64,000 bases of DNA from Rhodocyclales bacterium (lineage in GTDB: Bacteria; Pseudomonadota; Gammaproteobacteria; Burkholderiales; Rhodocyclaceae), in contig JACPEH010000020.1 of the NCBI GenBank assembly GCA_016183655.1, positions 62,001 through 126,000 of the forward strand. Direction: 5' to 3'. Within the stretch, counting starts at the first letter, position 1. Each line of letters starts with the position of its first letter. The position numbers and the translations under genes are program-made. Positions 1 to 64,000 of the stretch are shown piece after piece. A model generated the notes under the pieces. That model was not told the DNA's origin, did not search any database, and was given only the letters and a program-made list of their open reading frames with translations.

Positions 1-742
1 CCGGCAGGAAGTTCATGAAGCGGCGCAGCATCGACAGTGCTTCGACGTCGTTCTCGAAGGCCAGGTCGGCGACGCCGGACTTGCTGGTGTGCGTCACCGC
101 ACCGCCCAGTTCTTCCGCCGTCACGTCCTCGTGCGTCACCGTCTTCACGACTTCCGGGCCGGTCACGAACATGTACGAGGAATCCTTCACCATGAAGATG
201 AAGTCGGTCATCGACGGGCTATACACCGCACCGCCGGCGCAGGGGCCCATGATCATCGAGATCTGCGGCACGACGCCGGAGGCCATCACGTTGCGCTGGA
301 AGACGTCGGCGTAACCGCCGAGCGAAGCGACGCCTTCCTGGATGCGGGCGCCGCCCGAATCGTTGAGACCGATCACCGGTGCGCCGACCTTCATCGCGTG
401 GTCCATCACCTTGCAGATCTTCTCGGCGTGGGTCTCCGACAGCGAGCCGCCGAATACCGTGAAGTCCTGCGAGAAGACGAACACCAGGCGGCCGTTGATC
501 GTGCCGTAGCCGATGACGACGCCGTCGCCCGGGGTCTTCTCGGCCTTGTCCATGCCGAAGTCGGTGCAGCGGTGCTCCTTGAACAGATCCCATTCCTCGA
601 AGGAATCGGGGTCGAGCAAGAGCTCGATGCGCTCGCGGGCGGTCAGCTTGCCCTTGGCATGCTGGCTGTCGATGCGCTTCTGGCCACCGCCAAGGTAGGC
701 CAGCTCACGCTTTTTTTCCAGCTGTCGGATGATGTCATGCAT
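1..742 (-). CDS. pccB: Propionyl-CoA carboxylase beta subunit (carboxyltransferase), 5' part, cut by window edge
   Basis: About 247 N-terminal residues are present and the gene runs off the left edge. The protein begins [20 protein letters not shown] and continues with the acyl-CoA carboxyltransferase fold, including [28 protein letters not shown] and [12 protein letters not shown], typical of PccB-like biotin-dependent carboxylases. The family transfers CO2 from carboxybiotin to propionyl-CoA, giving methylmalonyl-CoA. The start has a GGGAG ribosome site about 10 nt upstream. It is last of three genes (mutase, meaB, pccB), only 44 nt after meaB, which places it in the propionyl-CoA to succinyl-CoA route. 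The biotinylated alpha subunit must lie outside the window. Acetyl- or other acyl-CoA specificity cannot be excluded from this fragment. Confidence 0.9.
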
Positions 743-786
743 AACGGAAGCTCCCTCGAAAGTCGGGTAATTCAAAAAACAAAGAA

Positions 787-1794
787 TCAGTGTTTCAGGT
801 GGGCGAGCAGGGCGTGCGCCGCTGCTGCCGGCGTCGTCTGCCCGTCCTCGACGGAACGGCTCAGGCGCGACAGGCTTTCCTGCACGCCGGGGTGATCCTT
901 GAACTGCTGATGCAGGCCGGCCTCGATCAGTTGCCACATCCAGGCCAGCGCCTGGTGCCGGCGCTTCTGTTCGAACTCGCCGCTGGCGGCGAGCGCCGTA
1001 CGGTATTTCTCGACATTCTCCCAGAACTCGGCGATGCCTTCCTTCTGCAGCGCGCTGACGGTCAGCACCGGCGGCGCCCAGTTCGGCGAGGCGTGGCGCA
1101 GCATGTGCAGCGCGTTCTTCCACTGCGCGCGCACCACGGCGGTGGCGCGCGGATCGATGTCGGCCTTGTTGATCACGACCAGGTCGGCGATCTCGACGAT
1201 GCCCTTCTTGATCGCCTGCAGGTCGTCGCCGGCGTTCGGCAGCTGCAGCAGGCAGAAGATGTCTACCATGCCGGCGACCGTCGTCTCGCTCTGGCCGACG
1301 CCGACCGTCTCGACGATGATCACGTCGTAGCCGGCGGCCTCGCACAGCAGCATCGCCTCGCGCGTCTTCTCGGCGACGCCGCCGAGCGAACCGGCCGACG
1401 GGCTCGGGCGGATGAAGGCTTCCTCCTTCTGGCAGAGGATCTCCATGCGCGTCTTGTCGCCGAGGATCGAGCCGCCGGACAGCGACGACGACGGATCGAC
1501 GGCGAGCACCGCGAGGCGCTTGCCGTGGCCGATCAACCAGACGCCGAGGGCCTCGATGAAGGTCGACTTGCCGGCGCCGGGAACGCCCGAGATGCCGATG
1601 CGGATGGCGTTGCCGGTCTGCGGCAGGAGCGCGTTCAGCACCTGCTGCGCGCGCTGCCGGTGGTCCGCGCGGGTCGACTCGATCAGCGTGATCGCCTTGG
1701 CCAGCGCGCGCCGCTGCCCGGCCAGCACGCCGGTGATCAGCGTCTGGTCCTCCGGCAGCATCTGCGCCGCCAAGGAAGCCTCCCTCGCGTTCAT
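787..1794 (-). CDS. meaB: Methylmalonyl-CoA mutase-associated GTPase MeaB (ArgK family)
   Basis: This 335-residue protein has the G3E/MeaB layout: helical N-terminus, P-loop GVPGAGKS at residues 70-77, the conserved [18 protein letters not shown] stretch near 100-117, and the guanine-specificity motif NKAD at 209-212. MeaB proteins protect and reload adenosylcobalamin on methylmalonyl-CoA mutase using GTP. The gene begins 12 nt after the stop of the mutase on the same strand, the usual pairing, and is followed by pccB. It is cytoplasmic, with no signal or membrane segments. Confidence 0.95.
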
Positions 1795-1806
1795 CCGTCC
1801 GGCGAC

Positions 1807-3963
1807 TTAGCCGCGTGCCTTGCGGATCTCTTCGAGGACGCGCTTGGCGGAGTCCTCGATGCGCGTGCCCGGGCCGAAGATGGCCTTGGCGCCGGCGGCG
1901 TAGAGCGTGTCGTAGTCCTGCGCCGGGATGACGCCGCCGGCGAAGACGATGATGTCGTCGGCGCCCTGCGCCTTCAGCGCGTTGACCAGCGCCGGCAGCA
2001 GCGTCTTGTGGCCGGCCGCCAGCGACGAGACGCCGACGGCGTGCACGTCGTTCTCGACGGCCAGCCGCGCCGCCTCTTCCGGCGTCTGGAACAGCGGGCC
2101 GACGTCGATGTCGAAGCCGAGGTCGGCAAACGCCGTGGCGACGACCTTGGCGCCGCGGTCATGGCCGTCCTGGCCGAGCTTGGCGATCATCACGCGCGGG
2201 CGGCGGCCCTCTTCGGCGGCGAACTTCTCGACGTCCGCCTTGATGCTTTCCCAGCTTTCCTGTCCGGCCACGACGCCTCCGTAGACACCCGAAATGGTCT
2301 GGTTGTTGGCGCGGAAGCGGCCGAAGACCTTCTCCAGCGCATCCGACACTTCGCCGACCGTCGCGCGCAGGCGGATCGCCTTCACCGACAGGTCGAGCAG
2401 GTTGCCGTCGCCCGTCTCGGCGCTCTTGGTCAGCGCGTCGAGCGCGGCCTGCACGGCGGCAGCATCGCGCGTCGCACGGATCTTCTGCAGGCGGGCGATC
2501 TGCGCCTCGCGCACGGCATGGTTGTCGATGTCGAGGATGTCGATCGCATCCTCCTTGGCCAGCTTGTACTTGTTCACGCCGACGATCACGTCCTTGCCCG
2601 AGTCGATGCGCGCCTGCTTGTCGGCGGCGCAGGTCTCGACCTGCATCTTCGCCCAGCCGGACTCGACCGCCTTGGTCATGCCGCCCATCGCCTCGATCTC
2701 CTGGATGATGCCCCAGGCCTTGTCGGCCATGTCCTGCGTCAGCTTCTCCATCATGTAGGAGCCGGCCCACGGGTCGACGACGTTACAGATGTGCGTCTCT
2801 TCCTGGATGATCAGCTGCGTGTTGCGCGCGATGCGCGCCGAGAACTCGGTCGGCAGCGCGATCGCCTCGTCGAGCGCGTTGGTGTGCAGCGACTGGGTGC
2901 CGCCGAAGACCGCGGCCATCGCCTCGATCGTCGTGCGCACGACGTTGTTGTACGGGTCCTGCTCGGTCAGCGACCAGCCTGAGGTCTGCGAGTGCGTGCG
3001 CAGCATCATCGACTTCGGGCTCTTGGCGTTGAAGCCGCTCATGATGCGGTGCCACAAGAGGCGCGCGGCGCGCATCTTGGCGATTTCGAGATAGAAGTTC
3101 ATGCCCACCGCCCAGAAGAACGACAGGCGGCCGGCGAAGGTGTCGACGTCCATGCCGCTTGCGACGCCGGTGCGTACGTACTCCATGCCGTCGGCCAGCG
3201 TGAAGGCCAGCTCGATCGCCTGGTTCGCCCCGGCCTCCTGGATGTGATAACCCGAAATCGAGATCGAGTTGAACTTCGGCATGTGCTGCGCGGTGTAGCC
3301 GAAGATGTCGGCGATGATCTTCATCGACGGCTTCGGCGGATAGATGTAGGTGTTGCGGACCATGAACTCCTTAAGGATGTCGTTCTGGATGGTCCCGGAG
3401 AGCAGCTCCTGCTTCACGCCCTGTTCCTCGGCGGCGACGATGTAGCCGGCGAGGATCGGCAGCACGGCGCCGTTCATCGTCATCGACACCGAAATCTTGT
3501 CGAGCGGAATGCCGTCGAACAGGATCTTCATGTCCTCGACCGAGTCGATCGCCACGCCGGCCTTGCCGACGTCGCCGACGACGCGGGCGTTGTCCGAGTC
3601 GTAGCCGCGGTGCGTGGCCAGGTCGAAGGCCACCGAGACGCCCTGGCCGCCGGCGGCGAGCGCCTTGCGGTAGAAGGCGTTGGACGCCTCGGCGGTGGAG
3701 AAGCCGGCGTACTGGCGGATGGTCCATGGGCGGGCGGCGTACATCGTCGCCTGCGGGCCGCGCAGGTAGGGCGCGAAGCCGGGCAGCGTGTCGGCATACG
3801 GCAGGTCGGCGACGTCCTGCTTCGTATACAGCGGCTTGACCGCGATGCCTTCCGGCGTGATCCAGTTCAGGTTGTCGACGTCGCCGCCGGGCGCCGACTT
3901 GGCGGCCGCCTTCTGCCAGGCGTCAAGGTTGCTGGAATCGGAAAAACCGCTCTCGTTGGACAT
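1807..3963 (-). CDS. scpA: Methylmalonyl-CoA mutase, single-chain adenosylcobalamin-dependent form
   Basis: This is a 718-residue protein from an ATG with GAGG 7 nt upstream; the frame stays open 21 codons further but without a ribosome site. The N-terminal TIM-barrel carries the substrate domain ([46 protein letters not shown]). The C-terminal cobalamin domain has the DGHDRG motif with its cobalt-ligand His near residue 601, then the SSLAAGH and GG segments. It interconverts methylmalonyl-CoA and succinyl-CoA. Its length matches homodimeric MutA/ScpA enzymes with both substrate and B12 domains. It heads the mutase-meaB-pccB operon and is divergent from a GntR gene. Its cofactor links it to the B12 clusters further right. 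Confidence 0.96.
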
Positions 3964-4067
3964 GGAGACCTCGCACTGTTTGGGCCCGCAAGCTCGAAAG
4001 CTTGAAAACGAAGGGCCGGGCATCATTATTGGACAACTTGCCGGTCATGCCTACGACATTCTGCCGC

Positions 4068-4096
4068 TTGACACCCCGGGAAATAGTTTCAATAAT
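4068..4096 (+). promoter_or_regulatory. Sigma70-type promoter candidate for the gntR-ech-mcd genes
   Basis: TTGACA at 4068-4073, a 17-nt spacer and AATAAT at 4091-4096 form a near-consensus promoter pointing at the regulator gene starting at 4150. This is read directly from sequence; activity is inferred. Confidence 0.6.
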
Positions 4097-4102
4097 ACTT
4101 TA

Positions 4103-4116
4103 TCCATAATTATGAA
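4103..4116. promoter_or_regulatory. Palindromic operator candidate downstream of the -10 box
   Basis: CATAATTATG (4105-4114) is a perfect 10-bp palindrome, extendable to 14 bp with one mismatched pair. It lies just after the -10 box at 4091-4096, between the divergent methylmalonyl-CoA mutase and GntR genes. Its position suggests autoregulation by the adjacent GntR protein; that is inference. Confidence 0.4.
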
Positions 4117-4149
4117 TGCAAGGTTCACCGCGCAGGGTATAATCCAGCC

Positions 4150-4857
4150 ATGAATCCCGCCCGTATTGCCCAGACCGCACTCTATCAGGAAGTCGCCGAG
4201 CGCCTGCGCCAGCGCATCTTCTCGCACGAACTGCCGCCCGGCACCTGGATCGACGAACAGGCGCTGGCCATCGACTATGGCATCAGCCGCACGCCGCTGC
4301 GCGAAGCGCTCAAGGTGCTCGCCTCGGAAGGCCTGGTGACGCTGAAGCCGCGCCGCGGCTGCTACGTCACCGAGATTTCCGAGCGCGACCTCGACGAGAT
4401 CTTCCCGCTGATGGCCATGCTCGAAGGCCGCTGTGCCTTCGAGGCGACGCAGAAGGCCAAGGCCGACGACCTCGCCCGCCTCGACGCGCTGCATGCACAG
4501 CTGGAGAAGCATGCCGCCAGCGGCGACAAGGAGCGTTTCTTCGAGGCCAACCAGGAATTCCACCGCGCCGTGCAGGAGCTGGCCGACAACCGCTGGCTGC
4601 TGCAGGTGATCCAGGACCTGCGCAAGGTGCTCAAGCTGACCCGCCTGCATTCGCTGTCGCTCGAAGGTCGCCTGCAGCAGTCGCTCGACGAGCACCGCGC
4701 GATCATGGCCGGCTTCAAGGCGCGCGATGCGCAGCGCGCCGAGAAGGCGATGCAGGACCACCTGCTGTCCGGCCGCGAGGCGCTGGCGCGGATCTACGCC
4801 CGGGAAGCCGCCGAAGGCGCGCTGAACAGCGCCAAAAGCAGTGCCAAGGCTGCCTAA
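4150..4857 (+). CDS. GntR family (FadR subfamily, FCD domain) transcriptional regulator
   Basis: This 235-residue protein has an N-terminal winged helix-turn-helix (GISRTPLREALKVLASEGLV near residues 36-55, then KPRRGCYV wing) and a C-terminal helical FCD ligand domain (FFEANQEFHRAVQELADN, with metal/ligand-type Asp and His residues). Such regulators usually sense a carboxylate and repress nearby catabolic genes. It is divergent from the mutase operon and is followed 22 nt later by an enoyl-CoA hydratase and then malonyl-CoA decarboxylase, so an acyl-CoA or malonate/propionate-related effector is likely. The ligand cannot be read from sequence. Confidence 0.9.
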   Translation: MNPARIAQTALYQEVAERLRQRIFSHELPPGTWIDEQALAIDYGISRTPLREALKVLASEGLVTLKPRRGCYVTEISERDLDEIFPLMAMLEGRCAFEATQKAKADDLARLDALHAQLEKHAASGDKERFFEANQEFHRAVQELADNRWLLQVIQDLRKVLKLTRLHSLSLEGRLQQSLDEHRAIMAGFKARDAQRAEKAMQDHLLSGREALARIYAREAAEGALNSAKSSAKAA

Positions 4858-4879
4858 CCTTACTGCCGCCTGATCGGTC

Positions 4880-5659
4880 ATGCCCGGTAGCATCCAGACT
4901 TCCGTCGCCGGCAGTGTTGTGACGGTCGCCATCGCCAACCCCGGCAAGCTGAACGCCGTCGACCTCGGCATGTGGCAGCAGCTCGCCGCCACCATGGGGG
5001 AACTGGCCGCCGACGATACCGTGCGCTGCATCGTCCTGCGCGGTGCCGGCGACGAGGCCTTCGCCGCCGGCGGCGACCTCGAGGAATTCCTCACCACCCG
5101 CGACACCGTCGACAAGGCGATGCATTACCACGGCTGCGTCGGCCGCGCGTTGCGCGCAATCGCCGACTGCCCGCAGCCGACCATCGCCATGATCAACGGG
5201 GCCTGCATCGGCGGCGGACTGGAGATCGCCGGCCAATGCGACCTGCGCATCGCTGGCGAGTCGGCACGCTTCGGCGCCCCGATCAACCGCGCCGGCTTTT
5301 CCATGTATCCCGAGGAAATGGCCGGACTGCTGCGCCTTGCCGGACCGGCGACGGTGCTCGAAATCCTGCTCGAAGGGCGCCTCCTGTCGGCTGCCGAGGC
5401 GCTGCAGAAAGGCCTGCTCAGCCGCATCGTCGCCGACGAGCGCCTGGCCGACGAGGTCGCTGGCGCCGCCCGCCGCATCTGCGACGGGGCGCCGCTGGTC
5501 GCGCGCTGGCACAAGCGGTGGGTGCGCCGGCTGCAGCAGGAGACGCCGCTGTCCGACGCCGAGCTGCGCGCCTCCTTCGCCTTCCTCGACACCGAGGACT
5601 ACCGGGAAGGCCTCGCCGCCTTCCTGGAAAAACGCAAACCCGTATTCAAGGGCCGCTGA
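4880..5659 (+). CDS. Enoyl-CoA hydratase/isomerase family protein (crotonase fold)
   Basis: The 259-residue protein has the crotonase core: oxyanion-hole segments FAAGGDLEEF (residues 61-70) and GACIGGGLE (107-115), followed by NRAGFSMYPEE. Family members hydrate, isomerise or decarboxylate acyl-CoAs. It lies between a GntR regulator and malonyl-CoA decarboxylase, so it probably acts on a short acyl-CoA arising from malonyl-/propionyl-CoA turnover. The exact substrate is not evident. The ribosome site is weak, suggesting translational dependence on the preceding gene, which ends 22 nt upstream. Confidence 0.85.
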   Translation: MPGSIQTSVAGSVVTVAIANPGKLNAVDLGMWQQLAATMGELAADDTVRCIVLRGAGDEAFAAGGDLEEFLTTRDTVDKAMHYHGCVGRALRAIADCPQPTIAMINGACIGGGLEIAGQCDLRIAGESARFGAPINRAGFSMYPEEMAGLLRLAGPATVLEILLEGRLLSAAEALQKGLLSRIVADERLADEVAGAARRICDGAPLVARWHKRWVRRLQQETPLSDAELRASFAFLDTEDYREGLAAFLEKRKPVFKGR

Positions 5660-5700
5660 CGCCGCCTGCCGGCCGCGCCCCCTGCACAGGAGATTCGTCG

Positions 5701-7020
5701 ATGCCGGAAAGCAACCTTGTCAGTCGCGGCCTGCAACGCCTCCGCTCGGCGATCGTCGAGCCGCCGCCGGGCCTGCCCGCGCGCCGTCGAACGCAGATCC
5801 TGCAACAGCTGCACGAGTGCGCCGAAGGCATCGGCGGCGAAGTGTCCACGCGCCAGCGCGCCGCCCGGCTGGCGGAAACCTATCTGGCGCTGGACGACGT
5901 CGGCCGGCAGGAATTCCTGCGCCTGATCGCCGTCGAGTTCGGCCCCGATCCGGAGGCGGTCGCTGCCGCCCATGCCGCCTACCAGAAGGCGGTCGGCAGC
6001 GACGCGCAGTGGGACGCCGAGGCCGGCCTGCGCCACGCCGTGCGCTCGGCGCGCATCCGCATCCTGACGCAGTTCAACGCCATCCCGCAGGGCGTCAAGT
6101 TCCTCGTCGACCTGCGCGCCGACCTGCTGCGCTACCTCGACGCCGAGCCGCAGCTGGCGGCGCTCGACCGCGAGCTGGAAGCCCGCCTCGGCGCCTGGTT
6201 CGACGTCGGCTTCCTCGAACTGCAGCGGATCACCTGGAATTCGCCGGCGGCGCTGCTGGAGAAGCTGATCAAGTACGAGGCGGTGCACGAGATCCGCTCG
6301 TGGACGGATCTGAAGAACCGGCTCGATTCGGATCGTCGCCTCTACGCCTTCTTCCACCCGCGCATGCCGCTGGAGCCCTTGATCTTCGTCGAGGTTGCGC
6401 TCACCGACCATCTCGCCGACAACGTGCAGAAGCTGCTCGACGAAAGCGCGCCGGTGTTCGACGCGCAGCGCGCCGACACCGCGATCTTCTATTCGATCTC
6501 GAACACGCAGGTCGGCCTGCGCGGCGTCTCCTTCGGCAATTTCCTGCTGAAGCGTGTGGTCGATGACCTCAAGCGCGATTTCCCGCGCCTGAAGACCTTC
6601 GCCACGCTGTCGCCGATGCCCGGGCTGGCGTCCTGGGTGCGTCGCCAGCCGGAGGTGCTCGGCGAATGCGGCATCCTGCTCGATGCCGAGGCGCTCGCTG
6701 CCGGCCAGTGGCGGGACGAGCGCGCGCTGCTGCGCACCCTGCGCGACCGGCTGCCGCGCCTGGCGGCGCGCTATCTGCTCGAAGCGCGGCAGGGCGACAA
6801 GCCGTTCGATCCGGTTGCGCGCTTCCACCTCGGCAACGGCGCCCGCATCGAACAGATCGACTGGCTCGCCGACAGCAGCGGCAAGGGCCTGCGCCAGTCC
6901 TTCGGGCTGATGGTGAACTACCTCTACGACCCGGACGAGATCGAGGACAACGTCGAGGCCTTCGCCCGCGACGGCCGCATCGCCGCGTCGGCCAGCGTGC
7001 GCCGCCTCGGCAAGCGCTGA
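5701..7020 (+). CDS. Malonyl-CoA decarboxylase
   Basis: This 439-residue protein starts at an ATG with AGGAG 8 nt upstream; the frame extends further 5' but those codons overlap the hydratase gene. It shows the helical N-terminal domain and the GNAT-like catalytic domain of malonyl-CoA decarboxylases, including FFHPRMPLEPLIFVEVAL, TLSPMPGLASWV and, near residues 375-388, FHLGNGARIEQIDW, followed by GLMVNYLYDPDEIE. It converts malonyl-CoA to acetyl-CoA and CO2. It sits 41 nt after the hydratase in the same direction and meets a TauE/SafE gene tail to tail. It gives the cell a route for malonyl-CoA independent of the ACP-type malonate decarboxylase encoded just downstream. Confidence 0.93.
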   Translation: MPESNLVSRGLQRLRSAIVEPPPGLPARRRTQILQQLHECAEGIGGEVSTRQRAARLAETYLALDDVGRQEFLRLIAVEFGPDPEAVAAAHAAYQKAVGSDAQWDAEAGLRHAVRSARIRILTQFNAIPQGVKFLVDLRADLLRYLDAEPQLAALDRELEARLGAWFDVGFLELQRITWNSPAALLEKLIKYEAVHEIRSWTDLKNRLDSDRRLYAFFHPRMPLEPLIFVEVALTDHLADNVQKLLDESAPVFDAQRADTAIFYSISNTQVGLRGVSFGNFLLKRVVDDLKRDFPRLKTFATLSPMPGLASWVRRQPEVLGECGILLDAEALAAGQWRDERALLRTLRDRLPRLAARYLLEARQGDKPFDPVARFHLGNGARIEQIDWLADSSGKGLRQSFGLMVNYLYDPDEIEDNVEAFARDGRIAASASVRRLGKR

Positions 7021-7024
7021 ACGG

Positions 7025-7825
7025 TCAGCGGCCGGCGAACAGACTCGACAGCATCTTCACTGCGAGCACGATCAGCAGCGCCGCGAATATCCGGCGCAGC
7101 AGCACCGCCGGTAACCGGTGCGCGAGCCGGGCGCCGAGCGGCGCCGCCAGCGTGCTCGCCGCCGCCATCCACAGCAGCGCCGGCAGGTAAACGAAGCCCA
7201 GCGATCCTGCCGGCAATGCGTCGATGGCGAGTCCGTTCAGCACGTAACCCACGGTGCCGCCGACGGCGATCGGGAAGCCGACTGCCGCCGACGTGCCGAC
7301 CGCCTGGCGGACCGAAACGTTGCACCAGGTGAGGAAGGGGACGGTCATCGCGCCGCCGCCGATCGCCGCCAGCGCCGACACGGCGCCGATCACACCGCCG
7401 GCAGCGGCGACGCCGACCCGTCCGGGCAAGGCGCGCTGCGCTTGCGGGCGCAAGCCGAGGGACATCTGCACGGCGACGAAGAGCATGAAGGCGGCGAAGA
7501 AAATGGCCAGCGCCTGCGTCGACACGTGGCGGGCGAGCAGCGTCCCCAGTCCGGTGCCGAGCAGCACGCCCGGGGTGAAGTCCCGCACCACCGGCCACAG
7601 CACCGCGCCGTGCCGGTGATGGGCACGCAGGCTGGACAGCGAGGTGAACAGGATGGTTGCCATCGAGGTGCCGAGCGCCACCTGCAGCAGGTAGTCGGCG
7701 GGCAGGCCGGCGGCGGCGAGCGTCATCGCCAGCGCCGGCACCATGATGACGCCGCCGCCGACGCCGAGCAGGCCGGCAAAGAAACCGGCGACGATGCCGG
7801 TGGCGAGGTAGGCGACGATCAGCAT
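7025..7825 (-). CDS. TauE/SafE family permease, downstream of mdcH
   Basis: This 266-residue hydrophobic protein has about eight membrane segments and the two repeated glycine-rich family signatures (FAGLLGVGGGVIMVP near the N-terminus; SALAAIGGGAMTVPFL in the middle). TauE/SafE proteins export or import sulfite, sulfonates and other organic anions. It follows mdcH by 57 nt on the same strand, so it may be the last gene of the malonate operon and move a related anion. A second family member lies on the far side of the operon at 17842-18639. The substrate is unknown. Confidence 0.85.
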   Translation of the reverse strand: MLIVAYLATGIVAGFFAGLLGVGGGVIMVPALAMTLAAAGLPADYLLQVALGTSMATILFTSLSSLRAHHRHGAVLWPVVRDFTPGVLLGTGLGTLLARHVSTQALAIFFAAFMLFVAVQMSLGLRPQAQRALPGRVGVAAAGGVIGAVSALAAIGGGAMTVPFLTWCNVSVRQAVGTSAAVGFPIAVGGTVGYVLNGLAIDALPAGSLGFVYLPALLWMAAASTLAAPLGARLAHRLPAVLLRRIFAALLIVLAVKMLSSLFAGR

Positions 7826-7882
7826 CGGTGAAGTTTCATGGGCGGGTATCGGGGGCGCGCAAGTGACGTGTAACAGCGGAGT

Positions 7883-8797
7883 TTACCGATACCGCTGCAG
7901 CCATTTCACGGCGCCGCCGACGCTCGCGAAATCGGCCAGCGAGCGTACGGGAATCCCGGGGTGGCGCTCAAGTGCCATCCGCCCCAACGCGTTGCCCGGT
8001 CCGACTTCGAAAAAGACGGTGGTCCCCATCTCGACCGCGACGTCGAGCACGCGTGCCCACTCGATCGTCGTCGCCAGTTGCCGGCTCAGGCTCGCCACCG
8101 CCGCCTCCCGGCCGGTGACGATGCTGGCGTCGATACCGGCAATCACCGGTGCGGCGCCGCCGCGCCAGGCCTGCGCTGCCAGATGGACGGCGAACTCCGC
8201 CACCGCCGGCCGCAGCCAGCGACTGTGCGCGGGAACGGTGATCGGCAGGAGCACCAGATGGGCGCCGTGCTGCGCGCCCAGCGTGGTCGCCAGCGCCTGC
8301 AGCGCCGCCAGCGGACCGGCCAGCACGGCATGGTCCTCGCCGTTGCGGATGGCGACCTCGACACCGCGTGCAGCCGCCGCCGCTTCGATGTCGGCCAGCC
8401 GGACGCCGCGCACGGCCAGCATGCCCGACGCCGGGGGCGCGTACGCATCCATCAGCCGTGCCCGTTCCCCGGCGAGGTGCAGTACCGCTTCCGCCGGGAG
8501 GGCGCCGGCCAGCCCGTAGGCGGCCAGTTCGCCGACGCTGTAGCCGGCCACCAAGCCCGCTTCGATACCTTCTGCGGCGAGCGCCGCCCCGACCGTCAAC
8601 GCATAAAGGCAGAGCAAGGGCTGCGCGTGGCGGTTGGCGAAGCAGCGCGCCGGATCGGCGGCGATCGTCAGCGCGTCCGGGGCCAGCTGGGCCGCCAGGT
8701 CGCCGAGCACGGCGGCAGTCGCCGGGTCGGTGCGCAGCCGCGCGAACATGTCGGGCGACTGGCCTCCCTGACCCGGGCTGAGCAGGCACAGGCTCAT
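7883..8797 (-). CDS. mdcH: Malonate decarboxylase subunit epsilon, malonyl-CoA:ACP transacylase-like
   Basis: This 304-residue FabD-like acyltransferase has GQGGQ at the N-terminus, the nucleophile motif GYSVGE (Ser87) and a catalytic-type His191 in PAHSRW. MdcH loads malonyl onto the phosphoribosyl-dephospho-CoA group of the MdcC carrier, priming the malonate decarboxylase cycle. The gene lies 6 nt after mdcB at the end of the mdc run. The family assignment rests on the fold plus context; by sequence alone it could be mistaken for FabD. Confidence 0.9.
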   Translation of the reverse strand: MSLCLLSPGQGGQSPDMFARLRTDPATAAVLGDLAAQLAPDALTIAADPARCFANRHAQPLLCLYALTVGAALAAEGIEAGLVAGYSVGELAAYGLAGALPAEAVLHLAGERARLMDAYAPPASGMLAVRGVRLADIEAAAAARGVEVAIRNGEDHAVLAGPLAALQALATTLGAQHGAHLVLLPITVPAHSRWLRPAVAEFAVHLAAQAWRGGAAPVIAGIDASIVTGREAAVASLSRQLATTIEWARVLDVAVEMGTTVFFEVGPGNALGRMALERHPGIPVRSLADFASVGGAVKWLQRYR

Positions 8798-8803
8798 GTT
8801 CGA

Positions 8804-9667
8804 TCAGGCGGCCAGCGCCGGCTGCCGTGCCGGCGCCAGCCGGAGGGCCGGCAGGCGATGTACGAACCAGGCTGCGGCAAGCAGGTCGGCGGCGCCGCCG
8901 GGGCTCAACCAGCGCTGTTCGAATGCTTCGCACAGCCGTTCGAGGCGGCCTTCCCAGCCGGCGACGAAGACGCTGCCGCCGTTGATGAAATCCTCGCTGG
9001 CCCGCTGCGACCAGGCCAGCCCATCCGGGCCGCCGCGGTGTACGAGATTGGTGTCGGGCAACACCGCCATCGTCGACAGCAGCGCATGCACGCCGGCGGC
9101 CCGGCCGTCGCTGCCGCGCGCCAGCGCCAGGCGCAGCGCCGGCAGCGTGACGTCGAACAGCACCGGAAAGCCGGCGGCGGCATGCTCGCGGGCGCCGGGA
9201 ACGCCATGATCGTGCAGTGCGCGCTGGCCGTTGCTTGGCGTCGCCGGCGCGACTGCAAAGTCGGCCGCCCAGCGCCGGCGCACGATGTCGCCGAGCGCCG
9301 CGCCGCTGCCGGCCGCCAGGCGCCAACCGGCAGCGGCCGCCAGCAGGCCGAGGTTGAACACCGCCCCCTTGTGCGTGTTGACGCCAGCGGTGGCGGCAAA
9401 CATCGCACGCTCGGCGAGCACGCCGCGCGCCTGCAGCGGCGCAAAAGCGGCGCCGGCGGCACCGAGCCGGGCGCAGTCGGCGAAGTACGGCCGCAGCGCG
9501 GCGATGCTGGCGGTGAAGGTGCTGTGGTCCATGTCGGCATGGCTGCCGCGGCGCGACGGCGTCACCAGCCCCGGCTTGGGATCCAACGCCAGTTCGGCAT
9601 CGAGCGCGGCGATCGCCAGCTCGCCGATCCGCGCCAGTCCGCAATCGTTGCCCGCGCGCTGCGCCAT
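8804..9667 (-). CDS. mdcB: Triphosphoribosyl-dephospho-CoA synthase
   Basis: This 287-residue protein has the CitG/MdcB signatures: DPKPGLVTPSRRGSHADMDH near residues 29-48 and GVNTHKGAVFNLGLL in the middle. It makes the triphosphoribosyl-dephospho-CoA precursor of the malonate decarboxylase prosthetic group from ATP and dephospho-CoA. Its ATG overlaps the mdcG stop as TGATG (1-nt overlap at 9667), indicating translational coupling to the transferase that uses its product. Confidence 0.93.
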   Translation of the reverse strand: MAQRAGNDCGLARIGELAIAALDAELALDPKPGLVTPSRRGSHADMDHSTFTASIAALRPYFADCARLGAAGAAFAPLQARGVLAERAMFAATAGVNTHKGAVFNLGLLAAAAGWRLAAGSGAALGDIVRRRWAADFAVAPATPSNGQRALHDHGVPGAREHAAAGFPVLFDVTLPALRLALARGSDGRAAGVHALLSTMAVLPDTNLVHRGGPDGLAWSQRASEDFINGGSVFVAGWEGRLERLCEAFEQRWLSPGGAADLLAAAWFVHRLPALRLAPARQPALAA

Positions 9668-10374
9668 CAGGCCGCCTGCCGTTCCTGCCGCAAGGGCGCG
9701 GCGGCAAAGCCGGCGGCGAAGTCGGCGAGTGCGAGCAGCGTCGCGCCCGCGTCGCCCTTGACCAGCAGGCGTCCGGGGCGGCCGGCCAGCTCGCGCCAGG
9801 CGGTGGCGTGGCCGCGCGCGTTGCGGATTTCGCCGTCGACACGCAAGCCGCAGCCGCTGGCGAATTCCGCCAACGCGGCGCAGGCGGCCAGTGCCGCGTT
9901 CCAGTCGGTCGGGGCGAGCAGCAGATCGAGGTCGGAGTCGTCGCCGAGGCAGGCCTCGCCGGTGGACACCTGGATCGCCGCCGAGCCGTAGACCCGCGGC
10001 GCGCAGGCCGCTACTGCCGCCATCGATTGCAGGGCCAGCAGCGCCGGCTGCCAGCGGAGCGGCAGCGCCGGCGCGGCATCGGCAAGCGCCGGCGGCGGCG
10101 TCAGTGCCTGCACGCTTCGTCGCGGGATAAAAAAAGCCAGCCGTCGCTTGCCCTGCGCCGGCGGCAGCGCCAGCCCGAGGCGCAGTTCGGTGGGAGCCTC
10201 CACCCCCGCCGGCTGACTGGTGACGATCAAGGGATGGCCGCGCCGCAGCCAGTCGGCAAGCAGAGCCTGCGCCTCGCGCTCGGCGATGCAGGCCGGGGCG
10301 GCCAGGCGCGCCGCCCCGGCCGCATCGCGGTCCAGCCAGGCCAGATCGTGGCGGGCAGGGACGCGCTCAGGCAT
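9667..10374 (-). CDS. mdcG: Phosphoribosyl-dephospho-CoA transferase (holo-ACP synthase of malonate decarboxylase)
   Basis: This 235-residue protein has the nucleotidyltransferase-like motif GSAAIQVSTG...DDSDLDLLL in its centre, where paired Asp residues bind metal. MdcG attaches the prosthetic group made by MdcB to a serine of MdcC. It overlaps mdcE by 8 nt and mdcB by 1 nt, so these genes form a tightly packed unit. Confidence 0.92.
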   Translation of the reverse strand: MPERVPARHDLAWLDRDAAGAARLAAPACIAEREAQALLADWLRRGHPLIVTSQPAGVEAPTELRLGLALPPAQGKRRLAFFIPRRSVQALTPPPALADAAPALPLRWQPALLALQSMAAVAACAPRVYGSAAIQVSTGEACLGDDSDLDLLLAPTDWNAALAACAALAEFASGCGLRVDGEIRNARGHATAWRELAGRPGRLLVKGDAGATLLALADFAAGFAAAPLRQERQAA

Positions 10375-11083
10375 GGGCGCGCACCCGTTCGGCGACGGTT
10401 TCGGCGCACTGCCGGCCGCCGCGCTCGCGTCCGAGCGCCGACCGCCGGTCGTCCTCGAGCGGCCGGTGCAAGGCAGTGCCCAGGCAGGCCGCCAGGTCGC
10501 CCTGCCAGACCTCGAGCAAGTGTCCCATGCGCCGGTAGTTGGCGACGCCGGGCGAGAACACCGGCGACTGCTGCGCCAACGCCTCCAGCCGTTCGAGCGG
10601 GATCTTGGTGATGCGCGCCATCGCCGGCAGGTTCATCACCTTGATCTCGGCGTCGGCCAGCGCATAGCAGGCGTCGGCCATCATGCCGGTGGTCAGGTAG
10701 CCGCCGCTCACGGCCTGGCCATAGACCAGGCTGAGGATGCGGTGGCCGCGGCTGCGGGCGATCTCGACGCACTTGGCGAGATGCGCCATGTAGCCGTTCA
10801 AGCCGAGCAGCTCGTCGCGCCGGCGCAGGCGCTGGCCTTGCGTGTCGAGCAGGAAGAGGATGGCCCGGCCGGGATGCCGGCGCATGGTGTCGAGCACCGC
10901 GCCGGCCATCGCCAGTGCCAGGTCGACCCCGACCTCGGCGGCGCCGGCGGTGCCGATCACCTGCACGGTCTCGGCGCCGGCTTCGGTGCCAACCTCGCCG
11001 CTGCCGAGGAAGAAATTCTCGGCCGATTGCGTCGGCTTCCAGGTCTTGCCGAAAAGCTGTGGCAGCAGTTGTTCGCGGTTCAT
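10367..11083 (-). CDS. mdcE: Malonate decarboxylase gamma subunit
   Basis: This 238-residue carboxyltransferase-like subunit has LFLLDTQGQRLRRRDELLGLNGYMAHLAKC and QAVSGGYLTTGMMADACYAL, matching MdcE. With MdcD it forms the decarboxylase part that removes CO2 from malonyl-S-carrier to give acetyl-S-carrier. Its start overlaps the mdcD stop by 4 nt and its end overlaps mdcG by 8 nt. It is soluble and cytoplasmic. Confidence 0.93.
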   Translation of the reverse strand: MNREQLLPQLFGKTWKPTQSAENFFLGSGEVGTEAGAETVQVIGTAGAAEVGVDLALAMAGAVLDTMRRHPGRAILFLLDTQGQRLRRRDELLGLNGYMAHLAKCVEIARSRGHRILSLVYGQAVSGGYLTTGMMADACYALADAEIKVMNLPAMARITKIPLERLEALAQQSPVFSPGVANYRRMGHLLEVWQGDLAACLGTALHRPLEDDRRSALGRERGGRQCAETVAERVRAHA

Positions 11084-11964
11084 GGCGCGCTCCGGCAGCC
11101 GTCGGCGACGGCGAGGAATTGGTCTAGCGGCAGCAACGGCACCTCGGCGGGGTTGTCGACGCCGAGGCGTTGCCAGATCTCCGGCGCGTCGTCGCAGTCG
11201 GCGAAGCGCTGCCAGCGCTGCTGCAGCCGGGCGTGTTCGCGCTCGACGGCGGCCAGCGTCAGGCCGGCTTCGCTGTCGAGCAGGTCGGCCGCGGCGGCAC
11301 GGAACTGGTCGACATCGTCCTCGACCAGGCGGTCGGCCTCGCCGAGCAGGTAGCGGTGCTTGCCGCCGGTGACGCGCCAGACCAGCGCGCGGTCGCGCGA
11401 GTCGAACTCTTCGACGCCGCGCGCGGTCTCGATCACTTCCGGTCCGGACATCGCCAGCCGGCCTTCCTCGGACATCACCAGCCGGTCGCAGCAGCGCGCG
11501 ATCAGGCCGGTGCCGCCGAAGCAGCCGCCGGCGCCGCCGATCAGGCCGAGACAGCGGACGCCGTCGCGGCGTGCGCGCAGGATCGCGCGGATCAGCTCGG
11601 AGACGGCGACCAGCCCGGCGTTGGCCTCGTGCAGGCGGACGCCGCCGGAGTCGAAGAGGAACAGCAGCGCCGCCGGTCTTTCGGTGCGGGCGCGCTCGAT
11701 CAGTCCGAGCAGCTTGGCACCGTGCACCTCGCCGATGGCTCCGCCGAGGAAGCCGCCTTCCTGCGCCGCCACCAGTACCGGTCGCCCGGCCAGCGTCGCG
11801 CGGCCGACGACGACGCCGTCGTCGAAGGCCACCGGCTGGTCGAGCTGGGCCAGGTGCGGGCTGGTGACGCGCGCCGCCGGCGGCACGAATTCGTGGAAGC
11901 TGCCGGCGTCGACGACGCCCGCCAGGCGTTCGCGCGCCGAGGCTTCGTAATAGCTCCTAGACAT
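11080..11964 (-). CDS. mdcD: Malonate decarboxylase beta subunit
   Basis: This 294-residue protein starts MSRSYYEASARERLAGVVDA; the open frame continues upstream through mdcC, but this start sits 8 nt inside the mdcC 3' end and yields the usual family length. It has the crotonase/carboxyltransferase fold with FLFDSGGVRLHEANAGL and GLIGGAGGCFGGTGLIA, typical of MdcD. It pairs with MdcE to decarboxylate malonyl-S-carrier. The gene order C-D-E matches known malonate decarboxylases. Confidence 0.94.
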   Translation of the reverse strand: MSRSYYEASARERLAGVVDAGSFHEFVPPAARVTSPHLAQLDQPVAFDDGVVVGRATLAGRPVLVAAQEGGFLGGAIGEVHGAKLLGLIERARTERPAALLFLFDSGGVRLHEANAGLVAVSELIRAILRARRDGVRCLGLIGGAGGCFGGTGLIARCCDRLVMSEEGRLAMSGPEVIETARGVEEFDSRDRALVWRVTGGKHRYLLGEADRLVEDDVDQFRAAAADLLDSEAGLTLAAVEREHARLQQRWQRFADCDDAPEIWQRLGVDNPAEVPLLPLDQFLAVADGCRSAP

Positions 11965-12274
11965 TGGCCGACTCCTCCCAGGCCTCGATCGCCTGGTCGA
12001 GGCGCAGGCTGACCACCGCCGGTGTCGCGCCGACGTCGTTGATTTCGATCTGCAGGCCGCCGGCCGCGGCGCGCGCGGCGAAATCGGCGACCACCGCGGT
12101 CCAGATCGGCGCGAAGCCGTGCGCCGAGGTCTTGATGCTGATCCGGCAGCGGTCGGCCGGGGGGCCGCCCTCAAGCAGCAACTCGCAGTTGCCCGAGCCG
12201 ACGACGCCGACCAGCAGCGGCTCGCGCCGGTGCGGCTGCGGCCGGCTGGGGAGTTCATAGTCGAGGTGTTCCAT
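11957..12274 (-). CDS. mdcC: Malonate decarboxylase delta subunit (acyl carrier protein)
   Basis: This small 105-residue protein matches the MdcC carrier: the segment LVGVVGSGNCELLLE contains the serine (about Ser27) expected to carry phosphoribosyl-dephospho-CoA, and the C-terminus reads DVGATPAVVSLRLDQAIEAWE. Two adjacent ATGs exist; the second (12274) is 7 nt from AAGGA and was chosen. It follows mdcA by 10 nt and overlaps mdcD by 8 nt. Confidence 0.92.
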   Translation of the reverse strand: MEHLDYELPSRPQPHRREPLLVGVVGSGNCELLLEGGPPADRCRISIKTSAHGFAPIWTAVVADFAARAAAGGLQIEINDVGATPAVVSLRLDQAIEAWEESANV

Positions 12275-12284
12275 CATCGATTCC

Positions 12285-13955
12285 TTACCAGTTGCGGAAG
12301 CGGCTGGGCGGGTTGTACAGCCCGCCCGAGGCATGCACCAGGTCCTTCACCGAGCGCGCCGCGAGCAGATCGCGGCTTGCCATCCGGCGCGCGATGCCGA
12401 GATCCTCGGCGCGACGGATGACGCCGCGCGCGCGCAGTTCCTCGACCTTGGCGCGGTCGCGGCCGAGGCCGACTTCGGTGTAGCCGGCGACGCCGCGGAT
12501 GGCCTGCTCGCGCTCGGCGAGGTCGCGGCACAGCAGCAGGTTGGCGATGCCTTCCTCGGTGACGATGTGCGTGACGTCGTCGCCGTAGATCATCACCGGC
12601 GGATTGGCGAGCCCCATCGGCGCGGCCAGGTCCCAGGCGTCGAGGCGCTCGACGAAGGCCGGCGCCATGTGCTCGCGGAAGGTCTCGACCATCTGCACCA
12701 CCAGCTTGCGTCCGCGCGGCATCGCCGCTGCCCCGTGCTGCGCGCCTTGCGCCGCCTCGGTGCCGGCTTTCAGCCAGGCGGCGCTCTCGTGGCGGCGGCC
12801 GCGTGCGTCGGCGCCCATGTTCGGCGCACCGCCGAAGCCGGTGATGCGGCCCTTGGTCGCGGTCGAGCTGTTGCCGGCGAGGTCGATCTGCAGCGTCGAA
12901 CCGATGAACAGGTCGCAGGCGTAGTGGCCGGCGGCCTGGCAGAAGGCGCGGTTGGAGCGCAGCGAACCGTCGGCGCCGGTGAAGAAGACGTCGGGCCGGG
13001 CGGCGACGTAGCGCTCCATGCCGAGCTCGGAGCCGAAGCTGTGCACCGACTGCACGAAGCCGGCCTCGATCGCCGGGATCAGCGCCGGGTGCGGATTCAA
13101 GGCCCAGTGCGTGCAGACCTTGCCCTTCAGTCCAAGCGATTCCCCGTAGGTCGGCAGCAGCAGCTCGATTGCCGCGGTGTCGAAGCCGATGCCGTGGTTG
13201 AGGCTTTTGACGCCGTACTCGGCGTAGATGCCCTTGATCACCAGCATCGCCATCAGCACCTGAATCTCGGAGATCAGCGCCGGGTCGCGGGTGAACAGCG
13301 GTTCGATGTAGTTCGGCTTGGGCGCGACGACGACGTAATTGACCCAGCCGGCCGGGATGTCGACGCGCGGCAGGGTCTGCCGCCGCTCGTTGACCTGGGC
13401 GATGACGATGCCGTTCTTGAAGGCAGTGGCCTCGACGATCGCCGGCGTGTCCTCGGTGTTCGGCCCGGTGTACAGGTTGCCCTCGTCGTCGACCGCTTCG
13501 GCGGCGATCAGCGCGACGTTCGGCGTCAGGTCGACGAAGTAGCGCGCGAACAGTTCGAGGTAGGTGTGGATGGCGTTGATCCTGATCTTGCCGTCGCCGA
13601 CCAGCGCCGCCAGGCGCGTGCCCTGCGGGCCGGAGAACGAGAAGTCGAGCTCGCGGGCGATGCCCTGCTCGAACAGCGCGACATGCTCGGCCAGTGCGAC
13701 CACCGACTGCACCAGATGCAGGTCGTGCACGCGCTGCGGGTCGACCTTGGCCAGCGCCCGGGCCAGGAAGTCGGCCTGCTTCTGGTTGTTGCCTTCGAGG
13801 CAGACGCGGTCGCCCGGTTCGATCACCGTTTCGAGCAGTTGAACGACCCGCTCGGCCGGCACGTTCTTGTCGAGGCCGAGCGCCTTCGCCCTTGCCAGGC
13901 GGCCGTCCCGGCGCCGGCGCAGGCTGTCCCAGGGGAGGTGCAGGGGAGCATTCAT
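12285..13955 (-). CDS. mdcA: Malonate decarboxylase alpha subunit (acetyl-S-ACP:malonate ACP transferase)
   Basis: This 556-residue protein begins MNAPLHLPWDSLRRRRDGRL, with AAGGA 9 nt upstream; an earlier in-frame start lacks a ribosome site. It is a CoA-transferase-like subunit (LEGNNQKQADFLARALAKVD, NHGIGFDTAAIELLLPTYGE, STATKGRITGFGGAPNMG). MdcA swaps the acetyl group on the carrier for malonate, starting each catalytic round. It is the first mdc gene, 19 nt after dctM, so transport and decarboxylation genes are probably cotranscribed. Confidence 0.95.
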   Translation of the reverse strand: MNAPLHLPWDSLRRRRDGRLARAKALGLDKNVPAERVVQLLETVIEPGDRVCLEGNNQKQADFLARALAKVDPQRVHDLHLVQSVVALAEHVALFEQGIARELDFSFSGPQGTRLAALVGDGKIRINAIHTYLELFARYFVDLTPNVALIAAEAVDDEGNLYTGPNTEDTPAIVEATAFKNGIVIAQVNERRQTLPRVDIPAGWVNYVVVAPKPNYIEPLFTRDPALISEIQVLMAMLVIKGIYAEYGVKSLNHGIGFDTAAIELLLPTYGESLGLKGKVCTHWALNPHPALIPAIEAGFVQSVHSFGSELGMERYVAARPDVFFTGADGSLRSNRAFCQAAGHYACDLFIGSTLQIDLAGNSSTATKGRITGFGGAPNMGADARGRRHESAAWLKAGTEAAQGAQHGAAAMPRGRKLVVQMVETFREHMAPAFVERLDAWDLAAPMGLANPPVMIYGDDVTHIVTEEGIANLLLCRDLAEREQAIRGVAGYTEVGLGRDRAKVEELRARGVIRRAEDLGIARRMASRDLLAARSVKDLVHASGGLYNPPSRFRNW

Positions 13956-13974
13956 GATGACCGTTCCTTTCGCC

Positions 13975-15315
13975 TCAGGCACCGCTGTACTGCGACGGCA
14001 GCCAGGTCGCAATTTCCGGAAAGAGGCAGAGCAGGACGATGCCGAGCACCATCAGCAGCAGGAAGGGGATGGTCCCCCACATGATTTCCTTGAGCTTGAT
14101 GTCCGGTGCGATGCCGTTGATCACGAACAGGTTGAGACCGACGGGCGGGTGGATCAGTCCCATCTCCATGAGGATGGTCATGATCACGCCGAACCAGATC
14201 AGGTCGATGCCGAGCGCCTTCAGGGCGGGAAGAATGATCGGGGTGACCATCAGGATGATCGCCACCGGCGGCAGGAAGAAGCCGAGCACGATGAGCAGGA
14301 TGTTCACCCAGAAGAAGAATTCCCACTTGCCGAGCTCCAGCGAGATCATCCAGGCCGCGGCCGACTGCGTGATGTGCAGGTAGCTCATCACATACGTGTA
14401 GAGGAAGGACATGGCGATGATCAGCATGATCATCGACGATTCGCGTGCGGTGCCGGAGAGGATCACCTTGAGATCGTTCCAGCGCCAGCAGCCGTAGATG
14501 CTCATGACCATCAGCAGCGCGCCGAAGGCGCCGATGCCGGCAACTTCCGATGGGGTGGCCCAGCCGCCGTAGAGCGCCACCATGACGATCAGGATCAGGC
14601 CCAGGAAAGGGGTTAGGCGGGGCAGCGTCTCCAGCCGGTCGCGCCAACTGAAGGATTCCTCCCGCGGCAGGGCGGCGGCCGATGCGGCGACGCCGGCGAG
14701 CTTTTCCTGCTTCTCGCGCCACGACTTGAAGATGACCCAGACGGCGAACAGCACGGTGAGCAGCAGGCCGGGACCGACGCCGGCCATGAACAGCTTGCCG
14801 ATCGACTGCTCGGTGGCCAGGCCGTAGAGGATCAGCGTCAGCGACGGCGGGATGAGGATTCCCAGCGTGCCGCCGGCGGCGATCAGGCCGGTGGCGAGGC
14901 GCTCCGAATAGCCGCGCTTGCGCATTTCCGGAATCCCCGAGGAACCGATCGCCGAGCAGGTGGCCGGCGAGGAGCCGCACATCGCCGCGAACACCGAGCA
15001 GGCCAGTGTGTTGGCCAGGCCGAGTCCGCCCGGCACCTTGTACAGCCAGCGATTGAGGGAGTTGTAGAGATCCGCGCCGGCGCGCGACTTGCCGATGGCG
15101 GCTCCCATCATGATGAACAGCGGAATGGTGAGCAGGGTGAAGCTGTTCAGTTCGGAAAAGATCGTCTCGGCGACGATCGACAGTTGCGCCGCCGGCATGA
15201 AGAAATACATGAAGATCAGGGCGACCGAGCCGACGGCAAAGGCGATCGGCATTCCCGAAAAAAGAAAGCCGAAGGTGGCGGCTGCATAGAGCAGGCCGAG
15301 TTGTGCGACGCTCAT
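13975..15315 (-). CDS. dctM: TRAP transporter large permease (DctM), predicted malonate importer
   Basis: This 446-residue, strongly hydrophobic protein has about 12 membrane segments and the DctM signatures [36 protein letters not shown] and [17 protein letters not shown]. It is the sodium-coupled translocation subunit of a tripartite ATP-independent periplasmic transporter. The ATG overlaps the dctQ stop by 4 nt and has GGGAGGA upstream. Its direct linkage to mdcA, and the lack of an MdcF-type or MadLM-type carrier here, point to malonate as substrate. Rhizobial MatPQM is a precedent for a malonate TRAP system. Confidence 0.92.
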
Positions 15316-15896
15316 TTCGATCCTCCCGATTCAACGTGCTGGATACTCTCGATGGCGAGCTGGAGGTCGGCATCGTGCTGCGGCGGCGGACGATGCGAAC
15401 GCATCGCTTCGGGCAGCGAGTCCTCGATGAACTGCACCAGCACCTGCAGCGACAGCGAAGTCATGCCGACGGCCATGGTGGCGAATACCGGCCACATCTT
15501 CGGCGACCACGACGAGTCGCTCATGCGGCCCTCGTCCCAGGCTTCGTAGAAGAGGTGCCAGCAGTGCCAGGCGATGAAGGCGCAGAACAGGAAGGAGAGC
15601 AGGTCGGAAAACGCCATGCGCCACTGCGTCCAGCTTTGGGGCGTGATTTCATCGAGGATTTCGATCGTCACGTGGCCGCGGTTGAGCTGGGTATGGGCCG
15701 CCGCCAGGAAGCTGGAGGCGATGAGCAGCATCACGCACAACTCGATTTCCCAGTCGGTCGGCCAGGCAAAGAAATAGCGGACGGCGACTTCGAAGACGAG
15801 AATGCAGGTTGCAATGACGATGAGAAAGGCCGAAAGATAACCGGTGGCGATGTTGAAGGCCTTGATCGCCCGGCTGATGAAGTATCCAGGACTCAT
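15312..15896 (-). CDS. dctQ: TRAP transporter small permease (DctQ)
   Basis: This 194-residue protein has four membrane segments and the DctQ core ([38 protein letters not shown]). It bridges the binding protein and the DctM channel. It overlaps dctM by 4 nt and lies 47 nt after dctP. The C-terminal 30 residues are hydrophilic and cytoplasmic. Confidence 0.9.
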
Positions 15897-15943
15897 GATT
15901 CACCTTGCAGGGAATGGGCCGGGCGGGCAGCCCGGCCGTGGGG

Positions 15944-16969
15944 TTACTTGACCGACAGCGCCATGTCGAGCAGGGCGCGGCCGTTCTTGATGTTCTCCGC
16001 GAAGTCCTTGAAGGCGGTCTGTTCGGCGACGGCGCGCCAGGCCATGAACGCCTTTTCGTCCATGTCCACGACCTTGGCACCGGCCTTGGCATAGACCTCG
16101 GCCATGCGCTGGTCGTCCTTCTTCGATTCCTCGATGCCGAACTTTTCCAGGCTGGCGCCGACTTCGCTGATGATCTTCTGCTGCTCCGGCGTCAGCGAAT
16201 CGTAGAGACTCTTCGAGATCAGCAGGGGCTCGAACATGAACCAGAAACTCCGGTCGCGCGCGCTGGTGACGAACTTGCTGAACTCCTGCAGGCGGAAGCT
16301 GATCAGCGAGGTGCTTGAGGTCAGCGCCGCATCGAGGACCCCGGATTGCATCGCGCTGTAGATCTCCGACGATGGCATGCCGGTGACGGCGGCGCCGGCG
16401 CCCTTCAGCATCTGGTCCATCTCCTTGCTGCCGCCGCGGAACTTCAGCCCCTTGGCCTCTTCGGGCACGGCCACGCTGCGCTTGGTCGAGGCAATGCCGC
16501 CGGCCTGCCAGACCCAGGTCACGATCTTGATGTTCTTGTCGCCGAGGATGCGGTCGAGTTCCTTGCCGATCGGTGCCGTTTTCCAGCGCATGCCCTGTTC
16601 GTAGCTGCTCACCAGCGTCGGCATCAGCGTGATGTTTACCTCCGGAATTTCACCGCCGCCATAGGCCAGCGGCACCAGGCTCATGTCCAGCGCGCTCTTG
16701 CGCAGGGCGCCGATCTGGCTATTGGTCTTCATCAGCGAACTGCCGGGATAGATCTCGAACTTCAGCGAGCCCTTGGACTGCTTTTCCACTTCGGCGGCGA
16801 AGCGGCGGACCAGGCGGTCGCGGAAGTCCCCGTCTTCCGAGCTGGCAGCGGGGAACTGGTGCGAGATCTTGATGACGCGCGGCGACTGGGCGTGCGCCGC
16901 GGGAATGGAAAAGGCCAGCGCGGTGGCCGCAACAGCCAGGGTGAAGCAGCGTTTCGTCTTGCAGATCAT
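15944..16969 (-). CDS. dctP: TRAP transporter periplasmic solute-binding protein (DctP), predicted malonate binder
   Basis: This 341-residue protein starts MICKTKRCFTLAVAA with GGAGG upstream; an earlier in-frame start has no such site. A Sec signal peptide ends at about AHA-QS. The mature part has DctP family features (KISHQFPAASSEDGD, GSSLMKTNSQIGALRKSALDM, FRGGSKEMDQMLKGAGA). It would capture the carboxylate in the periplasm and pass it to DctQM. It is the first gene of the malonate operon and faces the operator array and the divergent GntR gene. Confidence 0.92.
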   Translation of the reverse strand: MICKTKRCFTLAVAATALAFSIPAAHAQSPRVIKISHQFPAASSEDGDFRDRLVRRFAAEVEKQSKGSLKFEIYPGSSLMKTNSQIGALRKSALDMSLVPLAYGGGEIPEVNITLMPTLVSSYEQGMRWKTAPIGKELDRILGDKNIKIVTWVWQAGGIASTKRSVAVPEEAKGLKFRGGSKEMDQMLKGAGAAVTGMPSSEIYSAMQSGVLDAALTSSTSLISFRLQEFSKFVTSARDRSFWFMFEPLLISKSLYDSLTPEQQKIISEVGASLEKFGIEESKKDDQRMAEVYAKAGAKVVDMDEKAFMAWRAVAEQTAFKDFAENIKNGRALLDMALSVK

Positions 16970-17051
16970 GGATGTCTCCTCCTGATTGATCGGTCGAAAA
17001 CCAGTGACGGCAAGCTTGCGCACCCTGATATGATCCGTAGATCCAAGCTTT

Positions 17052-17124
17052 TTGTATTCAATGCAAGCCGTTGTGTATACAAGCTACCATAACTTGAATA
17101 CTAGTCAACGAATTTCGTATAATT
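17052..17124. promoter_or_regulatory. Phased operator array for the malonate regulator
   Basis: Three copies related to TTGTATACAA are present: TTGTATTCAA at 17052-17061, GTGTATACAA at 17073-17082 and TTGAATACTA at 17094-17103, matching 9, 9 and 8 of 10 positions. Their centres are exactly 21 bp apart. A weaker fourth copy, TCGTATAATT (17115-17124, 6 of 10), continues the same phase over the -10 box of the regulator gene. GntR regulators of malonate operons (MdcY, MatR) are known to bind TTGTATACAA-type sites, so assignment to the adjacent GntR protein is a well-supported inference. Confidence 0.7.
17094..17123 (+). promoter_or_regulatory. Promoter candidate of the malonate GntR gene
   Basis: TTGAAT (17094-17099), an 18-nt spacer and a perfect TATAAT (17118-17123) point to the regulator gene at 17156. 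Operator copies three and four overlap both boxes, so autorepression is expected. Confidence 0.6.
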
Positions 17125-17155
17125 GAATTGTTGCCATCTGAGGGCCGGATTCCCG

Positions 17156-17845
17156 ATGAACCATCCGCTGGAAATCAATGCCGTCGTTCCTCGCCAGTCG
17201 GAACGGCTGGGCGAGCTGATCGAGGAGCGCATCGTCACCGGCGTCTACCCGCCGGGTACGCGCCTGGACGAGCAGGAGCTGGCGAACACCTTCGGCGTCT
17301 CCCGCACGCCGGTGCGCGAAGCCCTGATCCAGCTGGCCTCGATCGGCCTGATCGAGATCCGTCCGCGACGCGGGGCGACCGTCCCCGAAATCGGGGCCGA
17401 CCGCGTCTGCGAAATGTTCGAGGTGATGGCCGAACTGGAGGCGATGTGCGGCCGGCTGGCGGCGCGGCGGATCACGCCGGCGGAGCAGGCGGCGCTGATG
17501 GAGGCGCACCTCGCCTGCGAGGCGGCACGCGATGCGAATGCCCCGGACGAGTACTACCAGCTAAACGAGGTTTTCCACCGGCGCATCTACGAGGCCAGCC
17601 ATAACGGTTTCCTCGTCGAGCAGGCGACGATGCTGCACCGCCGCCTGCGTCCCTATCGCCGCCTGCAGCTCCGGGTGCGCAACCGGATGGCGACGTCCTT
17701 CAACGAGCACCAGGCGATCGTCGACGCCATTGCCCGCGGCGACAGCGAGGAAGCGGAAGCCCGGTTGCGCTCGCACGTCACGGTGCAGGGAGAGCGCTTC
17801 GCCGACCTAGTGGCGACGCTGCGCGACTTCAACGCCGGCGTTTAG
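17156..17845 (+). CDS. GntR family (FCD) regulator, probable malonate-responsive repressor
   Basis: This 229-residue protein starts MNHPLEINAVVPRQSERLG with AGGG 11 nt upstream; a TTG 33 nt earlier overlaps the -10 box and was rejected. The winged helix (FGVSRTPVREALIQLASIGL, RPRRGATVPEI) and FCD ligand domain (YYQLNEVFHRRIYEASHN, SFNEHQAIVDAIARGD) are clear. It is divergent from the TRAP-mdc operon and adjoins an array of TTGTATACAA-like sites, the pattern known for MdcY/MatR. It most likely represses the operon until malonate or malonyl-CoA binds. Confidence 0.9.
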   Translation: MNHPLEINAVVPRQSERLGELIEERIVTGVYPPGTRLDEQELANTFGVSRTPVREALIQLASIGLIEIRPRRGATVPEIGADRVCEMFEVMAELEAMCGRLAARRITPAEQAALMEAHLACEAARDANAPDEYYQLNEVFHRRIYEASHNGFLVEQATMLHRRLRPYRRLQLRVRNRMATSFNEHQAIVDAIARGDSEEAEARLRSHVTVQGERFADLVATLRDFNAGV

Positions 17846-18639
17846 CCGATCAGCGTCCACAGCATTTTCGTCGCCAGCAGCGCGAGGAAGCCGCCGAAAG
17901 CCCGCTTCAGCCGCTTCACCGGCAGGCGGTGCGCCAGCCGGGCGCCGAACGGCGCGACCAGGATGCTCATCGAAACGATCGCGGCGAAGGCCGGCAGATG
18001 GATGTAGCCGAGTGACCAGGCGGGCAGGCCGGCGTCGCTCCAGCCGGCGAAGATGAAGCCGATCGCGCCGGCCAGTGCGATCGGGAAGCCGAGCGCCGCC
18101 GAAGTGCCGACGGCGTTGTGCATGACGACGTTGCAGAAGAGCATGAACGGGATCGACAGGAAGCCGCCGCCGGCGGCGACCAGGCTCGACACGACGCCGA
18201 TCGCGCCGCCGACGGCGAACAGCCCGGCCGGCCCCGGCAGCTGGCGGTGCGCCTTCGGCTTGAAGTCGAGCATCATCTGCGCCGCCGCGTAGTAGACGAT
18301 GACGACGAAGACGGCGGTGAGCGGCCGCGTCGGCACGATGCCGACCAACTGCGAGCCGGCCAGGGTGCCGAGCACCAGCCCCGGCGCCATCGCCCGTACG
18401 ATGTCCCAGCGCACGACGCCATGCGCATGGTGGGCGCGCATGCTGGAGATCGAGGTCAGCGTGATGTTGGCCATCGACGTGCCGAGCGCCAAATGCATCA
18501 CGTGCTCGTGCGGGATGCCCTGTGCGGTGAAGATCATGAACATGAAGGGCACCAGCGTCAGCCCGCCGCCGACGCCGAAGAGGCCGGCGACGAAACCGGC
18601 GAAGGCGCCGAGCGCCAGATAGAGCAGGATGAAGGTCAC
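17842..18639 (-). CDS. TauE/SafE family permease (second copy)
   Basis: This 265-residue membrane protein starts at GTG, with AAAGG upstream and a 4-nt GTGA overlap with the EVE-domain gene; longer in-frame starts would run deep into that gene. It has about eight membrane segments and the family motifs FVAGLFGVGGGLTLVPFMFM and SLVAAGGGFLSIPFMLF. It ends tail to tail with the GntR gene, overlapping it by 4 nt. It resembles the copy at 7025-7825 in length and layout. The anion it carries is not evident. Confidence 0.85.
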   Translation of the reverse strand: MTFILLYLALGAFAGFVAGLFGVGGGLTLVPFMFMIFTAQGIPHEHVMHLALGTSMANITLTSISSMRAHHAHGVVRWDIVRAMAPGLVLGTLAGSQLVGIVPTRPLTAVFVVIVYYAAAQMMLDFKPKAHRQLPGPAGLFAVGGAIGVVSSLVAAGGGFLSIPFMLFCNVVMHNAVGTSAALGFPIALAGAIGFIFAGWSDAGLPAWSLGYIHLPAFAAIVSMSILVAPFGARLAHRLPVKRLKRAFGGFLALLATKMLWTLIG

Positions 18640-19088
18640 CGCAGCCTTTCTTTGATGAATGCCCATTCGGCGGCGCTGACCGGCGTGATCGACAGCCGGT
18701 TGCCGCGTTGCAGGATCTGCATGCCGGCCAGCTCGGGGTGGTTGCGCAGCTCGGCCAGCGGCAGCAGCCGCGTCTTCTGCACGAACTTCACGTCGACGCA
18801 CAGCCAGCGCGGCTGTTCAGCCGTCGCCTTCGGGTCGTAGTAGGGGCTGTCCGGATCGAACTGCGTGTCGTCGGCATGCGCCGGGGCGCACACCTCGCAG
18901 ATGCCGGCGATTCCCGGTTCGGCGCAGCCCGAATGGTAGAAGAACGCCCGATCGCCGACGCGCATCGCGTCGCGCATGAAATTGCGCGCCTGGTAGTTGC
19001 GTACGCCGAACCACGGGACGGTTTTCCGCGCCGCCAGATCGTCGATCGATACCTCGTCGGGTTCCGACTTCATCAGCCAGTACGCCAT
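18636..19088 (-). CDS. EVE domain-containing protein (PUA-like fold)
   Basis: This 150-residue protein begins MAYWLMKSEPDEVSIDDL, with GGGGA just upstream. It carries the EVE hallmarks WFGVRNYQARNFMRDAMRVGD and FYHSGCAEPGIAGICEV. The EVE domain is a modified-nucleotide-binding fold related to YTH and ASCH domains. It lies downstream of 6S RNA on the same strand, a place where gammaproteobacteria have a folate enzyme gene instead. Its target is unknown; the gene is widespread and likely housekeeping. Confidence 0.9.
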   Translation of the reverse strand: MAYWLMKSEPDEVSIDDLAARKTVPWFGVRNYQARNFMRDAMRVGDRAFFYHSGCAEPGIAGICEVCAPAHADDTQFDPDSPYYDPKATAEQPRWLCVDVKFVQKTRLLPLAELRNHPELAGMQILQRGNRLSITPVSAAEWAFIKERLR

Positions 19089-19102
19089 GCGTTTCCCCAA
19101 AT

Positions 19103-19133
19103 GAAAACAGCGCGGAAGAAGCTTCCGCGCTGT
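19103..19133 (-). terminator. Intrinsic terminator after 6S RNA
   Basis: A perfect 12-bp stem, ACAGCGCGGAAG (19107-19118) pairing with CTTCCGCGCTGT (19122-19133) across a 3-nt loop, is followed on the minus strand by TTTTC. It separates the 6S RNA from the EVE-domain gene. Confidence 0.7.
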
Positions 19134-19140
19134 CTTGTTT

Positions 19141-19335
19141 TGGCCCCCGCCTGTGCCGTCAGGCCGGCATCCTGAACCTGGGTTCAGAGTGGCTGCTTTC
19201 CTTCCGCATCAGGCCCACCCGACGAAGGGCGCGCACAACAGCGGTTTCGATGGTTCGCAACCGATGCCAATCAGCATTGGTTCAAGGAATGTATGGCCTT
19301 GGCGAACACCGCAGGGGACACTCGGTGGAGGCAAA
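19141..19335 (-). ncRNA. ssrS: 6S RNA (RNA polymerase-binding regulatory RNA)
   Basis: About 195 nt immediately downstream of zapA on the same strand carry no protein gene, and zapA-ssrS is the conserved proteobacterial order. The minus-strand sequence has the expected long hairpin with complementary G/C-rich ends (GTGTCCCCTGCGGTGTTCGCC at the 5' side; GGCACAGGCGGGGGCC at the 3' side), internal CCTTGAACC and CTGAACCCAGGTTCAG helices, and a strong terminator. 6S RNA mimics an open promoter and sequesters the housekeeping RNA polymerase in stationary phase. Exact ends are approximate. Confidence 0.78.
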
Positions 19336-19355
19336 CTGCCGGAACAGCGAGGTTC

Positions 19356-19688
19356 CTAGAACAGCTTTTCCTGTGGCGCCAGCAACACGTCGAGCTGCGC
19401 CTCCATGTCTGCGATTCTACGCCTCACGGCTCCGAAATCAAGGCCGCCGACCGGCTCGCCGCCCTTCGCGCGCGAGCTCAGGAATTCGTGCGCGATGTTC
19501 AGCGCCGCCATCACCGCGATGCGCTCGGCGACGTTGCTTTTGGTGCGGTCGGAAATCTCATGCATCTTCTCGTCGACGTACGAAACCGCTGCGAGCAATG
19601 CCTCGCGCTCGTCCGGCGGACAGGCGACGCGGTATTCCTTGCCGAGCAGGGTGATGTCGAGATAGTTGGGGGTGTTCTGGTCAGCCAT
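19356..19688 (-). CDS. zapA: Cell division protein ZapA
   Basis: This 110-residue protein has the ZapA core: the N-terminal LDITLLGKEYRVACPPDEREALLAAV segment, a central helix VAERIAVMAALNIAHEFL and a C-terminal coiled coil. It crosslinks FtsZ protofilaments at the division site. It follows the small coiled-coil gene by 10 nt and precedes the 6S RNA. Confidence 0.92.
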   Translation of the reverse strand: MADQNTPNYLDITLLGKEYRVACPPDEREALLAAVSYVDEKMHEISDRTKSNVAERIAVMAALNIAHEFLSSRAKGGEPVGGLDFGAVRRRIADMEAQLDVLLAPQEKLF

Positions 19689-19698
19689 GCGCGTTCGC

Positions 19699-19899
19699 TC
19701 AGGTCTTCGCTTCGGGGAGCTGCCCGACCAGGGATTCGAGACGCTCGCGGGCGCCGTTCATGCGCTCGACCAGCTGCTGCTTCTCGGATTCCAGCGCGGC
19801 GAGGCGCAGTTGCAGCTCGCGATTCTCGTTGCGCAGGGCGCGGCACAAGCCCGCCACCTGGGCGATCTTGCTCTCGAGCGCATTCAGTTCATTGACCAT
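19699..19899 (-). CDS. Small coiled-coil protein, ZapB-like (TIGR02449-type)
   Basis: This 66-residue, almost wholly helical protein shows heptad spacing (LNALESKIAQVAGLCRALRNEN, then LRLAALESEKQQLVERM). Short coiled-coil genes of this kind commonly sit directly upstream of zapA. The ATG at 19899 was chosen over a TTG at 19926 because it gives the family N-terminus; neither has a strong ribosome site. It probably joins ZapA in division-ring assembly, by context only. Confidence 0.75.
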   Translation of the reverse strand: MVNELNALESKIAQVAGLCRALRNENRELQLRLAALESEKQQLVERMNGARERLESLVGQLPEAKT

Positions 19900-20071
19900 G
19901 GCGGCAACTATAGAAGTAAAAATCAAGTCAAGTCAAGGAGTAAGAATGCTTTTTGAATGTGATTTGTGTCGCAGGCAAGCGGCCGGCGCTTTCACCATAC
20001 CGCGCCGCACGGTACAATCCGTCCCTTCGTCGGTCGTCGAACGATTTCATGACCGTCGAAGAGTGCAAGGT

Positions 20072-20265
20072 GCCGCAGCGCAGATTCCTCTGCCGCGGTG
20101 AAACGGGAAAGCGGTGCGCGTGCAGACAACTGCCACGCAATTCCGCTGCTGCCCCCGCAACGGTAAGCGAGTGAAGTCGTGCCAACAAGCCACTGGGTCA
20201 ACCGACCTGGGAAGGCGGCACGTCATAGCCCCGCGAGCCCGGAGACCGGCCTTCGCACGATATAG
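20072..20265 (+). promoter_or_regulatory. Cobalamin riboswitch upstream of btuB
   Basis: The conserved blocks are in order: GGTGAAACGGGAAAGCGGTG near 20097-20116, GCTGCCCCCGCAACGGTAA at 20148-20166, and the B12 box AGCCCGGAGACCGGCC at 20237-20252. Between it and the btuB start (20402) lies a spacer with a self-complementary segment at 20301-20315 that could form part of the expression platform. High adenosylcobalamin should lower expression of btuB and the genes behind it. A weak upstream promoter (TTCACC, 16 nt, TACAAT at 20013-20018) is possible. Confidence 0.95.
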
Positions 20266-20401
20266 CGGACGTGTCGCGGGGAGGCGACGGCAGAGCGCGG
20301 GCAATGGCCCATTGCGCCTTCTGTATTCTGAGCAGCTCCCCCGGTGCGTCCATTTCCGAACCACCGGCTTGCGGGGACGCTTGCCGGAACAGGGGATTCA
20401 C

Positions 20402-22219
20402 ATGTGCGACTCACTTCGTCGGGCCGGCCTCGCTTCCGCCCTTCTTCTTGCTTTTCCCGCTTACGCCAGCGATGCGTCGATGGCTCCCATTGTGGTTACC
20501 GCAACCCGGCAGGCTGCCCGCGTCGACGAGTTGATGGCCGACGTCACGCTGATCGATCGTGAAGAAATCGAGCAGGCCGGTCAGACCTCCATCGAACAAC
20601 TGCTCGCTCGCCAGCCGGGCATCCAGTACACGGCCAACGGCGGGCCGGGTACGAGTAGCGGCATTTTCATCCGCGGCGCCTCGTCCAATCAGTCGATCGT
20701 GTTGGTCGACGGCCAGCGCTTCGGTTCGGCGACCACCGGCGACGCCAGCTGGTCACGCATCCCGCTGTCGCAGGTCGACCGCATCGAAATCCTGCGCGGC
20801 CCGGCTTCGTCGCTTTACGGCGCCGATGCGATCGGCGGCGTCATCCAGATCTTCACCCGGAAGGGCAGCGGCGAACCCCGCCTCAACGCCAGCACCGGCT
20901 ACGGCACGTATAACACCACTGACACTAGTATCGGTGTCTCGGGCAGCAACGAAATCGTTTCCTACAGCCTGCAGGCGGGTTACTACGCCACCGACGGCGT
21001 CAGCGCCATTCACAACAAGAAGAGCAGCTCGTTTAACCCTGACCGCGATGGTTACCGCAACAACAATCTGTCGGGCAACCTGGCCGTACGCCCCGCCAGC
21101 GGGCATGAAATCGGCGCGAATTTCCTCGTGACTGATGGCATCAGCCGCTACGACGGATCAACTAAGACCAGCGACTACAAGAACGATCAGGAGGTGTCGA
21201 ACTACTCCGTCTGGTCCCGTAATCGGTTCGCAAAAAACTGGACGAGCACGCTGCGCATCGGCCGCAGCACAGACGATTCCACGCAAATTAAAGACGGTGT
21301 CGAAACCGGGACCATCAGGACCGATCAGGACCAATACGTGTGGCAGAACGATGTAAAGCTACCGCTGGGTAACGCACTTTTTGCTGCGGAATATCTGAAG
21401 CAAACCGTTTCCGGCACGACCAACTACAAGGTCGACGAGCGCACCATTCGTTCGCTGCTCGCCGGCTGGACCGCCGGCCTCGGCAACCACCAGCTGCAGC
21501 TCAACCTGCGCCGCGACGACAATTCGCAGTTCGGCGGCCGGACCACTGGTGCTGCCACCTACGGCTACCAGTTCACGACGGCGTGGCGCGGGCATGTCTC
21601 CTACGGCACTGCGTTCCGCGCCCCGACGTTCAATCAGTTGTACTTCCCGAACACCTCCGGCGCCCTGTTCGCCGGCAACCCGAATCTGAAGCCGGAGGAG
21701 TCCAGAAACGCCGAAACGGGTATTACGTGGGAAATCAGCCAGCATCGCTTTTCAGCCGTCTATTTCCACAACAGGGTCAAGGACCTGATCATCGGCTGGC
21801 CACTGAAAAACGTCAGCAACGCAACGCTGGAAGGGGTGTCGCTTAGCTATAGCGGACACAAAGGACCGTGGTCCGGCGGCGTCTCCGTCGACCTGCAGCG
21901 CCCGCGCGACGACGACACCGGCAACCGCCTGGCCCGTCGCGCCGACCAGCAGATGTTCAGCCATCTCAGCCGCTCTTTCGGCGACTGGACCCTGGGCGGA
22001 GAATGGCAGTGGGTCGGGCACCGTTACGACGATGCCGCCAACAAGGTGCGGCTCGGCGGCTACGGCCTCGTGAACCTGTTCGCCGAATACCGGGTGGAGA
22101 AGGACTGGGTGCTGTTCGCGCGTGGCAACAACATCTTCGACAAGTACTACGAGACCGTGAACAACTACGGCGTCCTCGGCGCCAACGCGTTCTTCGGCAT
22201 CCGCTACGCGCCGAAGTAG
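20402..22219 (+). CDS. btuB: TonB-dependent vitamin B12 outer-membrane receptor
   Basis: This 605-residue protein has a Sec signal peptide (MCDSLRRAGLASALLLAFPA, cleavage near YAS), a TonB box PIVVTAT at about residues 29-35, a plug domain (IEQLLARQPGIQY, IFIRGASSNQSIVLVDGQRF, EILRGPASSLYGADAIGGVI) and a C-terminal 22-strand barrel. The start was set at 20402, behind AGGGGA; the frame also runs open through the riboswitch. It takes up cobalamin across the outer membrane. The riboswitch and the btuCDF genes that follow support the corrinoid substrate. Confidence 0.94.
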   Translation: MCDSLRRAGLASALLLAFPAYASDASMAPIVVTATRQAARVDELMADVTLIDREEIEQAGQTSIEQLLARQPGIQYTANGGPGTSSGIFIRGASSNQSIVLVDGQRFGSATTGDASWSRIPLSQVDRIEILRGPASSLYGADAIGGVIQIFTRKGSGEPRLNASTGYGTYNTTDTSIGVSGSNEIVSYSLQAGYYATDGVSAIHNKKSSSFNPDRDGYRNNNLSGNLAVRPASGHEIGANFLVTDGISRYDGSTKTSDYKNDQEVSNYSVWSRNRFAKNWTSTLRIGRSTDDSTQIKDGVETGTIRTDQDQYVWQNDVKLPLGNALFAAEYLKQTVSGTTNYKVDERTIRSLLAGWTAGLGNHQLQLNLRRDDNSQFGGRTTGAATYGYQFTTAWRGHVSYGTAFRAPTFNQLYFPNTSGALFAGNPNLKPEESRNAETGITWEISQHRFSAVYFHNRVKDLIIGWPLKNVSNATLEGVSLSYSGHKGPWSGGVSVDLQRPRDDDTGNRLARRADQQMFSHLSRSFGDWTLGGEWQWVGHRYDDAANKVRLGGYGLVNLFAEYRVEKDWVLFARGNNIFDKYYETVNNYGVLGANAFFGIRYAPK

Positions 22220-22225
22220 ATCGCC

Positions 22226-23203
22226 ATGCCCTCCCACCGCCGCGCCGCCCTCGTCCTCGCCCTGCTCGCCCTGCTCGGCGCGGCGAGCTTCGCCGCGGCG
22301 CTGGCGGTCGGCAGCCTGTCGGTGCCGCTGGCCGACGTGGTTGCCGCCCTGGCGGGCGAGCCGGTCGACCATGCCGCGATCGTGCGCGACCTGCGCCTGC
22401 CGCGCGCGCTCGCCGGCTTTGCCTGCGGCGGCCTCTTGGCGCTGGCCGGGGCGCTGATGCAGGTGCTGCTGCGGAATCCGCTGGCCGACCCCTACGTGCT
22501 CGGCATCTCCGGTGGCGCCGGCGTCGGCGCGATGTTCGCCATCCTCCTCGGCCTGTCCGCCGCCGGCCTCAACGGGCTGGCCTTCCTCGGTGCGCTCGGC
22601 GCCATGCTGATCGTCTTCGGCCTGGCGCACGGCGACGGCGCGTGGACGCAGACGCGGCTCCTGCTCACCGGCGTCATCGTCGCCGCCGGCTGCGGCGCGC
22701 TGGTCGCGCTGATGCTCTCGATCGCACCCGAGCACAAGCTGCGCGGCATGCTCTTCTGGCTGATGGGCGATCTCTCGCAGACCGGTGCGCCGTGGGGCGC
22801 TCTCGGCATTCTCGTGCTGGCCCTTGCCGCGTCGCTGCCCTTCGCGCGCGAGCTCAACCTGCTGGCGCGCGGCCACGACACCGCGCAGGCGCTCGGCGTC
22901 GACGTCCGCCGCCTGCGCTATACGGTCTACGCGATCGCCTCGCTGGTCACCGCCGTTGCCGTGACCAGCGCCGGCTCGATCGGTTTCGTCGGGCTGATCG
23001 TGCCGCACCTGGTGCGGCTGGCGATCGGCAACGACCAGCGCCTGTTGCTGCCGGCCGTGGTGCTCGCCGGCGGCGCGCTGCTGACGCTGGCCGACACGCT
23101 GGCGCGCACCGTCGTCGCGCCGCAGCAGCTGCCGGTCGGCGTGCTCACCGCGCTGATCGGCGTGCCGGTCTTCCTCTTCCTGCTGGCGAGGCATCGGCAA
23201 TGA
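22226..23203 (+). CDS. btuC: Vitamin B12 ABC transporter permease
   Basis: This 325-residue FecCD-family permease has about ten membrane helices and the motifs CGGLLALAGALMQVLLRNPLADP, GISGGAGVGA and GSIGFVGLIVPHLVR, where the last holds the coupling helix that contacts the ATPase. It starts 6 nt after btuB. Its stop overlaps the btuD start as ATGA. It carries corrinoids across the inner membrane with BtuD and BtuF. Confidence 0.93.
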   Translation: MPSHRRAALVLALLALLGAASFAAALAVGSLSVPLADVVAALAGEPVDHAAIVRDLRLPRALAGFACGGLLALAGALMQVLLRNPLADPYVLGISGGAGVGAMFAILLGLSAAGLNGLAFLGALGAMLIVFGLAHGDGAWTQTRLLLTGVIVAAGCGALVALMLSIAPEHKLRGMLFWLMGDLSQTGAPWGALGILVLALAASLPFARELNLLARGHDTAQALGVDVRRLRYTVYAIASLVTAVAVTSAGSIGFVGLIVPHLVRLAIGNDQRLLLPAVVLAGGALLTLADTLARTVVAPQQLPVGVLTALIGVPVFLFLLARHRQ

Positions 23204-23982
23204 GCGCGCACGAACCACCGCTCATCGAAACCCGTGGTCTTGCCGTCAGCGTCGGCGGCCACACCGTCTGCCGCGACCTCGCCTTCGCGCTTGCCGCCGG
23301 CGAACGGCTGGCCATCCTCGGCCGCAACGGTGCCGGCAAATCGACGCTGCTGTCGGTGCTCGCCGGCCTGCGCGACGCCGACGCCGGCGAAGTCCGTCTC
23401 GGCGGCGAAACCTACGCCGCGCTCGGCCCGCGCGCGGCGGCGAAGCGCCGCGGCTGGCTGCCGCAGCGGCACAGCGACGCCTTCGCCTCGACCGTGCTGG
23501 AGACGGCGCTGACCGGCCGCCATCCGCATCTCGGCCGCTGGGACTGGGAGTCGAAGCAGGACACCGAAATCGCACGCGGCGCGCTCAAGGCCGTCGGCCT
23601 CGCCGAGATGGCAGAGCGCGACGTGCAGACCCTCTCTGGCGGCGAGCGTCAGCGCCTGGCGATCGCCACGCTGCTGACGCAGGCGGCGCCGCTCTACCTG
23701 CTCGACGAGCCGCTCGCCCATCTCGACCTCAACCACCAGATCGCCGTGCTCGACCTGTTCGCCGGTGCTGCCCGTGATTGCCAGGCCGGCATCGTCATCG
23801 TCCTGCACGAACCGGCGCTGGCCTGGCGCTACTGCGACCGGGCGCTGCTGATCCACGGCGACGGCCGCACCGAACTCGGCCCGGTGCGCGAGATGCTCAC
23901 CGCCGAGCGACTCTCGGCCTTGTACCAGCACCCCTTGTGCGCCATCGAAGCCGACGGAATGATCGGCTTCATTCCGCGCTGA
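23200..23982 (+). CDS. btuD: Vitamin B12 ABC transporter ATPase
   Basis: This 260-residue ABC ATPase has Walker A GRNGAGKST (41-49), signature LSGGE (145-149), Walker B LYLLDEP (165-171) and a switch His in VLHEP. The start overlaps btuC by 4 nt; the open frame extends upstream within btuC and btuB but that is not the gene. It powers the BtuCDF importer. Confidence 0.93.
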   Translation: MSAHEPPLIETRGLAVSVGGHTVCRDLAFALAAGERLAILGRNGAGKSTLLSVLAGLRDADAGEVRLGGETYAALGPRAAAKRRGWLPQRHSDAFASTVLETALTGRHPHLGRWDWESKQDTEIARGALKAVGLAEMAERDVQTLSGGERQRLAIATLLTQAAPLYLLDEPLAHLDLNHQIAVLDLFAGAARDCQAGIVIVLHEPALAWRYCDRALLIHGDGRTELGPVREMLTAERLSALYQHPLCAIEADGMIGFIPR

Positions 23983-24004
23983 TCCTCTTCTGGAAGACCG
24001 ACTC

Positions 24005-24796
24005 ATGAACTCTCTGCGCCTGCTGCTTTCGTTGCTCACGCTCGTCGCGTGCCATGCGGTCGCCGCCGACTGCCCGCGCATCGTCAGCCAGTCGCCGTAT
24101 CTGACCATTGCCCTCGACTGGCTCGGCCGCGGCGACTGCATTGTCGGCGTCTCGCGCTACGACAAGCGCGACCTGCCGCAAACGGGCGGTGTCAGCGACC
24201 CGGATGCGGCGGCGATCGCTGCGCTGAAGCCGGACCTGATCGTCACCTCGCAACTGACCGCCGCCGACACGCTGGCCGCCGTCACCCCCGCCGGTGCGCG
24301 TGCGCTGCGCCTCGGCGGCTATCGCTCGCTGGCCGAGACCGAGCAGATGGTCGCCGAGCTGGCCGTTGCCAGCGGTGCCGAAAATGGCGAAGCGCGCGCC
24401 CGCGAGTTCAGCCGCGAACTGCAGCAGCGCCTGGCGGCGGTCCCCGCGCGCCAACGCCGCATCCTGTTCGTTTCCGCCTGCGCGACGCAGCCCTATTCGT
24501 ACGGCCGCAACACGATGCTCGGCGACCTTGCCGAGAAAGCCGGCTTCACCCTCGCCGACGACGCCGAGGGCATCCGCCACGTCTACGCCGGCGAAGCCAT
24601 CGACAGCATTCCGGCGCTGATCGAAGCGACGCGCGCCGAGGTCGTCGTCAACTTCCTGACCAAATCGGAAAACTACTGCGACGCGCGCCTGGCGACGCTG
24701 CCGGTGACGCTGGTGATGCTGCCCGGCGACAATTTCTTTCACCCCGGGCCGCGCCTGCTCGAAGGCCTGGACGAACTCAAGGAGGCCCTGGAATGA
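24005..24796 (+). CDS. btuF: Periplasmic cobalamin-binding protein
   Basis: This 263-residue class III binding protein has an N-terminal signal (MNSLRLLLSLLTLVACHAVA). Both a type I cleavage at AVA-A and a lipobox-like LVAC are visible, so it may be soluble or lipid-anchored. The body has PRIVSQSPYLTIALDWLG, ALKPDLIVTSQ and two lobes joined by a helix, as in BtuF. It delivers corrinoids to BtuC. Its stop overlaps cobO by 4 nt. Confidence 0.9.
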   Translation: MNSLRLLLSLLTLVACHAVAADCPRIVSQSPYLTIALDWLGRGDCIVGVSRYDKRDLPQTGGVSDPDAAAIAALKPDLIVTSQLTAADTLAAVTPAGARALRLGGYRSLAETEQMVAELAVASGAENGEARAREFSRELQQRLAAVPARQRRILFVSACATQPYSYGRNTMLGDLAEKAGFTLADDAEGIRHVYAGEAIDSIPALIEATRAEVVVNFLTKSENYCDARLATLPVTLVMLPGDNFFHPGPRLLEGLDELKEALE

Positions 24797-25404
24797 GCGA
24801 TGACACCGGGCGCGAACAGCGCCACCACGACCGCATGCAGCGCAAGAAGGAAGTGATCGACGCCAAGGTCGCCGCGGCGCAGGAAGAGCGCGGCATCCTG
24901 CTGGTCAACACCGGCAACGGCAAGGGCAAATCGTCGGCTGCCTTCGGCGTCGTCGCCCGTGCGCTCGGCCATGGCCACCAGGTCGCCGTCGTCCAGTTCG
25001 TGAAGAGCCGCTCCGACACCGGCGAGGAAGGCTTCTTCCGCAAGTTCCCCGAGCAGGTGCGCTGGCACGTCTGCGGCGAGGGCTTCACCTGGGAGACGCA
25101 GGACAGCAACCGCGACACGCTCGCCGCGCAGGCCGCGTGGAAGATCGCGCTGGGCTACCTGGCCGACGAGACGGTGAACCTGGTCGTCTTCGACGAGATG
25201 ACCTACGCCTTCAAGTACGGCTGGCTGGATCTCGCCGAGGTGCTGGCGGCGATCGCCGCGCGGCCGAAAATGCAGTCGGTGATCGTCACCGGCCGCGCGG
25301 CGCCGGAGGCGCTGGTCGGGGCCGCCGACACCGTCACCGAGATGGGCATGGTCAAGCACGCCTTCAAGGCCGGCGTCAAGGCGATGCCCGGCGTCGAGTT
25401 CTGA
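24793..25404 (+). CDS. cobO: Cob(I)alamin adenosyltransferase (CobO/BtuR type)
   Basis: This 203-residue P-loop enzyme has GNGKGKSS (41-48), FVKSRSDTGEEGFF, VVFDEMTYAFKYGW and VTGRAAPEALV, the CobO/CobA/BtuR pattern. It adds the 5'-deoxyadenosyl group to reduced corrinoids. The start was set by the ATGA overlap with btuF. It salvages corrinoids brought in by BtuBCDF and serves de novo synthesis; its product is the cofactor of the mutase in region 1. Confidence 0.95.
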   Translation: MSDDTGREQRHHDRMQRKKEVIDAKVAAAQEERGILLVNTGNGKGKSSAAFGVVARALGHGHQVAVVQFVKSRSDTGEEGFFRKFPEQVRWHVCGEGFTWETQDSNRDTLAAQAAWKIALGYLADETVNLVVFDEMTYAFKYGWLDLAEVLAAIAARPKMQSVIVTGRAAPEALVGAADTVTEMGMVKHAFKAGVKAMPGVEF

Positions 25405-25545
25405 ATTCGTGAAAAACCCTGCTGCGCTTGCCATATCGGGCTTCCGCGGTGCTCGCGTCGTTGCCGTACCGTCAGTACGGCTTCCTCGCTGCGCTCCGGG
25501 GGCGCCCGATCTGGCTGCGCTCGCGACGGATTTTCTTCACGAATT
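25404..25545. repeat. Palindromic repeat element between cobO and the CobN coding region
   Basis: A 142-bp nested inverted repeat: outer arms AATTCGTGAA (25404-25413) and TTCACGAATT (25536-25545) are perfect. Inner arms GCCATATCGGGC (25430-25441) and GCCCGATCTGGC (25504-25515) match 11 of 12. The core GCCGTAC / GTACGGC (25463-25469, 25475-25481) closes a 5-nt loop. It begins on the last base of the cobO stop and ends on a possible TTG start of cobN. It looks like a mobile palindromic (REP/MITE-like) intergenic element. Confidence 0.75.
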
Positions 25546-28500
25546 GCGCTTCGTTGCTCGCCACCTGACGCTCGCCGCCGCCTGCCTGCTGCCGCTGCCG
25601 GCCCTCGCCGCGACGCTGTTCGGCGTCGTCACCGAGCGCGCCGCGCCGCTCGCCGCCGAGGCCGCCGCCCGGCATCTGGCGGCGCATCCCGGCGACCGCC
25701 TCGTGCTGCGCACACCGGCGCAACTGCTGGCGATGCCGGAGAAACAGCTGGCGCGCGCGCTCGCCGAGGCCGACGCGGTGCTCGCCGTCGCCGTCTTCGG
25801 CGACCCGGCGCGCAAGCTGAAGGAGGCCCTGCCGCGGCACGCCCGCGCCGGCACGCGCGTCGTCGCGATCAACGGCGAGCAGACGCTGTCGCTGCTGTCG
25901 CGGCCGGCGGCCGGGGGCACGCTCGCCGCACTCAACGATTTCCCCGGCGAGACGCTGCGCAACCTCACGCTCGAAAAACCGCCGGCCGACGCGCTCGCCG
26001 CCGCCGCGGCACATCCCGGCGCGCGCGCCTGGCTGGCGCTGCGGCAGACCTGGCAGGCCGGCGGTAGCGACAACGTCGCCCACCTCTACCGCCACCTGCT
26101 GCACCCGGAAACGCCGTTGCCGCCGCCGCAGCCCGAACCCTCGCTGCGCGTGCGCGTCGGCGCCGGCGCACAGGTTCGCGAGCGCACCGATGCCGAGGCC
26201 TGGCGCGGCAACGCGCTGCCGGCCGGCCCGGCGCTGGTCGTGCTCGACCTCGCCAACGCCGACCCGGCGCCGGCCGACGCGCTGTGCGCCGCGTCGCGCC
26301 GGAAGGGGCTGCCCTGCGCGGTGGTGATGGCGCGCTGGGCGGCAACTTCGCGCGAGGTCGTCGAGCGCCTGCCCGAGCTGCTGGCGCCGGCGAAAGCGGC
26401 GGCGCTGGTGGTGCTGCAGGACTTCGTCGTCGGCGCCGCCGAGCACCGCGAGGCGGTCAGCGCGGCGCTGGCGAAGCTCGACGTGCCGGTGATCAAGGCC
26501 ATTCGCCTGACCGACCGCACGGCGATGCAATGGCGCCTGTCGCCCGACGGCCTGCCGCCGGATTCGGTGCAGTACCGCGTCGCGCTGCCCGAACTGCAGG
26601 GCAGCGGCCAGCCGATCGTCGTCGCCGCCTCCGGCCGGCCGACGACCGACCGCCGCACCGGCATCGAGATCCGCCGTCCCGAGGCCATCGCCGCCGAGGT
26701 CGAGCGGCTGGTCGCGCGCGCCGTGCGCTGGCAGGCGCTGGCGCAGAAGAAGAACTTCGACAAGCGCGTCGCGCTGATCTACTACAACCACCCGCCGGGG
26801 CGGCAGAACATCGGCGCCGACAACCTCGACGTGCCGCAGTCGCTGTTCCACCTGCTGCACGCGCTGCGGGCCGCCGGCTACGACACCGGCGACGCCGGCA
26901 AATTGCCGGCCTCGCCCGAGGCGCTGCTCGACCTGATCATGGAGCGCGGCGTGAACCTGCCCGAGGACCAGGCCGCGCTCGCCGAGATGGCGCCGAACGT
27001 GAACGGCGTTGCCGCCGCCGACTACGCAGCGTGGTTCGGCACGCTGCCGGCGCGCGTGCAGGGCGAAATGGTCGACGGGCCGCTCGGCCGCCTGCACGCC
27101 GAGGTGCTGGAAGCGGAGCAGGCCGGCGAGCGGGCGCTCGGCAACAAGCGCGTCGAGGCCGCGCTGAAGGAGCTGCACCACCTGGTCGAGGGCGCCGACC
27201 ATCCGCGCCGCCAGGAGGCGCTGGCGTTGCTGAAGAAACTGGAGGACGGCTACGCGCAGTGCCTGGCCGACCAGCGTCGCGCGCCGTGCGCCGGCAACGC
27301 CACGACCGCCCGCCGGCTGGCCGCGCTCGGCATCGAGGGCATGCGCGGCTGGGGCGCGGCGCCGGGGCGGGTGATGGTGCATGGCAAGGGCAAGTACAAA
27401 AATGCCGACGCCCGCCTGCTGGTGCCCGGCCTGGTCTTCGGCAAGGTCTTCGTCGGCCCGCAGCCGCCGCGCGGCTGGGAGGTCGACGAGGAGCTGCTGC
27501 ACGCCAACACCAGCATCACGCCGCCGCACCAGTTCCTCGCCTTCTACCACTGGCTGCGCGACCGCTTCCGCGCCGACGCGCTGGTGCACCTCGGCCGCCA
27601 CTCGATCTACGAGTTCCTGCCCGGCAAGGCCGTCGGGCTGGCCGCCGACGACTACCCGAGCCTGGTCGCCAGCGATCTGCCCGGCATCTACCCGTACATC
27701 GTCGACGGCGTCGGCGAGGGCATCCAGGCCAAGCGCCGCGGCCTGGCGGTGATCGTCGACCACCTGACGCCGCCGCTCGCGGCGACGCCGCTCTACGACC
27801 AGCTGCTGGCGCTGCGCCAGGTGGTCGAGAGCTTCGAGGCGAGCAACTCGGAGGCGGTCAAGGCGACCGCCGCGCGCACCATGCGCGAGCAGGTGGTCGC
27901 GCTCAACCTGAAGCAGGAGCTGGAGGCCTCGATGGCCGACGTGCTGGCAGTGCGCGGCATCGGCTTCGACGCGGCCGACGACGAACTGCTGGCGCACGAG
28001 ATCGGCCACTACCTGACCAAGCTGCAGGAGAAGTTCATGCCCTTCGGCCTGCACGTCTTCGGCCGCGACTGGTCGCGCGAGTCGCTCGACCTGATGCTCG
28101 GCTCGATGAGGAAGGGGGGCGTTGACGATCCGGCGGTCGAGGCGAAGCTCGCCGCGTCGCCGCGGCTGGAAATGGCGGCGCTGCTGGCCGGTCTCGACGG
28201 CCGCTACATCGCTCCGGGCAAGGGCAACGACCCGCTGCGCTCGCCCGAAGCGCTGCCGACCGGCCGCAACTTCCATGCCGTCGATGGCGACCTGCTGCCG
28301 ACGCGGATCGGCTACCAGCTCGGGCAGGACTTCGCGGTACGGGCGATGAAAAAGAAGGCGGCGCACGAGGGCAGCGAGGCGATCATCCTCTGGGCCTCCG
28401 ACGCGGTGCGCGACGAAGGCGTCATGGTCGGCTTCGCGCTGGCGCTGATGGGCGCCGAGCCGGTGTGGAACGCGCGCGGCATCGTCACCGACGTCCGCCT

Positions 28501-29914
28501 GCTGCCGGGCGTGCCGCGCCGCGACGTGGTCGTCACCACCTCCGGCCTCTTTCGCGACCTCTATCCCAACCTGCTGCGCCTGATCGACCGCGCCGGCCGG
28601 CTGGCGCTCGCCGCCTCCGCCGAGGCGCTGGTCCGCGCGCGGCCGGAACTGCGGGAAGCGCTCGCCGCGGCGCTGCAGCCGCTGCCGGCGGTGAGCTGGG
28701 GCGACGAAGCGCCGGCCGCCAACCGCGTTGCCGGCGAATGGCTGCAGCGCGTGCAGGCCTTGCAGCAAGGCGGCCTGCCGCTCGCCGCCGCCGGCCGCGA
28801 GGCGGCGCTACGCCTGTTCGGCGACGCCCCGGGCGCCTACGGCGCCGGCATCAACCGGCTGACCGAACGCTCCGGCGCGTGGAACGAGCGCCTCGAACTG
28901 GGCAAGGTCTACCGCACGCGGCTCGGCCACGCCTACGGGCTCGCCGCCGACGGCGAGGCGGCGCACGCCGCCTTCGACGTCGCGCTCGCCAACATCGGCC
29001 GCGCCTGGCATGGGCGTGCCAGCAACCTCTACGGCGTGCTCGACAACAACGACGCCTTCGACTACCTCGGCGGCCTCTCGCTCGCCGTCGAGGGACTCAC
29101 CGGCCGCCGCCCGGAAGGCCTGATCCTGCAGCACGCCGACCCCGGCCGCGCCGACATCGAACCGCTCGCCACCGCCGTCCTCGGCGAGCTGCGCGGCCGC
29201 TTCCTCAACCCGGCCTGGCTGAAGCCGCTGATGGCCCACGGCTACGCCGGCGCGCGCACGATGGGCCAGGAGTTCCTCGAAAACCTGTGGGGCTGGCAGG
29301 TGACGCGCCCGGACCTGATCGAGAACTGGGCCTGGGACGAGGTCAAGTCGGTCTATTTCGACGACGCAAAGAAGCTCGGTCTGCCCGAGTTCCTCGGCCA
29401 GGGGCAGAACGCCCACGTCAAGGCGCACATGCTGTCGATCTTCATGGTCGCCGCGCACAAGGGCTTCTGGAAAACGGACGAGGCGACGATCCGCAAGATG
29501 GGCGGCGAGTTGGCGCAGCTGGCGGCGAAGAACGGCCTGCCCGGCAGCGGCCACGCGGCGCCGAACCACCCGATGTGGGCGTGGCTGGCGCCGCAGCTCG
29601 CCGCCGCCGACGCGCAGGCGCTCGGCGTCGTGCTGGCGAAGGCGCGCGGCGACGCACCGCCGCCGGCGTGGGCGCCGTCGGCCGCGGCAGCGAAGCCGAC
29701 ACTGGGCCCGCAGGCCGCCGCCGCGGCGACGCTGGTCGAACCGCCGGCGCCGGAACAGGCGCCAGCGCGCCACTACGAACTGACCCGCGCCGAAGCGCCG
29801 GGCACGGCGCTGCCGATTCCTGCCGCCGTCCTCGCGTTGCTGCCGCTGCTCTTCATCGCCGGCCTCTGGCGCGGCACCACCTTCACCCCGACCCCCTTCC
29901 GGAGAACAGAATGA
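25409..29914 (+). CDS. cobN: CobN-like cobaltochelatase large subunit, membrane-anchored envelope variant
   Basis: The open frame gives up to 1501 residues from GTG (25409); the only other usual start codon before the conserved part is TTG at 25544 (1456 residues). Starting at TTG gives a good signal peptide (RFVARHLTLAAACLLPLPA, cleavage near ALA). The first 45 codons from GTG are translated palindromic repeat. The body is CobN/ChlH family (GPQPPRGWEVDEELLHANTS; EFLPGKAVGLAADDYPSLV; DVVVTTSGLFRDLYPNLLRLID; SNLYGVLDNNDAFDYLGGLS). The usual HxGTHG site reads HLGRHS at about 27587-27604. The C-terminus has a Pro/Ala linker and one membrane helix (AVLALLPLLFIAGLW). No CobS or CobT gene is nearby, and CbiX is present. 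The next genes encode an ExbB-like and a DUF2149 protein, so a periplasmic energised role is likelier than ring cobalt insertion. Confidence 0.88.
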   Translation: MKNPAALAISGFRGARVVAVPSVRLPRCAPGAPDLAALATDFLHELRFVARHLTLAAACLLPLPALAATLFGVVTERAAPLAAEAAARHLAAHPGDRLVLRTPAQLLAMPEKQLARALAEADAVLAVAVFGDPARKLKEALPRHARAGTRVVAINGEQTLSLLSRPAAGGTLAALNDFPGETLRNLTLEKPPADALAAAAAHPGARAWLALRQTWQAGGSDNVAHLYRHLLHPETPLPPPQPEPSLRVRVGAGAQVRERTDAEAWRGNALPAGPALVVLDLANADPAPADALCAASRRKGLPCAVVMARWAATSREVVERLPELLAPAKAAALVVLQDFVVGAAEHREAVSAALAKLDVPVIKAIRLTDRTAMQWRLSPDGLPPDSVQYRVALPELQGSGQPIVVAASGRPTTDRRTGIEIRRPEAIAAEVERLVARAVRWQALAQKKNFDKRVALIYYNHPPGRQNIGADNLDVPQSLFHLLHALRAAGYDTGDAGKLPASPEALLDLIMERGVNLPEDQAALAEMAPNVNGVAAADYAAWFGTLPARVQGEMVDGPLGRLHAEVLEAEQAGERALGNKRVEAALKELHHLVEGADHPRRQEALALLKKLEDGYAQCLADQRRAPCAGNATTARRLAALGIEGMRGWGAAPGRVMVHGKGKYKNADARLLVPGLVFGKVFVGPQPPRGWEVDEELLHANTSITPPHQFLAFYHWLRDRFRADALVHLGRHSIYEFLPGKAVGLAADDYPSLVASDLPGIYPYIVDGVGEGIQAKRRGLAVIVDHLTPPLAATPLYDQLLALRQVVESFEASNSEAVKATAARTMREQVVALNLKQELEASMADVLAVRGIGFDAADDELLAHEIGHYLTKLQEKFMPFGLHVFGRDWSRESLDLMLGSMRKGGVDDPAVEAKLAASPRLEMAALLAGLDGRYIAPGKGNDPLRSPEALPTGRNFHAVDGDLLPTRIGYQLGQDFAVRAMKKKAAHEGSEAIILWASDAVRDEGVMVGFALALMGAEPVWNARGIVTDVRLLPGVPRRDVVVTTSGLFRDLYPNLLRLIDRAGRLALAASAEALVRARPELREALAAALQPLPAVSWGDEAPAANRVAGEWLQRVQALQQGGLPLAAAGREAALRLFGDAPGAYGAGINRLTERSGAWNERLELGKVYRTRLGHAYGLAADGEAAHAAFDVALANIGRAWHGRASNLYGVLDNNDAFDYLGGLSLAVEGLTGRRPEGLILQHADPGRADIEPLATAVLGELRGRFLNPAWLKPLMAHGYAGARTMGQEFLENLWGWQVTRPDLIENWAWDEVKSVYFDDAKKLGLPEFLGQGQNAHVKAHMLSIFMVAAHKGFWKTDEATIRKMGGELAQLAAKNGLPGSGHAAPNHPMWAWLAPQLAAADAQALGVVLAKARGDAPPPAWAPSAAAAKPTLGPQAAAAATLVEPPAPEQAPARHYELTRAEAPGTALPIPAAVLALLPLLFIAGLWRGTTFTPTPFRRTE

Positions 29915-29916
29915 CA

Positions 29917-29994
29917 CATCCCCCACGCTCACTTCGTTCGCTGCCCCCCGAGGGGGCGCAGGCCTCCTTTGGGGCGGCCCGGCAGGAGGCCTGA
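29917..29994. repeat. GC-rich intergenic repeat between cobN and the ExbB-like gene
   Basis: The stretch contains CCCCCACGCTCACTTCGTTC and CTGCCCCCCGAGGGGGCG, then GGGGCGGCCCGGC, a repeat type common in betaproteobacterial intergenic DNA. CCCCCCGAGGGGGC is self-complementary. An ATG overlapping the cobN stop (29911) opens a 27-codon frame through the repeat ending TGA at 29994. This frame is probably not a real protein but may keep ribosomes moving to the next gene. Confidence 0.65.
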
Positions 29995-29995
29995 G

Positions 29996-30439
29996 ATGAT
30001 CGATTCCGCCCTGCTTCCCTGGCTGCACGAAGCCGTCACCTGGCTGCTGGCGCCGGCGCTCGCCGCGCTGGTCGCCGCCTGCGCGATCGCCGCGATCGAA
30101 GCCGGCCTCGCCATCGGCGAGCGCTTCTCCGGCCTTGCCCGGCTGCGCGCCAGCGGCGACCTGCCGCGCGTGCAGGCCATCGCCCGCCACCGGCTGGAGC
30201 GCGCCGACCTGCTGGCGCGCATCCCGCCGATGCTCGGCCTGATGGCCACCATCATCCCGCTCGGACCGGGCCTCGCCGCGCTCGGCCAGGGCGACCCGGC
30301 CAAGCTCGCGTCGGCCGTCACCGTCGCCTTCGACGCCACCGTGCTCGGCCTGGTCGCCGGCATCGCCGGCCTGGTCATCGGCAAGCTGCGCCGCCGCTGG
30401 TATGAGGAAGTGCTGGAGGCGATGGAGGACGCGGCATGA
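29996..30439 (+). CDS. MotA/TolQ/ExbB-family proton channel subunit linked to CobN
   Basis: This 147-residue protein has three membrane segments. Its last two carry the family signature (RIPPMLGLMATIIPLGPGLAAL, then AVTVAFDATVLGLVAGIAGLVIG). The AGGAGG ribosome site lies at the end of the preceding repeat. It overlaps the DUF2149 gene by 4 nt. ExbB-type subunits form pentameric channels that use proton motive force together with an ExbD-type partner. Together with the anchored CobN-like protein, this suggests an energised envelope complex for cobalt or corrinoid handling. The role is inference from context. Confidence 0.85.
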   Translation: MIDSALLPWLHEAVTWLLAPALAALVAACAIAAIEAGLAIGERFSGLARLRASGDLPRVQAIARHRLERADLLARIPPMLGLMATIIPLGPGLAALGQGDPAKLASAVTVAFDATVLGLVAGIAGLVIGKLRRRWYEEVLEAMEDAA

Positions 30440-30777
30440 GCGGCACCGCGCCGCGCAAGCGCCTGCGCCTCTATTCGAAACTCGACGCGCGCTTCGACGA
30501 CCGCGACGAGGACCCGCGCGCCAGCCTAGTGAATCTGGTCGACGTGATGCTGGTCTTTGCCTGCGGCCTGCTGGCCGCGCTCGCCGCCGGCAGCCAGGCG
30601 GCGCTGAAGCAGCCGGTGCCGGTCGACAAGGGGCGCGAGGTCGAGCGGCCGGCGGCCGGCGCGCAGCAGGCGGGGGCCGGCTACGACCGCGTCGGCGAGG
30701 TCTTCCGCGACCCGAAGAGCGGGAAACTGATCCTGATCGAGCCGGCGGCGACGCCGGCCCGCCCCGCCGCCGAATGA
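30436..30777 (+). CDS. DUF2149 protein, ExbD-like partner
   Basis: This 113-residue protein has a short cytoplasmic N-terminus, one membrane helix containing the family signature DPRASLVNLVDVMLVFACGL and a periplasmic tail. The Asp within NLVDVMLV recalls the proton-carrying Asp of ExbD/TolR (PLVDVMLV). It starts in an ATGA overlap with the ExbB-like gene. The CobN/ExbB-like/DUF2149 trio recurs in other cobalamin loci, so it probably forms the stator of that complex. Confidence 0.85.
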   Translation: MSGTAPRKRLRLYSKLDARFDDRDEDPRASLVNLVDVMLVFACGLLAALAAGSQAALKQPVPVDKGREVERPAAGAQQAGAGYDRVGEVFRDPKSGKLILIEPAATPARPAAE

Positions 30778-30801
30778 GCGGCGGCTGGTAGACTGCTGCG
30801 C

Positions 30802-31308
30802 ATGAAGACACTGTTCTCCCTGCTGTTGCTGTGCCTGCTCGGCATGGCCATGCCCGCCGCCGCCACGCCCGGCGAAGTCGCCATCGGCCAGACGCTGCGC
30901 GAAGCGAACATGCAGGGCCTGACCGGCCCGGCACGCAAGCTCTCCGAATTCCGCGGCAAGCCGCTGATCATCAATGTCTGGGCCAGCTGGTGCGGGCCGT
31001 GCCGCGCCGAGATGGGCTCGCTCGACCGCCTCGCACGGCGCTACGGCAAGCAGTTCAACGTCATCGGCATCTCCACCGACGACTACACGGCGCGCGCCAA
31101 CACCTTCCTCAAGGCGGCGAACACCGCGTTCCCGCACTTCATCGACAACCGGCTGGAACTGGAGAACATGCTCGGCGCCGACCGCATCCCGCTGACGCTG
31201 CTGATCGACGCGCAGGGCAAGGTGCTCGGCAAGTACTACGGTGCCAAGGAGTGGGACAGCCCGGAAGCGATCGAGACGATCGGCAAGGGCTTCGGCCTCC
31301 GCCTGTAG
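30802..31308 (+). CDS. TlpA/ResA-like thiol-disulfide oxidoreductase, exported
   Basis: This 168-residue protein has a Sec signal peptide (MKTLFSLLLLCLLGMAMPAA) and a thioredoxin fold with NVWASWCGPCRAEM (Cys64, Cys67) and the cis-Pro segment RIPLTLLID. Such proteins reduce periplasmic disulfides, for example in cytochrome c maturation or metal-site assembly. It sits between the DUF2149 and cobB genes in the same direction. A role in keeping periplasmic corrinoid or cobalt-handling cysteines reduced is possible but unproven. Confidence 0.88.
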   Translation: MKTLFSLLLLCLLGMAMPAAATPGEVAIGQTLREANMQGLTGPARKLSEFRGKPLIINVWASWCGPCRAEMGSLDRLARRYGKQFNVIGISTDDYTARANTFLKAANTAFPHFIDNRLELENMLGADRIPLTLLIDAQGKVLGKYYGAKEWDSPEAIETIGKGFGLRL

Positions 31309-31354
31309 GCGGCCGCTCCCGCAGCCTGTACAACCCCCGGCCAGAGACCTCCCC

Positions 31355-32647
31355 ATGCGCCTTTCGTGTCCTACCCTCCTCGTTGCCGCCCCCGCCTCCG
31401 GGCAGGGCAAGACCACCGTCGTCGCCGCGCTGGCGCGGCTGCATGCGCGGCAGGGCAGGAAGGTGCGCGTGTTCAAGTGCGGGCCGGATTTCCTCGACCC
31501 GCAGATCCACGCCGTGGCCAGCGGCGCGCCGTGCGCCAACATCGACCTGTGGATGTGCGGCGAGGCCGACGCGCGCTGGCGGCTGGCGGAAGCCGCGCGC
31601 GACGCCGACCTGATCCTGATCGAAGGCGTGATGGGCCTGTTCGACGGCGACCCGTCGGCGGCCGAGCTGGCGACGCGCCTCGGCATCCCGATCCTGACCG
31701 TGATCGACGGCGCGGCGATGGCTTCGAGCTTCGGTGCGATCGCCTACGGCCTCAAGCACTACCGGCCGGGGACGCCGCTCAGCGCGGCCTTCGCCAACCG
31801 CGTCGGCAGCGACTACCACGCCGAGCTGCTGAAGAAGAGTTTGCCCGACGACATCCGCTGGATGGGCGCCTTGCCGCGCGACGACTATGCGGCGATGCCC
31901 GAGCGCCACCTCGGCCTGTTGCCGGCGGCCGAGATCGCCGACCTCTCGGCGCGCCTCGACCGCATGGCCGACGCGCTGGCGAAGACCGACGCCGCGGTGC
32001 TGCCGCCGGCGGTCGACTTTGCCGATGCGCCGCCGCCGCAACTGCCGCCCTTGCTCGCCGGCCGGACCATCGCGGTGGCCCGCGATGCCGCCTTCTGCTT
32101 CCTCTATCCGGCCAACCTCGACTGCCTCGCGGCGATGGGCGCCCGGCTCACCTTCTTCTCGCCGCTCGCCGACGCCGCGCTACCCGACTGCGACGCAGTG
32201 TGGCTGCCCGGCGGCTACCCGGAGCTGCACGGCGACGCGCTCGCCGCCAACCGGCCGCTGTGGGCGTCGCTCGCCGCGCACGTCGCCGCCGGCAAGCCGG
32301 CGCTTGCCGAGTGCGGCGGCATGATGGCGCTGTTCGAGACGCTGGCCGACGTCGCCGGCAACGCGCATCGCCTGGCCGGCCTGCTCCCCGGCCGCGTCGC
32401 GATGCAGAAGAGGCTGGCCGCGCTCGGCATGCAGGAAGTGGCGCTCGACGGCGGCGACGCCATCCGCGGCCACACCTTCCACTACTCGCAGGCGGAGACG
32501 CCGCTGGCGCCGTTCGCGCGCGCCGCGAAGAAGCAGGGCGCCAGCGCCGGCGAGCCGGTCTATCGCGTGCAGCGACTCACCGCCAGCTACCTGCACCTCT
32601 ACTTCCCGTCGAACCCGGTCGCCGTCGCCGGCCTGTTCACGGCTTGA
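31355..32647 (+). CDS. cobB: Cobyrinic acid a,c-diamide synthase
   Basis: This 430-residue protein has an N-terminal P-loop synthetase domain (VAAPASGQGKTTV, residues 10-22; FKCGPDFLDPQIH) and a C-terminal class I glutamine amidotransferase domain with its nucleophile near Cys320 (LAECGGMM) and GHTFHYSQ near 372-379. It amidates the a and c side chains of cobyrinate. The start follows tlpA by 46 nt. It ends the btuB-led run, so the whole 20.4-32.6 kb set may be one riboswitch-controlled unit. CobB/CbiA cannot be told apart by sequence alone; with CbiX, CbiD and CbiG nearby the substrate is probably cob(II)yrinate. Confidence 0.94.
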   Translation: MRLSCPTLLVAAPASGQGKTTVVAALARLHARQGRKVRVFKCGPDFLDPQIHAVASGAPCANIDLWMCGEADARWRLAEAARDADLILIEGVMGLFDGDPSAAELATRLGIPILTVIDGAAMASSFGAIAYGLKHYRPGTPLSAAFANRVGSDYHAELLKKSLPDDIRWMGALPRDDYAAMPERHLGLLPAAEIADLSARLDRMADALAKTDAAVLPPAVDFADAPPPQLPPLLAGRTIAVARDAAFCFLYPANLDCLAAMGARLTFFSPLADAALPDCDAVWLPGGYPELHGDALAANRPLWASLAAHVAAGKPALAECGGMMALFETLADVAGNAHRLAGLLPGRVAMQKRLAALGMQEVALDGGDAIRGHTFHYSQAETPLAPFARAAKKQGASAGEPVYRVQRLTASYLHLYFPSNPVAVAGLFTA

Positions 32648-32750
32648 AGACTGCTCGGTTTTCCCGAACAAAAGTATCTTCATAACCCCGTTTTTCTTGG
32701 ATGCTTGCTGGCGTAACATGCAGGCACATCTCTCACCGAAGGAGGCCCAG

Positions 32751-33680
32751 ATGAACAAATTCCTCGCGTTGGCAGCAGCCGTAATCGTCGGCTTCACGCT
32801 CAACATCAACGATGCCGAGGCCGCCAGAAGGCTCGGCGGCGGCAGCTCAACCGGCATGCAGCGGCAGGCGACGCCGCCGGCCAAGAACACCCAGGCGGCG
32901 CCGGCACAACAGCAGCAGGCCGCGCCGACGCAGGCCGGCGCTGCCGCCGCGGCGCCGGCCGCGCAGCCGAAGCGCTCCTGGCTCGGCCCGGTCGCCGGCC
33001 TCGCCGCCGGCCTCGGCCTGGCCGCGCTGGCGTCGCACCTCGGCTTCGGCGAAGGGCTGGCCAACTTCATGATGATCGCGCTGCTGGCGCTGGTCGTCGT
33101 CGGCGTGATCGGTTACTTCATGCGCAAGAAGGCCGGCGCGCAGGCGCCGGGCATGCAGTACGCCGCGGCCGGTGCCGATGTCGGCGGCAGCGCACCGCGT
33201 CCCGAGTTCACCCCGGCCGGCGGTTCGTCCTACGCTCCGGCGGCCGCAGCCGCAACCGGCGCAGCGGCAGTTGCCGGTGCGGCCAGCGGTGCGGTCGGCG
33301 GCAACATCCCCGCCGATTTCGACGCCGAGTCCTTTGCCCGCAACGCCAAGGTGAACTTCATCCGCCTGCAGGCCGCCAACGACGCCGCCAACCTCGACGA
33401 CATCCGCGAGTTCACCTCGCCGGAGATGTTCGCCGAGATCAAGCTGGCGATCGACGAGCGCAAGGGTGCGCCGCAGGAAACCGACGTCGTCGAACTGAAT
33501 GCGCAGGTCATCGACGTCGCCGAGGAAGGCAACCGCTACGTCGTCAGCGTGCACTTCAGCGGCCTCATCCGCGAAGACCGCAACGCCGGCGCCGAGAGCT
33601 TCTCGGAAATCTGGCACATGGTGAAGCCGGCCGACGGCAGCCGTGGCTGGACGGTCGCCGGAATCCAGCAGGTCCAGTAA
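32751..33680 (+). CDS. Tim44-like domain membrane protein
   Basis: This 309-residue protein starts MNKFLALAAAVIVGFTLN with GAAGGAGG upstream. It has an N-terminal signal, a Gln/Ala/Pro-rich linker, one or two membrane helices (SWLGPVAGLAAGLGLAALA; FMMIALLALVVVGVIGYFM), a second Ala-rich linker and a C-terminal Tim44-like domain (FARNAKVNFIRLQAANDAANLDDIREFTSPEMFAEI...EIWHMVK). Bacterial Tim44-like proteins are membrane-associated and poorly understood. It is separated from cobB by about 100 nt and ends at a shared terminator, so it is probably not a B12 gene. Confidence 0.85.
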   Translation: MNKFLALAAAVIVGFTLNINDAEAARRLGGGSSTGMQRQATPPAKNTQAAPAQQQQAAPTQAGAAAAAPAAQPKRSWLGPVAGLAAGLGLAALASHLGFGEGLANFMMIALLALVVVGVIGYFMRKKAGAQAPGMQYAAAGADVGGSAPRPEFTPAGGSSYAPAAAAATGAAAVAGAASGAVGGNIPADFDAESFARNAKVNFIRLQAANDAANLDDIREFTSPEMFAEIKLAIDERKGAPQETDVVELNAQVIDVAEEGNRYVVSVHFSGLIREDRNAGAESFSEIWHMVKPADGSRGWTVAGIQQVQ

Positions 33681-33696
33681 GCAGCGTTGCTGACCG

Positions 33697-33730
33697 AAAA
33701 AGCCGGCGAGGGCGACCCGCCGGCTTTTTT
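33697..33730. terminator. Bidirectional intrinsic terminator
   Basis: GCCGGCG (33702-33708) pairs with CGCCGGC (33718-33724), flanked by AAAAA on the left and TTTTTT on the right. It can end both the Tim44-like gene (plus strand) and the cobalamin operon finishing at 33740 (minus strand). Confidence 0.85.
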
Positions 33731-33739
33731 GCGTCCGCT

Positions 33740-34687
33740 TCAGGCGGGTTCGTTCAGGACCGAGGCGATGTAGTCGGCCGGCAACCGGTATTCGGCGGCC
33801 AGTTGCGCGGCCGGGCGGCCGCTTTGCCGGATGTCCTCGATCCAGCCGTCGAGGCCGCTCGACAGCGAACGGCCGGCCTGTTCGCCGTCGCGGGTGTTGC
33901 GCGCGCCGTCCTCGACGGCGTACTTGTTGGCGTAGCCGCGCGGCGTCACCATCAGGCCGTTCTGCACGAAGGTGTTGGAATTGCCGATCAGCACCGTGGT
34001 CAGCATGCCGATGTCGGCCTCGCTCATTTTCTCCAGCGTCGTCAGTTCGATGCGCTGCTTCGGCCGGTAGGCCGACTTGATGATCGCCACCGGCGTCTGC
34101 GGGTCGCGATGGCGCAGGAACAGGCGCTGCGCCTCGGCGATCTGCCGCGTGCGCCGGCCGCTCTTCGGGTTGTACAGCGCGACGACGAAATCGGCGTAGG
34201 CCACCGCGTCGAGCCGGCGGGCGATGGTCGGCCACGGCGTCAACAGGTCGGACAGCGAGATGGCGCAGAAGTCGTGCGTCAGCGGTGCGCCGACCAGCGC
34301 TGCGCAGGTGTTCAGCGCCGAGGCGCCGGGGACGATCTCGACTTCGATCGCCGAATCCGGCGTCCACCCGGCCTGGAACAGCACCTCGAAGGTCGGCCCG
34401 GCCATGCCGTAGACGCCGGCGTCGCCCGACGAGATCAGCGCCACCTTTTTCCCTTCGCGCGCGCGGTCGAGTGCCTCGATGGCGCGGTCGAGCTCCTCGG
34501 TCATCGACTTCCTGATCACCTCCTTGCCGTCGAGCAGGTCGGCGACGAGGCGCACGTAGGTGACATAGCCGATCACCGTGTCGGCCTCGGCGATCGCCGC
34601 GCGGGCGCGTGCGGTCAGGTGCTCGTGGCTGCCCGGGCCGAGGCCGACGAGCATGATTTTTCCGGCGGATGGTTGCGTAGCGTTCAT
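33740..34687 (-). CDS. cobJ: Precorrin-3B C17-methyltransferase (CobJ/CbiH)
   Basis: This 315-residue SAM-dependent tetrapyrrole methylase has IMLVGLGPGSHEHLTARA, VALISSGDAGVYGMAGP, VEIVPGASALNTCAALVGAPLTHDF and ALYNPKSGRR, characteristic of CobJ/CbiH ring-contraction methyltransferases. The start (MNATQPSAGK) overlaps the preceding cobE/cbiG-C gene by 4 nt and has GAGGA 8 nt upstream. Residues after about 250 form an additional C-terminal segment (SSGLDGWIEDIRQSGRPA) seen in some family members. It is the last gene of the cbi operon. Confidence 0.93.
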   Translation of the reverse strand: MNATQPSAGKIMLVGLGPGSHEHLTARARAAIAEADTVIGYVTYVRLVADLLDGKEVIRKSMTEELDRAIEALDRAREGKKVALISSGDAGVYGMAGPTFEVLFQAGWTPDSAIEVEIVPGASALNTCAALVGAPLTHDFCAISLSDLLTPWPTIARRLDAVAYADFVVALYNPKSGRRTRQIAEAQRLFLRHRDPQTPVAIIKSAYRPKQRIELTTLEKMSEADIGMLTTVLIGNSNTFVQNGLMVTPRGYANKYAVEDGARNTRDGEQAGRSLSSGLDGWIEDIRQSGRPAAQLAAEYRLPADYIASVLNEPA

Positions 34688-35079
34688 TGGGGAATCCTCG
34701 CGATGGAGACGGTGGCGTTGCGGCCGTCCGGCCCGCGCACCTTGTGTTTTTCGATGATCAGATGGGAAAGGTCGGCGCCGGCCGCGAGCAGCGCGGCCGC
34801 CTCCGACACCGACGGCGTGCCGGTGTATTTGCGCACGATTTCCGACGGGTTCGGCACCGCGACCGCGGCCAGCTCGGCCGCGGCGAGGAAGCGGATCGTC
34901 CAGCCGTGGCGCGCGGCGACCTCGGCCAGCCCGGCCTCGTCGGCCTTGAGGTCGATCGAGGCGACGGCGGCAACGTCGGCCGGCGCCGCGCCGGCCGCAG
35001 CCAGCGCCTCGGCGATGGCCTGGGCGATGGTGGCGGCCGGCGTGCCGCGGTCGCAGCCCAGCCCGAGCGCGATTCTCAT
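34684..35079 (-). CDS. CobE / CbiG C-terminal domain protein
   Basis: This 131-residue protein, MRIALGLGCDRGTPAATIAQ...ASIDLKADEAGLAEVA...GTPSVSEAAALLAAG, matches the CobE domain, which forms the C-terminal half of CbiG. In CbiG the domains act in opening the delta-lactone of cobalt-precorrin-5A with loss of acetaldehyde. The N-terminal half is encoded separately at 35201-35944, with a palindromic repeat between them. It overlaps cobJ by 4 nt. Confidence 0.85.
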   Translation of the reverse strand: MRIALGLGCDRGTPAATIAQAIAEALAAAGAAPADVAAVASIDLKADEAGLAEVAARHGWTIRFLAAAELAAVAVPNPSEIVRKYTGTPSVSEAAALLAAGADLSHLIIEKHKVRGPDGRNATVSIARIPQ

Positions 35080-35102
35080 GACCCGGCACTCCGTGGCCCG
35101 CC

Positions 35103-35141
35103 CTTCCGTTCGTACTTCGACAGGCTCAGCACGAACGGAAG
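35103..35141. repeat. REP-like palindrome between the two cbiG halves
   Basis: CTTCCGTTCGT (35103-35113) is inverted as ACGAACGGAAG (35131-35141) around ACTTCGACAGGCTCAGC. This is the widespread bacterial element of the TTCGACAGGCTCAGCACGAA type. It lies in the 121-nt gap between the cbiG N-terminal gene and the cobE/cbiG C-terminal gene. Confidence 0.8.
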
Positions 35142-35200
35142 CGCTACGCCGCAGCGCGTGGGGCGCCGGCCAGCGGCGCAACCCAGCGGCAAAACCTCCC

Positions 35201-35944
35201 TCACGCGCCCTCCGCCGGGCGATAGACCACCACCCGCCCGGCTAGCGCCGCCGCACAGGAAGCCGGCAGCGCACGCCGGCCGATCCACAGCACCGCGGCG
35301 AAACGCCCGGCGTCCACGTCCTCGATCCGTTCGAACAGCGTCACGTTGGCCGGCAGCGGCCCCTCGCGGCCGTTGGCGTGCCCGGACCACCAGTCGGCCT
35401 CGCCGGCTTCCCGAACCAGCGCCACCGGCTCGTCGTTCACCATCGCCGCGCTGCAGCGGACGATCTCGTCGTGGCTCGCTTCGAGCCGCCAGCCGAGTTC
35501 GCGGCCGAGCAGGTCGACGGCGATCGTCTGCCGCGCGTCCGAGGCGGTGGTCAGCACCGGCGTTGCGCCGAGCGCCGTCGCCAGATGCCCGGCCAGCGCG
35601 TTGGCGCCGCCGAGGTGGCCGGACAGCACGGGAATGGCGAAGCGCCCGGCCTCGTCGACGACGACCACCGCCGGGTCGGTTTCCTTCTTGCCGAGGTGCG
35701 GCGCGATCAGGCGAACGACGGCGCCGAGCGAGACGACGGCGACGACCGCGTCGAAGGCGGCGAACAGCGTCGGCACCTGGTCGCCGACCTTGCCGGCGTA
35801 GGTCTGCGCGGCGCCGGGCGCGGCAAGGGCGGCCTCGGCGGCGAATTTCTCCGGCGCGAACAGCCGCGCGCCGGGCAGCGCGGCAACGATGCGGCCGGCC
35901 AGCGCGACGCCGTGGCGCGTGATGGCGACGACGGCAACCTTCAT
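35201..35944 (-). CDS. cbiG: CbiG N-terminal/central domains, cobalt-precorrin-5A hydrolase part
   Basis: This 247-residue protein, MKVAVVAITRHGVALAGRIV, contains VAVVSLGAVVRLIAPHLGKKETDPAVVVVDE and FAIPVLSGHLGGANALAGHLA, the CbiG N-terminal signatures. Full-length CbiG is about 350 residues; here the C-terminal CobE domain is a separate gene 121 nt downstream. Together they would hydrolyse cobalt-precorrin-5A in the anaerobic pathway. It overlaps the cobI gene by 4 nt. Confidence 0.88.
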   Translation of the reverse strand: MKVAVVAITRHGVALAGRIVAALPGARLFAPEKFAAEAALAAPGAAQTYAGKVGDQVPTLFAAFDAVVAVVSLGAVVRLIAPHLGKKETDPAVVVVDEAGRFAIPVLSGHLGGANALAGHLATALGATPVLTTASDARQTIAVDLLGRELGWRLEASHDEIVRCSAAMVNDEPVALVREAGEADWWSGHANGREGPLPANVTLFERIEDVDAGRFAAVLWIGRRALPASCAAALAGRVVVYRPAEGA

Positions 35945-36726
35945 GCCGGCTGTGCTTCCGCAGCCGCCGCCTTGCGCTTGCGGCAGCCGCGGCGCAGCTC
36001 GCCGCGCGCGCGCTTCGGGTTCTGCACCAGCATCAGCGACAGGTAGTTCACCGCCTCGCCCTTCAGCGCGGCGACGTCGCGGACGACGCGCTCGCCCGGC
36101 GCGCCGACCTTCTCGACGAAGCAGCTGGTGGCGAGCAGGTCGCGGCGTTCGAGCAGGTCGACGACCTCGTCGACCAGCGGTTTGACCTTCATCAGCACCA
36201 GCGTGTCGAACTCGTCGAGCAGGTGGTCGATGACCTCGACGCCGTAGGCGGCGGGAACCACCGCCAGCGTCTCGTCCTCCTCGGCCAGCGTCGTGCCGGT
36301 CGCCGCGGCGGCGGCGGCGAACGACGAGACGCCGGGGATCGTTTCGACCTCGACCGTCGGCGCCAGCTCGCGCACGACGCGGGCAAGGTGGCCGAAGGTG
36401 GCGAAGGTCGAGGCGTCGCCCTCGACGAGGAAGACCAGGTCGCGCCCTTCTTCAAGTAGCTCGACGGTGCGTGCCGCGGCGCGCGCCCAGGCCTTGGCGA
36501 GGATCTCGGCGTCGCGTGTCATCGGGAAGACCAGCGCCTCGGCGTCGGCCGGAACGGCGAGCCCGCCGCGCTCGACGATGGACAGCGCGTACGACGCTTC
36601 CTCGGCCTTCTTGACCGGATACAGCCAGCGCGCGCCGGACTGCAGCGCCGCCCAGGCGCGGCGGGTGATCAGGTCGGGGTCGCCGGGGCCGAGCGAGGCG
36701 CCGATCAGTTTTCCGTACTTCTTCAT
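35941..36726 (-). CDS. cobI: Precorrin-2 / cobalt-precorrin-2 C20-methyltransferase (CobI/CbiL)
   Basis: This 261-residue tetrapyrrole methylase has LIGASLGPGDPDLITRRAWAAL, LVFLVEGDASTFATFGHLA, VETIPGVSSFAAAAAATGTTLAEEDE and LVLMKVKP. The start MKKYGKLIG has a GGAAG-type ribosome site; ten more upstream codons are open but reach into cobL. The C-terminus adds a Lys/Arg/Ala-rich tail of about 20 residues. With CbiX present, the substrate is likely the cobalt form. Confidence 0.93.
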   Translation of the reverse strand: MKKYGKLIGASLGPGDPDLITRRAWAALQSGARWLYPVKKAEEASYALSIVERGGLAVPADAEALVFPMTRDAEILAKAWARAAARTVELLEEGRDLVFLVEGDASTFATFGHLARVVRELAPTVEVETIPGVSSFAAAAAATGTTLAEEDETLAVVPAAYGVEVIDHLLDEFDTLVLMKVKPLVDEVVDLLERRDLLATSCFVEKVGAPGERVVRDVAALKGEAVNYLSLMLVQNPKRARGELRRGCRKRKAAAAEAQPA

Positions 36727-38036
36727 GCTTCTTCCTTCTTTGCGGTAATGATCCACACCGGGTTCTGTGCCGCCATCCGGTGCATGTCGAGAATCGGCTG
36801 GCTGCGGCTGGCTTGCAGTTGCACCACGTCCCAGGTTGCGCCGCCGCTTGCGCCGAGCGCGGCGGTCGCCGTCGCCAGGTTTTCGAGCGTGACGAAGTTC
36901 ATGACCAGCCGGCCGCCGGGGCGCAGGCGGGCGAGGACCCGCCGGATCAGTTCGGCCAGCTCGCCGCCCGAGCCGCCGATGAAGACGGCGTCAGGGTCGG
37001 GCCAGGCCTCCAGCCCGGCCGGCGCCTTGCCTTCGACCAGCGTGTAGTTGGTGGCGCGGAAACGCTCGGCGTTGGCACGCGCGTTGGCGGCGTCCGCGGC
37101 GTTCTTCTCGATCGCCCAGACGTGGCCCAACGGCGCCAGCCGCGCCGCTTCCAGCCCGACCGAGCCGGTTGCCGCGCCGATGTCCCAGACGATCGCGTCG
37201 GCCTTCAGCCTGAGCCTGGCGAGCGACAGCGCGCGCGCCTCTTGCTTGGTGATCAGGCCCTTCTCCGGCGCGCGCTGCACGTATTCGTCGTCGGCCAGAC
37301 CGAAGGTCGGCAGCGCGTCGTTGCCGCGGCGTTCGACGAGCACCACGCAGGGCTCGGGGAAGACCATCGCGGCGGCCTCGGCGACGGCCAGGTCGACGCG
37401 CACCGTCTCGTCCGGCAGGAGCAGGCGGCAGGCCACCGACAGCCGCGCGTCGTCGCCGTAGCCGGCGAGCAGCAGCGCGCGCGCCAGCCGCGCCGGGTCG
37501 TTGTCCGGGCTCATGAAGGCGAAGACGCGGCGGTTCAGCGCGATCGCACGCATCAGCGGATAGAGGCCGTGGGCCGGCGTCGCGCCGGCCTGCCATTCGC
37601 CGGCATCCTTGCTGTGGCAGGACGCGATCGCCACGTCCTGCCACGGCTTGCCGAAGCGGGCGAAGGCAATCTGCAGCGTCGACGGCGCCGGCAGCACGCG
37701 CACGCGCGCGGCGCCGAGCTTGCCGATCAGGTAGCCGGCGATGCCGTGGCAGAGCGGGTCGCCGGTGGCGAGTACGGCGGCGCCGCGGCCGGCGTCGAGC
37801 GCGGCGGCGATCCGGCCCGGCGCCGCGCTCAGCGCCCCGTCCATGTCGTGGAATTCTTTCGTTGCCGCCGCGGCGCCAAGGTGCGGGCGCACCAGTTCGA
37901 GCGTGCGGCCGACGCCGACCACCAGCCCGGCGCCGGCGAGCGCGGCGCGCGCGGCGTCGGCGAGGCCGCCCCAGCCGTCGTCGAGGATGCCGACGACGTG
38001 GCAGATCGGTTCAGCGGGCTTCATCTTCGTCAACAT
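36723..38036 (-). CDS. cobL: Precorrin-6Y C5,15-methyltransferase, decarboxylating (CbiE-CbiT fusion)
   Basis: This 437-residue protein fuses two enzymes: an N-terminal CbiE-type methylase (VLATGDPLCHGIAGYLIGKLG, LPAPSTLQIAFARFG) and a C-terminal CbiT-type Rossmann methyltransferase (IVWDIGAATGSVGLEAARLAP near residue 285, VFIGGSGGELAELI). It methylates C5 and C15 and removes the acetate carboxyl on ring C. The start could also be ATG at 38024; neither has a clear ribosome site, and both overlap the end of cbiD, suggesting coupling. Confidence 0.94.
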   Translation of the reverse strand: MLTKMKPAEPICHVVGILDDGWGGLADAARAALAGAGLVVGVGRTLELVRPHLGAAAATKEFHDMDGALSAAPGRIAAALDAGRGAAVLATGDPLCHGIAGYLIGKLGAARVRVLPAPSTLQIAFARFGKPWQDVAIASCHSKDAGEWQAGATPAHGLYPLMRAIALNRRVFAFMSPDNDPARLARALLLAGYGDDARLSVACRLLLPDETVRVDLAVAEAAAMVFPEPCVVLVERRGNDALPTFGLADDEYVQRAPEKGLITKQEARALSLARLRLKADAIVWDIGAATGSVGLEAARLAPLGHVWAIEKNAADAANARANAERFRATNYTLVEGKAPAGLEAWPDPDAVFIGGSGGELAELIRRVLARLRPGGRLVMNFVTLENLATATAALGASGGATWDVVQLQASRSQPILDMHRMAAQNPVWIITAKKEEA

Positions 38037-39156
38037 GGCAAATGAACTGTCCTTCGAAATCGCAGACCCGCACGTCGAGGCGGTAGTCGCCGGGATGGCG
38101 CGCCTTCAGGCTGACGATCGCCTTGATCGCCAGCGCGCGGTGGAAGCCCTCGGAGAGGCCCAGTGCGGCGAGGCGCTCGGCGGCGAAGCGCGCCGTCTCG
38201 GCGGCGCGGATTTCGGCGACCAGGTCGTCCGGCGCGCCGACCGCGACCGCCGCCTCGGCGAGGATGTCGCGGTCGATCTCGGCCTTCCAGGCATGCGTCA
38301 CCGCCAGCCCCTGGCACATCTTGGTCAGCTTACCGACCATCGCGCCGACGTGGATGCGCGTCATGCCGCGCTTGACGGCGGTCTGGAAGGCGGCCTTGAC
38401 GAAATCGCCCATCTGCACGAAGCAGGCCTCGTCGAGCCCCGGCAGCTGGCGCATGGCGAATTTCTCGGTGCGCCCGCCGGTGGTGAACACGACGCTCCGC
38501 TGCCCCTGCGTCGCGGCGACGTCGATCGCCTGCACGACGCTGGCGCGGAAGGCGGCGGTCGAGTACGGGCGGACGATGCCGGTGGTGCCGAGGATCGAGA
38601 TGCCGCCGACGATGCCGAGCCGCGCGTTCAAGGTCTTCTTCGCCATCTCCTCGCCGCCGGGCACCGAGATCGTCACTTCCAGCCCGTCGTGGTCGAGCAG
38701 CTCGGCGGCGGCGGCGGCGACGTTGTCGCGGATGTTGCGGCGCGGCACCGGGTTGATCGCCGGCCCGCCGACTTCGAGGCCGAGCCCTTCCTTGGTCACC
38801 GTGCCGACGCCGGGGCCGCCCTTGAGCACGATCTCGCCGGCGCGGTGCGGCAGGACGCGCACGTCGGCGGTCAGGTGCGCGCCGTGCGTGGCGTCCGGGT
38901 CGTCGCCGGCGTCCTTGACGATGACCGCGTGCGCGATGCGCTGCGGCCCGTCGCCCTCGACGCGGCCGTCGGCGACGGCGAAGCTGACCTCGTTGCCGTT
39001 CGGCAGGCGGCAACGGACGCTCGCCGGCACCGCGTCGGCGAGCAGCCCGAGCGCCGCCGCCCGCGCCGCCGCCGCCGAGCAGGCGCCGGTCGTGAAGCCG
39101 GTGCGGTTGCCGCGCGCGCGCCGGCCGTCGCCTTTGCGGACCTTGGTTTCGCTCAT
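38011..39156 (-). CDS. cbiD: Cobalt-precorrin-5B C1-methyltransferase
   Basis: This 381-residue protein has the CbiD signatures TGFTTGACSAAAARAAALGL, GEIVLKGGPGVGTVTKEGLGLEVGGPAINP split by short loops, and LGTTGIVRPYSTAAFRASV. It methylates C1 in the anaerobic (cobalt-early) route, which marks this operon as anaerobic-type. It follows a repeat of CGCAGAGG units that separates it from cbiC. Confidence 0.95.
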   Translation of the reverse strand: MSETKVRKGDGRRARGNRTGFTTGACSAAAARAAALGLLADAVPASVRCRLPNGNEVSFAVADGRVEGDGPQRIAHAVIVKDAGDDPDATHGAHLTADVRVLPHRAGEIVLKGGPGVGTVTKEGLGLEVGGPAINPVPRRNIRDNVAAAAAELLDHDGLEVTISVPGGEEMAKKTLNARLGIVGGISILGTTGIVRPYSTAAFRASVVQAIDVAATQGQRSVVFTTGGRTEKFAMRQLPGLDEACFVQMGDFVKAAFQTAVKRGMTRIHVGAMVGKLTKMCQGLAVTHAWKAEIDRDILAEAAVAVGAPDDLVAEIRAAETARFAAERLAALGLSEGFHRALAIKAIVSLKARHPGDYRLDVRVCDFEGQFICHVDEDEAR

Positions 39157-39175
39157 CCTAAGGGACTCGATTCAA

Positions 39176-39290
39176 ACCGCTTTCGACGCAGAGGGCGCAG
39201 AGGCGCGGAGCACGCAGAGGTAATGCAGGCATTCATCATCTCCTCTGCGTTCTCGGTTTTCCTCTGCGGCCTCTGCGTTCATTGCGGTTT
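39176..39290. repeat. CGCAGAGG-type inverted repeat between cbiC and cbiD
   Basis: Repeated CGCAGAGG units (GACGCAGAGGGCGCAGAGG, then ACGCAGAGG) on the left are answered by CCTCTGCG units (CCTCTGCGTTC, CCTCTGCGGCCTCTGCGTTC) on the right, closed by AACCGC and GCGGTT. This interspersed repeat type is seen in many proteobacterial intergenic regions. It fills almost the whole 143-nt gap between two operon genes. Confidence 0.75.
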
Positions 39291-39299
39291 TCATGGGGT

Positions 39300-39977
39300 T
39301 CATGCCGCCAGTTTCTTCTGCTCGGCCTCGGCCAGCGACAAGAGCGCGTGCAGCGCGGCGACGACCAGCGTCGAGCCGCCCTTGCGGCCGCGGATGGCGA
39401 TCCACGGCACTTCGCTCACGGTCATCAGCAGGTCCTTCGATTCGGCCGCCGAGACGAAGCCGACCGGCATGCCGATGACCAGTGCCGGGCGCACGCCTTC
39501 CTCGCGGATCAGGCGCACCAGTTCGATCAGCGCGGTCGGCGCGTTGCCGATGCCGACGATCGCGCCATCGAGCTTGCCCAGCCGGTGCGCCTTCCGCATC
39601 GCCTGCACGGCGCGCGTGGTGTCCTCGGCGCGCGCCGCCTCGATGACGTCGGCGTCGGAAATGTAGTGGTGCGTGGACAGGCCGAAGTGCTGCAAGCGCG
39701 GCTGCGACAGGCCGACGCAGATCATCTCGACGTCGACGACGATCGCCGCGCCGCCCTGCAGCACGGCGAGGAAGCCGGCGCGCATCGCCTCCGGGTGGAA
39801 GACGGTCAGGCCGTTGAACTCGAAGTCGGCGTTGGCGTGGATCATGCGCCGCACCAGCGGCCACTGCTCGGCGGTGTAGGCGTGCGGACCGGCCTCGGCG
39901 TCGATGATGGCGAACGAGTCGTGCTCGATGGCGCGGCCGGCGGCGGTCAGTTGCTCGGTGACGGTGTTGGTGGTCAT
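39300..39977 (-). CDS. cbiC: Precorrin-8X methylmutase (CobH/CbiC)
   Basis: This 225-residue protein has MIHANADFEFNGLTVFHPEA, IVVDVEMICVGLSQ, IVGIGNAPTALIELVRLI and PALVIGMPVGFVSAAESKDLL, all CbiC/CobH features. It moves the C11 methyl to C12 to yield (cobalt-)hydrogenobyrinate. It has GGGAGAG upstream and follows cbiX by 15 nt. Confidence 0.94.
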   Translation of the reverse strand: MTTNTVTEQLTAAGRAIEHDSFAIIDAEAGPHAYTAEQWPLVRRMIHANADFEFNGLTVFHPEAMRAGFLAVLQGGAAIVVDVEMICVGLSQPRLQHFGLSTHHYISDADVIEAARAEDTTRAVQAMRKAHRLGKLDGAIVGIGNAPTALIELVRLIREEGVRPALVIGMPVGFVSAAESKDLLMTVSEVPWIAIRGRKGGSTLVVAALHALLSLAEAEQKKLAA

Positions 39978-39992
39978 GGTCTCTCCCGTAAG

Positions 39993-40928
39993 TCAGGCGT
40001 GCTGGTGCGAACAGCGGTGATGGTGAGGGTGGTCGTCGGCGTGGCCGTGGCCGCAGCCGCCCGTCGCGGTATGGCTGTGGTCGTGCAGATGCTCCCCTTC
40101 GGCCTCCTCGCGGTATTTGCAGCCGTCGCATTCGAGCATGCGGCCTTCGGGCCGCATTTCTCCCGTTTCGTCGCCACCGGCGCGCGCGTCGAGCAGGTCG
40201 AAGACGCCCTTGTCGAAGCCGAAGTGCGTGCCGAGCGCGAAGGCAAGCTGCGGATACTGCCGCTGCAGGCGCTCGACCTGGGCCTTGATGCGCTCGATCA
40301 GCACGCCGGTGAACAGATAGACCGGCACGATGCAGAGCTGCGTCATGCCGAGCTTCGCCTGCCGCTGCACGACGGTCTCCAGCCGCGGCCAGGCGACGCC
40401 GGTGAAGGCCAGGTCGACCAGCTCGTGGTCGTTGGCCTCGAACAGCCAGCGCGCCATCTTCGCCAGTTCGCCGTTGGCGCCGGCGTCCGACGAGCCGCGG
40501 CCGAGCAGCACGACGCCGGTGCTCCGCGGATCGGGCATGTCGAGCTGACGCATCAGCCGGTCGAGCTGTCCCTGCAGCACGGCGAAGATCTCGCGGCCCA
40601 TGCCGAGGTGGCGGGTCACGGCAAAATCGACGCCGGGGTGGCGCGCGCGGGCGCGCTCGATCGCCGCCGGCAGCTCCATCTTGACGTGGCCGGCGGCATT
40701 CAGGATGAACGGGATCACGCGCACGCGGCGCCCGTCGACCATCGCCCCGGCCGCCGCGCGGTCGAGCCCGGCGTCGAGCAGCACCTCGGCATGCTCGATG
40801 AAGCACACCTCGATGCGCCGGCCGGGGTGGCGCTCGCGCCATTGCGCGGCGAAGGCCAGCGTTTCCTTGTTGCCGTCGAGGTTGCGCGAGCCGTGGCCGA
40901 CGAGCAGGATCGTTGCGTCGTTATTCAT
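39993..40928 (-). CDS. cbiX: Sirohydrochlorin cobaltochelatase, long CbiX with His-rich tail
   Basis: This 311-residue protein has two chelatase half-domains (ILLVGHGSRNLDGNKETLAF with active-site His, and VVLLGRGSSDAGANGELAKMA), the long two-lobed CbiX form. Its C-terminus has MLECDGCKYREE, resembling the MxCxxC iron-sulfur site of long CbiX proteins, then a tail rich in His for metal storage. It inserts cobalt at the start of the anaerobic pathway. The start overlaps cobM by 4 nt; the frame stays open far upstream, but that is the shadow of cobM. Confidence 0.92.
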   Translation of the reverse strand: MNNDATILLVGHGSRNLDGNKETLAFAAQWRERHPGRRIEVCFIEHAEVLLDAGLDRAAAGAMVDGRRVRVIPFILNAAGHVKMELPAAIERARARHPGVDFAVTRHLGMGREIFAVLQGQLDRLMRQLDMPDPRSTGVVLLGRGSSDAGANGELAKMARWLFEANDHELVDLAFTGVAWPRLETVVQRQAKLGMTQLCIVPVYLFTGVLIERIKAQVERLQRQYPQLAFALGTHFGFDKGVFDLLDARAGGDETGEMRPEGRMLECDGCKYREEAEGEHLHDHSHTATGGCGHGHADDHPHHHRCSHQHA

Positions 40929-41722
40929 TTGGTATTTTCCGTGGTGACGCTCGCCTTGCGGAAGCGGTGCGAGAAAGTCGGGTCGTAGAGTTTCGAGCGC
41001 GCCAGGTCGGTCCAGTCGGCGGCGCCCAGCGTCGGGCTGGCGACGATCATCGCCTGGCTGGCGATCTTTTCGGCCTGGCACTTGCGCTTGATGTCGGCCA
41101 GCGTGCCGCGCACGATCTTCTCCTCGCCCGGCCACGAGGCTTTCTGCACCACCAGCATCGGCGCGTCCTCGGCCCAGCCGGCGGCGATGAGCGCCTCCTG
41201 CACCTTGTGCAGGAGCGTGATCGACAGATAAATGCACAGCGTCGTCTTGTGCGCGGCCAGCGCTTCGAGATCCTCGCCCGGCGGCATCGGCGTGCGCCCG
41301 GCGACGCGGGTCAGGATCACCGTCTGCGTCACCTCGGGCAGCGTCAGCGTCTCGCCGGCCGCGGCCATCGACGCCATCGCCGACGAGACGCCGGGCACCA
41401 CCGCCCAGGCGATGCCGGCGGCGGAGAGCGGCCGCGTCATCTCGATCAGCGCGCCGTAGAGGCCGGGGTCGCCGGTCTGCAGGCGGACCACCGTCCCGTG
41501 GCGGCGGGCGGCGTCGATCAGCCAGTCCGTCATCTCGTCGAGCGTCATCTCCTTCGAGTCGCGGATCTCGCAGCCCTCGGGCGTGAACAGCGTCGCCGCG
41601 CGGTCGACCAGCGAGCCGGCGAAGAGCACGGCGCCGGCGGCTTCGAGCAGCTTGCGGCCCTTGACGGTGATCAGCTCGGGGTCGCCCGGGCCGGCGCCGA
41701 CGAACCAGACGGTGCCGGGCAT
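40925..41722 (-). CDS. cobM: Precorrin-4 / cobalt-precorrin-4 C11-methyltransferase (CobM/CbiF)
   Basis: This 265-residue tetrapyrrole methylase has VWFVGAGPGDPELITVKGRKLL, VVRLQTGDPGLYGALIEMTRPL, VVPGVSSAMASMAAAGETLTLPE and TVILTRVAGRTPMPPGE, typical of CobM/CbiF. Its ATG and the cbiO stop share one base (TGATG). Confidence 0.94.
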   Translation of the reverse strand: MPGTVWFVGAGPGDPELITVKGRKLLEAAGAVLFAGSLVDRAATLFTPEGCEIRDSKEMTLDEMTDWLIDAARRHGTVVRLQTGDPGLYGALIEMTRPLSAAGIAWAVVPGVSSAMASMAAAGETLTLPEVTQTVILTRVAGRTPMPPGEDLEALAAHKTTLCIYLSITLLHKVQEALIAAGWAEDAPMLVVQKASWPGEEKIVRGTLADIKRKCQAEKIASQAMIVASPTLGAADWTDLARSKLYDPTFSHRFRKASVTTENTK

Positions 41723-42621
41723 CAGGCGGCGCTCCGGCGGGCGGGCGAACGGGAGTCGTTGCGCATTGGGGTTTCCTCGCAGTCCTTGTTGTCGATGGCC
41801 GCCAGTGCGGCCAGCAATTGTTCGTGGCAGCGCGGTGCCGGCGCCTCCGCCAGCAGGCCGCGCGCGACCAGCGCCCGGTGCACTTCGACGACCGCCGGCA
41901 GCGGCTGGCCGGCAGTGGCGAGTGCCGCACCGTGCTGCGCCAGGCGTTCGGCGGCGAACGAGGCGATGCAGCGGCCGGCGGCCAGCAGGTGGATGTCGTC
42001 GGCCCAGCGGTAGGCGAGATCGACGTCGTGCGTCGACAGCACGACGGTCAGGCCGCGCGCCGACAGCGTCCCGAGCAGGCCGAGCAGGTCGGCCTGCATG
42101 GCCGCGTCGAGGCCGGCCGTCGGCTCGTCGAGCAGCAGCAGCTCGGGCTGCATGGCGAGCACGCCGGCGATGCAGACGCGCTTCTTCTGGCCGAAGCTCA
42201 AGTGGTGCACCGGCCGCTCGGCCTCGCCGTCCATGCCGACCGCCGCCAGCGCCGCGGCGACGCGCGCGCGCACCGTCGCGGCATCGAGGCCGAGGTTCAC
42301 CGGGCCGAACGAAACGTCCTCGACGACGCTCGCCGAGAACAGCTGGTCGTCGGGGTTCTGGAAGACCAGCCCGACGCGGCGGCGCAGCGCGGCGAGGCCG
42401 GCGCGGCGGTAGTCGAGCGGCGTGCCGTCGATGCGGACGACGCCGTCGCTCGGCCGCAGCAGCCCGTTCAGGTGCAGCAGCAGCGTCGTCTTGCCCGAAC
42501 CGTTGGCGCCGAGCAAGGCGTTGCGGCTGCCGCGGCGGATCGCCAACGAACAGCCGTTCAGCCCGGCCTGGCCGTCGGCATAGATGTGGCCGACGGCGGC
42601 CATTTCGATGAAATCGCTCAC
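41722..42621 (-). CDS. cbiO: Cobalt ECF transporter ATPase
   Basis: This 299-residue ABC ATPase has Walker A LGANGSGKTTL, the Q-loop VFQNPDDQLFS, signature LSFGQKKRVCIAG and Walker B LLLLDEPTAGLD. The GTG start overlaps the cbiQ stop as GTGA; an internal ATG at 42603 is the alternative. The last 60 residues are an extra tail ending in a basic segment. It powers the CbiMNQO cobalt importer. Confidence 0.92.
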   Translation of the reverse strand: MSDFIEMAAVGHIYADGQAGLNGCSLAIRRGSRNALLGANGSGKTTLLLHLNGLLRPSDGVVRIDGTPLDYRRAGLAALRRRVGLVFQNPDDQLFSASVVEDVSFGPVNLGLDAATVRARVAAALAAVGMDGEAERPVHHLSFGQKKRVCIAGVLAMQPELLLLDEPTAGLDAAMQADLLGLLGTLSARGLTVVLSTHDVDLAYRWADDIHLLAAGRCIASFAAERLAQHGAALATAGQPLPAVVEVHRALVARGLLAEAPAPRCHEQLLAALAAIDNKDCEETPMRNDSRSPARRSAA

Positions 42622-43364
42622 TGGAGGCCCCGCGCCGCAAAGGCGATCAGCGCGCCGCCGGCGACGACGGCGAGCGCGGTGTGCCGGCCGGCGTCGGCGA
42701 ACTCCGCCGGCAGCATGCGCAGCGGGCCGTCGCCGTTGCGCGCCAGAGCCGCGCGATGCAGTGCCAGCGCGCGCCGCCAGATCTGCACCGTCAAACTGGC
42801 GGCGAGCAGGCCGAGCGAGCGCAGGCTGCCGCGGACGGTGGCGTGGCCGAGGCGCGCCGCCTGCGCGGTCAGCGTGTCGCGCACCGCCGCCGAGAAGACG
42901 AACAGCATGCGGTAGCACAGCACCATCAGGTCGAGCAGCACTTCCGGCACGCGGCAGCTGCGCAACAGCGCGATCAGGTCGGGCGGCGGTGTCGTCAGCA
43001 CCAGCAGGAGCAGGGCGGCGAGCGCGGCGAGCGCGCGGGTGGCGACGGTGGCGATGCGCGGCAGGGCCTGCGGCGCCCACTGCCAGGCGAGGCCGCCGTC
43101 GGCGTCGGCAGCGAGCGAGAAGAGCAGCGACAGGCAGGACAGCGCGAGGAAAGCGAGCGCCGGCGCGGCGACGCGCAGGTAGCGCCCGGGCGGCACGCCG
43201 GCCGCCAGGCAGGTGGCCAGCGCCAGCAGCAGCGCGACGCCGCCGGCCGCCAGCGGCGAGGCGGCGACGAAGGCGGCGACCAGCCCGGCCAGCGCGAAGC
43301 TGCCCTTGGCCACCGGGCTGACGCGACGCCAGCGGTTGGCGTAGGCCGACTGCTCAATCAGCAT
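42618..43364 (-). CDS. cbiQ: Cobalt ECF transporter transmembrane protein
   Basis: This 248-residue EcfT-type protein has five or six membrane segments and the two coupling motifs ending Ala-Arg-x-x (AAVRDTLTAQAARLGH and ALHRAALARNGDG). It couples the CbiMN substrate part to CbiO. It overlaps cbiN by 11 nt and cbiO by 4 nt. Confidence 0.92.
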   Translation of the reverse strand: MLIEQSAYANRWRRVSPVAKGSFALAGLVAAFVAASPLAAGGVALLLALATCLAAGVPPGRYLRVAAPALAFLALSCLSLLFSLAADADGGLAWQWAPQALPRIATVATRALAALAALLLLVLTTPPPDLIALLRSCRVPEVLLDLMVLCYRMLFVFSAAVRDTLTAQAARLGHATVRGSLRSLGLLAASLTVQIWRRALALHRAALARNGDGPLRMLPAEFADAGRHTALAVVAGGALIAFAARGLQ

Positions 43365-43710
43365 CGCCGCCCGCTTTCGCGTCGACGCCGCGCCCGGCGG
43401 CGTTGTTGGCCTCCGCCGCCTTGCGGTATCGGTCGCGGGTCACCGAGGCGCCGAGCCAGTAGCCGATCACGCCGGCGCCGATGGCCGCCTGCAGCGCGAA
43501 CAGCAGCGAGGCGATCTCGCTGCTCGCCGGTTGCAGCAGCGGCGCGAACCACGGCCGGTAGTCCGGCGCGATCTCGCCGATGGCCTGCTGCGCCTGGCCG
43601 TCGGCGCCGCCGAAGATGCCGTCGGCGCCGTCGGGCTTGGCCACCAGCCACAGCGGCAGCGCCGTCAGCAGCACCACGGCCGCCGCGACGAGCCAGTTGT
43701 AGCGCTTCAT
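43354..43710 (-). CDS. cbiN: Cobalt transport protein CbiN
   Basis: This 118-residue protein has two membrane helices flanking a periplasmic loop: [41 protein letters not shown] and [20 protein letters not shown]. CbiN assists CbiM in cobalt capture. It starts in a 4-nt overlap with cbiM. The frame stays open far upstream but starts before 43710 lie inside cbiM. Confidence 0.92.
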
Positions 43711-44384
43711 GCCCGCGCCCCGCGGCCGGCGAACAGCGGCATGTCCTGCAGTTCCTCGGCGTTGAAGCGCGCCAGCGCATTGACCACCAGCACCGTCAGC
43801 AGGCCCTCGCTGACGGCCAGCGGCAGCTGGGTGATGGCGAAGATGCCGGCGAACTTGGCCAGCGAGGCGGCGAAGCCGCCGGCCGGGTCGGGGAAGGCCC
43901 AGGCCAGTTGCAGCGAGGTCGTCAGATAGGTGGCGAGGTCGCCGAGACAGGCGGCGAGGAAGACCGCGCCGGCCAGCGGCAGGCCGATGCCGCGCGCCGC
44001 GCGGAACACGCCGGCGGCGACGAAGGGGCCGACGACGGCCATCGAGAACAGGTTGGCGCCGAGCGTCGTCAGCCCGCCGTGGGCCAGCAGCAGCGCCTGG
44101 AAGAGCAGCACGACGAGGCCGACCGGGACCATCGCCAGCGGCCCGAAGAGCAGCGCGCCGAGGCCGACGCCGGTCGGGTGCGAGCAGCTGCCGGTGACCG
44201 AGGGCAGCTTCAGCGCCGACAGCACGAACGAGAAGGCGGCGGCGACGCCGAGCAGCATGCGCCGCTCCGGCCGTTCGCGCAGGCCGCGGCGGAGCGAATG
44301 CACGCCCCAGGCGACGAAGGGCGCCGACGCCAGGCTCCAGCCGACGGCGTGGCCGAGCGGCAGAAAACCTTCCATGATGTGCAT
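43707..44384 (-). CDS. cbiM: Cobalt ECF transporter substrate-binding membrane protein
   Basis: This 225-residue protein starts [18 protein letters not shown], where Met1-His2 form part of the Co(II) site, with GGGAGG upstream. Six to seven membrane helices and [20 protein letters not shown] (metal-binding His) follow. It confers cobalt specificity. It is the first gene behind the minus-strand cobalamin riboswitch. Confidence 0.95.
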
Positions 44385-44504
44385 GCGGACCTCCCTTCGG
44401 CGGACAGAGGGACACCATGCGCGAGGGGCGCGGTTCGACGGACGGACGGCGCGGGCCGAGTTCGACTGAAGCTTTCCCGTCACCCCGGGGAATAGTGTCG
44501 CGTT

Positions 44505-44712
44505 GATTCCAGGCCGGTCTTCTGGCTCGCCCTCGACCTCCTCCGGCCTGCCTTCCCACCCCTCGCGGGGCAGTGGCGTAGCGCCGGAATCGTCGGGCTT
44601 ACAGCAGCGGGGGCTGCGCCGGACTGACCGAGCCAAGCATCGGTTTCACCGGACTTCCCGTTTCACCCCGGCTGCAGACGCAGCACGGGGCACCTGATTC
44701 ACGGGCGGCAGG
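44505..44712 (-). promoter_or_regulatory. Cobalamin riboswitch upstream of cbiM
   Basis: On the minus strand the order is GGGGTGAAACGGGAAGTCCGG, GCGCAGCCCCCGCTGCTGTAA, then the B12 box GCGAGCCAGAAGACCGGCC (44512-44530). The aptamer ends about 120 nt before cbiM. It should shut down cobalt import and corrin synthesis when adenosylcobalamin is plentiful. The 400-nt gap between cbiM and msrB is otherwise empty. Confidence 0.94.
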
Positions 44713-44785
44713 ATACATGCCAAGGGAATTCGATGCAAGCGCCGCAATTATTTCATCGGCAATGTCGGGAGGCGCGCTGCGCGGC

Positions 44786-45283
44786 CTACGTCCGCAGTTT
44801 CGGCAGCGTCTCGCCGCGCGGCACGAACAGCAGCGCGACGCCGTTGTTGCAATAGCGCTTGCCGGTCGGCGGCGGGCCGTCGTCGAAGAGATGGCCGTGG
44901 TGGCCGCCGCAGCGGCGGCAGTGATACTCGGTGCGCGGCACCAGCAGTTTGTAGTCGGTCCTGGTGCCGACGGCGCCGGGCAGCGACTGCCAGAAGCTCG
45001 GCCAGCCGGTGCCGCTGTCGTACTTGGCGGCGCTGTCGAACAGCGGCTGGAAGCAGGCGGCGCAGACGAAGGTGCCGTTGCGCTTCTCCTGGTTCAGCGG
45101 GCTGCTGCCGGGGTATTCGGTGCCTTCCTCGAAGAGCACGTGGAAGGCCGGCGGCGGCAGCAGCGCGGCCCATTCGGCCTTCGTCTTGACCAGCTTCGGC
45201 GGCTCCGCGGCGGCAGCGGACGGCCTGCCCAGCGACATCAGCGACAGGCCGAGCAGCGAGTACAGGGATTGGCGACGGTTCAT
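44786..45283 (-). CDS. msrB: Exported peptide methionine-(R)-sulfoxide reductase MsrB
   Basis: This 165-residue protein starts MNRRQSLYSLLGLSLMSLGR, a signal with an RR that may direct it to Tat or Sec. The MsrB domain has zinc cysteines at 74, 77, 122 and 125, GTGWPSF at 91-97 and the catalytic Cys145 in RYCNNGVALLF. It repairs methionine-R-sulfoxide in periplasmic proteins. GGAGG lies just upstream of the ATG. It is not obviously tied to the B12 genes. Confidence 0.92.
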   Translation of the reverse strand: MNRRQSLYSLLGLSLMSLGRPSAAAAEPPKLVKTKAEWAALLPPPAFHVLFEEGTEYPGSSPLNQEKRNGTFVCAACFQPLFDSAAKYDSGTGWPSFWQSLPGAVGTRTDYKLLVPRTEYHCRRCGGHHGHLFDDGPPPTGKRYCNNGVALLFVPRGETLPKLRT

Positions 45284-45424
45284 GGTTTCCTCCAGTGGCA
45301 ATCGGTGCGTAGCTATCGGTTCCGGCTTCAACCCGCCGTCGACACGCAGGACGGTGAGGGAGAGTCTGGGCACGGCGCACTTCGCGAGTCATGATGACCT
45401 TTAGTCGCCGCAGCTCGCGAGACC

Positions 45425-45794
45425 TTACACGGGCGGCGGCGACGTCCGCCGGCGCCGCGACAGCGCGCGCGATAGCGCGGCCGGGCTGGCGTAGCCGGCG
45501 GCCTGCGCCGCGCGCTTGAGGCCGTTGCCGGCAGCGATCGACTGCTCGGCCAGCGCCAGCCGCAAGCCGGCGAGATAGCGGCTCGGCGTCAGTCGCATCC
45601 GCGCCCGGAAGGCCGCCGCGAAGGCCGTTCGCGACATGCCCGCGGTCTCGGCCAGCAGTTCGAGGCGCCACGGGCGGCTCGCCGGCCGGCGCGAGGGGGC
45701 GGTCGAGCGCTCCGGCATGCACGATCGCGACCGTCGGCGAGAGGCCGTCAAGCAGTGCGGAGAGGCGGTCGAGGCGCGGGCTGGCGGTATTCAT
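45425..45794 (-). pseudogene. AraC family regulator remnant (internal deletion and frame change)
   Basis: The first frame, from ATG at 45794, encodes MNTASPRLDRLSALLDGLSP and the start of an AraC N-terminal cupin (TVAIVHAGALDRP). In another frame, from about 45690 leftwards, comes the C-terminal AraC helix-turn-helix (LELLAETAGMSRTAFAAAF, TPSRYLAGLRLALAEQSI, AAQAAGYASPAALSRALSRR). Roughly 150-200 residues of the cupin domain are missing. It is divergent from a peroxiredoxin gene, a common arrangement for intact relatives. Confidence 0.75.
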
Positions 45795-45805
45795 GTGAAC
45801 TAACG

Positions 45806-45831
45806 GCAATCAATTGTGGATTTTTGATTGC
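45806..45831. promoter_or_regulatory. Inverted repeat between the araC remnant and the peroxiredoxin gene
   Basis: GCAATCAA (45806-45813) and TTGATTGC (45824-45831) are a perfect 8-bp inverted repeat with a 10-nt spacer in the divergent promoter region. It may be an operator; its binding protein is unknown. Confidence 0.4.
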
Positions 45832-45883
45832 TTATCGTACCGCATAGTGGAGCTTCCACCACGAATCCATCAAGGAGTCCGAC

Positions 45884-46420
45884 ATGTTGATCCCGCGCCA
45901 GGCAGTGCCCGCACTTGCCGCCGACACCGTTGCCCACGGCCGTTTCGATCTCGCCGCCGATGCCCCGCGGCATTTCTCGCTGCTCGTTTTCTACCGTGGC
46001 CTGCATTGCCCGATTTGCGCCAAGTACCTGCTCGAACTGGAACGGTTGGTGCCGGAGTTCGAGAAGCGCGGCGTCAAGGTGGTCGCGCTATCGTCGGATG
46101 ACGCCGAGCGCGCCGCAGCGATGGCGGAGAAGATCAAGGCGAGCGCGCTGCGCATCGGCTACGGCGTCGCGCTGGCCACGGCCCGGGCCTGGGGGCTTTA
46201 CCTCTCCGACAGCCGCGGCAAGACCTCGATCGGCATCGAGGAGCCGCCGCGCTTCGCCGAGCCCGGCGTTTTCCTGGTGCGGCCGGACGGAGCGCTGTAC
46301 TACGGTGCGGTGCAGACGATGCCGTTCGCGCGCCCGAATTTTGCCGACCTCCTCGCCGGACTCGATTTCGCGATCGCGAACGACTATCCGGCGCGCGGCG
46401 AGTACATCGGGCCGCTCTAG
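45884..46420 (+). CDS. Peroxiredoxin-like (AhpC/TSA family) protein
   Basis: This 178-residue thioredoxin-fold protein has FYRGLHCPICAKYL with Cys42 and Cys45 in a CxxC arrangement, then VPEFEKRGVKVVALSSDD and a C-terminal RPDGALYYGAVQTMPF. The group is redoxin-like and probably reduces peroxides or disulfides in the cytoplasm; no signal peptide is seen. AAGGAG lies upstream of the ATG. Its presumed regulator, the divergent araC gene, is broken, so expression may be altered. Confidence 0.85.
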   Translation: MLIPRQAVPALAADTVAHGRFDLAADAPRHFSLLVFYRGLHCPICAKYLLELERLVPEFEKRGVKVVALSSDDAERAAAMAEKIKASALRIGYGVALATARAWGLYLSDSRGKTSIGIEEPPRFAEPGVFLVRPDGALYYGAVQTMPFARPNFADLLAGLDFAIANDYPARGEYIGPL

Positions 46421-46430
46421 CCCCGGGGAT

Positions 46431-47117
46431 TCAGCCGAGCCGGCCGCGCAGGAAGCCGAGGATCTCGTCGATCTCGCCCGAGACCGCTTTCGTGAACATG
46501 TCGAGGCGGACAATCGCATTCACCGTCGCGTCGCATGAACTCGCCTGGCGCAGTCGCCGGGCGAGATGGACGTTGACCGTGTGCAGCGCGTCGTAGCGCT
46601 GGCGCAGTCCGGCCAGCGACCAGTCCGGCGTTTCGCCGTCGAGGTCGCGGAAGTGCTGCTTCAGGAACCACGCGGAGACGGCGCGGAACACCGTCTCCTC
46701 CTCGCCGGCGAAAGGCTGGTGGAACCAGGCCAGCGGCTTCAGGAAGGCGGTGTGCGGGCAGCCGCTGGTGGCGCCGATCAGGCCGATGATCGAGCTGGCG
46801 ACGGCCTGTGCCGGCGCGTGCGTGGCGACGGTGCGTTCGCCGGCGACCACCTCGACGTCGAGCGTCTGGTGCGACAGCACCGAACCGAGGATGTCGACCA
46901 GCGGGTCGAGCCGCGCCGCCAGCGGACACAGCGGCTCCGCGGCCGGTTCGAGCGGGCAGTGCGGGCAGCGGTGGCAGTCCAGTGCCGTCCACGCGCGCGC
47001 CGCCGGTGGCGGTTCGATGCAGCCGAGGGTGGCGCCGTCGAGGACGATCGGGATGACGCGCTGCTGGCCGTCGGGAAAGCGCAGGCGGTATTCGAAACGG
47101 CGCTGAGGGTCGGGCAT
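46431..47117 (-). CDS. Conserved hypothetical protein with CxxCxxC motif
   Basis: This 228-residue protein starts MPDPQRRFEYRLRFPDGQQR with GGAGA upstream. Cysteines at 48, 51, 54 and 64 (CHRCPHCPLE...CPLA) could bind metal or a cluster. Later parts are helical (SSIIGLIGATSGCPHTAFLK, RQYDALHTVNVHLARRL-like helices). No known enzyme motif was recognised. It lies between a peroxiredoxin gene (convergent) and a methyltransferase gene (upstream, same strand, 35 nt apart), suggesting co-expression with the latter. Confidence 0.75.
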   Translation of the reverse strand: MPDPQRRFEYRLRFPDGQQRVIPIVLDGATLGCIEPPPAARAWTALDCHRCPHCPLEPAAEPLCPLAARLDPLVDILGSVLSHQTLDVEVVAGERTVATHAPAQAVASSIIGLIGATSGCPHTAFLKPLAWFHQPFAGEEETVFRAVSAWFLKQHFRDLDGETPDWSLAGLRQRYDALHTVNVHLARRLRQASSCDATVNAIVRLDMFTKAVSGEIDEILGFLRGRLG

Positions 47118-47152
47118 GGTCGTCTCCGTTCGTCGCGCCCCGCGCTGCCGGT

Positions 47153-47992
47153 TCAGGCGAAGCGCTCGCGCAGTTCTTCCAGGCCGAAGGTGGCCAGCAG
47201 CTCGGCCAGCCGCTCGGCCGGCTTCTTCGCCGGCAGCTTCCTGTCGACGGCGATGATCAGCTCGTTCTTCAGCGAGTGCTCCCAGCCGGTCAGCTCGGTC
47301 ACCGTCACCTCGTAACCGTGCGCCTGCAACTGCAGGCAGCGCAGCACGTTGGTCAGGTGGCTGCCGAACTCGCGGGTGTGCAGCGGGTGGCGCCAGACCT
47401 CGGCGAGCGCGGCGGCCAGCGCCGTCGCCTTGTGCTTCCTGAGCGTCGCCGCGACCTCGGCCTGGCAGCAGGGCACCAGCACGATGTATTTGGCCTTTTT
47501 CGCCAGCGCGAAGCGGATCGCGTCGTCGGTGGCGGTGTTGCAGGCGTGCAGCGCGGTGACGACGTCGACGCGTTCCGGCAGTTCCGGCGAGACGATCGAG
47601 TCGGCGACCGACAGGTTGAGGAAACGCATGCCGCCGAATCCCAGGCGGTCGGCCAGTTCGCGCGAGCGCGTCACCAGTTCGTCGCGCGTCTCGATGCCCC
47701 AGATGCACGAATCCGGACCGCCGCGCGCCTTGAAGAACAGGTCGTAGAGGATGAAGCCGAGGTAGGACTTGCCGGCGCCGTGGTCGACCAGGTGGATCTC
47801 CGGGTTCGCCTGCTGCGCCTCGACCAGCAGCGGCTCGATGAAGTTGAACAGGTGGTAGACCTGCTTCAGCTTGCGGCGGCTGTCCTGGTTCATCGTCCCG
47901 TCGCGGGTCAGGATGTGCAGCTCCTGCAACAGCTCGACGGATTGGCCGGGGCGCAGCTCGTGGGTCTTGGCGGGTTTGGCTTTCTTGCTCAT
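47153..47992 (-). CDS. Class I SAM-dependent methyltransferase
   Basis: This 279-residue protein starts MSKKAKPAKTHELRPGQSVE; the frame is open 13 codons further but without support. It has motif I HLVDHGAGKSYLGFIL (68-82), then DVVTALHACNTATDDAI and IVLVPCCQAEVA, like the Methyltransf_32/GSTCD-type group that often modifies RNA. The Cys pair in VPCCQ is characteristic. The substrate is unknown. Its upstream region borders the third cobalamin riboswitch, which points the other way. Confidence 0.82.
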   Translation of the reverse strand: MSKKAKPAKTHELRPGQSVELLQELHILTRDGTMNQDSRRKLKQVYHLFNFIEPLLVEAQQANPEIHLVDHGAGKSYLGFILYDLFFKARGGPDSCIWGIETRDELVTRSRELADRLGFGGMRFLNLSVADSIVSPELPERVDVVTALHACNTATDDAIRFALAKKAKYIVLVPCCQAEVAATLRKHKATALAAALAEVWRHPLHTREFGSHLTNVLRCLQLQAHGYEVTVTELTGWEHSLKNELIIAVDRKLPAKKPAERLAELLATFGLEELRERFA

Positions 47993-48056
47993 GCGCCCGC
48001 TTATACCGCAGCCGCCCGGTGCCGGCAACACGGCCGCCGTGCTAACATCGCCGCTC

Positions 48057-48303
48057 GCTTCAGGTGCCTGCCGCGGAGAAAACGCTACGCGGCGGGTGAA
48101 ACGGGAATGAGGTCATGGCGACCGGGTCGCCAGCAAGCCTCAGCTGCCCCCGCAACGGTAGGCGAGTGTGGGTGTGTCGGGCGGTTCACAAACCGCAGCC
48201 ACTGGACGATGACGTGACCTTGCTGCAACGGCAAGGCGCGCGGATCGACCGGGAAGGCGACGCATCAAGACTCGCAAGCCCGGAGACCGGCCTGACGCAC
48301 GGT
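48057..48303 (+). promoter_or_regulatory. Cobalamin riboswitch upstream of the second TonB-dependent receptor
   Basis: GCGGGTGAAACGGGAATGAGG near 48092, GCTGCCCCCGCAACGGTAGG at 48142-48161 and the B12 box GCAAGCCCGGAGACCGGCCTG (48273-48293) are in order, with a long variable arm between. The receptor ATG is at 48425. Vitamin B12 should repress the receptor and possibly the tonB/exbB genes behind it. Confidence 0.94.
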
Positions 48304-48424
48304 GCCGCCAACCCGGCGGTCGTTCAACAGCCTGTCTGCGGGGTAGCGGAGGGCGGCGGATTCCCATGCCTTTTTCGCATGCAGCGCCGACTCCCGAGCG
48401 GACAGCCGTTTCTGGAGTCGGAAC

Positions 48425-50563
48425 ATGCGTTGCAGCTTTACCCCCATCCCCCTGAACCGCGTCGCGCTGGTACTCACGCTGGGGAGCGCGCTGGCGACCG
48501 GCGCCGGTGCCGCCCACGCCGCCGGCGTACCGACGCTGCAGGAAGTCGTCGTCACGCCGGGCGGTCACGATCTGGTCGGCGTCGCCGAATCGGCCAGCGA
48601 AGGCACGGTCACCGGCAAGCAGCTGGAAAACCGGCCGCTCCTGCGCCCCGCCGAAGTCATGGAAGCCGTGCCGGGAATGATCGTCACCCAGCACTCCGGC
48701 GACGGCAAGGCCAACCAGTACTTCCTGCGCGGCTTCAACCTCGACCACGGCAGCGACTTCGCCACCCACGTCATGGGCATGCCGGTGAACATGGCGACGC
48801 ACGCGCACGGCCAGGGCTACATGGACCTCAACTTCCTGATCCCCGAACTGGTCGGCGGCGTGCAGTACCGCAAGGGCGTCTATTCGGCCGCCGACGGCGA
48901 TTTCGTCACCAGCGGCTCGGCGCGCATCGACTACCGGCGCCGGCTCGACCGCCCCTTCGTCGAGGCCGGCGTCGGCGAACACGGCTACCGCCGGCTGCTC
49001 GGCGCCGGCAGCGTCGCAGCCAACGAAAATTCCGGCGGCCGGCAGCTGCTCGGCGCCGTCGAGGCCGCCGGCTATGACGGCCCGTGGGACCAGCCGGAGA
49101 ACCTGAAGAAGCTGAACAGCGTGCTGCGCCTGTCGGAGGGCGGCAGCGGCAACGGCTACGCGCTGTCGCTGCTCGCCTACCGCGCCGAGTGGACGGCGAC
49201 CGAGCATGTGCCGGAGCGCGCCATCAAGCGCGGCGAGATCGGCCGCTACGGCGCGCTGTCGGCCAACGACGGCGGCAAGACGCACCGCCACAGCCTCTCC
49301 GGCGAATGGGCGAAACCTGACAGCGACCGCGACGGCGCCACGCGCGTGAACGCCTATCTCATCGACTACGGGCTGAACTACTTCGCGGCGCCGTCCGGCT
49401 ACATCAGCGGCCTCTCGGGCGACCAGCACGAGCAGGCCGACGAGCGCCAGGTCTGGGGCGGCGAGGCGCGCCGCTCGTGGTTCCTCGGCCCGGCCTGGAA
49501 GGACAGCGAACTGTCGCTCGGCCTGCAGTGGCGGCACGACGACATCGACCGCCTCGGCCTGTACAACACCGTCGACCGCCGGCGCACGCAGACGGTGCGC
49601 GAGGACAAGGCCACCGAGGATGCTCTCGGCCTCTACCTGGAAGCGCGCAGCCAATGGACCGACTGGCTGCGCAGCACGCTCGGCCTGCGCCGCGACCATC
49701 TGTCGGCGCGCGTCACCGCCACCGGCGGCGCCTTCAACATGGGCAACGGCGGGCGCGCCAGCGCCGGCCAGACCAGCCCGAAGCTGGGCCTCGTCTTCGG
49801 CCCCTTCAAGCTGCTCGGCAGCACCGAGTTCTACGCCAACGCCGGCCACGGCTTCCACAGCAACGACGCGCGCGGCGCGACCAGCACCACCAACCCGGTC
49901 GACGGCAGCGCGCTGGCGCCGGTGCCGCTGATCGTCAAGGCCAGGGGCCGCGAGATCGGCATGCGCGCGGCACCGCTGCCGGGCTGGAACAGCAGCCTGT
50001 CGCTGTGGCAGATGGAGCTCGATTCGGAACTGGTCTTCATCGGCGACGAAGGCGTCACCGAGCCGAAGGGCGCGTCGCGCCGGCACGGCCTCGAATGGTC
50101 GAACTACCTCACGCCGGCCGACGGCTGGATCGTCGACGCCGACCTCGCCGTGTCGCAGGCGCGCTTCAAGGAAGCCAACGCCGACAACGGCGGCAAGCAC
50201 GTGCCCAACGCCGTGCCGCTGACCGCCTCGCTCGGCCTCACCGCCGACCCGGGCGGCCGCTGGTTCGGCGGCCTGCGCCTGCGCTACCTCGGCGCCTATG
50301 CGCTGGAGGAGACCAACACGCACAAGTCGACGCCCTTCCTGACCGCCAACTTCAAGCTCGGCTACCGCTTCGACCCGAAGCTGCAGCTGACCCTCGACGT
50401 GCTCAACCTGTTCGACCGCAAGGCCAACGACATCGAGTACTGGGGCGGTGCCTGCACGCGCAGCGAAACGGCGGGCGGCAGTTGCGGCGGCGGCATCGAC
50501 GGGCGGCTGGTCCACCCGCTGGAACCGCGCAGCTTCCGGCTGACGCTGCGCGCGAGCTTCTAG
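48425..50563 (+). CDS. TonB-dependent outer-membrane receptor under B12 control
   Basis: This 712-residue protein has a signal peptide (ending near AHAAG), a TonB-box-like LQEVVVTPG, a plug domain (NRPLLRPAEVMEAVPGMIV, FLRGFNLDHGSDFATHVMGM, VQYRKGVYSAADGDFVTSGS) and a C-terminal barrel ending in Phe. The plug has an unusual His-containing segment, MATHAHGQGYMDLNFLIPE. The substrate is uncertain: cobalt, a cobalt chelate or a corrinoid, given the riboswitch. It precedes tonB by 49 nt. Confidence 0.88.
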   Translation: MRCSFTPIPLNRVALVLTLGSALATGAGAAHAAGVPTLQEVVVTPGGHDLVGVAESASEGTVTGKQLENRPLLRPAEVMEAVPGMIVTQHSGDGKANQYFLRGFNLDHGSDFATHVMGMPVNMATHAHGQGYMDLNFLIPELVGGVQYRKGVYSAADGDFVTSGSARIDYRRRLDRPFVEAGVGEHGYRRLLGAGSVAANENSGGRQLLGAVEAAGYDGPWDQPENLKKLNSVLRLSEGGSGNGYALSLLAYRAEWTATEHVPERAIKRGEIGRYGALSANDGGKTHRHSLSGEWAKPDSDRDGATRVNAYLIDYGLNYFAAPSGYISGLSGDQHEQADERQVWGGEARRSWFLGPAWKDSELSLGLQWRHDDIDRLGLYNTVDRRRTQTVREDKATEDALGLYLEARSQWTDWLRSTLGLRRDHLSARVTATGGAFNMGNGGRASAGQTSPKLGLVFGPFKLLGSTEFYANAGHGFHSNDARGATSTTNPVDGSALAPVPLIVKARGREIGMRAAPLPGWNSSLSLWQMELDSELVFIGDEGVTEPKGASRRHGLEWSNYLTPADGWIVDADLAVSQARFKEANADNGGKHVPNAVPLTASLGLTADPGGRWFGGLRLRYLGAYALEETNTHKSTPFLTANFKLGYRFDPKLQLTLDVLNLFDRKANDIEYWGGACTRSETAGGSCGGGIDGRLVHPLEPRSFRLTLRASF

Positions 50564-50612
50564 CGATGCGCGGCATGCAGCAACGCAGGCGCCGAAGCGT
50601 GGAGGGGGGCCG

Positions 50613-51243
50613 GTGACGTCGCCCGCCGTTGCCGAAACGGCGCGCTACTACGCGCCGCCGGAAGCGCCCCGGGCCGGCCGCTCGCGCCGGCTGGCCGCGC
50701 TGCTGGCGGTGCTCGGCGTGCACCTGCTGGTCGCCGGCCTGATCGCCGTCGCCGTCGTCCGCCCCGAGCTGGCGCCGCCGCTGCGCACGCTCGCCGTGCG
50801 CCTGCTGGAGGCCCACCCCGCAGCGGGTGCAGACGCCGCCGCCGGTGCTCGCCGCCGCGAGCAACGCCCCGGCCGCGCCGGCCTTCGCCGTCGCCCCCCA
50901 ACCCGAACCGGTCGCCGCCCCGCCGGTGCCGGCGCCAGCCCCCGCCCCGGCGCCGGCCGTCGTCGCCGCCCGCTTCGACGCCGACTACCTGCAGAACCCG
51001 CGCCCGACCTACCCGCCGCTGTCCCGCCGCCAGGGCGAGGAAGGCAAGGTCGTGCTGCGCGTCCGCGTCAGCCGCGACGGGTTGCCGCTGGCGGTCGACA
51101 TCAAGCAGTCGAGCGGCTTCGCCCGCCTCGACGACGCGGCGAGGAGCGCCGTCGAACGCTGGCGCTTCGTCCCTGCCCGCCAGGGCGAGCAGGCCATCGA
51201 GTCGTCGGTGCTGGTGCCGCTGAACTTCACTTTGAGCAATTGA
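50613..51243 (+). pseudogene. tonB: TonB energy transducer with an apparent frameshift
   Basis: From GTG at 50613 (GGAGGGGG upstream) one frame encodes MTSPAVAETARYYAPPEAPR, a membrane helix (LAALLAVLGVHLLVAGLIAV) and LRTLAVRLLEA. From about 50812 the natural continuation (PTPQRVQTPPPVLAA, a Pro/Ala linker, and the C-terminal TonB domain PTYPPLSRRQGEEGKVVLRV...VERWRFVPARQGE) is in the +1 frame. The switch lies in the C-rich run around 50811-50820. Either a one-base indel is real, it is a sequencing error, or frames are switched in the cell. It would energise the neighbouring receptors. Confidence 0.82.
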
Positions 51244-51253
51244 GGATACGAAC

Positions 51254-51988
51254 ATGCAAATGGAAATGGGATTGGCGCACTTCTGGGCCCAGGGCGACGC
51301 CGTCACGCACACCGTCGCCGTGCTGCTGCTGGGGCTGTCGCTGGCCAGCTGGTACGTCATGGCCGGCAAGATCCACGGCCTCGGGCAGGCCCGCCGCTGC
51401 CACGCCCGGGCGATGAACGCCTTCTGGGGCGCCGAGTCGCTGCCGGCGGCGATCGATGCCATCCGCGCCGAGGACAAGACCGGCGTCCTCGCCGGGCTGG
51501 CGATTGCCGGGGCGAACGCCGCCGAGCTGCACCGCCAGCACGCCGCGCGCGGCATCGGCGCCGGCGTCTCGGCCAGCGAATTCGTCACGCGCGCGGTGCG
51601 CTGCCAGATCGTCGAGTCGCAGGCCCGGATCGAATCCGGCCTCACCTTCCTCGCCTCGGTCGGCTCGACCGCGCCCTTCATCGGCCTCTTCGGCACCGTC
51701 TGGGGCATCTACCACGCGCTGGTCGGCCTCTCCGGCGCGACCCAGGTGGTCCTCGACAAGGTCGCCGGCCCGGTCGGCGAAGCGCTGATCATGACCGCCG
51801 CCGGCCTCTTCGTGGCGATCCCGGCGGTGCTCGCCTACAACGCCTTCACCCGCAGCAACCGGCTGACGCTGGCGCGGCTGGACGGCTTCGCGCACGACCT
51901 GCACGCCTACCTGACCACCGGCCTGCGCGGCCGCCCCGGCGACAAGCTGGTCGACCTCGCCGCCGCGCGCACGGCGAAGAGCGCGTAA
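51254..51988 (+). CDS. exbB: Biopolymer transport protein ExbB
   Basis: This 244-residue protein has three membrane segments (VAVLLLGLSLASWYVMAGKI; TFLASVGSTAPFIGLFGTVW; LIMTAAGLFVAIPAVLAYNA) and the MotA/TolQ/ExbB signature. The channel would drive TonB. It has GAGGA before the ATG and follows tonB by 10 nt. Its partner exbD immediately downstream is truncated. Confidence 0.92.
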   Translation: MQMEMGLAHFWAQGDAVTHTVAVLLLGLSLASWYVMAGKIHGLGQARRCHARAMNAFWGAESLPAAIDAIRAEDKTGVLAGLAIAGANAAELHRQHAARGIGAGVSASEFVTRAVRCQIVESQARIESGLTFLASVGSTAPFIGLFGTVWGIYHALVGLSGATQVVLDKVAGPVGEALIMTAAGLFVAIPAVLAYNAFTRSNRLTLARLDGFAHDLHAYLTTGLRGRPGDKLVDLAAARTAKSA

Positions 51989-51992
51989 GGAG

Positions 51993-52277
51993 GTGCCGGT
52001 CGACCTGCCGCGGGTCGACGCCACCCGCATCGACGACAAGCCGCAGGTGCTCGCGGTGGCGATCGACGGCGACGGCAAGGTGTTCGTCGACGGCGTCGTG
52101 CAGCACCGCAGCGCGCTGCCCGAGGTGTTCGCCGCGGCCATGGTGAACGGCCGCGAGCCCGAGCTGCACCTGCGCGCCGACCGCGGCACGCGCTACGAGC
52201 GCGTCACCGAGGTGCTGGCCGAGGCGCAGCGGGCGGGGATCGTGAAGATCGCCTTTGTCACCGAGCCGGCGCGCTGA
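51993..52277 (+). pseudogene. exbD: ExbD, N-terminally truncated (membrane helix missing)
   Basis: The 94-residue frame begins at GTG directly after the exbB stop and its TAAGGAGG. It encodes only the periplasmic ExbD domain (PVDLPRVDATRIDDKPQVLA, VFVDGVVQHRSALPEVF, RYERVTEVLAEAQRAGIVKI). The usual N-terminal 40-45 residues, with the membrane helix and its essential Asp, are absent, and no frame upstream supplies them. A deletion of about 130 nt is the simplest reading. The product could not function as a standard ExbD. Confidence 0.78.
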
Positions 52278-52326
52278 ACGGATGGTCCCAGCGCGACAGA
52301 TTCACTGCAACGAAACGAGAAACGAA

Positions 52327-54582
52327 ATGCCACATAAGCACCCCGGCTGCCTGAAGCCGATCGCCCTCCTGCTTGCCGCGCTGTCGATTCCTGCGGCGCA
52401 TGCACAGTCCGCCTCCGGGGAGCGCGAGCTGTCCGAAGTCACCATCCAGAACAGTCGCCCGACGGTGGTCGCCGGCAGTCCGGCGCCGCAAGCGGAGGTG
52501 ACGGGCGAGCAGGTTCGCGAATTCAATGCGGTCAACGTCGAGGATGCGGTCAAGTACCTGCCCAGCCTGCAGATTCGCAAGCGCTACATCGGCGACCGCA
52601 ATGCGATCGTCGCCTCGCGCACCGCCGGCACCGTGCAGAGCGCGCGCTCGCTGGTCTACGCCGATGGCCTGCTGCTGTCCAACCTGCTCGGCAACAGTTT
52701 TGCCTATCCGCCGCGCTGGAACATCGTCGGCACCGAGGAACTGGAGACGGTCAACGTCCTCTACGGGCCGTACTCGACGACGCTGCCGGGCAATTCCACC
52801 GGCGCCACCATCCTGATGACGACGAAGCGTCCGCAGCAGCCCGAACTGCATGCGCGCGCGCAGGTGTTCAGCCAGCATTTCAAGCTCTACGGCACCGACG
52901 AGACCTTCGACGGGCACCAGGAACAGGCCAGCGCCGGCGCCCGCTTCGGCAATCTGTCGCTCTCGCTGTTCGGCAACCATCTCGACAGCAAGGGCCAGCC
53001 GATGAGCTTCGGCACGGCGACGCGGGACCCGGGGGCGGGCGGGGCGGCGGTGACGGGCTACCACCGGGACCAGGATCCGACCGGCGCCGACCGCGTCATC
53101 GTCAGCGGCTACGGCATGGACCATTCGATCCAGGACATCGGCAAGTTGCGGCTGGCCTACGACTTCAGCCGCGATACGCGTCTGGCGGTGACGCTGGCCG
53201 AATGGCGGAACAATTCCACGTCGTCCGTCGACAACTACCTGCGCAATGCGGCGACCGGTGCGCCGGTGAGCTCCGGAACCATTCTCGTCGGCGGCGTTCG
53301 CTACAGGTTGACGGCGTCGCATTTCGCTCCCGGCACCAGCGATACGGTCAATCGGCTCTACGGCGTCACCTTCGACAGCCAGCTGTCTGCCGACTGGCGC
53401 TTCGAGGCGGCGGCTTCCCTCTATCGGACGCCGACCGACATCGTGCGTTCGGCATCCACCGCGACCTCGGTCAACGGTTCGGTGACCCTCGCCGACGACA
53501 CCGGCTGGCGCAACCTCGACCTGCGCGCGTTGTGGAAGCCGCAACAGGGCAAGGCCGGACATGCCGTGACCTTCGGCTACCACCGCGACGACTACGAATA
53601 TCTCAGCAGGAAGTACAACGCGAGCAACTGGCGCGACGAGGATACGCGGACCACGCTCACCGGCCGGAACGAGGGCAAGACGCAGACCGATGCCCTCTAC
53701 GTGCAGGACGAGTGGAAGTTCGCGCCGCGCTGGATGATGACCGCCGGCCTGCGTCACGAACGCTGGCAGGCGTTCGACGGCGGCATCTACACGAATACGC
53801 TCGGCAGCAACCGCTTCGCCGAGCGCGAAGAGAAGGCGACTTCGCCGAAGCTGTCGCTGGCCTACGACCTTTCCAGCGACTGGCTGTTGCGCGCGTCGTT
53901 CGGCAAGGCCTACCGTTTCCCGACGGTGACCGAGTTGTTCCAGACGGAAACCCAGGGCGCGACCACCCGGATCAGCGATCCCTCGCTGAAGCCGGAGAAA
54001 GTGATGGCTTCCGAACTTGCCGCCGAAGGCGCCGTGCTCGGCGGCAACCTGCGCGCCTCCTGGTTCCAGGAAATGATCCGCGACGCGCTGTACAGCTTCA
54101 CCGACTACACCAATACCTCGCGCAACCAGAACGTGGACAAGGTGCGCGCGCGCGGCATCGAGCTCGCCTACCAGGCGCAGAACGTGCTGCGCGGACTCGA
54201 TCTCGGCGGCAGCGTCACCTACGTGCATTCGCGCGTGCTCGAAAACCGGCTCAACCCGTCGTCGGTCGGCAAGCGCATGATCCGGCTGCCGGACTGGCGC
54301 GCGACGCTCTTCGCCAGCTACCACTTCGACGAGCGCTGGACCGGCTTCGTCGGCGTCAAGTACAGCGGCACGCAGTACAACAACCCGGACAATTCCGACA
54401 CCGATTCCGACACCTACGGCGGTAACAGCAAATTCCTCACCGTGGACGCCAAGCTCGGCTACCGTATCGCCAGGCAGCTGACGGCCGCGATCGGCGTCGA
54501 CAACCTGACCAACGACAAGCACTACGCCTTCCATCCCTATCCGCAGCGTACCTACCATGCCGAAGCCCGTTTCGATTTCTGA
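52327..54582 (+). CDS. TonB-dependent outer-membrane receptor (possible copper or metallophore uptake)
   Basis: This 751-residue protein starts MPHKHPGCLKPIALLLAALS, with the signal ending near AHA-QS; more upstream codons are open but overlap the exbD region. It has SEVTIQNS as a TonB-box region, a plug (DAVKYLPSLQIRKRYIGDRN, LLLSNLLGNSFAYPPRWNIV, LYGPYSTTLPGNSTGATI) and a barrel ending ARFDF. It overlaps a sialidase-fold gene by 26 nt, so they act together. The next operon makes the copper enzyme NosZ, so copper is a plausible cargo; this is inference. Confidence 0.87.
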   Translation: MPHKHPGCLKPIALLLAALSIPAAHAQSASGERELSEVTIQNSRPTVVAGSPAPQAEVTGEQVREFNAVNVEDAVKYLPSLQIRKRYIGDRNAIVASRTAGTVQSARSLVYADGLLLSNLLGNSFAYPPRWNIVGTEELETVNVLYGPYSTTLPGNSTGATILMTTKRPQQPELHARAQVFSQHFKLYGTDETFDGHQEQASAGARFGNLSLSLFGNHLDSKGQPMSFGTATRDPGAGGAAVTGYHRDQDPTGADRVIVSGYGMDHSIQDIGKLRLAYDFSRDTRLAVTLAEWRNNSTSSVDNYLRNAATGAPVSSGTILVGGVRYRLTASHFAPGTSDTVNRLYGVTFDSQLSADWRFEAAASLYRTPTDIVRSASTATSVNGSVTLADDTGWRNLDLRALWKPQQGKAGHAVTFGYHRDDYEYLSRKYNASNWRDEDTRTTLTGRNEGKTQTDALYVQDEWKFAPRWMMTAGLRHERWQAFDGGIYTNTLGSNRFAEREEKATSPKLSLAYDLSSDWLLRASFGKAYRFPTVTELFQTETQGATTRISDPSLKPEKVMASELAAEGAVLGGNLRASWFQEMIRDALYSFTDYTNTSRNQNVDKVRARGIELAYQAQNVLRGLDLGGSVTYVHSRVLENRLNPSSVGKRMIRLPDWRATLFASYHFDERWTGFVGVKYSGTQYNNPDNSDTDSDTYGGNSKFLTVDAKLGYRIARQLTAAIGVDNLTNDKHYAFHPYPQRTYHAEARFDF

Positions 54583-55789
54583 TGGCGGTGACTGCTTGCG
54601 GCGGGGCTGCCGCCTGCTGACCGCGTTGCTGGTGATGGCGGCAGTATTGCCTGTTCACTCCGCTGCCGCCGCCGACGCCATGCCGGCGATGAAGAAGGCG
54701 CCGCGCCCCGAGCTGGGCACCTCGGCAGCCTTCTCTCCCGACGGCACCTTGCATGTGGCCGCCAAGCAGGGCGAGCACGTTGTCGTTTACCGCAGCGCTG
54801 ACGAAGGCGTCTCGTGGTCGCCGCCGGCGATCGTGAACGCGCAGCCGGAGGCGATCGCCGCCGACGGCGAGGGCCGCCCGAAGCTCGCCTTCGCCGCTGA
54901 CGGCGCGTTGCTGGTGTCGTGGACGCGGCCGCTGGGCAAGCCCTTCAGCGGCGAAATCCGTCTTGCCCGCGCCGCCGACGGCCGCGAATTCACGCCGCCG
55001 CTCACCGTGCATCGCGACCGTGCCGAGATCACCCACCGCTTCGATTCGCTGCTGGTCGCGCCGGGAGGCCGGGTGCTGGTGGCGTGGGTCGACAAGCGCG
55101 ATCTGGAGGCGGCCAAGGCTGGCAAGGCCGCCTACCGCGGCGCGGCGATCTATGCCGCACAGTCAAACGATGGCGGGCGCAGCTTCCAGCCAGAGAAGAA
55201 GATCGCCGACCATTCCTGCGAGTGCTGCCGCATCGCTGCCGCCGTCGACCGCGACGGCGCGCCGGTCTTCATGTGGCGGCACGTCTTCGAACCGAACGAA
55301 CGCGATCACGCGCTGGCTCGCGTCGCGGCCGACGGCGCCGCCGAGTCGGTGCGGCGCGCCACCTTTGACCGCTGGAAGATCGACGGTTGCCCGCACCACG
55401 GCCCGTCGCTGGCGGTCGATGCCGCCGGCCGGCGGCATGCGGTGTGGTTCAACCAGATCGATGGCGAGGGGCAGGTCTCCTACGGCTGGCTGCCGCAGGG
55501 CGACGACACGGCCGTTGCCGGTCAGCGCCGGGTTGGCGGCGCCGGCGCGGCGCATGCCGATCTGGCGTTGAGCGGTGCGCGGGTCGGCATCGTCTGGAAG
55601 GAGTTCGATGGCGAGAAGACGCGGCTGCGGGCGGAGCTGTCCGCGGATGGCGGCGAGACCTTCCGCCCGCTCGAACTGGCCGCCACCGACGGCGCTTCCG
55701 ATCAGCCGCGCATGCTGCGGCGAGGCGACGAACTGTTCGCCTTCTGGCGCACCGAGCGCGATGGGATGCGCCTCTTCCGCCTGCGCTGA
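54557..55789 (+). CDS. Exported sialidase-fold (BNR-repeat) protein with CxCC motif
   Basis: This 410-residue protein has an N-terminal signal (CLRRGCRLLTALLVMAAVLP, cleavage near AAA) and a beta-propeller with Asp-box-like repeats (YRSADEGVSWSPP, SNDGGRSFQPEKK, SADGGETFRPLEL). HSCECCRIAA places cysteines at about 221, 223 and 224, a possible metal site. Family members are annotated as sialidases by fold only; catalytic sialidase residues were not evident. Overlap with the upstream receptor implies joint function, perhaps binding its ligand at the cell surface or in the periplasm. Confidence 0.8.
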   Translation: MPKPVSISDGGDCLRRGCRLLTALLVMAAVLPVHSAAAADAMPAMKKAPRPELGTSAAFSPDGTLHVAAKQGEHVVVYRSADEGVSWSPPAIVNAQPEAIAADGEGRPKLAFAADGALLVSWTRPLGKPFSGEIRLARAADGREFTPPLTVHRDRAEITHRFDSLLVAPGGRVLVAWVDKRDLEAAKAGKAAYRGAAIYAAQSNDGGRSFQPEKKIADHSCECCRIAAAVDRDGAPVFMWRHVFEPNERDHALARVAADGAAESVRRATFDRWKIDGCPHHGPSLAVDAAGRRHAVWFNQIDGEGQVSYGWLPQGDDTAVAGQRRVGGAGAAHADLALSGARVGIVWKEFDGEKTRLRAELSADGGETFRPLELAATDGASDQPRMLRRGDELFAFWRTERDGMRLFRLR

Positions 55790-55807
55790 CCACGCGTCGA
55801 GCGCAAG

Positions 55808-55827
55808 CCCCGGCATTCATGCCGGGG
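55808..55827. terminator. Hairpin between convergent genes
   Basis: CCCCGGCA (55808-55815) pairs with TGCCGGGG (55820-55827) over a TTCA loop. There is no T-run, so it may only stabilise transcript ends between the sialidase-fold gene and the converging small gene. Confidence 0.45.
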
Positions 55828-55925
55828 TGAGCGAGACGAAGACACCACCAGGGTGCGCATCGCGCGCCCGCGCTGTATCGTGGGAAGCCCTGGACCTTCA
55901 GGTCGGGGAGCTTCACGGCGGCGCG

Positions 55926-56423
55926 TCAGGAGCCTTCCGACTCGAAGCGGAACGGCGCGGCGACCAGCGCCCCCGCCGTTTCGACGATCACCGTCGCTTC
56001 CCACAGCATCTTGCCGGTGAGGCACACCGGCAGGTTGGCCTGGCCGGTGAAACGGCCGTCACCCATCGGCTCCAGCCGCGGCCGGTTGAATCCCATCTTC
56101 ATGTCGACGCCGGCGAAGTCGATTTCCACCTTGCGCACCTCGCCGCCGCTGGCGACGGCCAGCAGCTTCAGCGGCTTCAATGCCGGGATCGGGCGCGGGT
56201 CGATGGCGACCTCGACGCGGCCGCCGCCGGGCAGCGCGATCGCGCACGGCGATTTCCCGAGGTCGCAGGTCGACAGCGGCAGCGCGATATCGCTCTTCGG
56301 CGTCAGCAGCGGCGCCAGCCGGTAGCCGGCGATCCCCAGCGCGGCAAGGGCGGCGAGCACGAGGACGTCGATGAGCAGCTTGTTGCGGGGGGCGGGTTTG
56401 GCGGGTGGGGCGCTGGTCGTCAT
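55926..56423 (-). CDS. Hypothetical membrane-anchored periplasmic protein near nosZ
   Basis: This 165-residue protein starts MTTSAPPAKPAPRNKLLIDV; a longer frame exists but its start is unsupported. One membrane helix (LIDVLVLAALAALGIAGYRL) precedes a periplasmic domain with Cys53 and Cys60 (STCDLGKSPC) and MKMGFNRPRLEPMGDGRFTG, LPVCLTGKMLWEATVIVE. The latter layout recalls FixH/YtkA-like beta-sandwich domains. It is divergent from nosZ and near FNR-type sites. A role in copper or respiratory complex assembly is possible but unproven. Confidence 0.7.
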   Translation of the reverse strand: MTTSAPPAKPAPRNKLLIDVLVLAALAALGIAGYRLAPLLTPKSDIALPLSTCDLGKSPCAIALPGGGRVEVAIDPRPIPALKPLKLLAVASGGEVRKVEIDFAGVDMKMGFNRPRLEPMGDGRFTGQANLPVCLTGKMLWEATVIVETAGALVAAPFRFESEGS

Positions 56424-56519
56424 GGGCGTCGCCGGGCAGGCGCGGCAGTTCAGGTGAGGTCGGCCATTGTAAGGCAAGGGGGGCTGCCGGAATTCTGGCG
56501 CCGGGGACGACGGCTAAAC

Positions 56520-56533
56520 TTGACCTGAATCAA
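56520..56533. promoter_or_regulatory. FNR/DNR-type box upstream of nosZ
   Basis: TTGACCTGAATCAA matches the TTGAT-N4-ATCAA consensus in 9 of 10 fixed positions. It lies 109 nt before the nosZ ATG, which would place transcription near 56568 for a class II site. Anaerobic or NO-responsive activation of nosZ is expected. Confidence 0.75.
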
Positions 56534-56641
56534 AGTGAGGGAATCTCCCAACCCGGATCATGTGCGACATATTGCCGCAGGTGCATTTCTATGCCTTTGG
56601 CAATCCGGCTAGCAAGCCCTACCAATAAGATGGGAGAGTCA

Positions 56642-58945
56642 ATGATGAAGACCCGTATGAAGCAGGCCGTATCCATGCTGCTCGCAGCTGGCATCGGCTT
56701 CGCAGCGTCCGGCGCAGCGTACTCTGCAGAGTCGCTGCAGGACGTGATGAAGCGCCGCAACCTGTCGCAGCAGGATCTGCTCGCGGCCGCCAAGACCTAC
56801 GTGCCGACCGGCAAGCGCGACGAGTTCGTCGTCTTCGCCTCGGGCGGCCAGTCCGGTCAGGTGATCGTGTATGGCATTCCGTCCATGCGCATCCTCAAGT
56901 ACATCGGGGTCTTCACGCCGGAACCCTGGCAGGGCTATGGTTTCGACGAAAACTCGAAGTCCGTGCTGCGCCAGGGCAACATCGACGGCAAGGAAATCAA
57001 CTGGGGTGACACGCACCACCCGGCGATCTCCGAGACCGACGGCAAGTACGACGGCCAGTTCCTCTTCATCAACGACAAGGCCAACCCGCGCCTGGCCGTG
57101 ATCGACCTGCGCGACTTCGAGACCAAGCAGATCGTCGTCAACCCGATCTACAAGTCCGAGCACGGCGGCGCCTTCGTCACGCCGAACACCGAATACGTCA
57201 TCGAGGCCGCGCAGTACGCCTCGCCGCTGGCCAACAAGAAGTTCGAGCCGCTCGAAGAGTTCAACGAGAAGTACCGCGGCGGCGTCACCTACTGGAAGTT
57301 CGACCGCAAGGAAGGCCGCATCGATCCGAAACAGTCGTTCTCGCTCGAACTGCCGCCGTACTCGCAGGATCTGTCCGATGCCGGCAAGGGTCCGTCGAAC
57401 GGCTGGTCCTTCACCAACTCGTTCTGTACCGAGCGCTACGTCGGCGGCATCGAGAAGGGGCGCCCGCCGTATGAGGCCGGCTGCTCCGCCAAGGACACCG
57501 ATTACCTGCACGTGTTCAACTGGAAGAAGGCCGCCGAACTGGTCGCCGCCGGCAAGGCGAAGAAGATCAACGGCCACAACGTGCTGCCGATGGACGTCTC
57601 GATCAAGGAAGGCATCCTCTTCCTCGTTCCCGAGCCGAAGTCGCCGCACGGCGTCGACGTCACCCCGGACGGCAAGTTCATCACCGTCTCCGGCAAGCTC
57701 GACACGCACGTCTCGGTCTACTCCTTCGAGAAGATCCAGGCCGCGATCCAGGCCGGCAAGTTCGAGTCCAAGGACCCGTACGGCATCCCGGTGATCGGCA
57801 TGAAGGACGCGTTGCACGCCCAGGTCCAGCTCGGCCTCGGCCCGCTGCACACCCAGTACGACGCCAAGCAGTGCGTGGCCTATACCTCGCTCTACGTCGA
57901 TTCGCAGGTCGTCAAGTGGAACTACTGCGAAGGCAAGGTCCTCGACAAGATCTCGGTGCACTACAACATCGGCCACCTGATGGCGATGGAAGGTGACTCG
58001 ATGGATCCGAAGGGCCGCTACCTCGTCGCGCTGAACAAGCTGGCGATCGACCGTTTCGTTCCGGTCGGCCCTCTGCACCCGCAGAACCACCAGCTGATCG
58101 ACATCAGCAACGACAAGATGCAGCTCCTCTACGACATGCCGCTGCCGCTGGGCGAACCGCACTACGCCGTGGCCATCGACGCCACCAAGCTGAAGCCGGG
58201 CGTCCGCTACAAGGTCGGCACCGACTCGCGCACCGACAAGCCGCATCCGGGCATGGTCCGTGCCGGCGAGGAAGTCACGACCAGGAAGGGCAACAAGATC
58301 GAAGTCAAGGGTACGCTGATCCGCTCGCACATCACGCCGGAAACGATCGAGGCGGAAGTGGGCGACGAAATCACGGTGCACCTGACCAACCTTGAGCGTG
58401 CCCAGGACGAGACCCACGGCTTCACCGTGTCGACCTACAACGTGCATGCCTCGGTCGAACCGGGCAAGACCGTCACCGTCAAGTTCAAGGCTGACAAGGA
58501 AGGCGTCTATCCGTACTACTGCACGGAGTTCTGCTCGGCGCTGCACCTTGAGATGCAGGGTTACCTGCTGGTCAAGCCGAAGGGCTGGAAGCCGACCAAG
58601 GCGGCCGGTGCCGAGAAGGCGATCTACAACGAAGACGACTACAAGAAGCAGCTGAAGAAGGTTGCCGACACGCAGGCCGTCATCGACCAGGTCGTCGGCT
58701 ACATCACCAGCGTCAACTTCAAGGACTTCCCGGATGTGGTTGCCATGGTCGATGACGCCACCGACCAGCTGAACAAGATCAAGGAATCCAAGGCCAAGGC
58801 CGATGAGGCCGCGAAGAAGAAGGACTGGAGCCAGGCCACGCTGTGGACCGAGCAGATCTGGCAATACCAGGTCAAGGCAGCCGACCTCGGCCTGCGCGCC
58901 AAGACCTACCTGGAACAGAACGGCGCCAAGAAGGTCGCCAAGTAA
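56642..58945 (+). CDS. nosZ: Nitrous oxide reductase, clade II (Sec-exported)
   Basis: This 767-residue protein starts MMKTRMKQAVSMLLAAGIGF, with GGGAG upstream. The signal lacks a twin arginine, marking the Sec-dependent clade II enzyme. A seven-bladed propeller carries the CuZ histidines (DTHHP, HGGAFV, SPHGVDVTPDG, GPLHTQ, NIGH, PQNHQ). The cupredoxin domain has the CuA site Cys627, Cys631, His635, Met638 (CTEFCSALHLEM). It reduces N2O to N2 in the periplasm. After residue 650 there is a helical Lys-rich extension of about 115 residues without a haem motif. Confidence 0.97.
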   Translation: MMKTRMKQAVSMLLAAGIGFAASGAAYSAESLQDVMKRRNLSQQDLLAAAKTYVPTGKRDEFVVFASGGQSGQVIVYGIPSMRILKYIGVFTPEPWQGYGFDENSKSVLRQGNIDGKEINWGDTHHPAISETDGKYDGQFLFINDKANPRLAVIDLRDFETKQIVVNPIYKSEHGGAFVTPNTEYVIEAAQYASPLANKKFEPLEEFNEKYRGGVTYWKFDRKEGRIDPKQSFSLELPPYSQDLSDAGKGPSNGWSFTNSFCTERYVGGIEKGRPPYEAGCSAKDTDYLHVFNWKKAAELVAAGKAKKINGHNVLPMDVSIKEGILFLVPEPKSPHGVDVTPDGKFITVSGKLDTHVSVYSFEKIQAAIQAGKFESKDPYGIPVIGMKDALHAQVQLGLGPLHTQYDAKQCVAYTSLYVDSQVVKWNYCEGKVLDKISVHYNIGHLMAMEGDSMDPKGRYLVALNKLAIDRFVPVGPLHPQNHQLIDISNDKMQLLYDMPLPLGEPHYAVAIDATKLKPGVRYKVGTDSRTDKPHPGMVRAGEEVTTRKGNKIEVKGTLIRSHITPETIEAEVGDEITVHLTNLERAQDETHGFTVSTYNVHASVEPGKTVTVKFKADKEGVYPYYCTEFCSALHLEMQGYLLVKPKGWKPTKAAGAEKAIYNEDDYKKQLKKVADTQAVIDQVVGYITSVNFKDFPDVVAMVDDATDQLNKIKESKAKADEAAKKKDWSQATLWTEQIWQYQVKAADLGLRAKTYLEQNGAKKVAK

Positions 58946-58952
58946 GCCGGTC

Positions 58953-58966
58953 TTGATCTGACTCAA
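58953..58966. promoter_or_regulatory. FNR/DNR-type box before the monohaem cytochrome gene
   Basis: TTGATCTGACTCAA matches TTGAT-N4-ATCAA in 9 of 10 fixed positions. It is centred at 58959.5, 68 nt before the ATG of the cytochrome gene. A start near 59001 would fall at the end of the nosZ terminator. Confidence 0.65.
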
Positions 58967-58977
58967 GGCAATACCGC

Positions 58978-59010
58978 GGGGAGCAGCGTTAGTCTGCTCC
59001 CCGTTTTCTT
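58978..59010 (+). terminator. Intrinsic terminator after nosZ
   Basis: GGGGAGCAG (58978-58986) pairs with CTGCTCCCC (58994-59002) across a 7-nt loop and is followed by GTTTTCTT. Confidence 0.85.
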
Positions 59011-59027
59011 ATGTAAAAGGAATGACC

Positions 59028-59339
59028 ATGAAAAAAGTAATGGCTTTTGCCGCGCTTGCCGCGCTTGCCTCCGCTCCCGCCCTCGCCGCCGATGGCGCCA
59101 AGCTGTACGCCGAGAAGACCTGCAACGCCTGCCACGGCCCGGAAGGAAAGAAGCCGCTGATGCCGAACTACCCGAAGCTGGCCGGCCAGAATTCGGCCTA
59201 CATGGAACAGCAGATGAAGGACATCAAGAGCGGCGCCCGCAACAACGGCCAGACCGCCGCGATGAAGGGCGTCATGCACCTCGTCGACGACGCCGAGATG
59301 AAGGCGATCGCCGACTACCTGTCCAAGCTCAAGCCCTGA
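59028..59339 (+). CDS. Class I monohaem cytochrome c of the nos locus
   Basis: This 103-residue protein starts at the second of two near ATGs (AAAGGA 7-8 nt upstream). A Sec signal (MKKVMAFAALAALASAPALA) precedes the mature cytochrome with CNACHG (Cys32, Cys35, His36) and a C-terminal helix containing candidate axial Met residues (AAMKGVMHLV). It probably delivers electrons to NosZ. It has its own FNR-type box. Confidence 0.9.
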   Translation: MKKVMAFAALAALASAPALAADGAKLYAEKTCNACHGPEGKKPLMPNYPKLAGQNSAYMEQQMKDIKSGARNNGQTAAMKGVMHLVDDAEMKAIADYLSKLKP

Positions 59340-59382
59340 TCTCCGGCCGCGCGGGCGGCGGGTTTCGCGTCCGCACGCCCCG

Positions 59383-59396
59383 TTGATTCACGTCAA
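59383..59396. promoter_or_regulatory. FNR/DNR-type box before the dihaem cytochrome gene
   Basis: TTGATTCACGTCAA matches TTGAT-N4-ATCAA in 9 of 10 fixed positions. It is centred 73 nt before the ATG at 59463. Confidence 0.7.
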
Positions 59397-59462
59397 ATAC
59401 ACCACGCCGTGCGCCTGCTAACGTAGCACCGTGTGATTAATTACCAACCAGGGGGTTGTCTG

Positions 59463-60203
59463 ATGAAGAAGCTGATCATTGCCGCGTCGCTGTCGATCTT
59501 CGCGCTGGGCGTTGTCCATGCCGCGCCGCCGGCACCGAAGAAGGAAGGCATCGAAGGCAAGGACTACAAGTGGAATGCCCAGGAGGGCGAGAAGATCGAG
59601 GCCTTGCACAAGAAGGGCGACGTCAAGAATGGCCAGGAAGCCTACGAGGTCTGCGGCGCCTGCCACCTGCCTTCCGGCGCCGGTCGTCCGGACGGCACCT
59701 TTCCGCAGCTCGCCGGCCAGCACACCACCGTGCTGATCAAGCAGATCGCTGATATTCGCGCCGGCCTGCGCGACAACCCGACGATGTACCCGTTCGCCGC
59801 GACGCTGACCGACCCGCAGGAACTCGCCGACGTCGCCGCCTACATCGAGAAGCTGTGCATCCCGGTCGAACACGGCAAGTACGAAGGCGCCGATGCCGCG
59901 CTGCAGGTCGCGAAGGGCAAGGATCTCTACGAGAAGCAGTGCAAGGAGTGCCACGGCGGCAACGGCGAGGGCAACAAGGAGAAGTTCTTCCCGGTGATCG
60001 CCGGCCAGCACTACAAGTACCTGCTGCGCCAGATGACCGAGATCCGCGACGGACACCGCCGCAACGCCAACCCGGACATGGTCAAGGTCATCAAGCCCTA
60101 TACCAACGAGCAGCTGGTGGCGATCTCCGCCTACCAGTCGAGCCTGTCGATGCCTGGCTCGATGTGCAAGCCGAAGGCCGCCGCCCCGGCGAAGAAGAAA
60201 TAA
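59463..60203 (+). CDS. Dihaem cytochrome c of the nos locus
   Basis: This 246-residue protein starts MKKLIIAASLSIFALGVVHA (signal, cleavage near VHA-AP). Two haem motifs, CGACH (64-68) and CKECH (160-164), lie in tandem cytochrome c553-like domains, each followed by FPQLAGQH/FPVIAGQH and a conserved MYPFA or NPDM segment. It probably carries electrons from a NosGH-type quinol route to NosZ. The C-terminus is Ala/Lys-rich. Confidence 0.92.
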   Translation: MKKLIIAASLSIFALGVVHAAPPAPKKEGIEGKDYKWNAQEGEKIEALHKKGDVKNGQEAYEVCGACHLPSGAGRPDGTFPQLAGQHTTVLIKQIADIRAGLRDNPTMYPFAATLTDPQELADVAAYIEKLCIPVEHGKYEGADAALQVAKGKDLYEKQCKECHGGNGEGNKEKFFPVIAGQHYKYLLRQMTEIRDGHRRNANPDMVKVIKPYTNEQLVAISAYQSSLSMPGSMCKPKAAAPAKKK

Positions 60204-60224
60204 GTTTCGCCCGCAGCAAACGTG

Positions 60225-60253
60225 AAGCCCGCCATTCCACGATGGCGGGCTTT
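60225..60253 (+). terminator. Hairpin terminator candidate after the dihaem cytochrome gene
   Basis: AAGCCCGCCAT (60225-60235) pairs with ATGGCGGGCTT (60242-60252). The T-run is short, so it may be partial and let nosB be read from upstream. Confidence 0.65.
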
Positions 60254-60405
60254 ACTCCCGGCGCTGCATTAGCAATTAAGCATATGCTGCAAGCTTTGGC
60301 GGACAGACGGTGCCGCCCCGCAGCGAAGTTTCACCCGTTTTCGATCCGGCCCGGAAGACGGCCGCAGTCCAAAGTACACGGCAGCAACGCAACGAGGACA
60401 GCCCC

Positions 60406-61392
60406 ATGCCCGCAGCACCCAACAAACAGAACCTGATCGTCGCCGGCCTCTCGCTGTTCGCGCTGGTGATGATCGTCGCCGCCTACTTCTCGCCGATCTG
60501 GTGGGTCTCGCTGACGGCGCCGAACTACCCGAAGGACGCCTTCCCCGACGGCATCCGCATCCATTTCCACTTCGACGGCGTCTACAACGGCTGCAAGGCG
60601 GCCGGCAAGGGCACGCGGCAGGCCGCCGAGATCCTCGAAAAGGACCTCGACCACACCACCGAGCGCTACAACCCGATCACCGACGCCAAGCAGGACGTGA
60701 ACAAGGGCGCGCAGGGCCTCGACTGCGTGCACGAGATGAACACCATCAACCACTACGTCGGCATGTTCCCGATCGCCACCGGGGCGCCGGTCGAGAAGCC
60801 GCTGGCGAAGTTCTTCTTCGGCTTCTTCGCGGTGATGCTGCTCGCCTTCGCCATCCCGAAGAAGAAGCCGCGGCTGGTCGCGCTGGTCGCCGGCTTCGCC
60901 GGGGTCGCCGCCTGGATGCTGGTCAACCAGTACGGCATGGGCGCGCTCGACCAGCACGTTGCCGACTACATGCAGGAGGCCGGCGCCTTCTTCAAGGAAC
61001 CGGAGAAGATCGCCGTCTGGGGCGAGAACGTGCGCAACGTCTCGCATCTGGTGATCGCCGGGCTGATCGTCGCCATGCTCGTCGTCGTCGCCGGCGTCGC
61101 GCTGCTCAAGCAATTCACGCTGCTGCTGGCGCTGGTGCCGGCCATGCTGCCGGTGTTCTTCGTCGTCACCTACGCCGGCTGGCTGTGGTTCTTCGGCCAC
61201 AACCTGCACCCGTGGGGCGCCTTCACGGTGAAGCCGTTCATGCCCACCGTCTTCGGCGAGGGCAAGGTCGCCCAGTTCTCGACCTACTCGTACCCGTACT
61301 GGGGCTACGGCCTGCTGGTGGCAGCGATGCTCGCGCTGCTGCTGGCGCTGCTGATCCGCCGCAAGCAGATCCGGGAGGGGGCGGTCGAATAG
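60406..61392 (+). CDS. nosB: NosB-type integral membrane protein
   Basis: This 328-residue protein starts MPAAPNKQNLIVAGLSLFAL, with GAGGA upstream. An N-terminal helix is followed by a periplasmic domain (FPDGIRIHFHFDGVYNGCKA, ALDCVHEMNTINHYVGM) and five or six further helices. A protein of this layout lies next to nosZ in clade II (Wolinella-type) clusters and is called NosB; its function is unknown. The His/Cys-rich periplasmic loop could contact copper or haem. Confidence 0.82.
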   Translation: MPAAPNKQNLIVAGLSLFALVMIVAAYFSPIWWVSLTAPNYPKDAFPDGIRIHFHFDGVYNGCKAAGKGTRQAAEILEKDLDHTTERYNPITDAKQDVNKGAQGLDCVHEMNTINHYVGMFPIATGAPVEKPLAKFFFGFFAVMLLAFAIPKKKPRLVALVAGFAGVAAWMLVNQYGMGALDQHVADYMQEAGAFFKEPEKIAVWGENVRNVSHLVIAGLIVAMLVVVAGVALLKQFTLLLALVPAMLPVFFVVTYAGWLWFFGHNLHPWGAFTVKPFMPTVFGEGKVAQFSTYSYPYWGYGLLVAAMLALLLALLIRRKQIREGAVE

Positions 61393-61423
61393 AATAGAGC
61401 TCTCTCGACCTCGCACCGGCACC

Positions 61424-62824
61424 ATGAAACCCGCAGCATCGCTCCGCCAGCTTTCCCGGCTTCCGCTGTTTTCCCGGTTCACGCTCCGCAGCGCCGTCCT
61501 GGCGCTGTCCCTGGCCGCCGGCGTCGCCGCCGGCGCCGCGCTGATCGACGACGATCCGGCGCCGATCAAGGGCGGGCAGGGGATGGGGCAGCCCGCCAAC
61601 TGGGGCAACGCCGACCAGGCGACGCCGCGTCCCGCCGGGCCGCATCGCGGCGACCTGCGGTGGTTCCAGGACCTGGTCGACAAGGCCCCGGCCGGCTCGC
61701 TGCTGAAGCCGCCCGCCGGCACCTACGCCGGGCCGGTGGTGATCGACAAGCCGCTCATCATCGACGGTTCCAACGGCGTAGTCATCGACGGCGGCGGCAA
61801 GGGCACGGTGCTGGTGCTGGAAGGCGGCGAGACGACGCTGCGCGACATCCGCTTGACCAACTCCGGCGCCTCGCACGACAGCGACGACGCCTGCCTCAAC
61901 CTGCGCAAGCACAACAACACCGTCGAGCGGGTGACGATCGACAACTGCCTGTTCGGCATCGACCTGAAGCTGGCCAACGGCAACACCCTCCGCGACAACC
62001 GCATCTCGTCGAAGCCCTTCGACCTCGGCACGCGCGGCGACGCGCTGCGCCTCTGGTACAGCAACAACAACCGCATCGAGGGCAACCAGATCATCGACTC
62101 GCGCGACATGGTCGCCTGGTACTCGAACGACAACCTCTACCTGAACAACGTCGGCCGCCGCAGCCGCTATTCGATCCACTTCATGTTCGCCGCGCGCAAC
62201 ATCGTCGACGGCAACCGCTTCTACGGCAACGCCGTCGGCGTCTACGTCATGTACTCCGGCGGCGGCGCCATCCGCAACAACGTCTTCTCGCACGCCACCG
62301 GCGCCACCGGCATGGCGATCGGCTTCAAGGAAGCCTCCGACGTCACCGTCGAGGGCAACGAGATCATCTACTGCGGCACCGGCATCACCAGCGACATCTC
62401 GCCGTTCGAGCCGGGCAGCCAGCTGATCATCCGCAACAACCGCATCGCCTTCAACGTCATCGGCATCCGCTTCGTTTCCGACCGCGAGGGTCATGTCATC
62501 GAGGGCAACAGCTTCGAGGGCAACATGAGCCACGTCGCCGTCGACGGCGCTGCCGGCGCCATGAGCAACCGCTGGTCGGGCAACTACTGGGACGACTACC
62601 AGGGCTTCGACCGCAACCGCGACAACGTCGGCGACCGGCCGCACGAGCACTACGCCTTCGCCGACCAGATCTGGATGGAGTTCCCGGCGGCGCGCTTCTT
62701 CCGCAACTCGCCGGTGATGGAGTCGCTCGACTTCCTCGAACGGCTGGCGCCGTTCTCGACGCCGACGCTGATCCTGCGCGACGAGGCGCCGATCTTCAAC
62801 AAACCGGCCGGAGCGAAATCATGA
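61424..62824 (+). CDS. nosD: NosD, periplasmic copper-site maturation factor
   Basis: This 466-residue protein has an N-terminal signal/anchor (LRSAVLALSLAAGVAAGAAL) and a right-handed parallel beta-helix: repeating NxxxxN and G-rich turns (GNTLRDNRISSKP, NNRIEGNQIIDSRD, GNRFYGNAVGVYVMYSGGG). It is the CASH/NosD family and works with the NosFY ABC transporter to build CuZ. It overlaps nosG by 4 nt. The ribosome site is weak. Confidence 0.93.
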   Translation: MKPAASLRQLSRLPLFSRFTLRSAVLALSLAAGVAAGAALIDDDPAPIKGGQGMGQPANWGNADQATPRPAGPHRGDLRWFQDLVDKAPAGSLLKPPAGTYAGPVVIDKPLIIDGSNGVVIDGGGKGTVLVLEGGETTLRDIRLTNSGASHDSDDACLNLRKHNNTVERVTIDNCLFGIDLKLANGNTLRDNRISSKPFDLGTRGDALRLWYSNNNRIEGNQIIDSRDMVAWYSNDNLYLNNVGRRSRYSIHFMFAARNIVDGNRFYGNAVGVYVMYSGGGAIRNNVFSHATGATGMAIGFKEASDVTVEGNEIIYCGTGITSDISPFEPGSQLIIRNNRIAFNVIGIRFVSDREGHVIEGNSFEGNMSHVAVDGAAGAMSNRWSGNYWDDYQGFDRNRDNVGDRPHEHYAFADQIWMEFPAARFFRNSPVMESLDFLERLAPFSTPTLILRDEAPIFNKPAGAKS

Positions 62825-63696
62825 GCGACCTGCCCGAACAGAATTCCGACGACGAACTGCAGCCGCCGCCCGGCGCGCAGCGGCCGAGAGTGCCGGTGCG
62901 CAAGGAAGCCGCCCGGCGCAAGTTCATCCGCAGCGCGGTGCTGACCTGCGGCGTCATCGGCATCTCGCTGGCCGGCTGGATTCCCGTGGCCCGGGCGCAG
63001 AAGACCCGCCTGCGGCCGCCCGGCGCGCTGGAGGAGCACGACTTCCTCTCCTCCTGCATCAAGTGCGGGCAGTGCGTGCAGGTCTGTCCGGTGGCGGCGA
63101 TCAAGCTCGGCGACCTCGACGAGGGCTTCGGCCTCGGCGTGCCCTACATCGACGCCCGCAACCAGGCCTGCGATTTCTCCTGCGACGCCGTGCAGTGCAT
63201 CCTCGCCTGCCCGACCGGCGCGCTGACCTACAAGAAGCCGGACTTCACCAAGAAGCGCGACGGCATGAAGCTGGCGCACGACCCGGTGCTGAAGGCCAAG
63301 GCCAAGGATGTCGAGCCGACGCTCAACCTCAAGGAGCGCATCGGCGTCGCCCGCCTGGCGCATCCCGAGACCTGCCTCGCGGTACAGGGCAAGGGCTTCA
63401 AGGGGCGGGCGCGCGGCGCCGGCTTCAAGGGCACCATGCGCTACATGGAAGTCGACCGCTGGAAGCCGGTGCCGGTCAGGGACCACCCGTACGAGCGCGA
63501 GGTCTGCGACCTGTGCGTCACCGAATGCCCGATCCAGGACGCCATCAAGCTGGAGGAATTCGTCGGGCCGGACGGCAGCAAGCGCCATCGCCCGGTGGTG
63601 CTCGAACAGTGCGTCGGTTGCGGCGTCTGCGAGATGATCTGCCCGGTCGAGCCGGCGGCGATCGTCGTCGACGAGCGCCAGGAATGGAAATCCTGA
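62821..63696 (+). CDS. nosG: NosG, NapG-like iron-sulfur protein
   Basis: This 291-residue protein starts in an ATGA overlap with nosD. ARRKFIRSAV (RR at 32-33) is a Tat-type signal before a hydrophobic segment. Four Cys clusters follow (SCIKCGQCVQVCP; CDFSCDAVQCILACP; CDLCVTECP; CVGCGVCEMICP), predicting four [4Fe-4S] centres as in NapG. With NosH it would pass electrons from menaquinol to the cytochromes. The frame is open upstream inside nosD but the overlap start fits. Confidence 0.93.
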   Translation: MSDLPEQNSDDELQPPPGAQRPRVPVRKEAARRKFIRSAVLTCGVIGISLAGWIPVARAQKTRLRPPGALEEHDFLSSCIKCGQCVQVCPVAAIKLGDLDEGFGLGVPYIDARNQACDFSCDAVQCILACPTGALTYKKPDFTKKRDGMKLAHDPVLKAKAKDVEPTLNLKERIGVARLAHPETCLAVQGKGFKGRARGAGFKGTMRYMEVDRWKPVPVRDHPYEREVCDLCVTECPIQDAIKLEEFVGPDGSKRHRPVVLEQCVGCGVCEMICPVEPAAIVVDERQEWKS

Positions 63697-63697
63697 C

Positions 63698-64000
63698 ATG
63701 GCATCGATGAGCGAACGCATCAAGGTCATGCTCGGCGCCGAGCCGCAGAAGCCGGCCGTGGTCAGCCCGGAAGCGCGCGAGTGGCACGCCATGAAGCGCA
63801 TGAACAAGGACGACTTCCTGGCGATGAAGGAGCACGCGCGCGAGCACCAGATCGTCTCGCACAAGTGGCGCAACCGCCGCTGGGCGGTGCTGCTGGTCGC
63901 CAACCTCTTGTTCACCTTCTCCTTCTGGCTCGACATCCAGATGCTCGAAGGCGCGCTGACCGCATCGCGCTTCGTCGGCTTCCACCTGATCGACCTCAAC
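63698..64000 (+). CDS. NosH-like (NapH-type) membrane protein, 5' part, cut by window edge
   Basis: About 101 residues are present. A hydrophilic N-terminus (MASMSERIKVMLGAEPQKPA) precedes a membrane helix (WAVLLVANLLFTFSFWLDIQ). It directly follows nosG by one base. The location and the first helix fit NosH, the NapH-type quinol dehydrogenase of clade II nos clusters; the diagnostic iron-sulfur motifs lie beyond the edge, so the call is provisional. Confidence 0.6.
   Translation, partial: MASMSERIKVMLGAEPQKPAVVSPEAREWHAMKRMNKDDFLAMKEHAREHQIVSHKWRNRRWAVLLVANLLFTFSFWLDIQMLEGALTASRFVGFHLIDLN

Follow-up and report, generated by a model that had tools for sequence, protein, structure and literature searches.

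A cobalamin-riboswitch operon with an anchored CobN-like protein and ExbB-like and DUF2149 partners: a B12-regulated HmuS/BtuS branch with a probable place in corrinoid salvage

Anchored relatives of the cobaltochelatase subunit CobN are known from several bacteria. HmuS, the haem de-chelatase encoded by hmuYRSTUV of Bacteroidota (PDB 9d26), is membrane-bound, acts on a tetrapyrrole and strips iron from haem (PMC12583661). It combines the CobN fold with an N-terminal hydrophobic segment and a C-terminal helix, and its operon also holds a TonB receptor and ExbB-like and DUF2149 partners, with HmuU and HmuV drawn as partners of the receptor HmuR in the figure legend of Nath et al. (PMC12583661, excerpt). 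The BtuS family (BtuS1 and BtuS2 in Bacteroides fragilis), a name that Rocha et al. attribute to Rodionov 2003 (as excerpted), was described as a third CobN-related type, predicted to be periplasmic and anchored and associated with metalloporphyrin salvage (PMC6460266, excerpt). The excerpted BtuS studies followed haem iron in Bacteroidota, whereas the branch described here is mainly proteobacterial; Hmu-like operons with a cobalamin riboswitch had been noted earlier in B. fragilis (PMC10100974, excerpt). A btuS1 btuS2 double mutant of that organism continued to release protoporphyrin, at roughly twice the parental level (PMC6460266, excerpt), so the enzymatic action of the HmuS/BtuS kind is not agreed. 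In Pseudomonas aeruginosa, the Zur operon PA1922-PA1925 holds, by published descriptions, TonB receptor, CobN-like, ExbD-annotated and DUF2149 genes, and is under zinc control, unlike the B12 riboswitch here (PMC9431628, PMC4542158; excerpts). Finally, the pSZ77 cobN cluster of Trichlorobacter (Geobacter) lovleyi places the same trio of genes under a cobalamin riboswitch, and earlier authors noted its missing CobS/CobT and suggested a distinct role (PMC3403914, excerpt). That cluster differs from ours in having DUF2162 and ExbB-ExbD-TonB genes and a second motif like that of L025, outside the B12 clade.

Two better-known machineries share parts with these systems. CobNST cobaltochelatase and ChlHID magnesium chelatase have the class I chelatase fold in their large subunits but are cytosolic, use an ATP motor and, in those compared, lack a C-terminal membrane helix. 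The ExbBD-TonB and TolQR-TolA stators have the ExbB-type fold, a one-helix partner with a membrane Asp and a third protein with one membrane helix; here an enzyme-like CobN, anchored at its C-terminus, takes the place of that third protein.

The operon studied here (Table 1) lies in a 64,000-nucleotide stretch of a Rhodocyclales bacterium genome, referred to as the window, and its CobN-like protein belongs to a B12-regulated branch within the known HmuS/BtuS kind of anchored CobN-like proteins. HmuS, BtuS and the Pseudomonas Zur operon already represent this kind, of which the first-pass annotation was unaware. The HmuS operon comes with HmuY and a haem receptor and has an HmuT-like gene between CobN and ExbB, whereas ours has a B12 riboswitch, a B12-type receptor matching both the receptor and plug domains, and no HmuT-like gene in that place. 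A TonB-ExbB pair is found at 50.8-52.0 kb of the window, where the ExbD has no membrane helix in this assembly. A second trio, adjoining a haem receptor that scores above its own cut-off, is also encoded in this genome.

Table 1. Features of the operon, in window coordinates
Feature	Position	Strand	Basis
Cobalamin riboswitch, operon head	20050..20268	+	RF00174, 115 bits
B12-type TonB-dependent receptor (BtuB-like)	20402..22219	+	NCBIfam best TIGR01779 TonB-B12, 463 bits, below cut-off 599.7
BtuC-like permease	22226..23203	+	Best NF007081 BtuC, 230 bits, below cut-off
BtuD-like ATPase	23200..23982	+	Top haem/corrinoid ABC ATPase families, below cut-off
BtuF-like periplasmic binding protein	24005..24796	+	PF01497, 22 bits, below cut-off
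CobO/BtuR corrinoid adenosyltransferase	24793..25404	+	NF004637 and TIGR00708, both above cut-off
Anchored CobN-like protein (B12 branch, HmuS/BtuS kind)	25544..29914	+	PF02514, 796 bits; TTG start inferred
Signal-peptide-like segment MRFVARHLTLAAACLLPLPALA of CobN-like protein	25544..25609	+	Sequence; hydropathy 2.03
GRHS signature in CobN-like protein; His equivalent to HmuS His538	27593..27604	+	Clade alignment
Asp1170 and Asp1173 of CobN-like protein (HmuS: His1209, Glu1212)	29051..29062	+	Alignment with HmuS
CobN-like C-terminal membrane helix with GxxxG	29816..29869	+	Hydropathy 2.49
ExbB-like three-helix protein	29996..30439	+	PF01618; model; Foldseek
DUF2149 protein, single membrane helix with Asp36	30436..30777	+	PF09919; model
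TlpA-like periplasmic thioredoxin	30802..31308	+	PF08534 above cut-off; TlpA/ResA families below cut-off
CobB cobyrinate a,c-diamide synthase	31355..32647	+	NF002204 and TIGR00379, both above cut-off

A first-pass annotation of this DNA had described a periplasm-facing CobN-family protein whose N-terminus resembles a signal peptide and whose C-terminus forms a membrane helix, and both the family match and hydropathy bear it out. The start of the protein is likely the TTG at 25544, which yields MRFVARHLTLAAACLLPLPALA-A, by eye a typical signal peptide; the GTG at 25409 was rejected as a start because its first 45 residues correspond to an intergenic stretch with inverted ends that is unique in the genome. 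Among 80 full-length members of the branch, the N-terminal hydrophobic segment is found in 78 and a C-terminal helix with a hydropathy of at least 1.6 in 74, both by hydropathy. The tail after the helix carries a net positive charge in all 74 (+2 in our protein), and 69 of 77 tails contain GxxxG, whereas shuffling gives 14.7 on average. Comparison thus supports a CobN-like body that is predicted to be exported and to stay attached through its C-terminal helix, exposed to the periplasm. Like the BtuS proteins, it matches PF02514, carries a putative export signal and membrane anchor (judged from hydropathy only) and stands apart from CobN and ChlH. In a tree built without Bacteroidota BtuS1 and the T. 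lovleyi protein, the B12 branch forms a clade separate from HmuS with a support of 100, and the anchored types group together at an SH-aLRT of 90.

That the protein is an ordinary cytosolic late cobaltochelatase CobN, as its Pfam family PF02514 might suggest, is hardly credible and largely contradicted. The protein scores below the cut-offs of all nine NCBIfam CobN/BchH models matched (the top one at 584 versus 1619 bits, another at 508 versus 822), belongs to a separate clade and is exported and anchored by hydropathy. The genome's other anchored CobN copy passes one CobN model (1449 versus 1248), which means that a pass by this model says nothing about function. CobS, whose absence beside this gene had been pointed out beforehand, gave no hit in the genome that contains the window (88% complete) and is near-absent among the hosts searched: of 50 host genomes, two gave matches above 500 bits, one a match at 117 and 16 only weak matches, none over the curated cut-off. 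Comparison thus supports the earlier view to the extent that the protein shows no tie to CobS of the ATP motor.

Alignment with HmuS separates the branch from the haem enzyme at several positions. HmuS His538 lies in HFG(T/A)HG; its His is kept in 84 of 84 clade rows, but in a GRHS rather than a GTHG setting, with R, H and S each invariant. The HmuS residues His1209 and Glu1212 of LSLDHxxEFMGG (aligned with 9d26) are replaced by Asp and Asp in all 81 rows with a residue there (three gaps), and the cytosolic CobN proteins compared also carry Asp at the His1209 position. The haem ligand His254 of HmuS aligns, as read by hand in an uncertain part of the alignment, with Ala (the aligned part of 9d26 starts at residue 121, past the haem ligand Met79). 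The Met-rich insertion of HmuS domain IV is absent: the region has 152-341 residues, including 8-31 Met, in each of three Bacteroidota proteins, but 40 residues and just 2 Met here. An HmuS-like enzyme that strips haem or porphyrin, with B12 control being incidental, would fit the HmuS homology and the grouping of anchored types at SH-aLRT 90. We regard it as highly improbable given these differences at HmuS-specific residues and the separate trio that the genome keeps beside a haem receptor.

A related proposal is a corrinoid de-chelatase that strips cobalt from corrinoids as a cobalt source, as HmuS does with haem iron. HmuS is the nearest characterized anchored relative and is itself a de-chelatase (PMC12583661), and the P. 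aeruginosa Zur operon with its CobN-like gene was suggested as one cause of raised cellular cobalt in a znuA mutant (PMC4542158, excerpt). However, cobalt corrins resist cobalt removal unless the ring is destroyed (PMC6771967, excerpt), a riboswitch turned off by B12 would start B12 destruction just at B12 shortage, and the second HmuS His and the Met-rich insertion are missing here. This proposal is quite unlikely. Of the first-pass suggestion of work on corrinoids or cobalt, the B12 link stands by virtue of the riboswitch, and the cobalt-stripping part is chemically unfavourable according to the same source (PMC6771967, excerpt).

The two partner proteins resemble a stator. The ExbB-like protein matches PF01618 (MotA_ExbB) at 36.2 bits, where 22.9 is the cut-off, and its model shows three long helices with a pLDDT of 94. 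Of the 50 Foldseek matches listed, the top 44 are ExbB or TolQ chains, with TM-scores of about 0.5 and no E-value below 0.001 among them (best 0.013), in agreement with the three-helix MotA/TolQ/ExbB protein that had been predicted to follow CobN. The DUF2149 protein matches PF09919 at 36 bits, and its model contains one confident helix (residues 27-56) with low confidence outside it and a pTM of 0.29. The membrane residue Asp36 is invariant (73/73). The claimed resemblance to ExbD survives in part, as a single helix, the membrane Asp and the shared (N/P)xx(V/I)DVMLV. The alignment with the genome's ExbD/TolR-type protein (named by eye) covers just 22 columns around this motif (E 0.0024, a probability of 12%), so the likeness is established for the membrane segment and no further. 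A periplasmic domain of the ExbD type is not seen in the model, at low confidence. That DUF2149 and ExbD are homologous is thus unproven, a point against our main reading.

The neighbourhood survey for CobN-ExbB-DUF2149 co-occurrence that the first-pass annotation had proposed was made on the best 80 of at least 531 relatives, the set to which all counts per 80 loci below refer. ExbB adjoins CobN in 74 and DUF2149 in 72; the whole trio is present in 72, and five of the eight misses are cut contigs. Chance would produce such co-occurrence far less often. In 75 of the 80 loci a same-strand cobalamin riboswitch precedes the CobN ORF, which upholds the proposed connection to B12 or corrinoids; the distance is less than 700 bp in 46 loci and 0.9 to 7.5 kb in 29. 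The eight sequences behind the riboswitch model R1 came from the window and loci L022-L024 (L022 is identical in sequence to L047, and L023 and L024 seem to duplicate L052 and L049), so these rows match by construction. When six weak loci were compared with Rfam, L065, L073, L079, L089 and L100 stood and L077 failed. Among the five loci without a riboswitch, L058, L078, L085 and L101 have less than 1.6 kb of upstream sequence, and L084 is a real miss. In 44 of the 80 loci there was no same-strand match above 60 bits to the window's receptor, BtuC, BtuD, BtuF, CobO or CobB, which indicates that in many loci the trio has the riboswitch to itself. By the same measure BtuC, CobO or CobB is nearby in only 32 of 80, and the B12 link therefore rests mostly on riboswitch control. 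Titles and abstract beginnings of the open-access literature searched held no description of a riboswitch-controlled trio across Proteobacteria.

Co-variation bears on whether the ExbB-like/DUF2149 pair belongs to the CobN-like protein or to the receptor. We observe that the CobN C-terminal helix (scored where hydropathy reaches 1.0 or more within the final 60 residues) and the pair are both present or both absent in 126 of 127 CobN-family proteins. For this count, proteins under 1000 residues and four cut or frame-broken loci (L051, L061, L086 and L098) were left out, identical tails were counted once, and L005 and L108, with partners just past 3 kb, were scored as having them. Flanks of 3 kb on both sides were covered for only 6 of the 41 helix-less proteins; larger stretches around the helix-less L153 to L171 and L173 held no same-strand partner. 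Two Cupriavidus proteins, L110 in the count and L174 outside it, have a helix and no partners in their stretches. In Marinobacter both the helix and the neighbouring partners are lost, and a Marinobacterium DUF2149 query had no match in three such genomes; the relative L152, with the same motif variant, keeps both. The Marinobacter CobN-like gene is located among those for a receptor, BtuF, BtuC, BtuD, CobB and CobO, a context that ties it to uptake. This case shows that a CobN-like protein can dispense with the pair, which counts against our main reading. The correlation amounts to few independent events, namely anchored versus cytosolic CobN/BchH and one Marinobacter-type loss.

An arrangement in which the pair energizes the TonB receptor, with the CobN-like gene as a mere neighbour, follows the drawing of HmuU and HmuV beside HmuR (PMC12583661, excerpt) and similar descriptions of PA1924 (PMC8456098, PMC4542158; excerpts). 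It is very unlikely in view of the tracking of the CobN helix by the pair and of the 44 loci without a recognized same-strand receptor or B12 gene. In addition, T. lovleyi has a complete ExbB-ExbD-TonB set beside its riboswitch-headed trio, so the pair is not simply a receptor energizer.

CbiC/CobH was absent from 68 of the 79 host genomes searched (L097 left out) and CbiD from 42 of 50; some of these genomes are MAGs, and completeness figures are absent, so absences can be gaps. Given the 68 of 79 without CbiC/CobH, most hosts look like corrinoid salvagers. Such hosts might use a periplasmic cobalt insertion, in which imported corrins that are metal-free or wrongly metallated are loaded with cobalt for salvage. 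The Asp that stands in for HmuS His1209, and that the compared cytosolic CobN proteins share, agrees with this, as does the presence of CobB and CobO in the operon here and in relatives. In the late-insertion pathway, CobB and CobO flank cobalt insertion. Metal-free corrin ligands also bind Ni, Zn and Cu (PMC7693184, PMC6790578, PMC12174906; excerpts). On the other side, no cobalt supply gene was recognized in the ten neighbour clusters searched out of the 45 largest. CobB forms the a,c-diamide in the cytoplasm, behind a periplasmic protein, which counts against insertion in the periplasm. It is this a,c-diamide that CobNST takes as its substrate (PMC7689651, excerpt). Overall we find periplasmic insertion rather unlikely. 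The extra Cupriavidus exception and the larger salvager count weigh in opposite directions on the readings.

We lean, by a little over even chances, toward a corrinoid-salvage machine at the periplasmic face of the inner membrane, in which a proton-driven ExbB-like/DUF2149 channel works on the anchored CobN-like protein; the trio probably acts on B12-type molecules that are being salvaged, before they reach the cytoplasm. Low coenzyme B12 would switch the operon on through the riboswitch, and a corrinoid would enter via the BtuB-type receptor. The exported class I chelatase-like protein, docked onto the channel by its C-terminal helix, would bind the corrinoid, work on it and hand it to BtuFCD, after which CobB would amidate and CobO adenosylate it. 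Proton flow through the channel would supply mechanical work in place of the cytosolic ATP motor (CobST, ChlID), and this work may be forced binding and release, also setting the corrinoid metal state. We infer proton drive because of the invariant DUF2149 Asp, the ExbB-type fold and the tracking of the pair by the CobN helix. Direct contact among the proteins, a corrinoid substrate and the kind of work are likewise proposals, whereas the analysis itself establishes the fold, families, operon, riboswitch and clade, the topology as far as hydropathy shows it, and the co-variation of helix and partners. A more specific version, in which B12-salvaging bacteria have replaced the ATP motor by a stator of ExbB-like and DUF2149 proteins that pulls on the C-terminal helix of the CobN-like protein and so alters the metal state of periplasmic corrinoids, is tentative and on the doubtful side; we know of no such reaction for B12. 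The literature searched held no experiments on a proven B12-branch member, which also weighs against our main reading.

If the main reading is correct, a B12-regulated and mostly proteobacterial branch of the HmuS/BtuS kind gains a function in corrinoid salvage, and the whole kind gains a testable answer as to the role of the ExbB-like and DUF2149 proteins beside HmuS. The published schemes consulted link these two to the outer-membrane receptor, whereas the helix co-variation points to the CobN-like protein. CobN-like genes of the trio are often annotated as cobaltochelatase, even in organisms without corrin-ring synthesis, and these annotations and predictions of B12 producers would change. 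Hosts of the branch are mainly Beta- and Gammaproteobacteria, with members also in Nitrospirota, Nitrospinota and Myxococcota. A Cys pair common to the first four orthologues was rejected as a family disulfide, being present in only 48 of 84 proteins and thus a subgroup trait.

In the window, a cobalamin riboswitch is followed on one strand by genes for a B12-type TonB receptor, BtuC-, BtuD-, and BtuF-like proteins, CobO, a CobN-family protein, an ExbB-like protein, DUF2149, a TlpA-like protein, and CobB. The top family of the receptor is TonB-B12 at 463 bits against a cut-off of 599.7, and the BtuC-, BtuD-, and BtuF-like proteins each score below their own family cut-offs; all four names therefore stand for best matches rather than assignments. 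The CobN protein matches PF02514 at 796 bits and falls under all nine curated CobN and BchH cut-offs compared. In the CobN-family tree, the closest relative of this betaproteobacterial draft genome (G000, 88% complete) is a Rhodocyclaceae MAG (L028). The first-pass annotation had set this CobN apart from CobS, and the searches agree: CobS has no match in G000 and none above the cut-off in 50 host genomes, two of which have matches of more than 500 bits, one further a match at 117 bits, and 16 more weak ones. Elsewhere in the window, an ExbD whose PF02472 match starts only at position 36 has no membrane helix in the present assembly; its absence may reflect a deletion or an error of assembly.

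Coordinates of features in the window and at related loci
Feature	Location	Strand	Remark
6S RNA match	window 19140-19320	-	barely above gathering score (49.5 vs 46.4)
Cobalamin riboswitch	window 20050-20268		operon genes downstream on same strand
cobO-cobN intergenic stretch	window 25405-25545		inverted ends ATTCGTGAA / TTCACGAAT; single occurrence in genome
CobN-like	window 25544-29914	+	
ExbB-like	window 29996-30439	+	
DUF2149	window 30436-30777	+	
cbi genes	window ~33-42 kb		named by eye
Additional cobalamin riboswitch	window 44493-44712	-	
Additional cobalamin riboswitch	window 48045-48309	+	precedes cluster of TonB receptor, TonB, ExbB
ExbD	window 51993-52277		behind TonB-ExbB pair (50827, 51254)
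Second complete trio	L005 5860-16702		G000 contig C12
T. lovleyi plasmid cluster	L172 8717-18699		riboswitch, receptor, DUF2162, ExbB-like, DUF2149, CobN, then ExbB-ExbD-TonB
Anchored CobN-like, Cupriavidus	L110 6440-10558		CobW-like gene (by eye) between its two CobN genes
Anchored CobN-like, Cupriavidus	L174 5068-9141		
CobN-like with helix and both partners	L154 4419-8369		

A scan of named genomes returned at least 531 relatives, and the best 80 of these were kept for counts. Among them, an ExbB-like gene adjoins CobN in 74 and DUF2149 in 72, the co-occurrence that the first-pass annotation had asked to survey; the eight loci with incomplete trios are five contig ends and three from Marinobacter. 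Riboswitch-controlled anchored proteins of this type (the B12 branch) occur, among the matches listed, in Beta- and Gammaproteobacteria, Nitrospirota, Nitrospinota, and Myxococcota. With a covariance model built on window-type cobalamin riboswitches, 75 of the best 80 loci were seen to have a same-strand riboswitch upstream, which is less than 700 bp from the CobN ORF in 46 of those 75. Most loci of Massilia, Duganella, Zoogloea, and Stutzerimonas have it immediately 5′ of the trio. An Rfam check of six weak cases upheld five, the exception being locus L077. BtuC, CobO, or CobB is nearby in 32 of the same 80 loci, and 44 have no same-strand match to any of six B12-gene queries. Further repeated neighbors (9 to 16 loci each) include CobD, BluB, CobU, CbiB, and CobT (the phosphoribosyltransferase), which serve late or salvage steps. 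CbiC/CobH is required in both ring-building pathways and was not found in 68 of the 79 host genomes searched (41/50 and 27/29); CbiD was not found in 42 of 50. The window genome is of the minority type in which ring synthesis is present too.

The topology of the CobN-like protein was assessed by hydropathy in 80 full-length B12-branch members (the window, L022-L024, and the named loci, including a few duplicates). A hydrophobic N-terminal segment is present in 78, and a C-terminal helix in 74, every one of which (74/74) carries net positive charge after the helix. By the positive-inside rule, this charge puts the predicted CobN-like body in the periplasm, as the first-pass annotation had proposed. 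The sequences used for comparison (cytosolic CobN, BchH, and archaeal CobN) lack a comparable C-terminal helix. Porphyromonas gingivalis HmuS was reported to locate to the inner membrane in Escherichia coli, with periplasmic exposure possible (PMC13227078).

The C-terminal helix is tied to the ExbB-like/DUF2149 pair. For 131 CobN-family proteins, the helix was scored and partner genes were sought within 3 kb, excluding four loci that were truncated or had a broken frame and allowing two whose partners lie slightly beyond 3 kb. Of the remaining 127, 85 have the helix with both partners, 41 have none of the three (3 kb of flank on both sides was covered for just six of these), and one Cupriavidus protein (L110) has the helix without partners; these rows are related by descent and correspond to roughly the anchored/cytosolic split plus one Marinobacter-type double loss as independent events. 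Longer stretches around 15 helix-less proteins (among L153-L171) and Marinobacter L173 hold no same-strand partner. A second Cupriavidus protein, L174, was added after the count and is a further exception; neither Cupriavidus stretch holds an ExbB-like or DUF2149 gene, and each has a second, cytosolic-type CobN close by. The Marinobacter protein retains its N-terminal hydrophobic segment and its gene is still inside a B12 uptake operon, the DUF2149 query has no match in three Marinobacter genomes of the helix-less type, and a relative sharing the Marinobacter motif variant (L152) has the helix and both partners. A GxxxG packing motif is found in 69 of 77 anchor tails against 14.7 expected from shuffles, and an Asp in the DUF2149 helix is invariant (73/73). 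The pair might merely energize the TonB receptor, but in Trichlorobacter lovleyi the trio shares a single riboswitch-headed cluster with a full ExbB-ExbD-TonB set, which speaks against this reading. Together, these observations suggest a role for the pair in driving the CobN-like protein, by analogy with CobST and ChlID, which drive CobN and ChlH using ATP (PMC7689651).

In a tree of 42 CobN-family proteins (quick search, SH-aLRT support only), the B12 branch is separate (25 rows, support 100), as are Bacteroidota HmuS (100), cytosolic CobN (99), BchH (100), and a mixed group holding the second G000 copy (97). The anchored types join at a support of 90, below the 95 mark, and the tree gives no resolved order among them. 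The motif that reads GTHG in HmuS and GKHG in the cytosolic CobN rows is GRHS in the B12 branch (84/84); the second metal-facing His of HmuS is Asp (81/81), and the Met-rich insertion of HmuS is missing. By these sequence features, the B12 branch is a relative of HmuS that fails its defining features. The T. lovleyi trio is B12-controlled yet outside the B12 clade, judged by motif. The second trio of G000 has no cobalamin riboswitch and lies by a haem/haemoglobin receptor above its cut-offs (TIGR01786, 457 vs 324; TIGR01785, 432 vs 317), with a further TonB receptor and an EfeU-like permease (below cut-off) nearby. G000 thus appears to carry haem-side and B12-side versions of the machine.

HmuS de-chelates haem (PMC12583661), and the B12-branch protein may still work like HmuS. 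Corrin chemistry is covered in PMC7693184 and PMC6771967, the latter describing cobalt removal as difficult without ring breakage. For this reason, and because it would make little sense for a switch turned off by B12 to activate B12 destruction, a corrinoid de-chelatase is unlikely. A periplasmic machine that inserts cobalt into metal-free corrins would fit, as would one for forced corrinoid binding and release to BtuF. Evidence on function for the whole HmuS/BtuS kind is mixed; a Bacteroides fragilis mutant in both btuS1 and btuS2 released roughly double the protoporphyrin of its parent (PMC6460266). We view the trio as a putative proton-driven corrinoid-handling machine, probably acting on metal state. 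Earlier descriptions cover BtuS1/2 (PMC6460266), Hmu-like operons of B. fragilis that carry riboswitches (PMC10100974), the T. lovleyi cluster (PMC3403914), a Pseudomonas aeruginosa zinc operon (PMC8456098, PMC4542158, PMC9431628, PMC13083405), and hmu genes with CobN, ExbB, and DUF2149 annotations (PMC10434189); a survey of riboswitch regulons has no cobN, exbB, or btuS in its main text (PMC3766115). New relative to this literature are the breadth of riboswitch control, the bias of hosts toward salvagers, the residues specific to the B12 branch, and the association of the CobN helix with its partner pair. L154, a CobN-like protein that has the helix and both partners, has lost the HxGxH motif and the second motif and is, from its sequence, perhaps a non-catalytic form.
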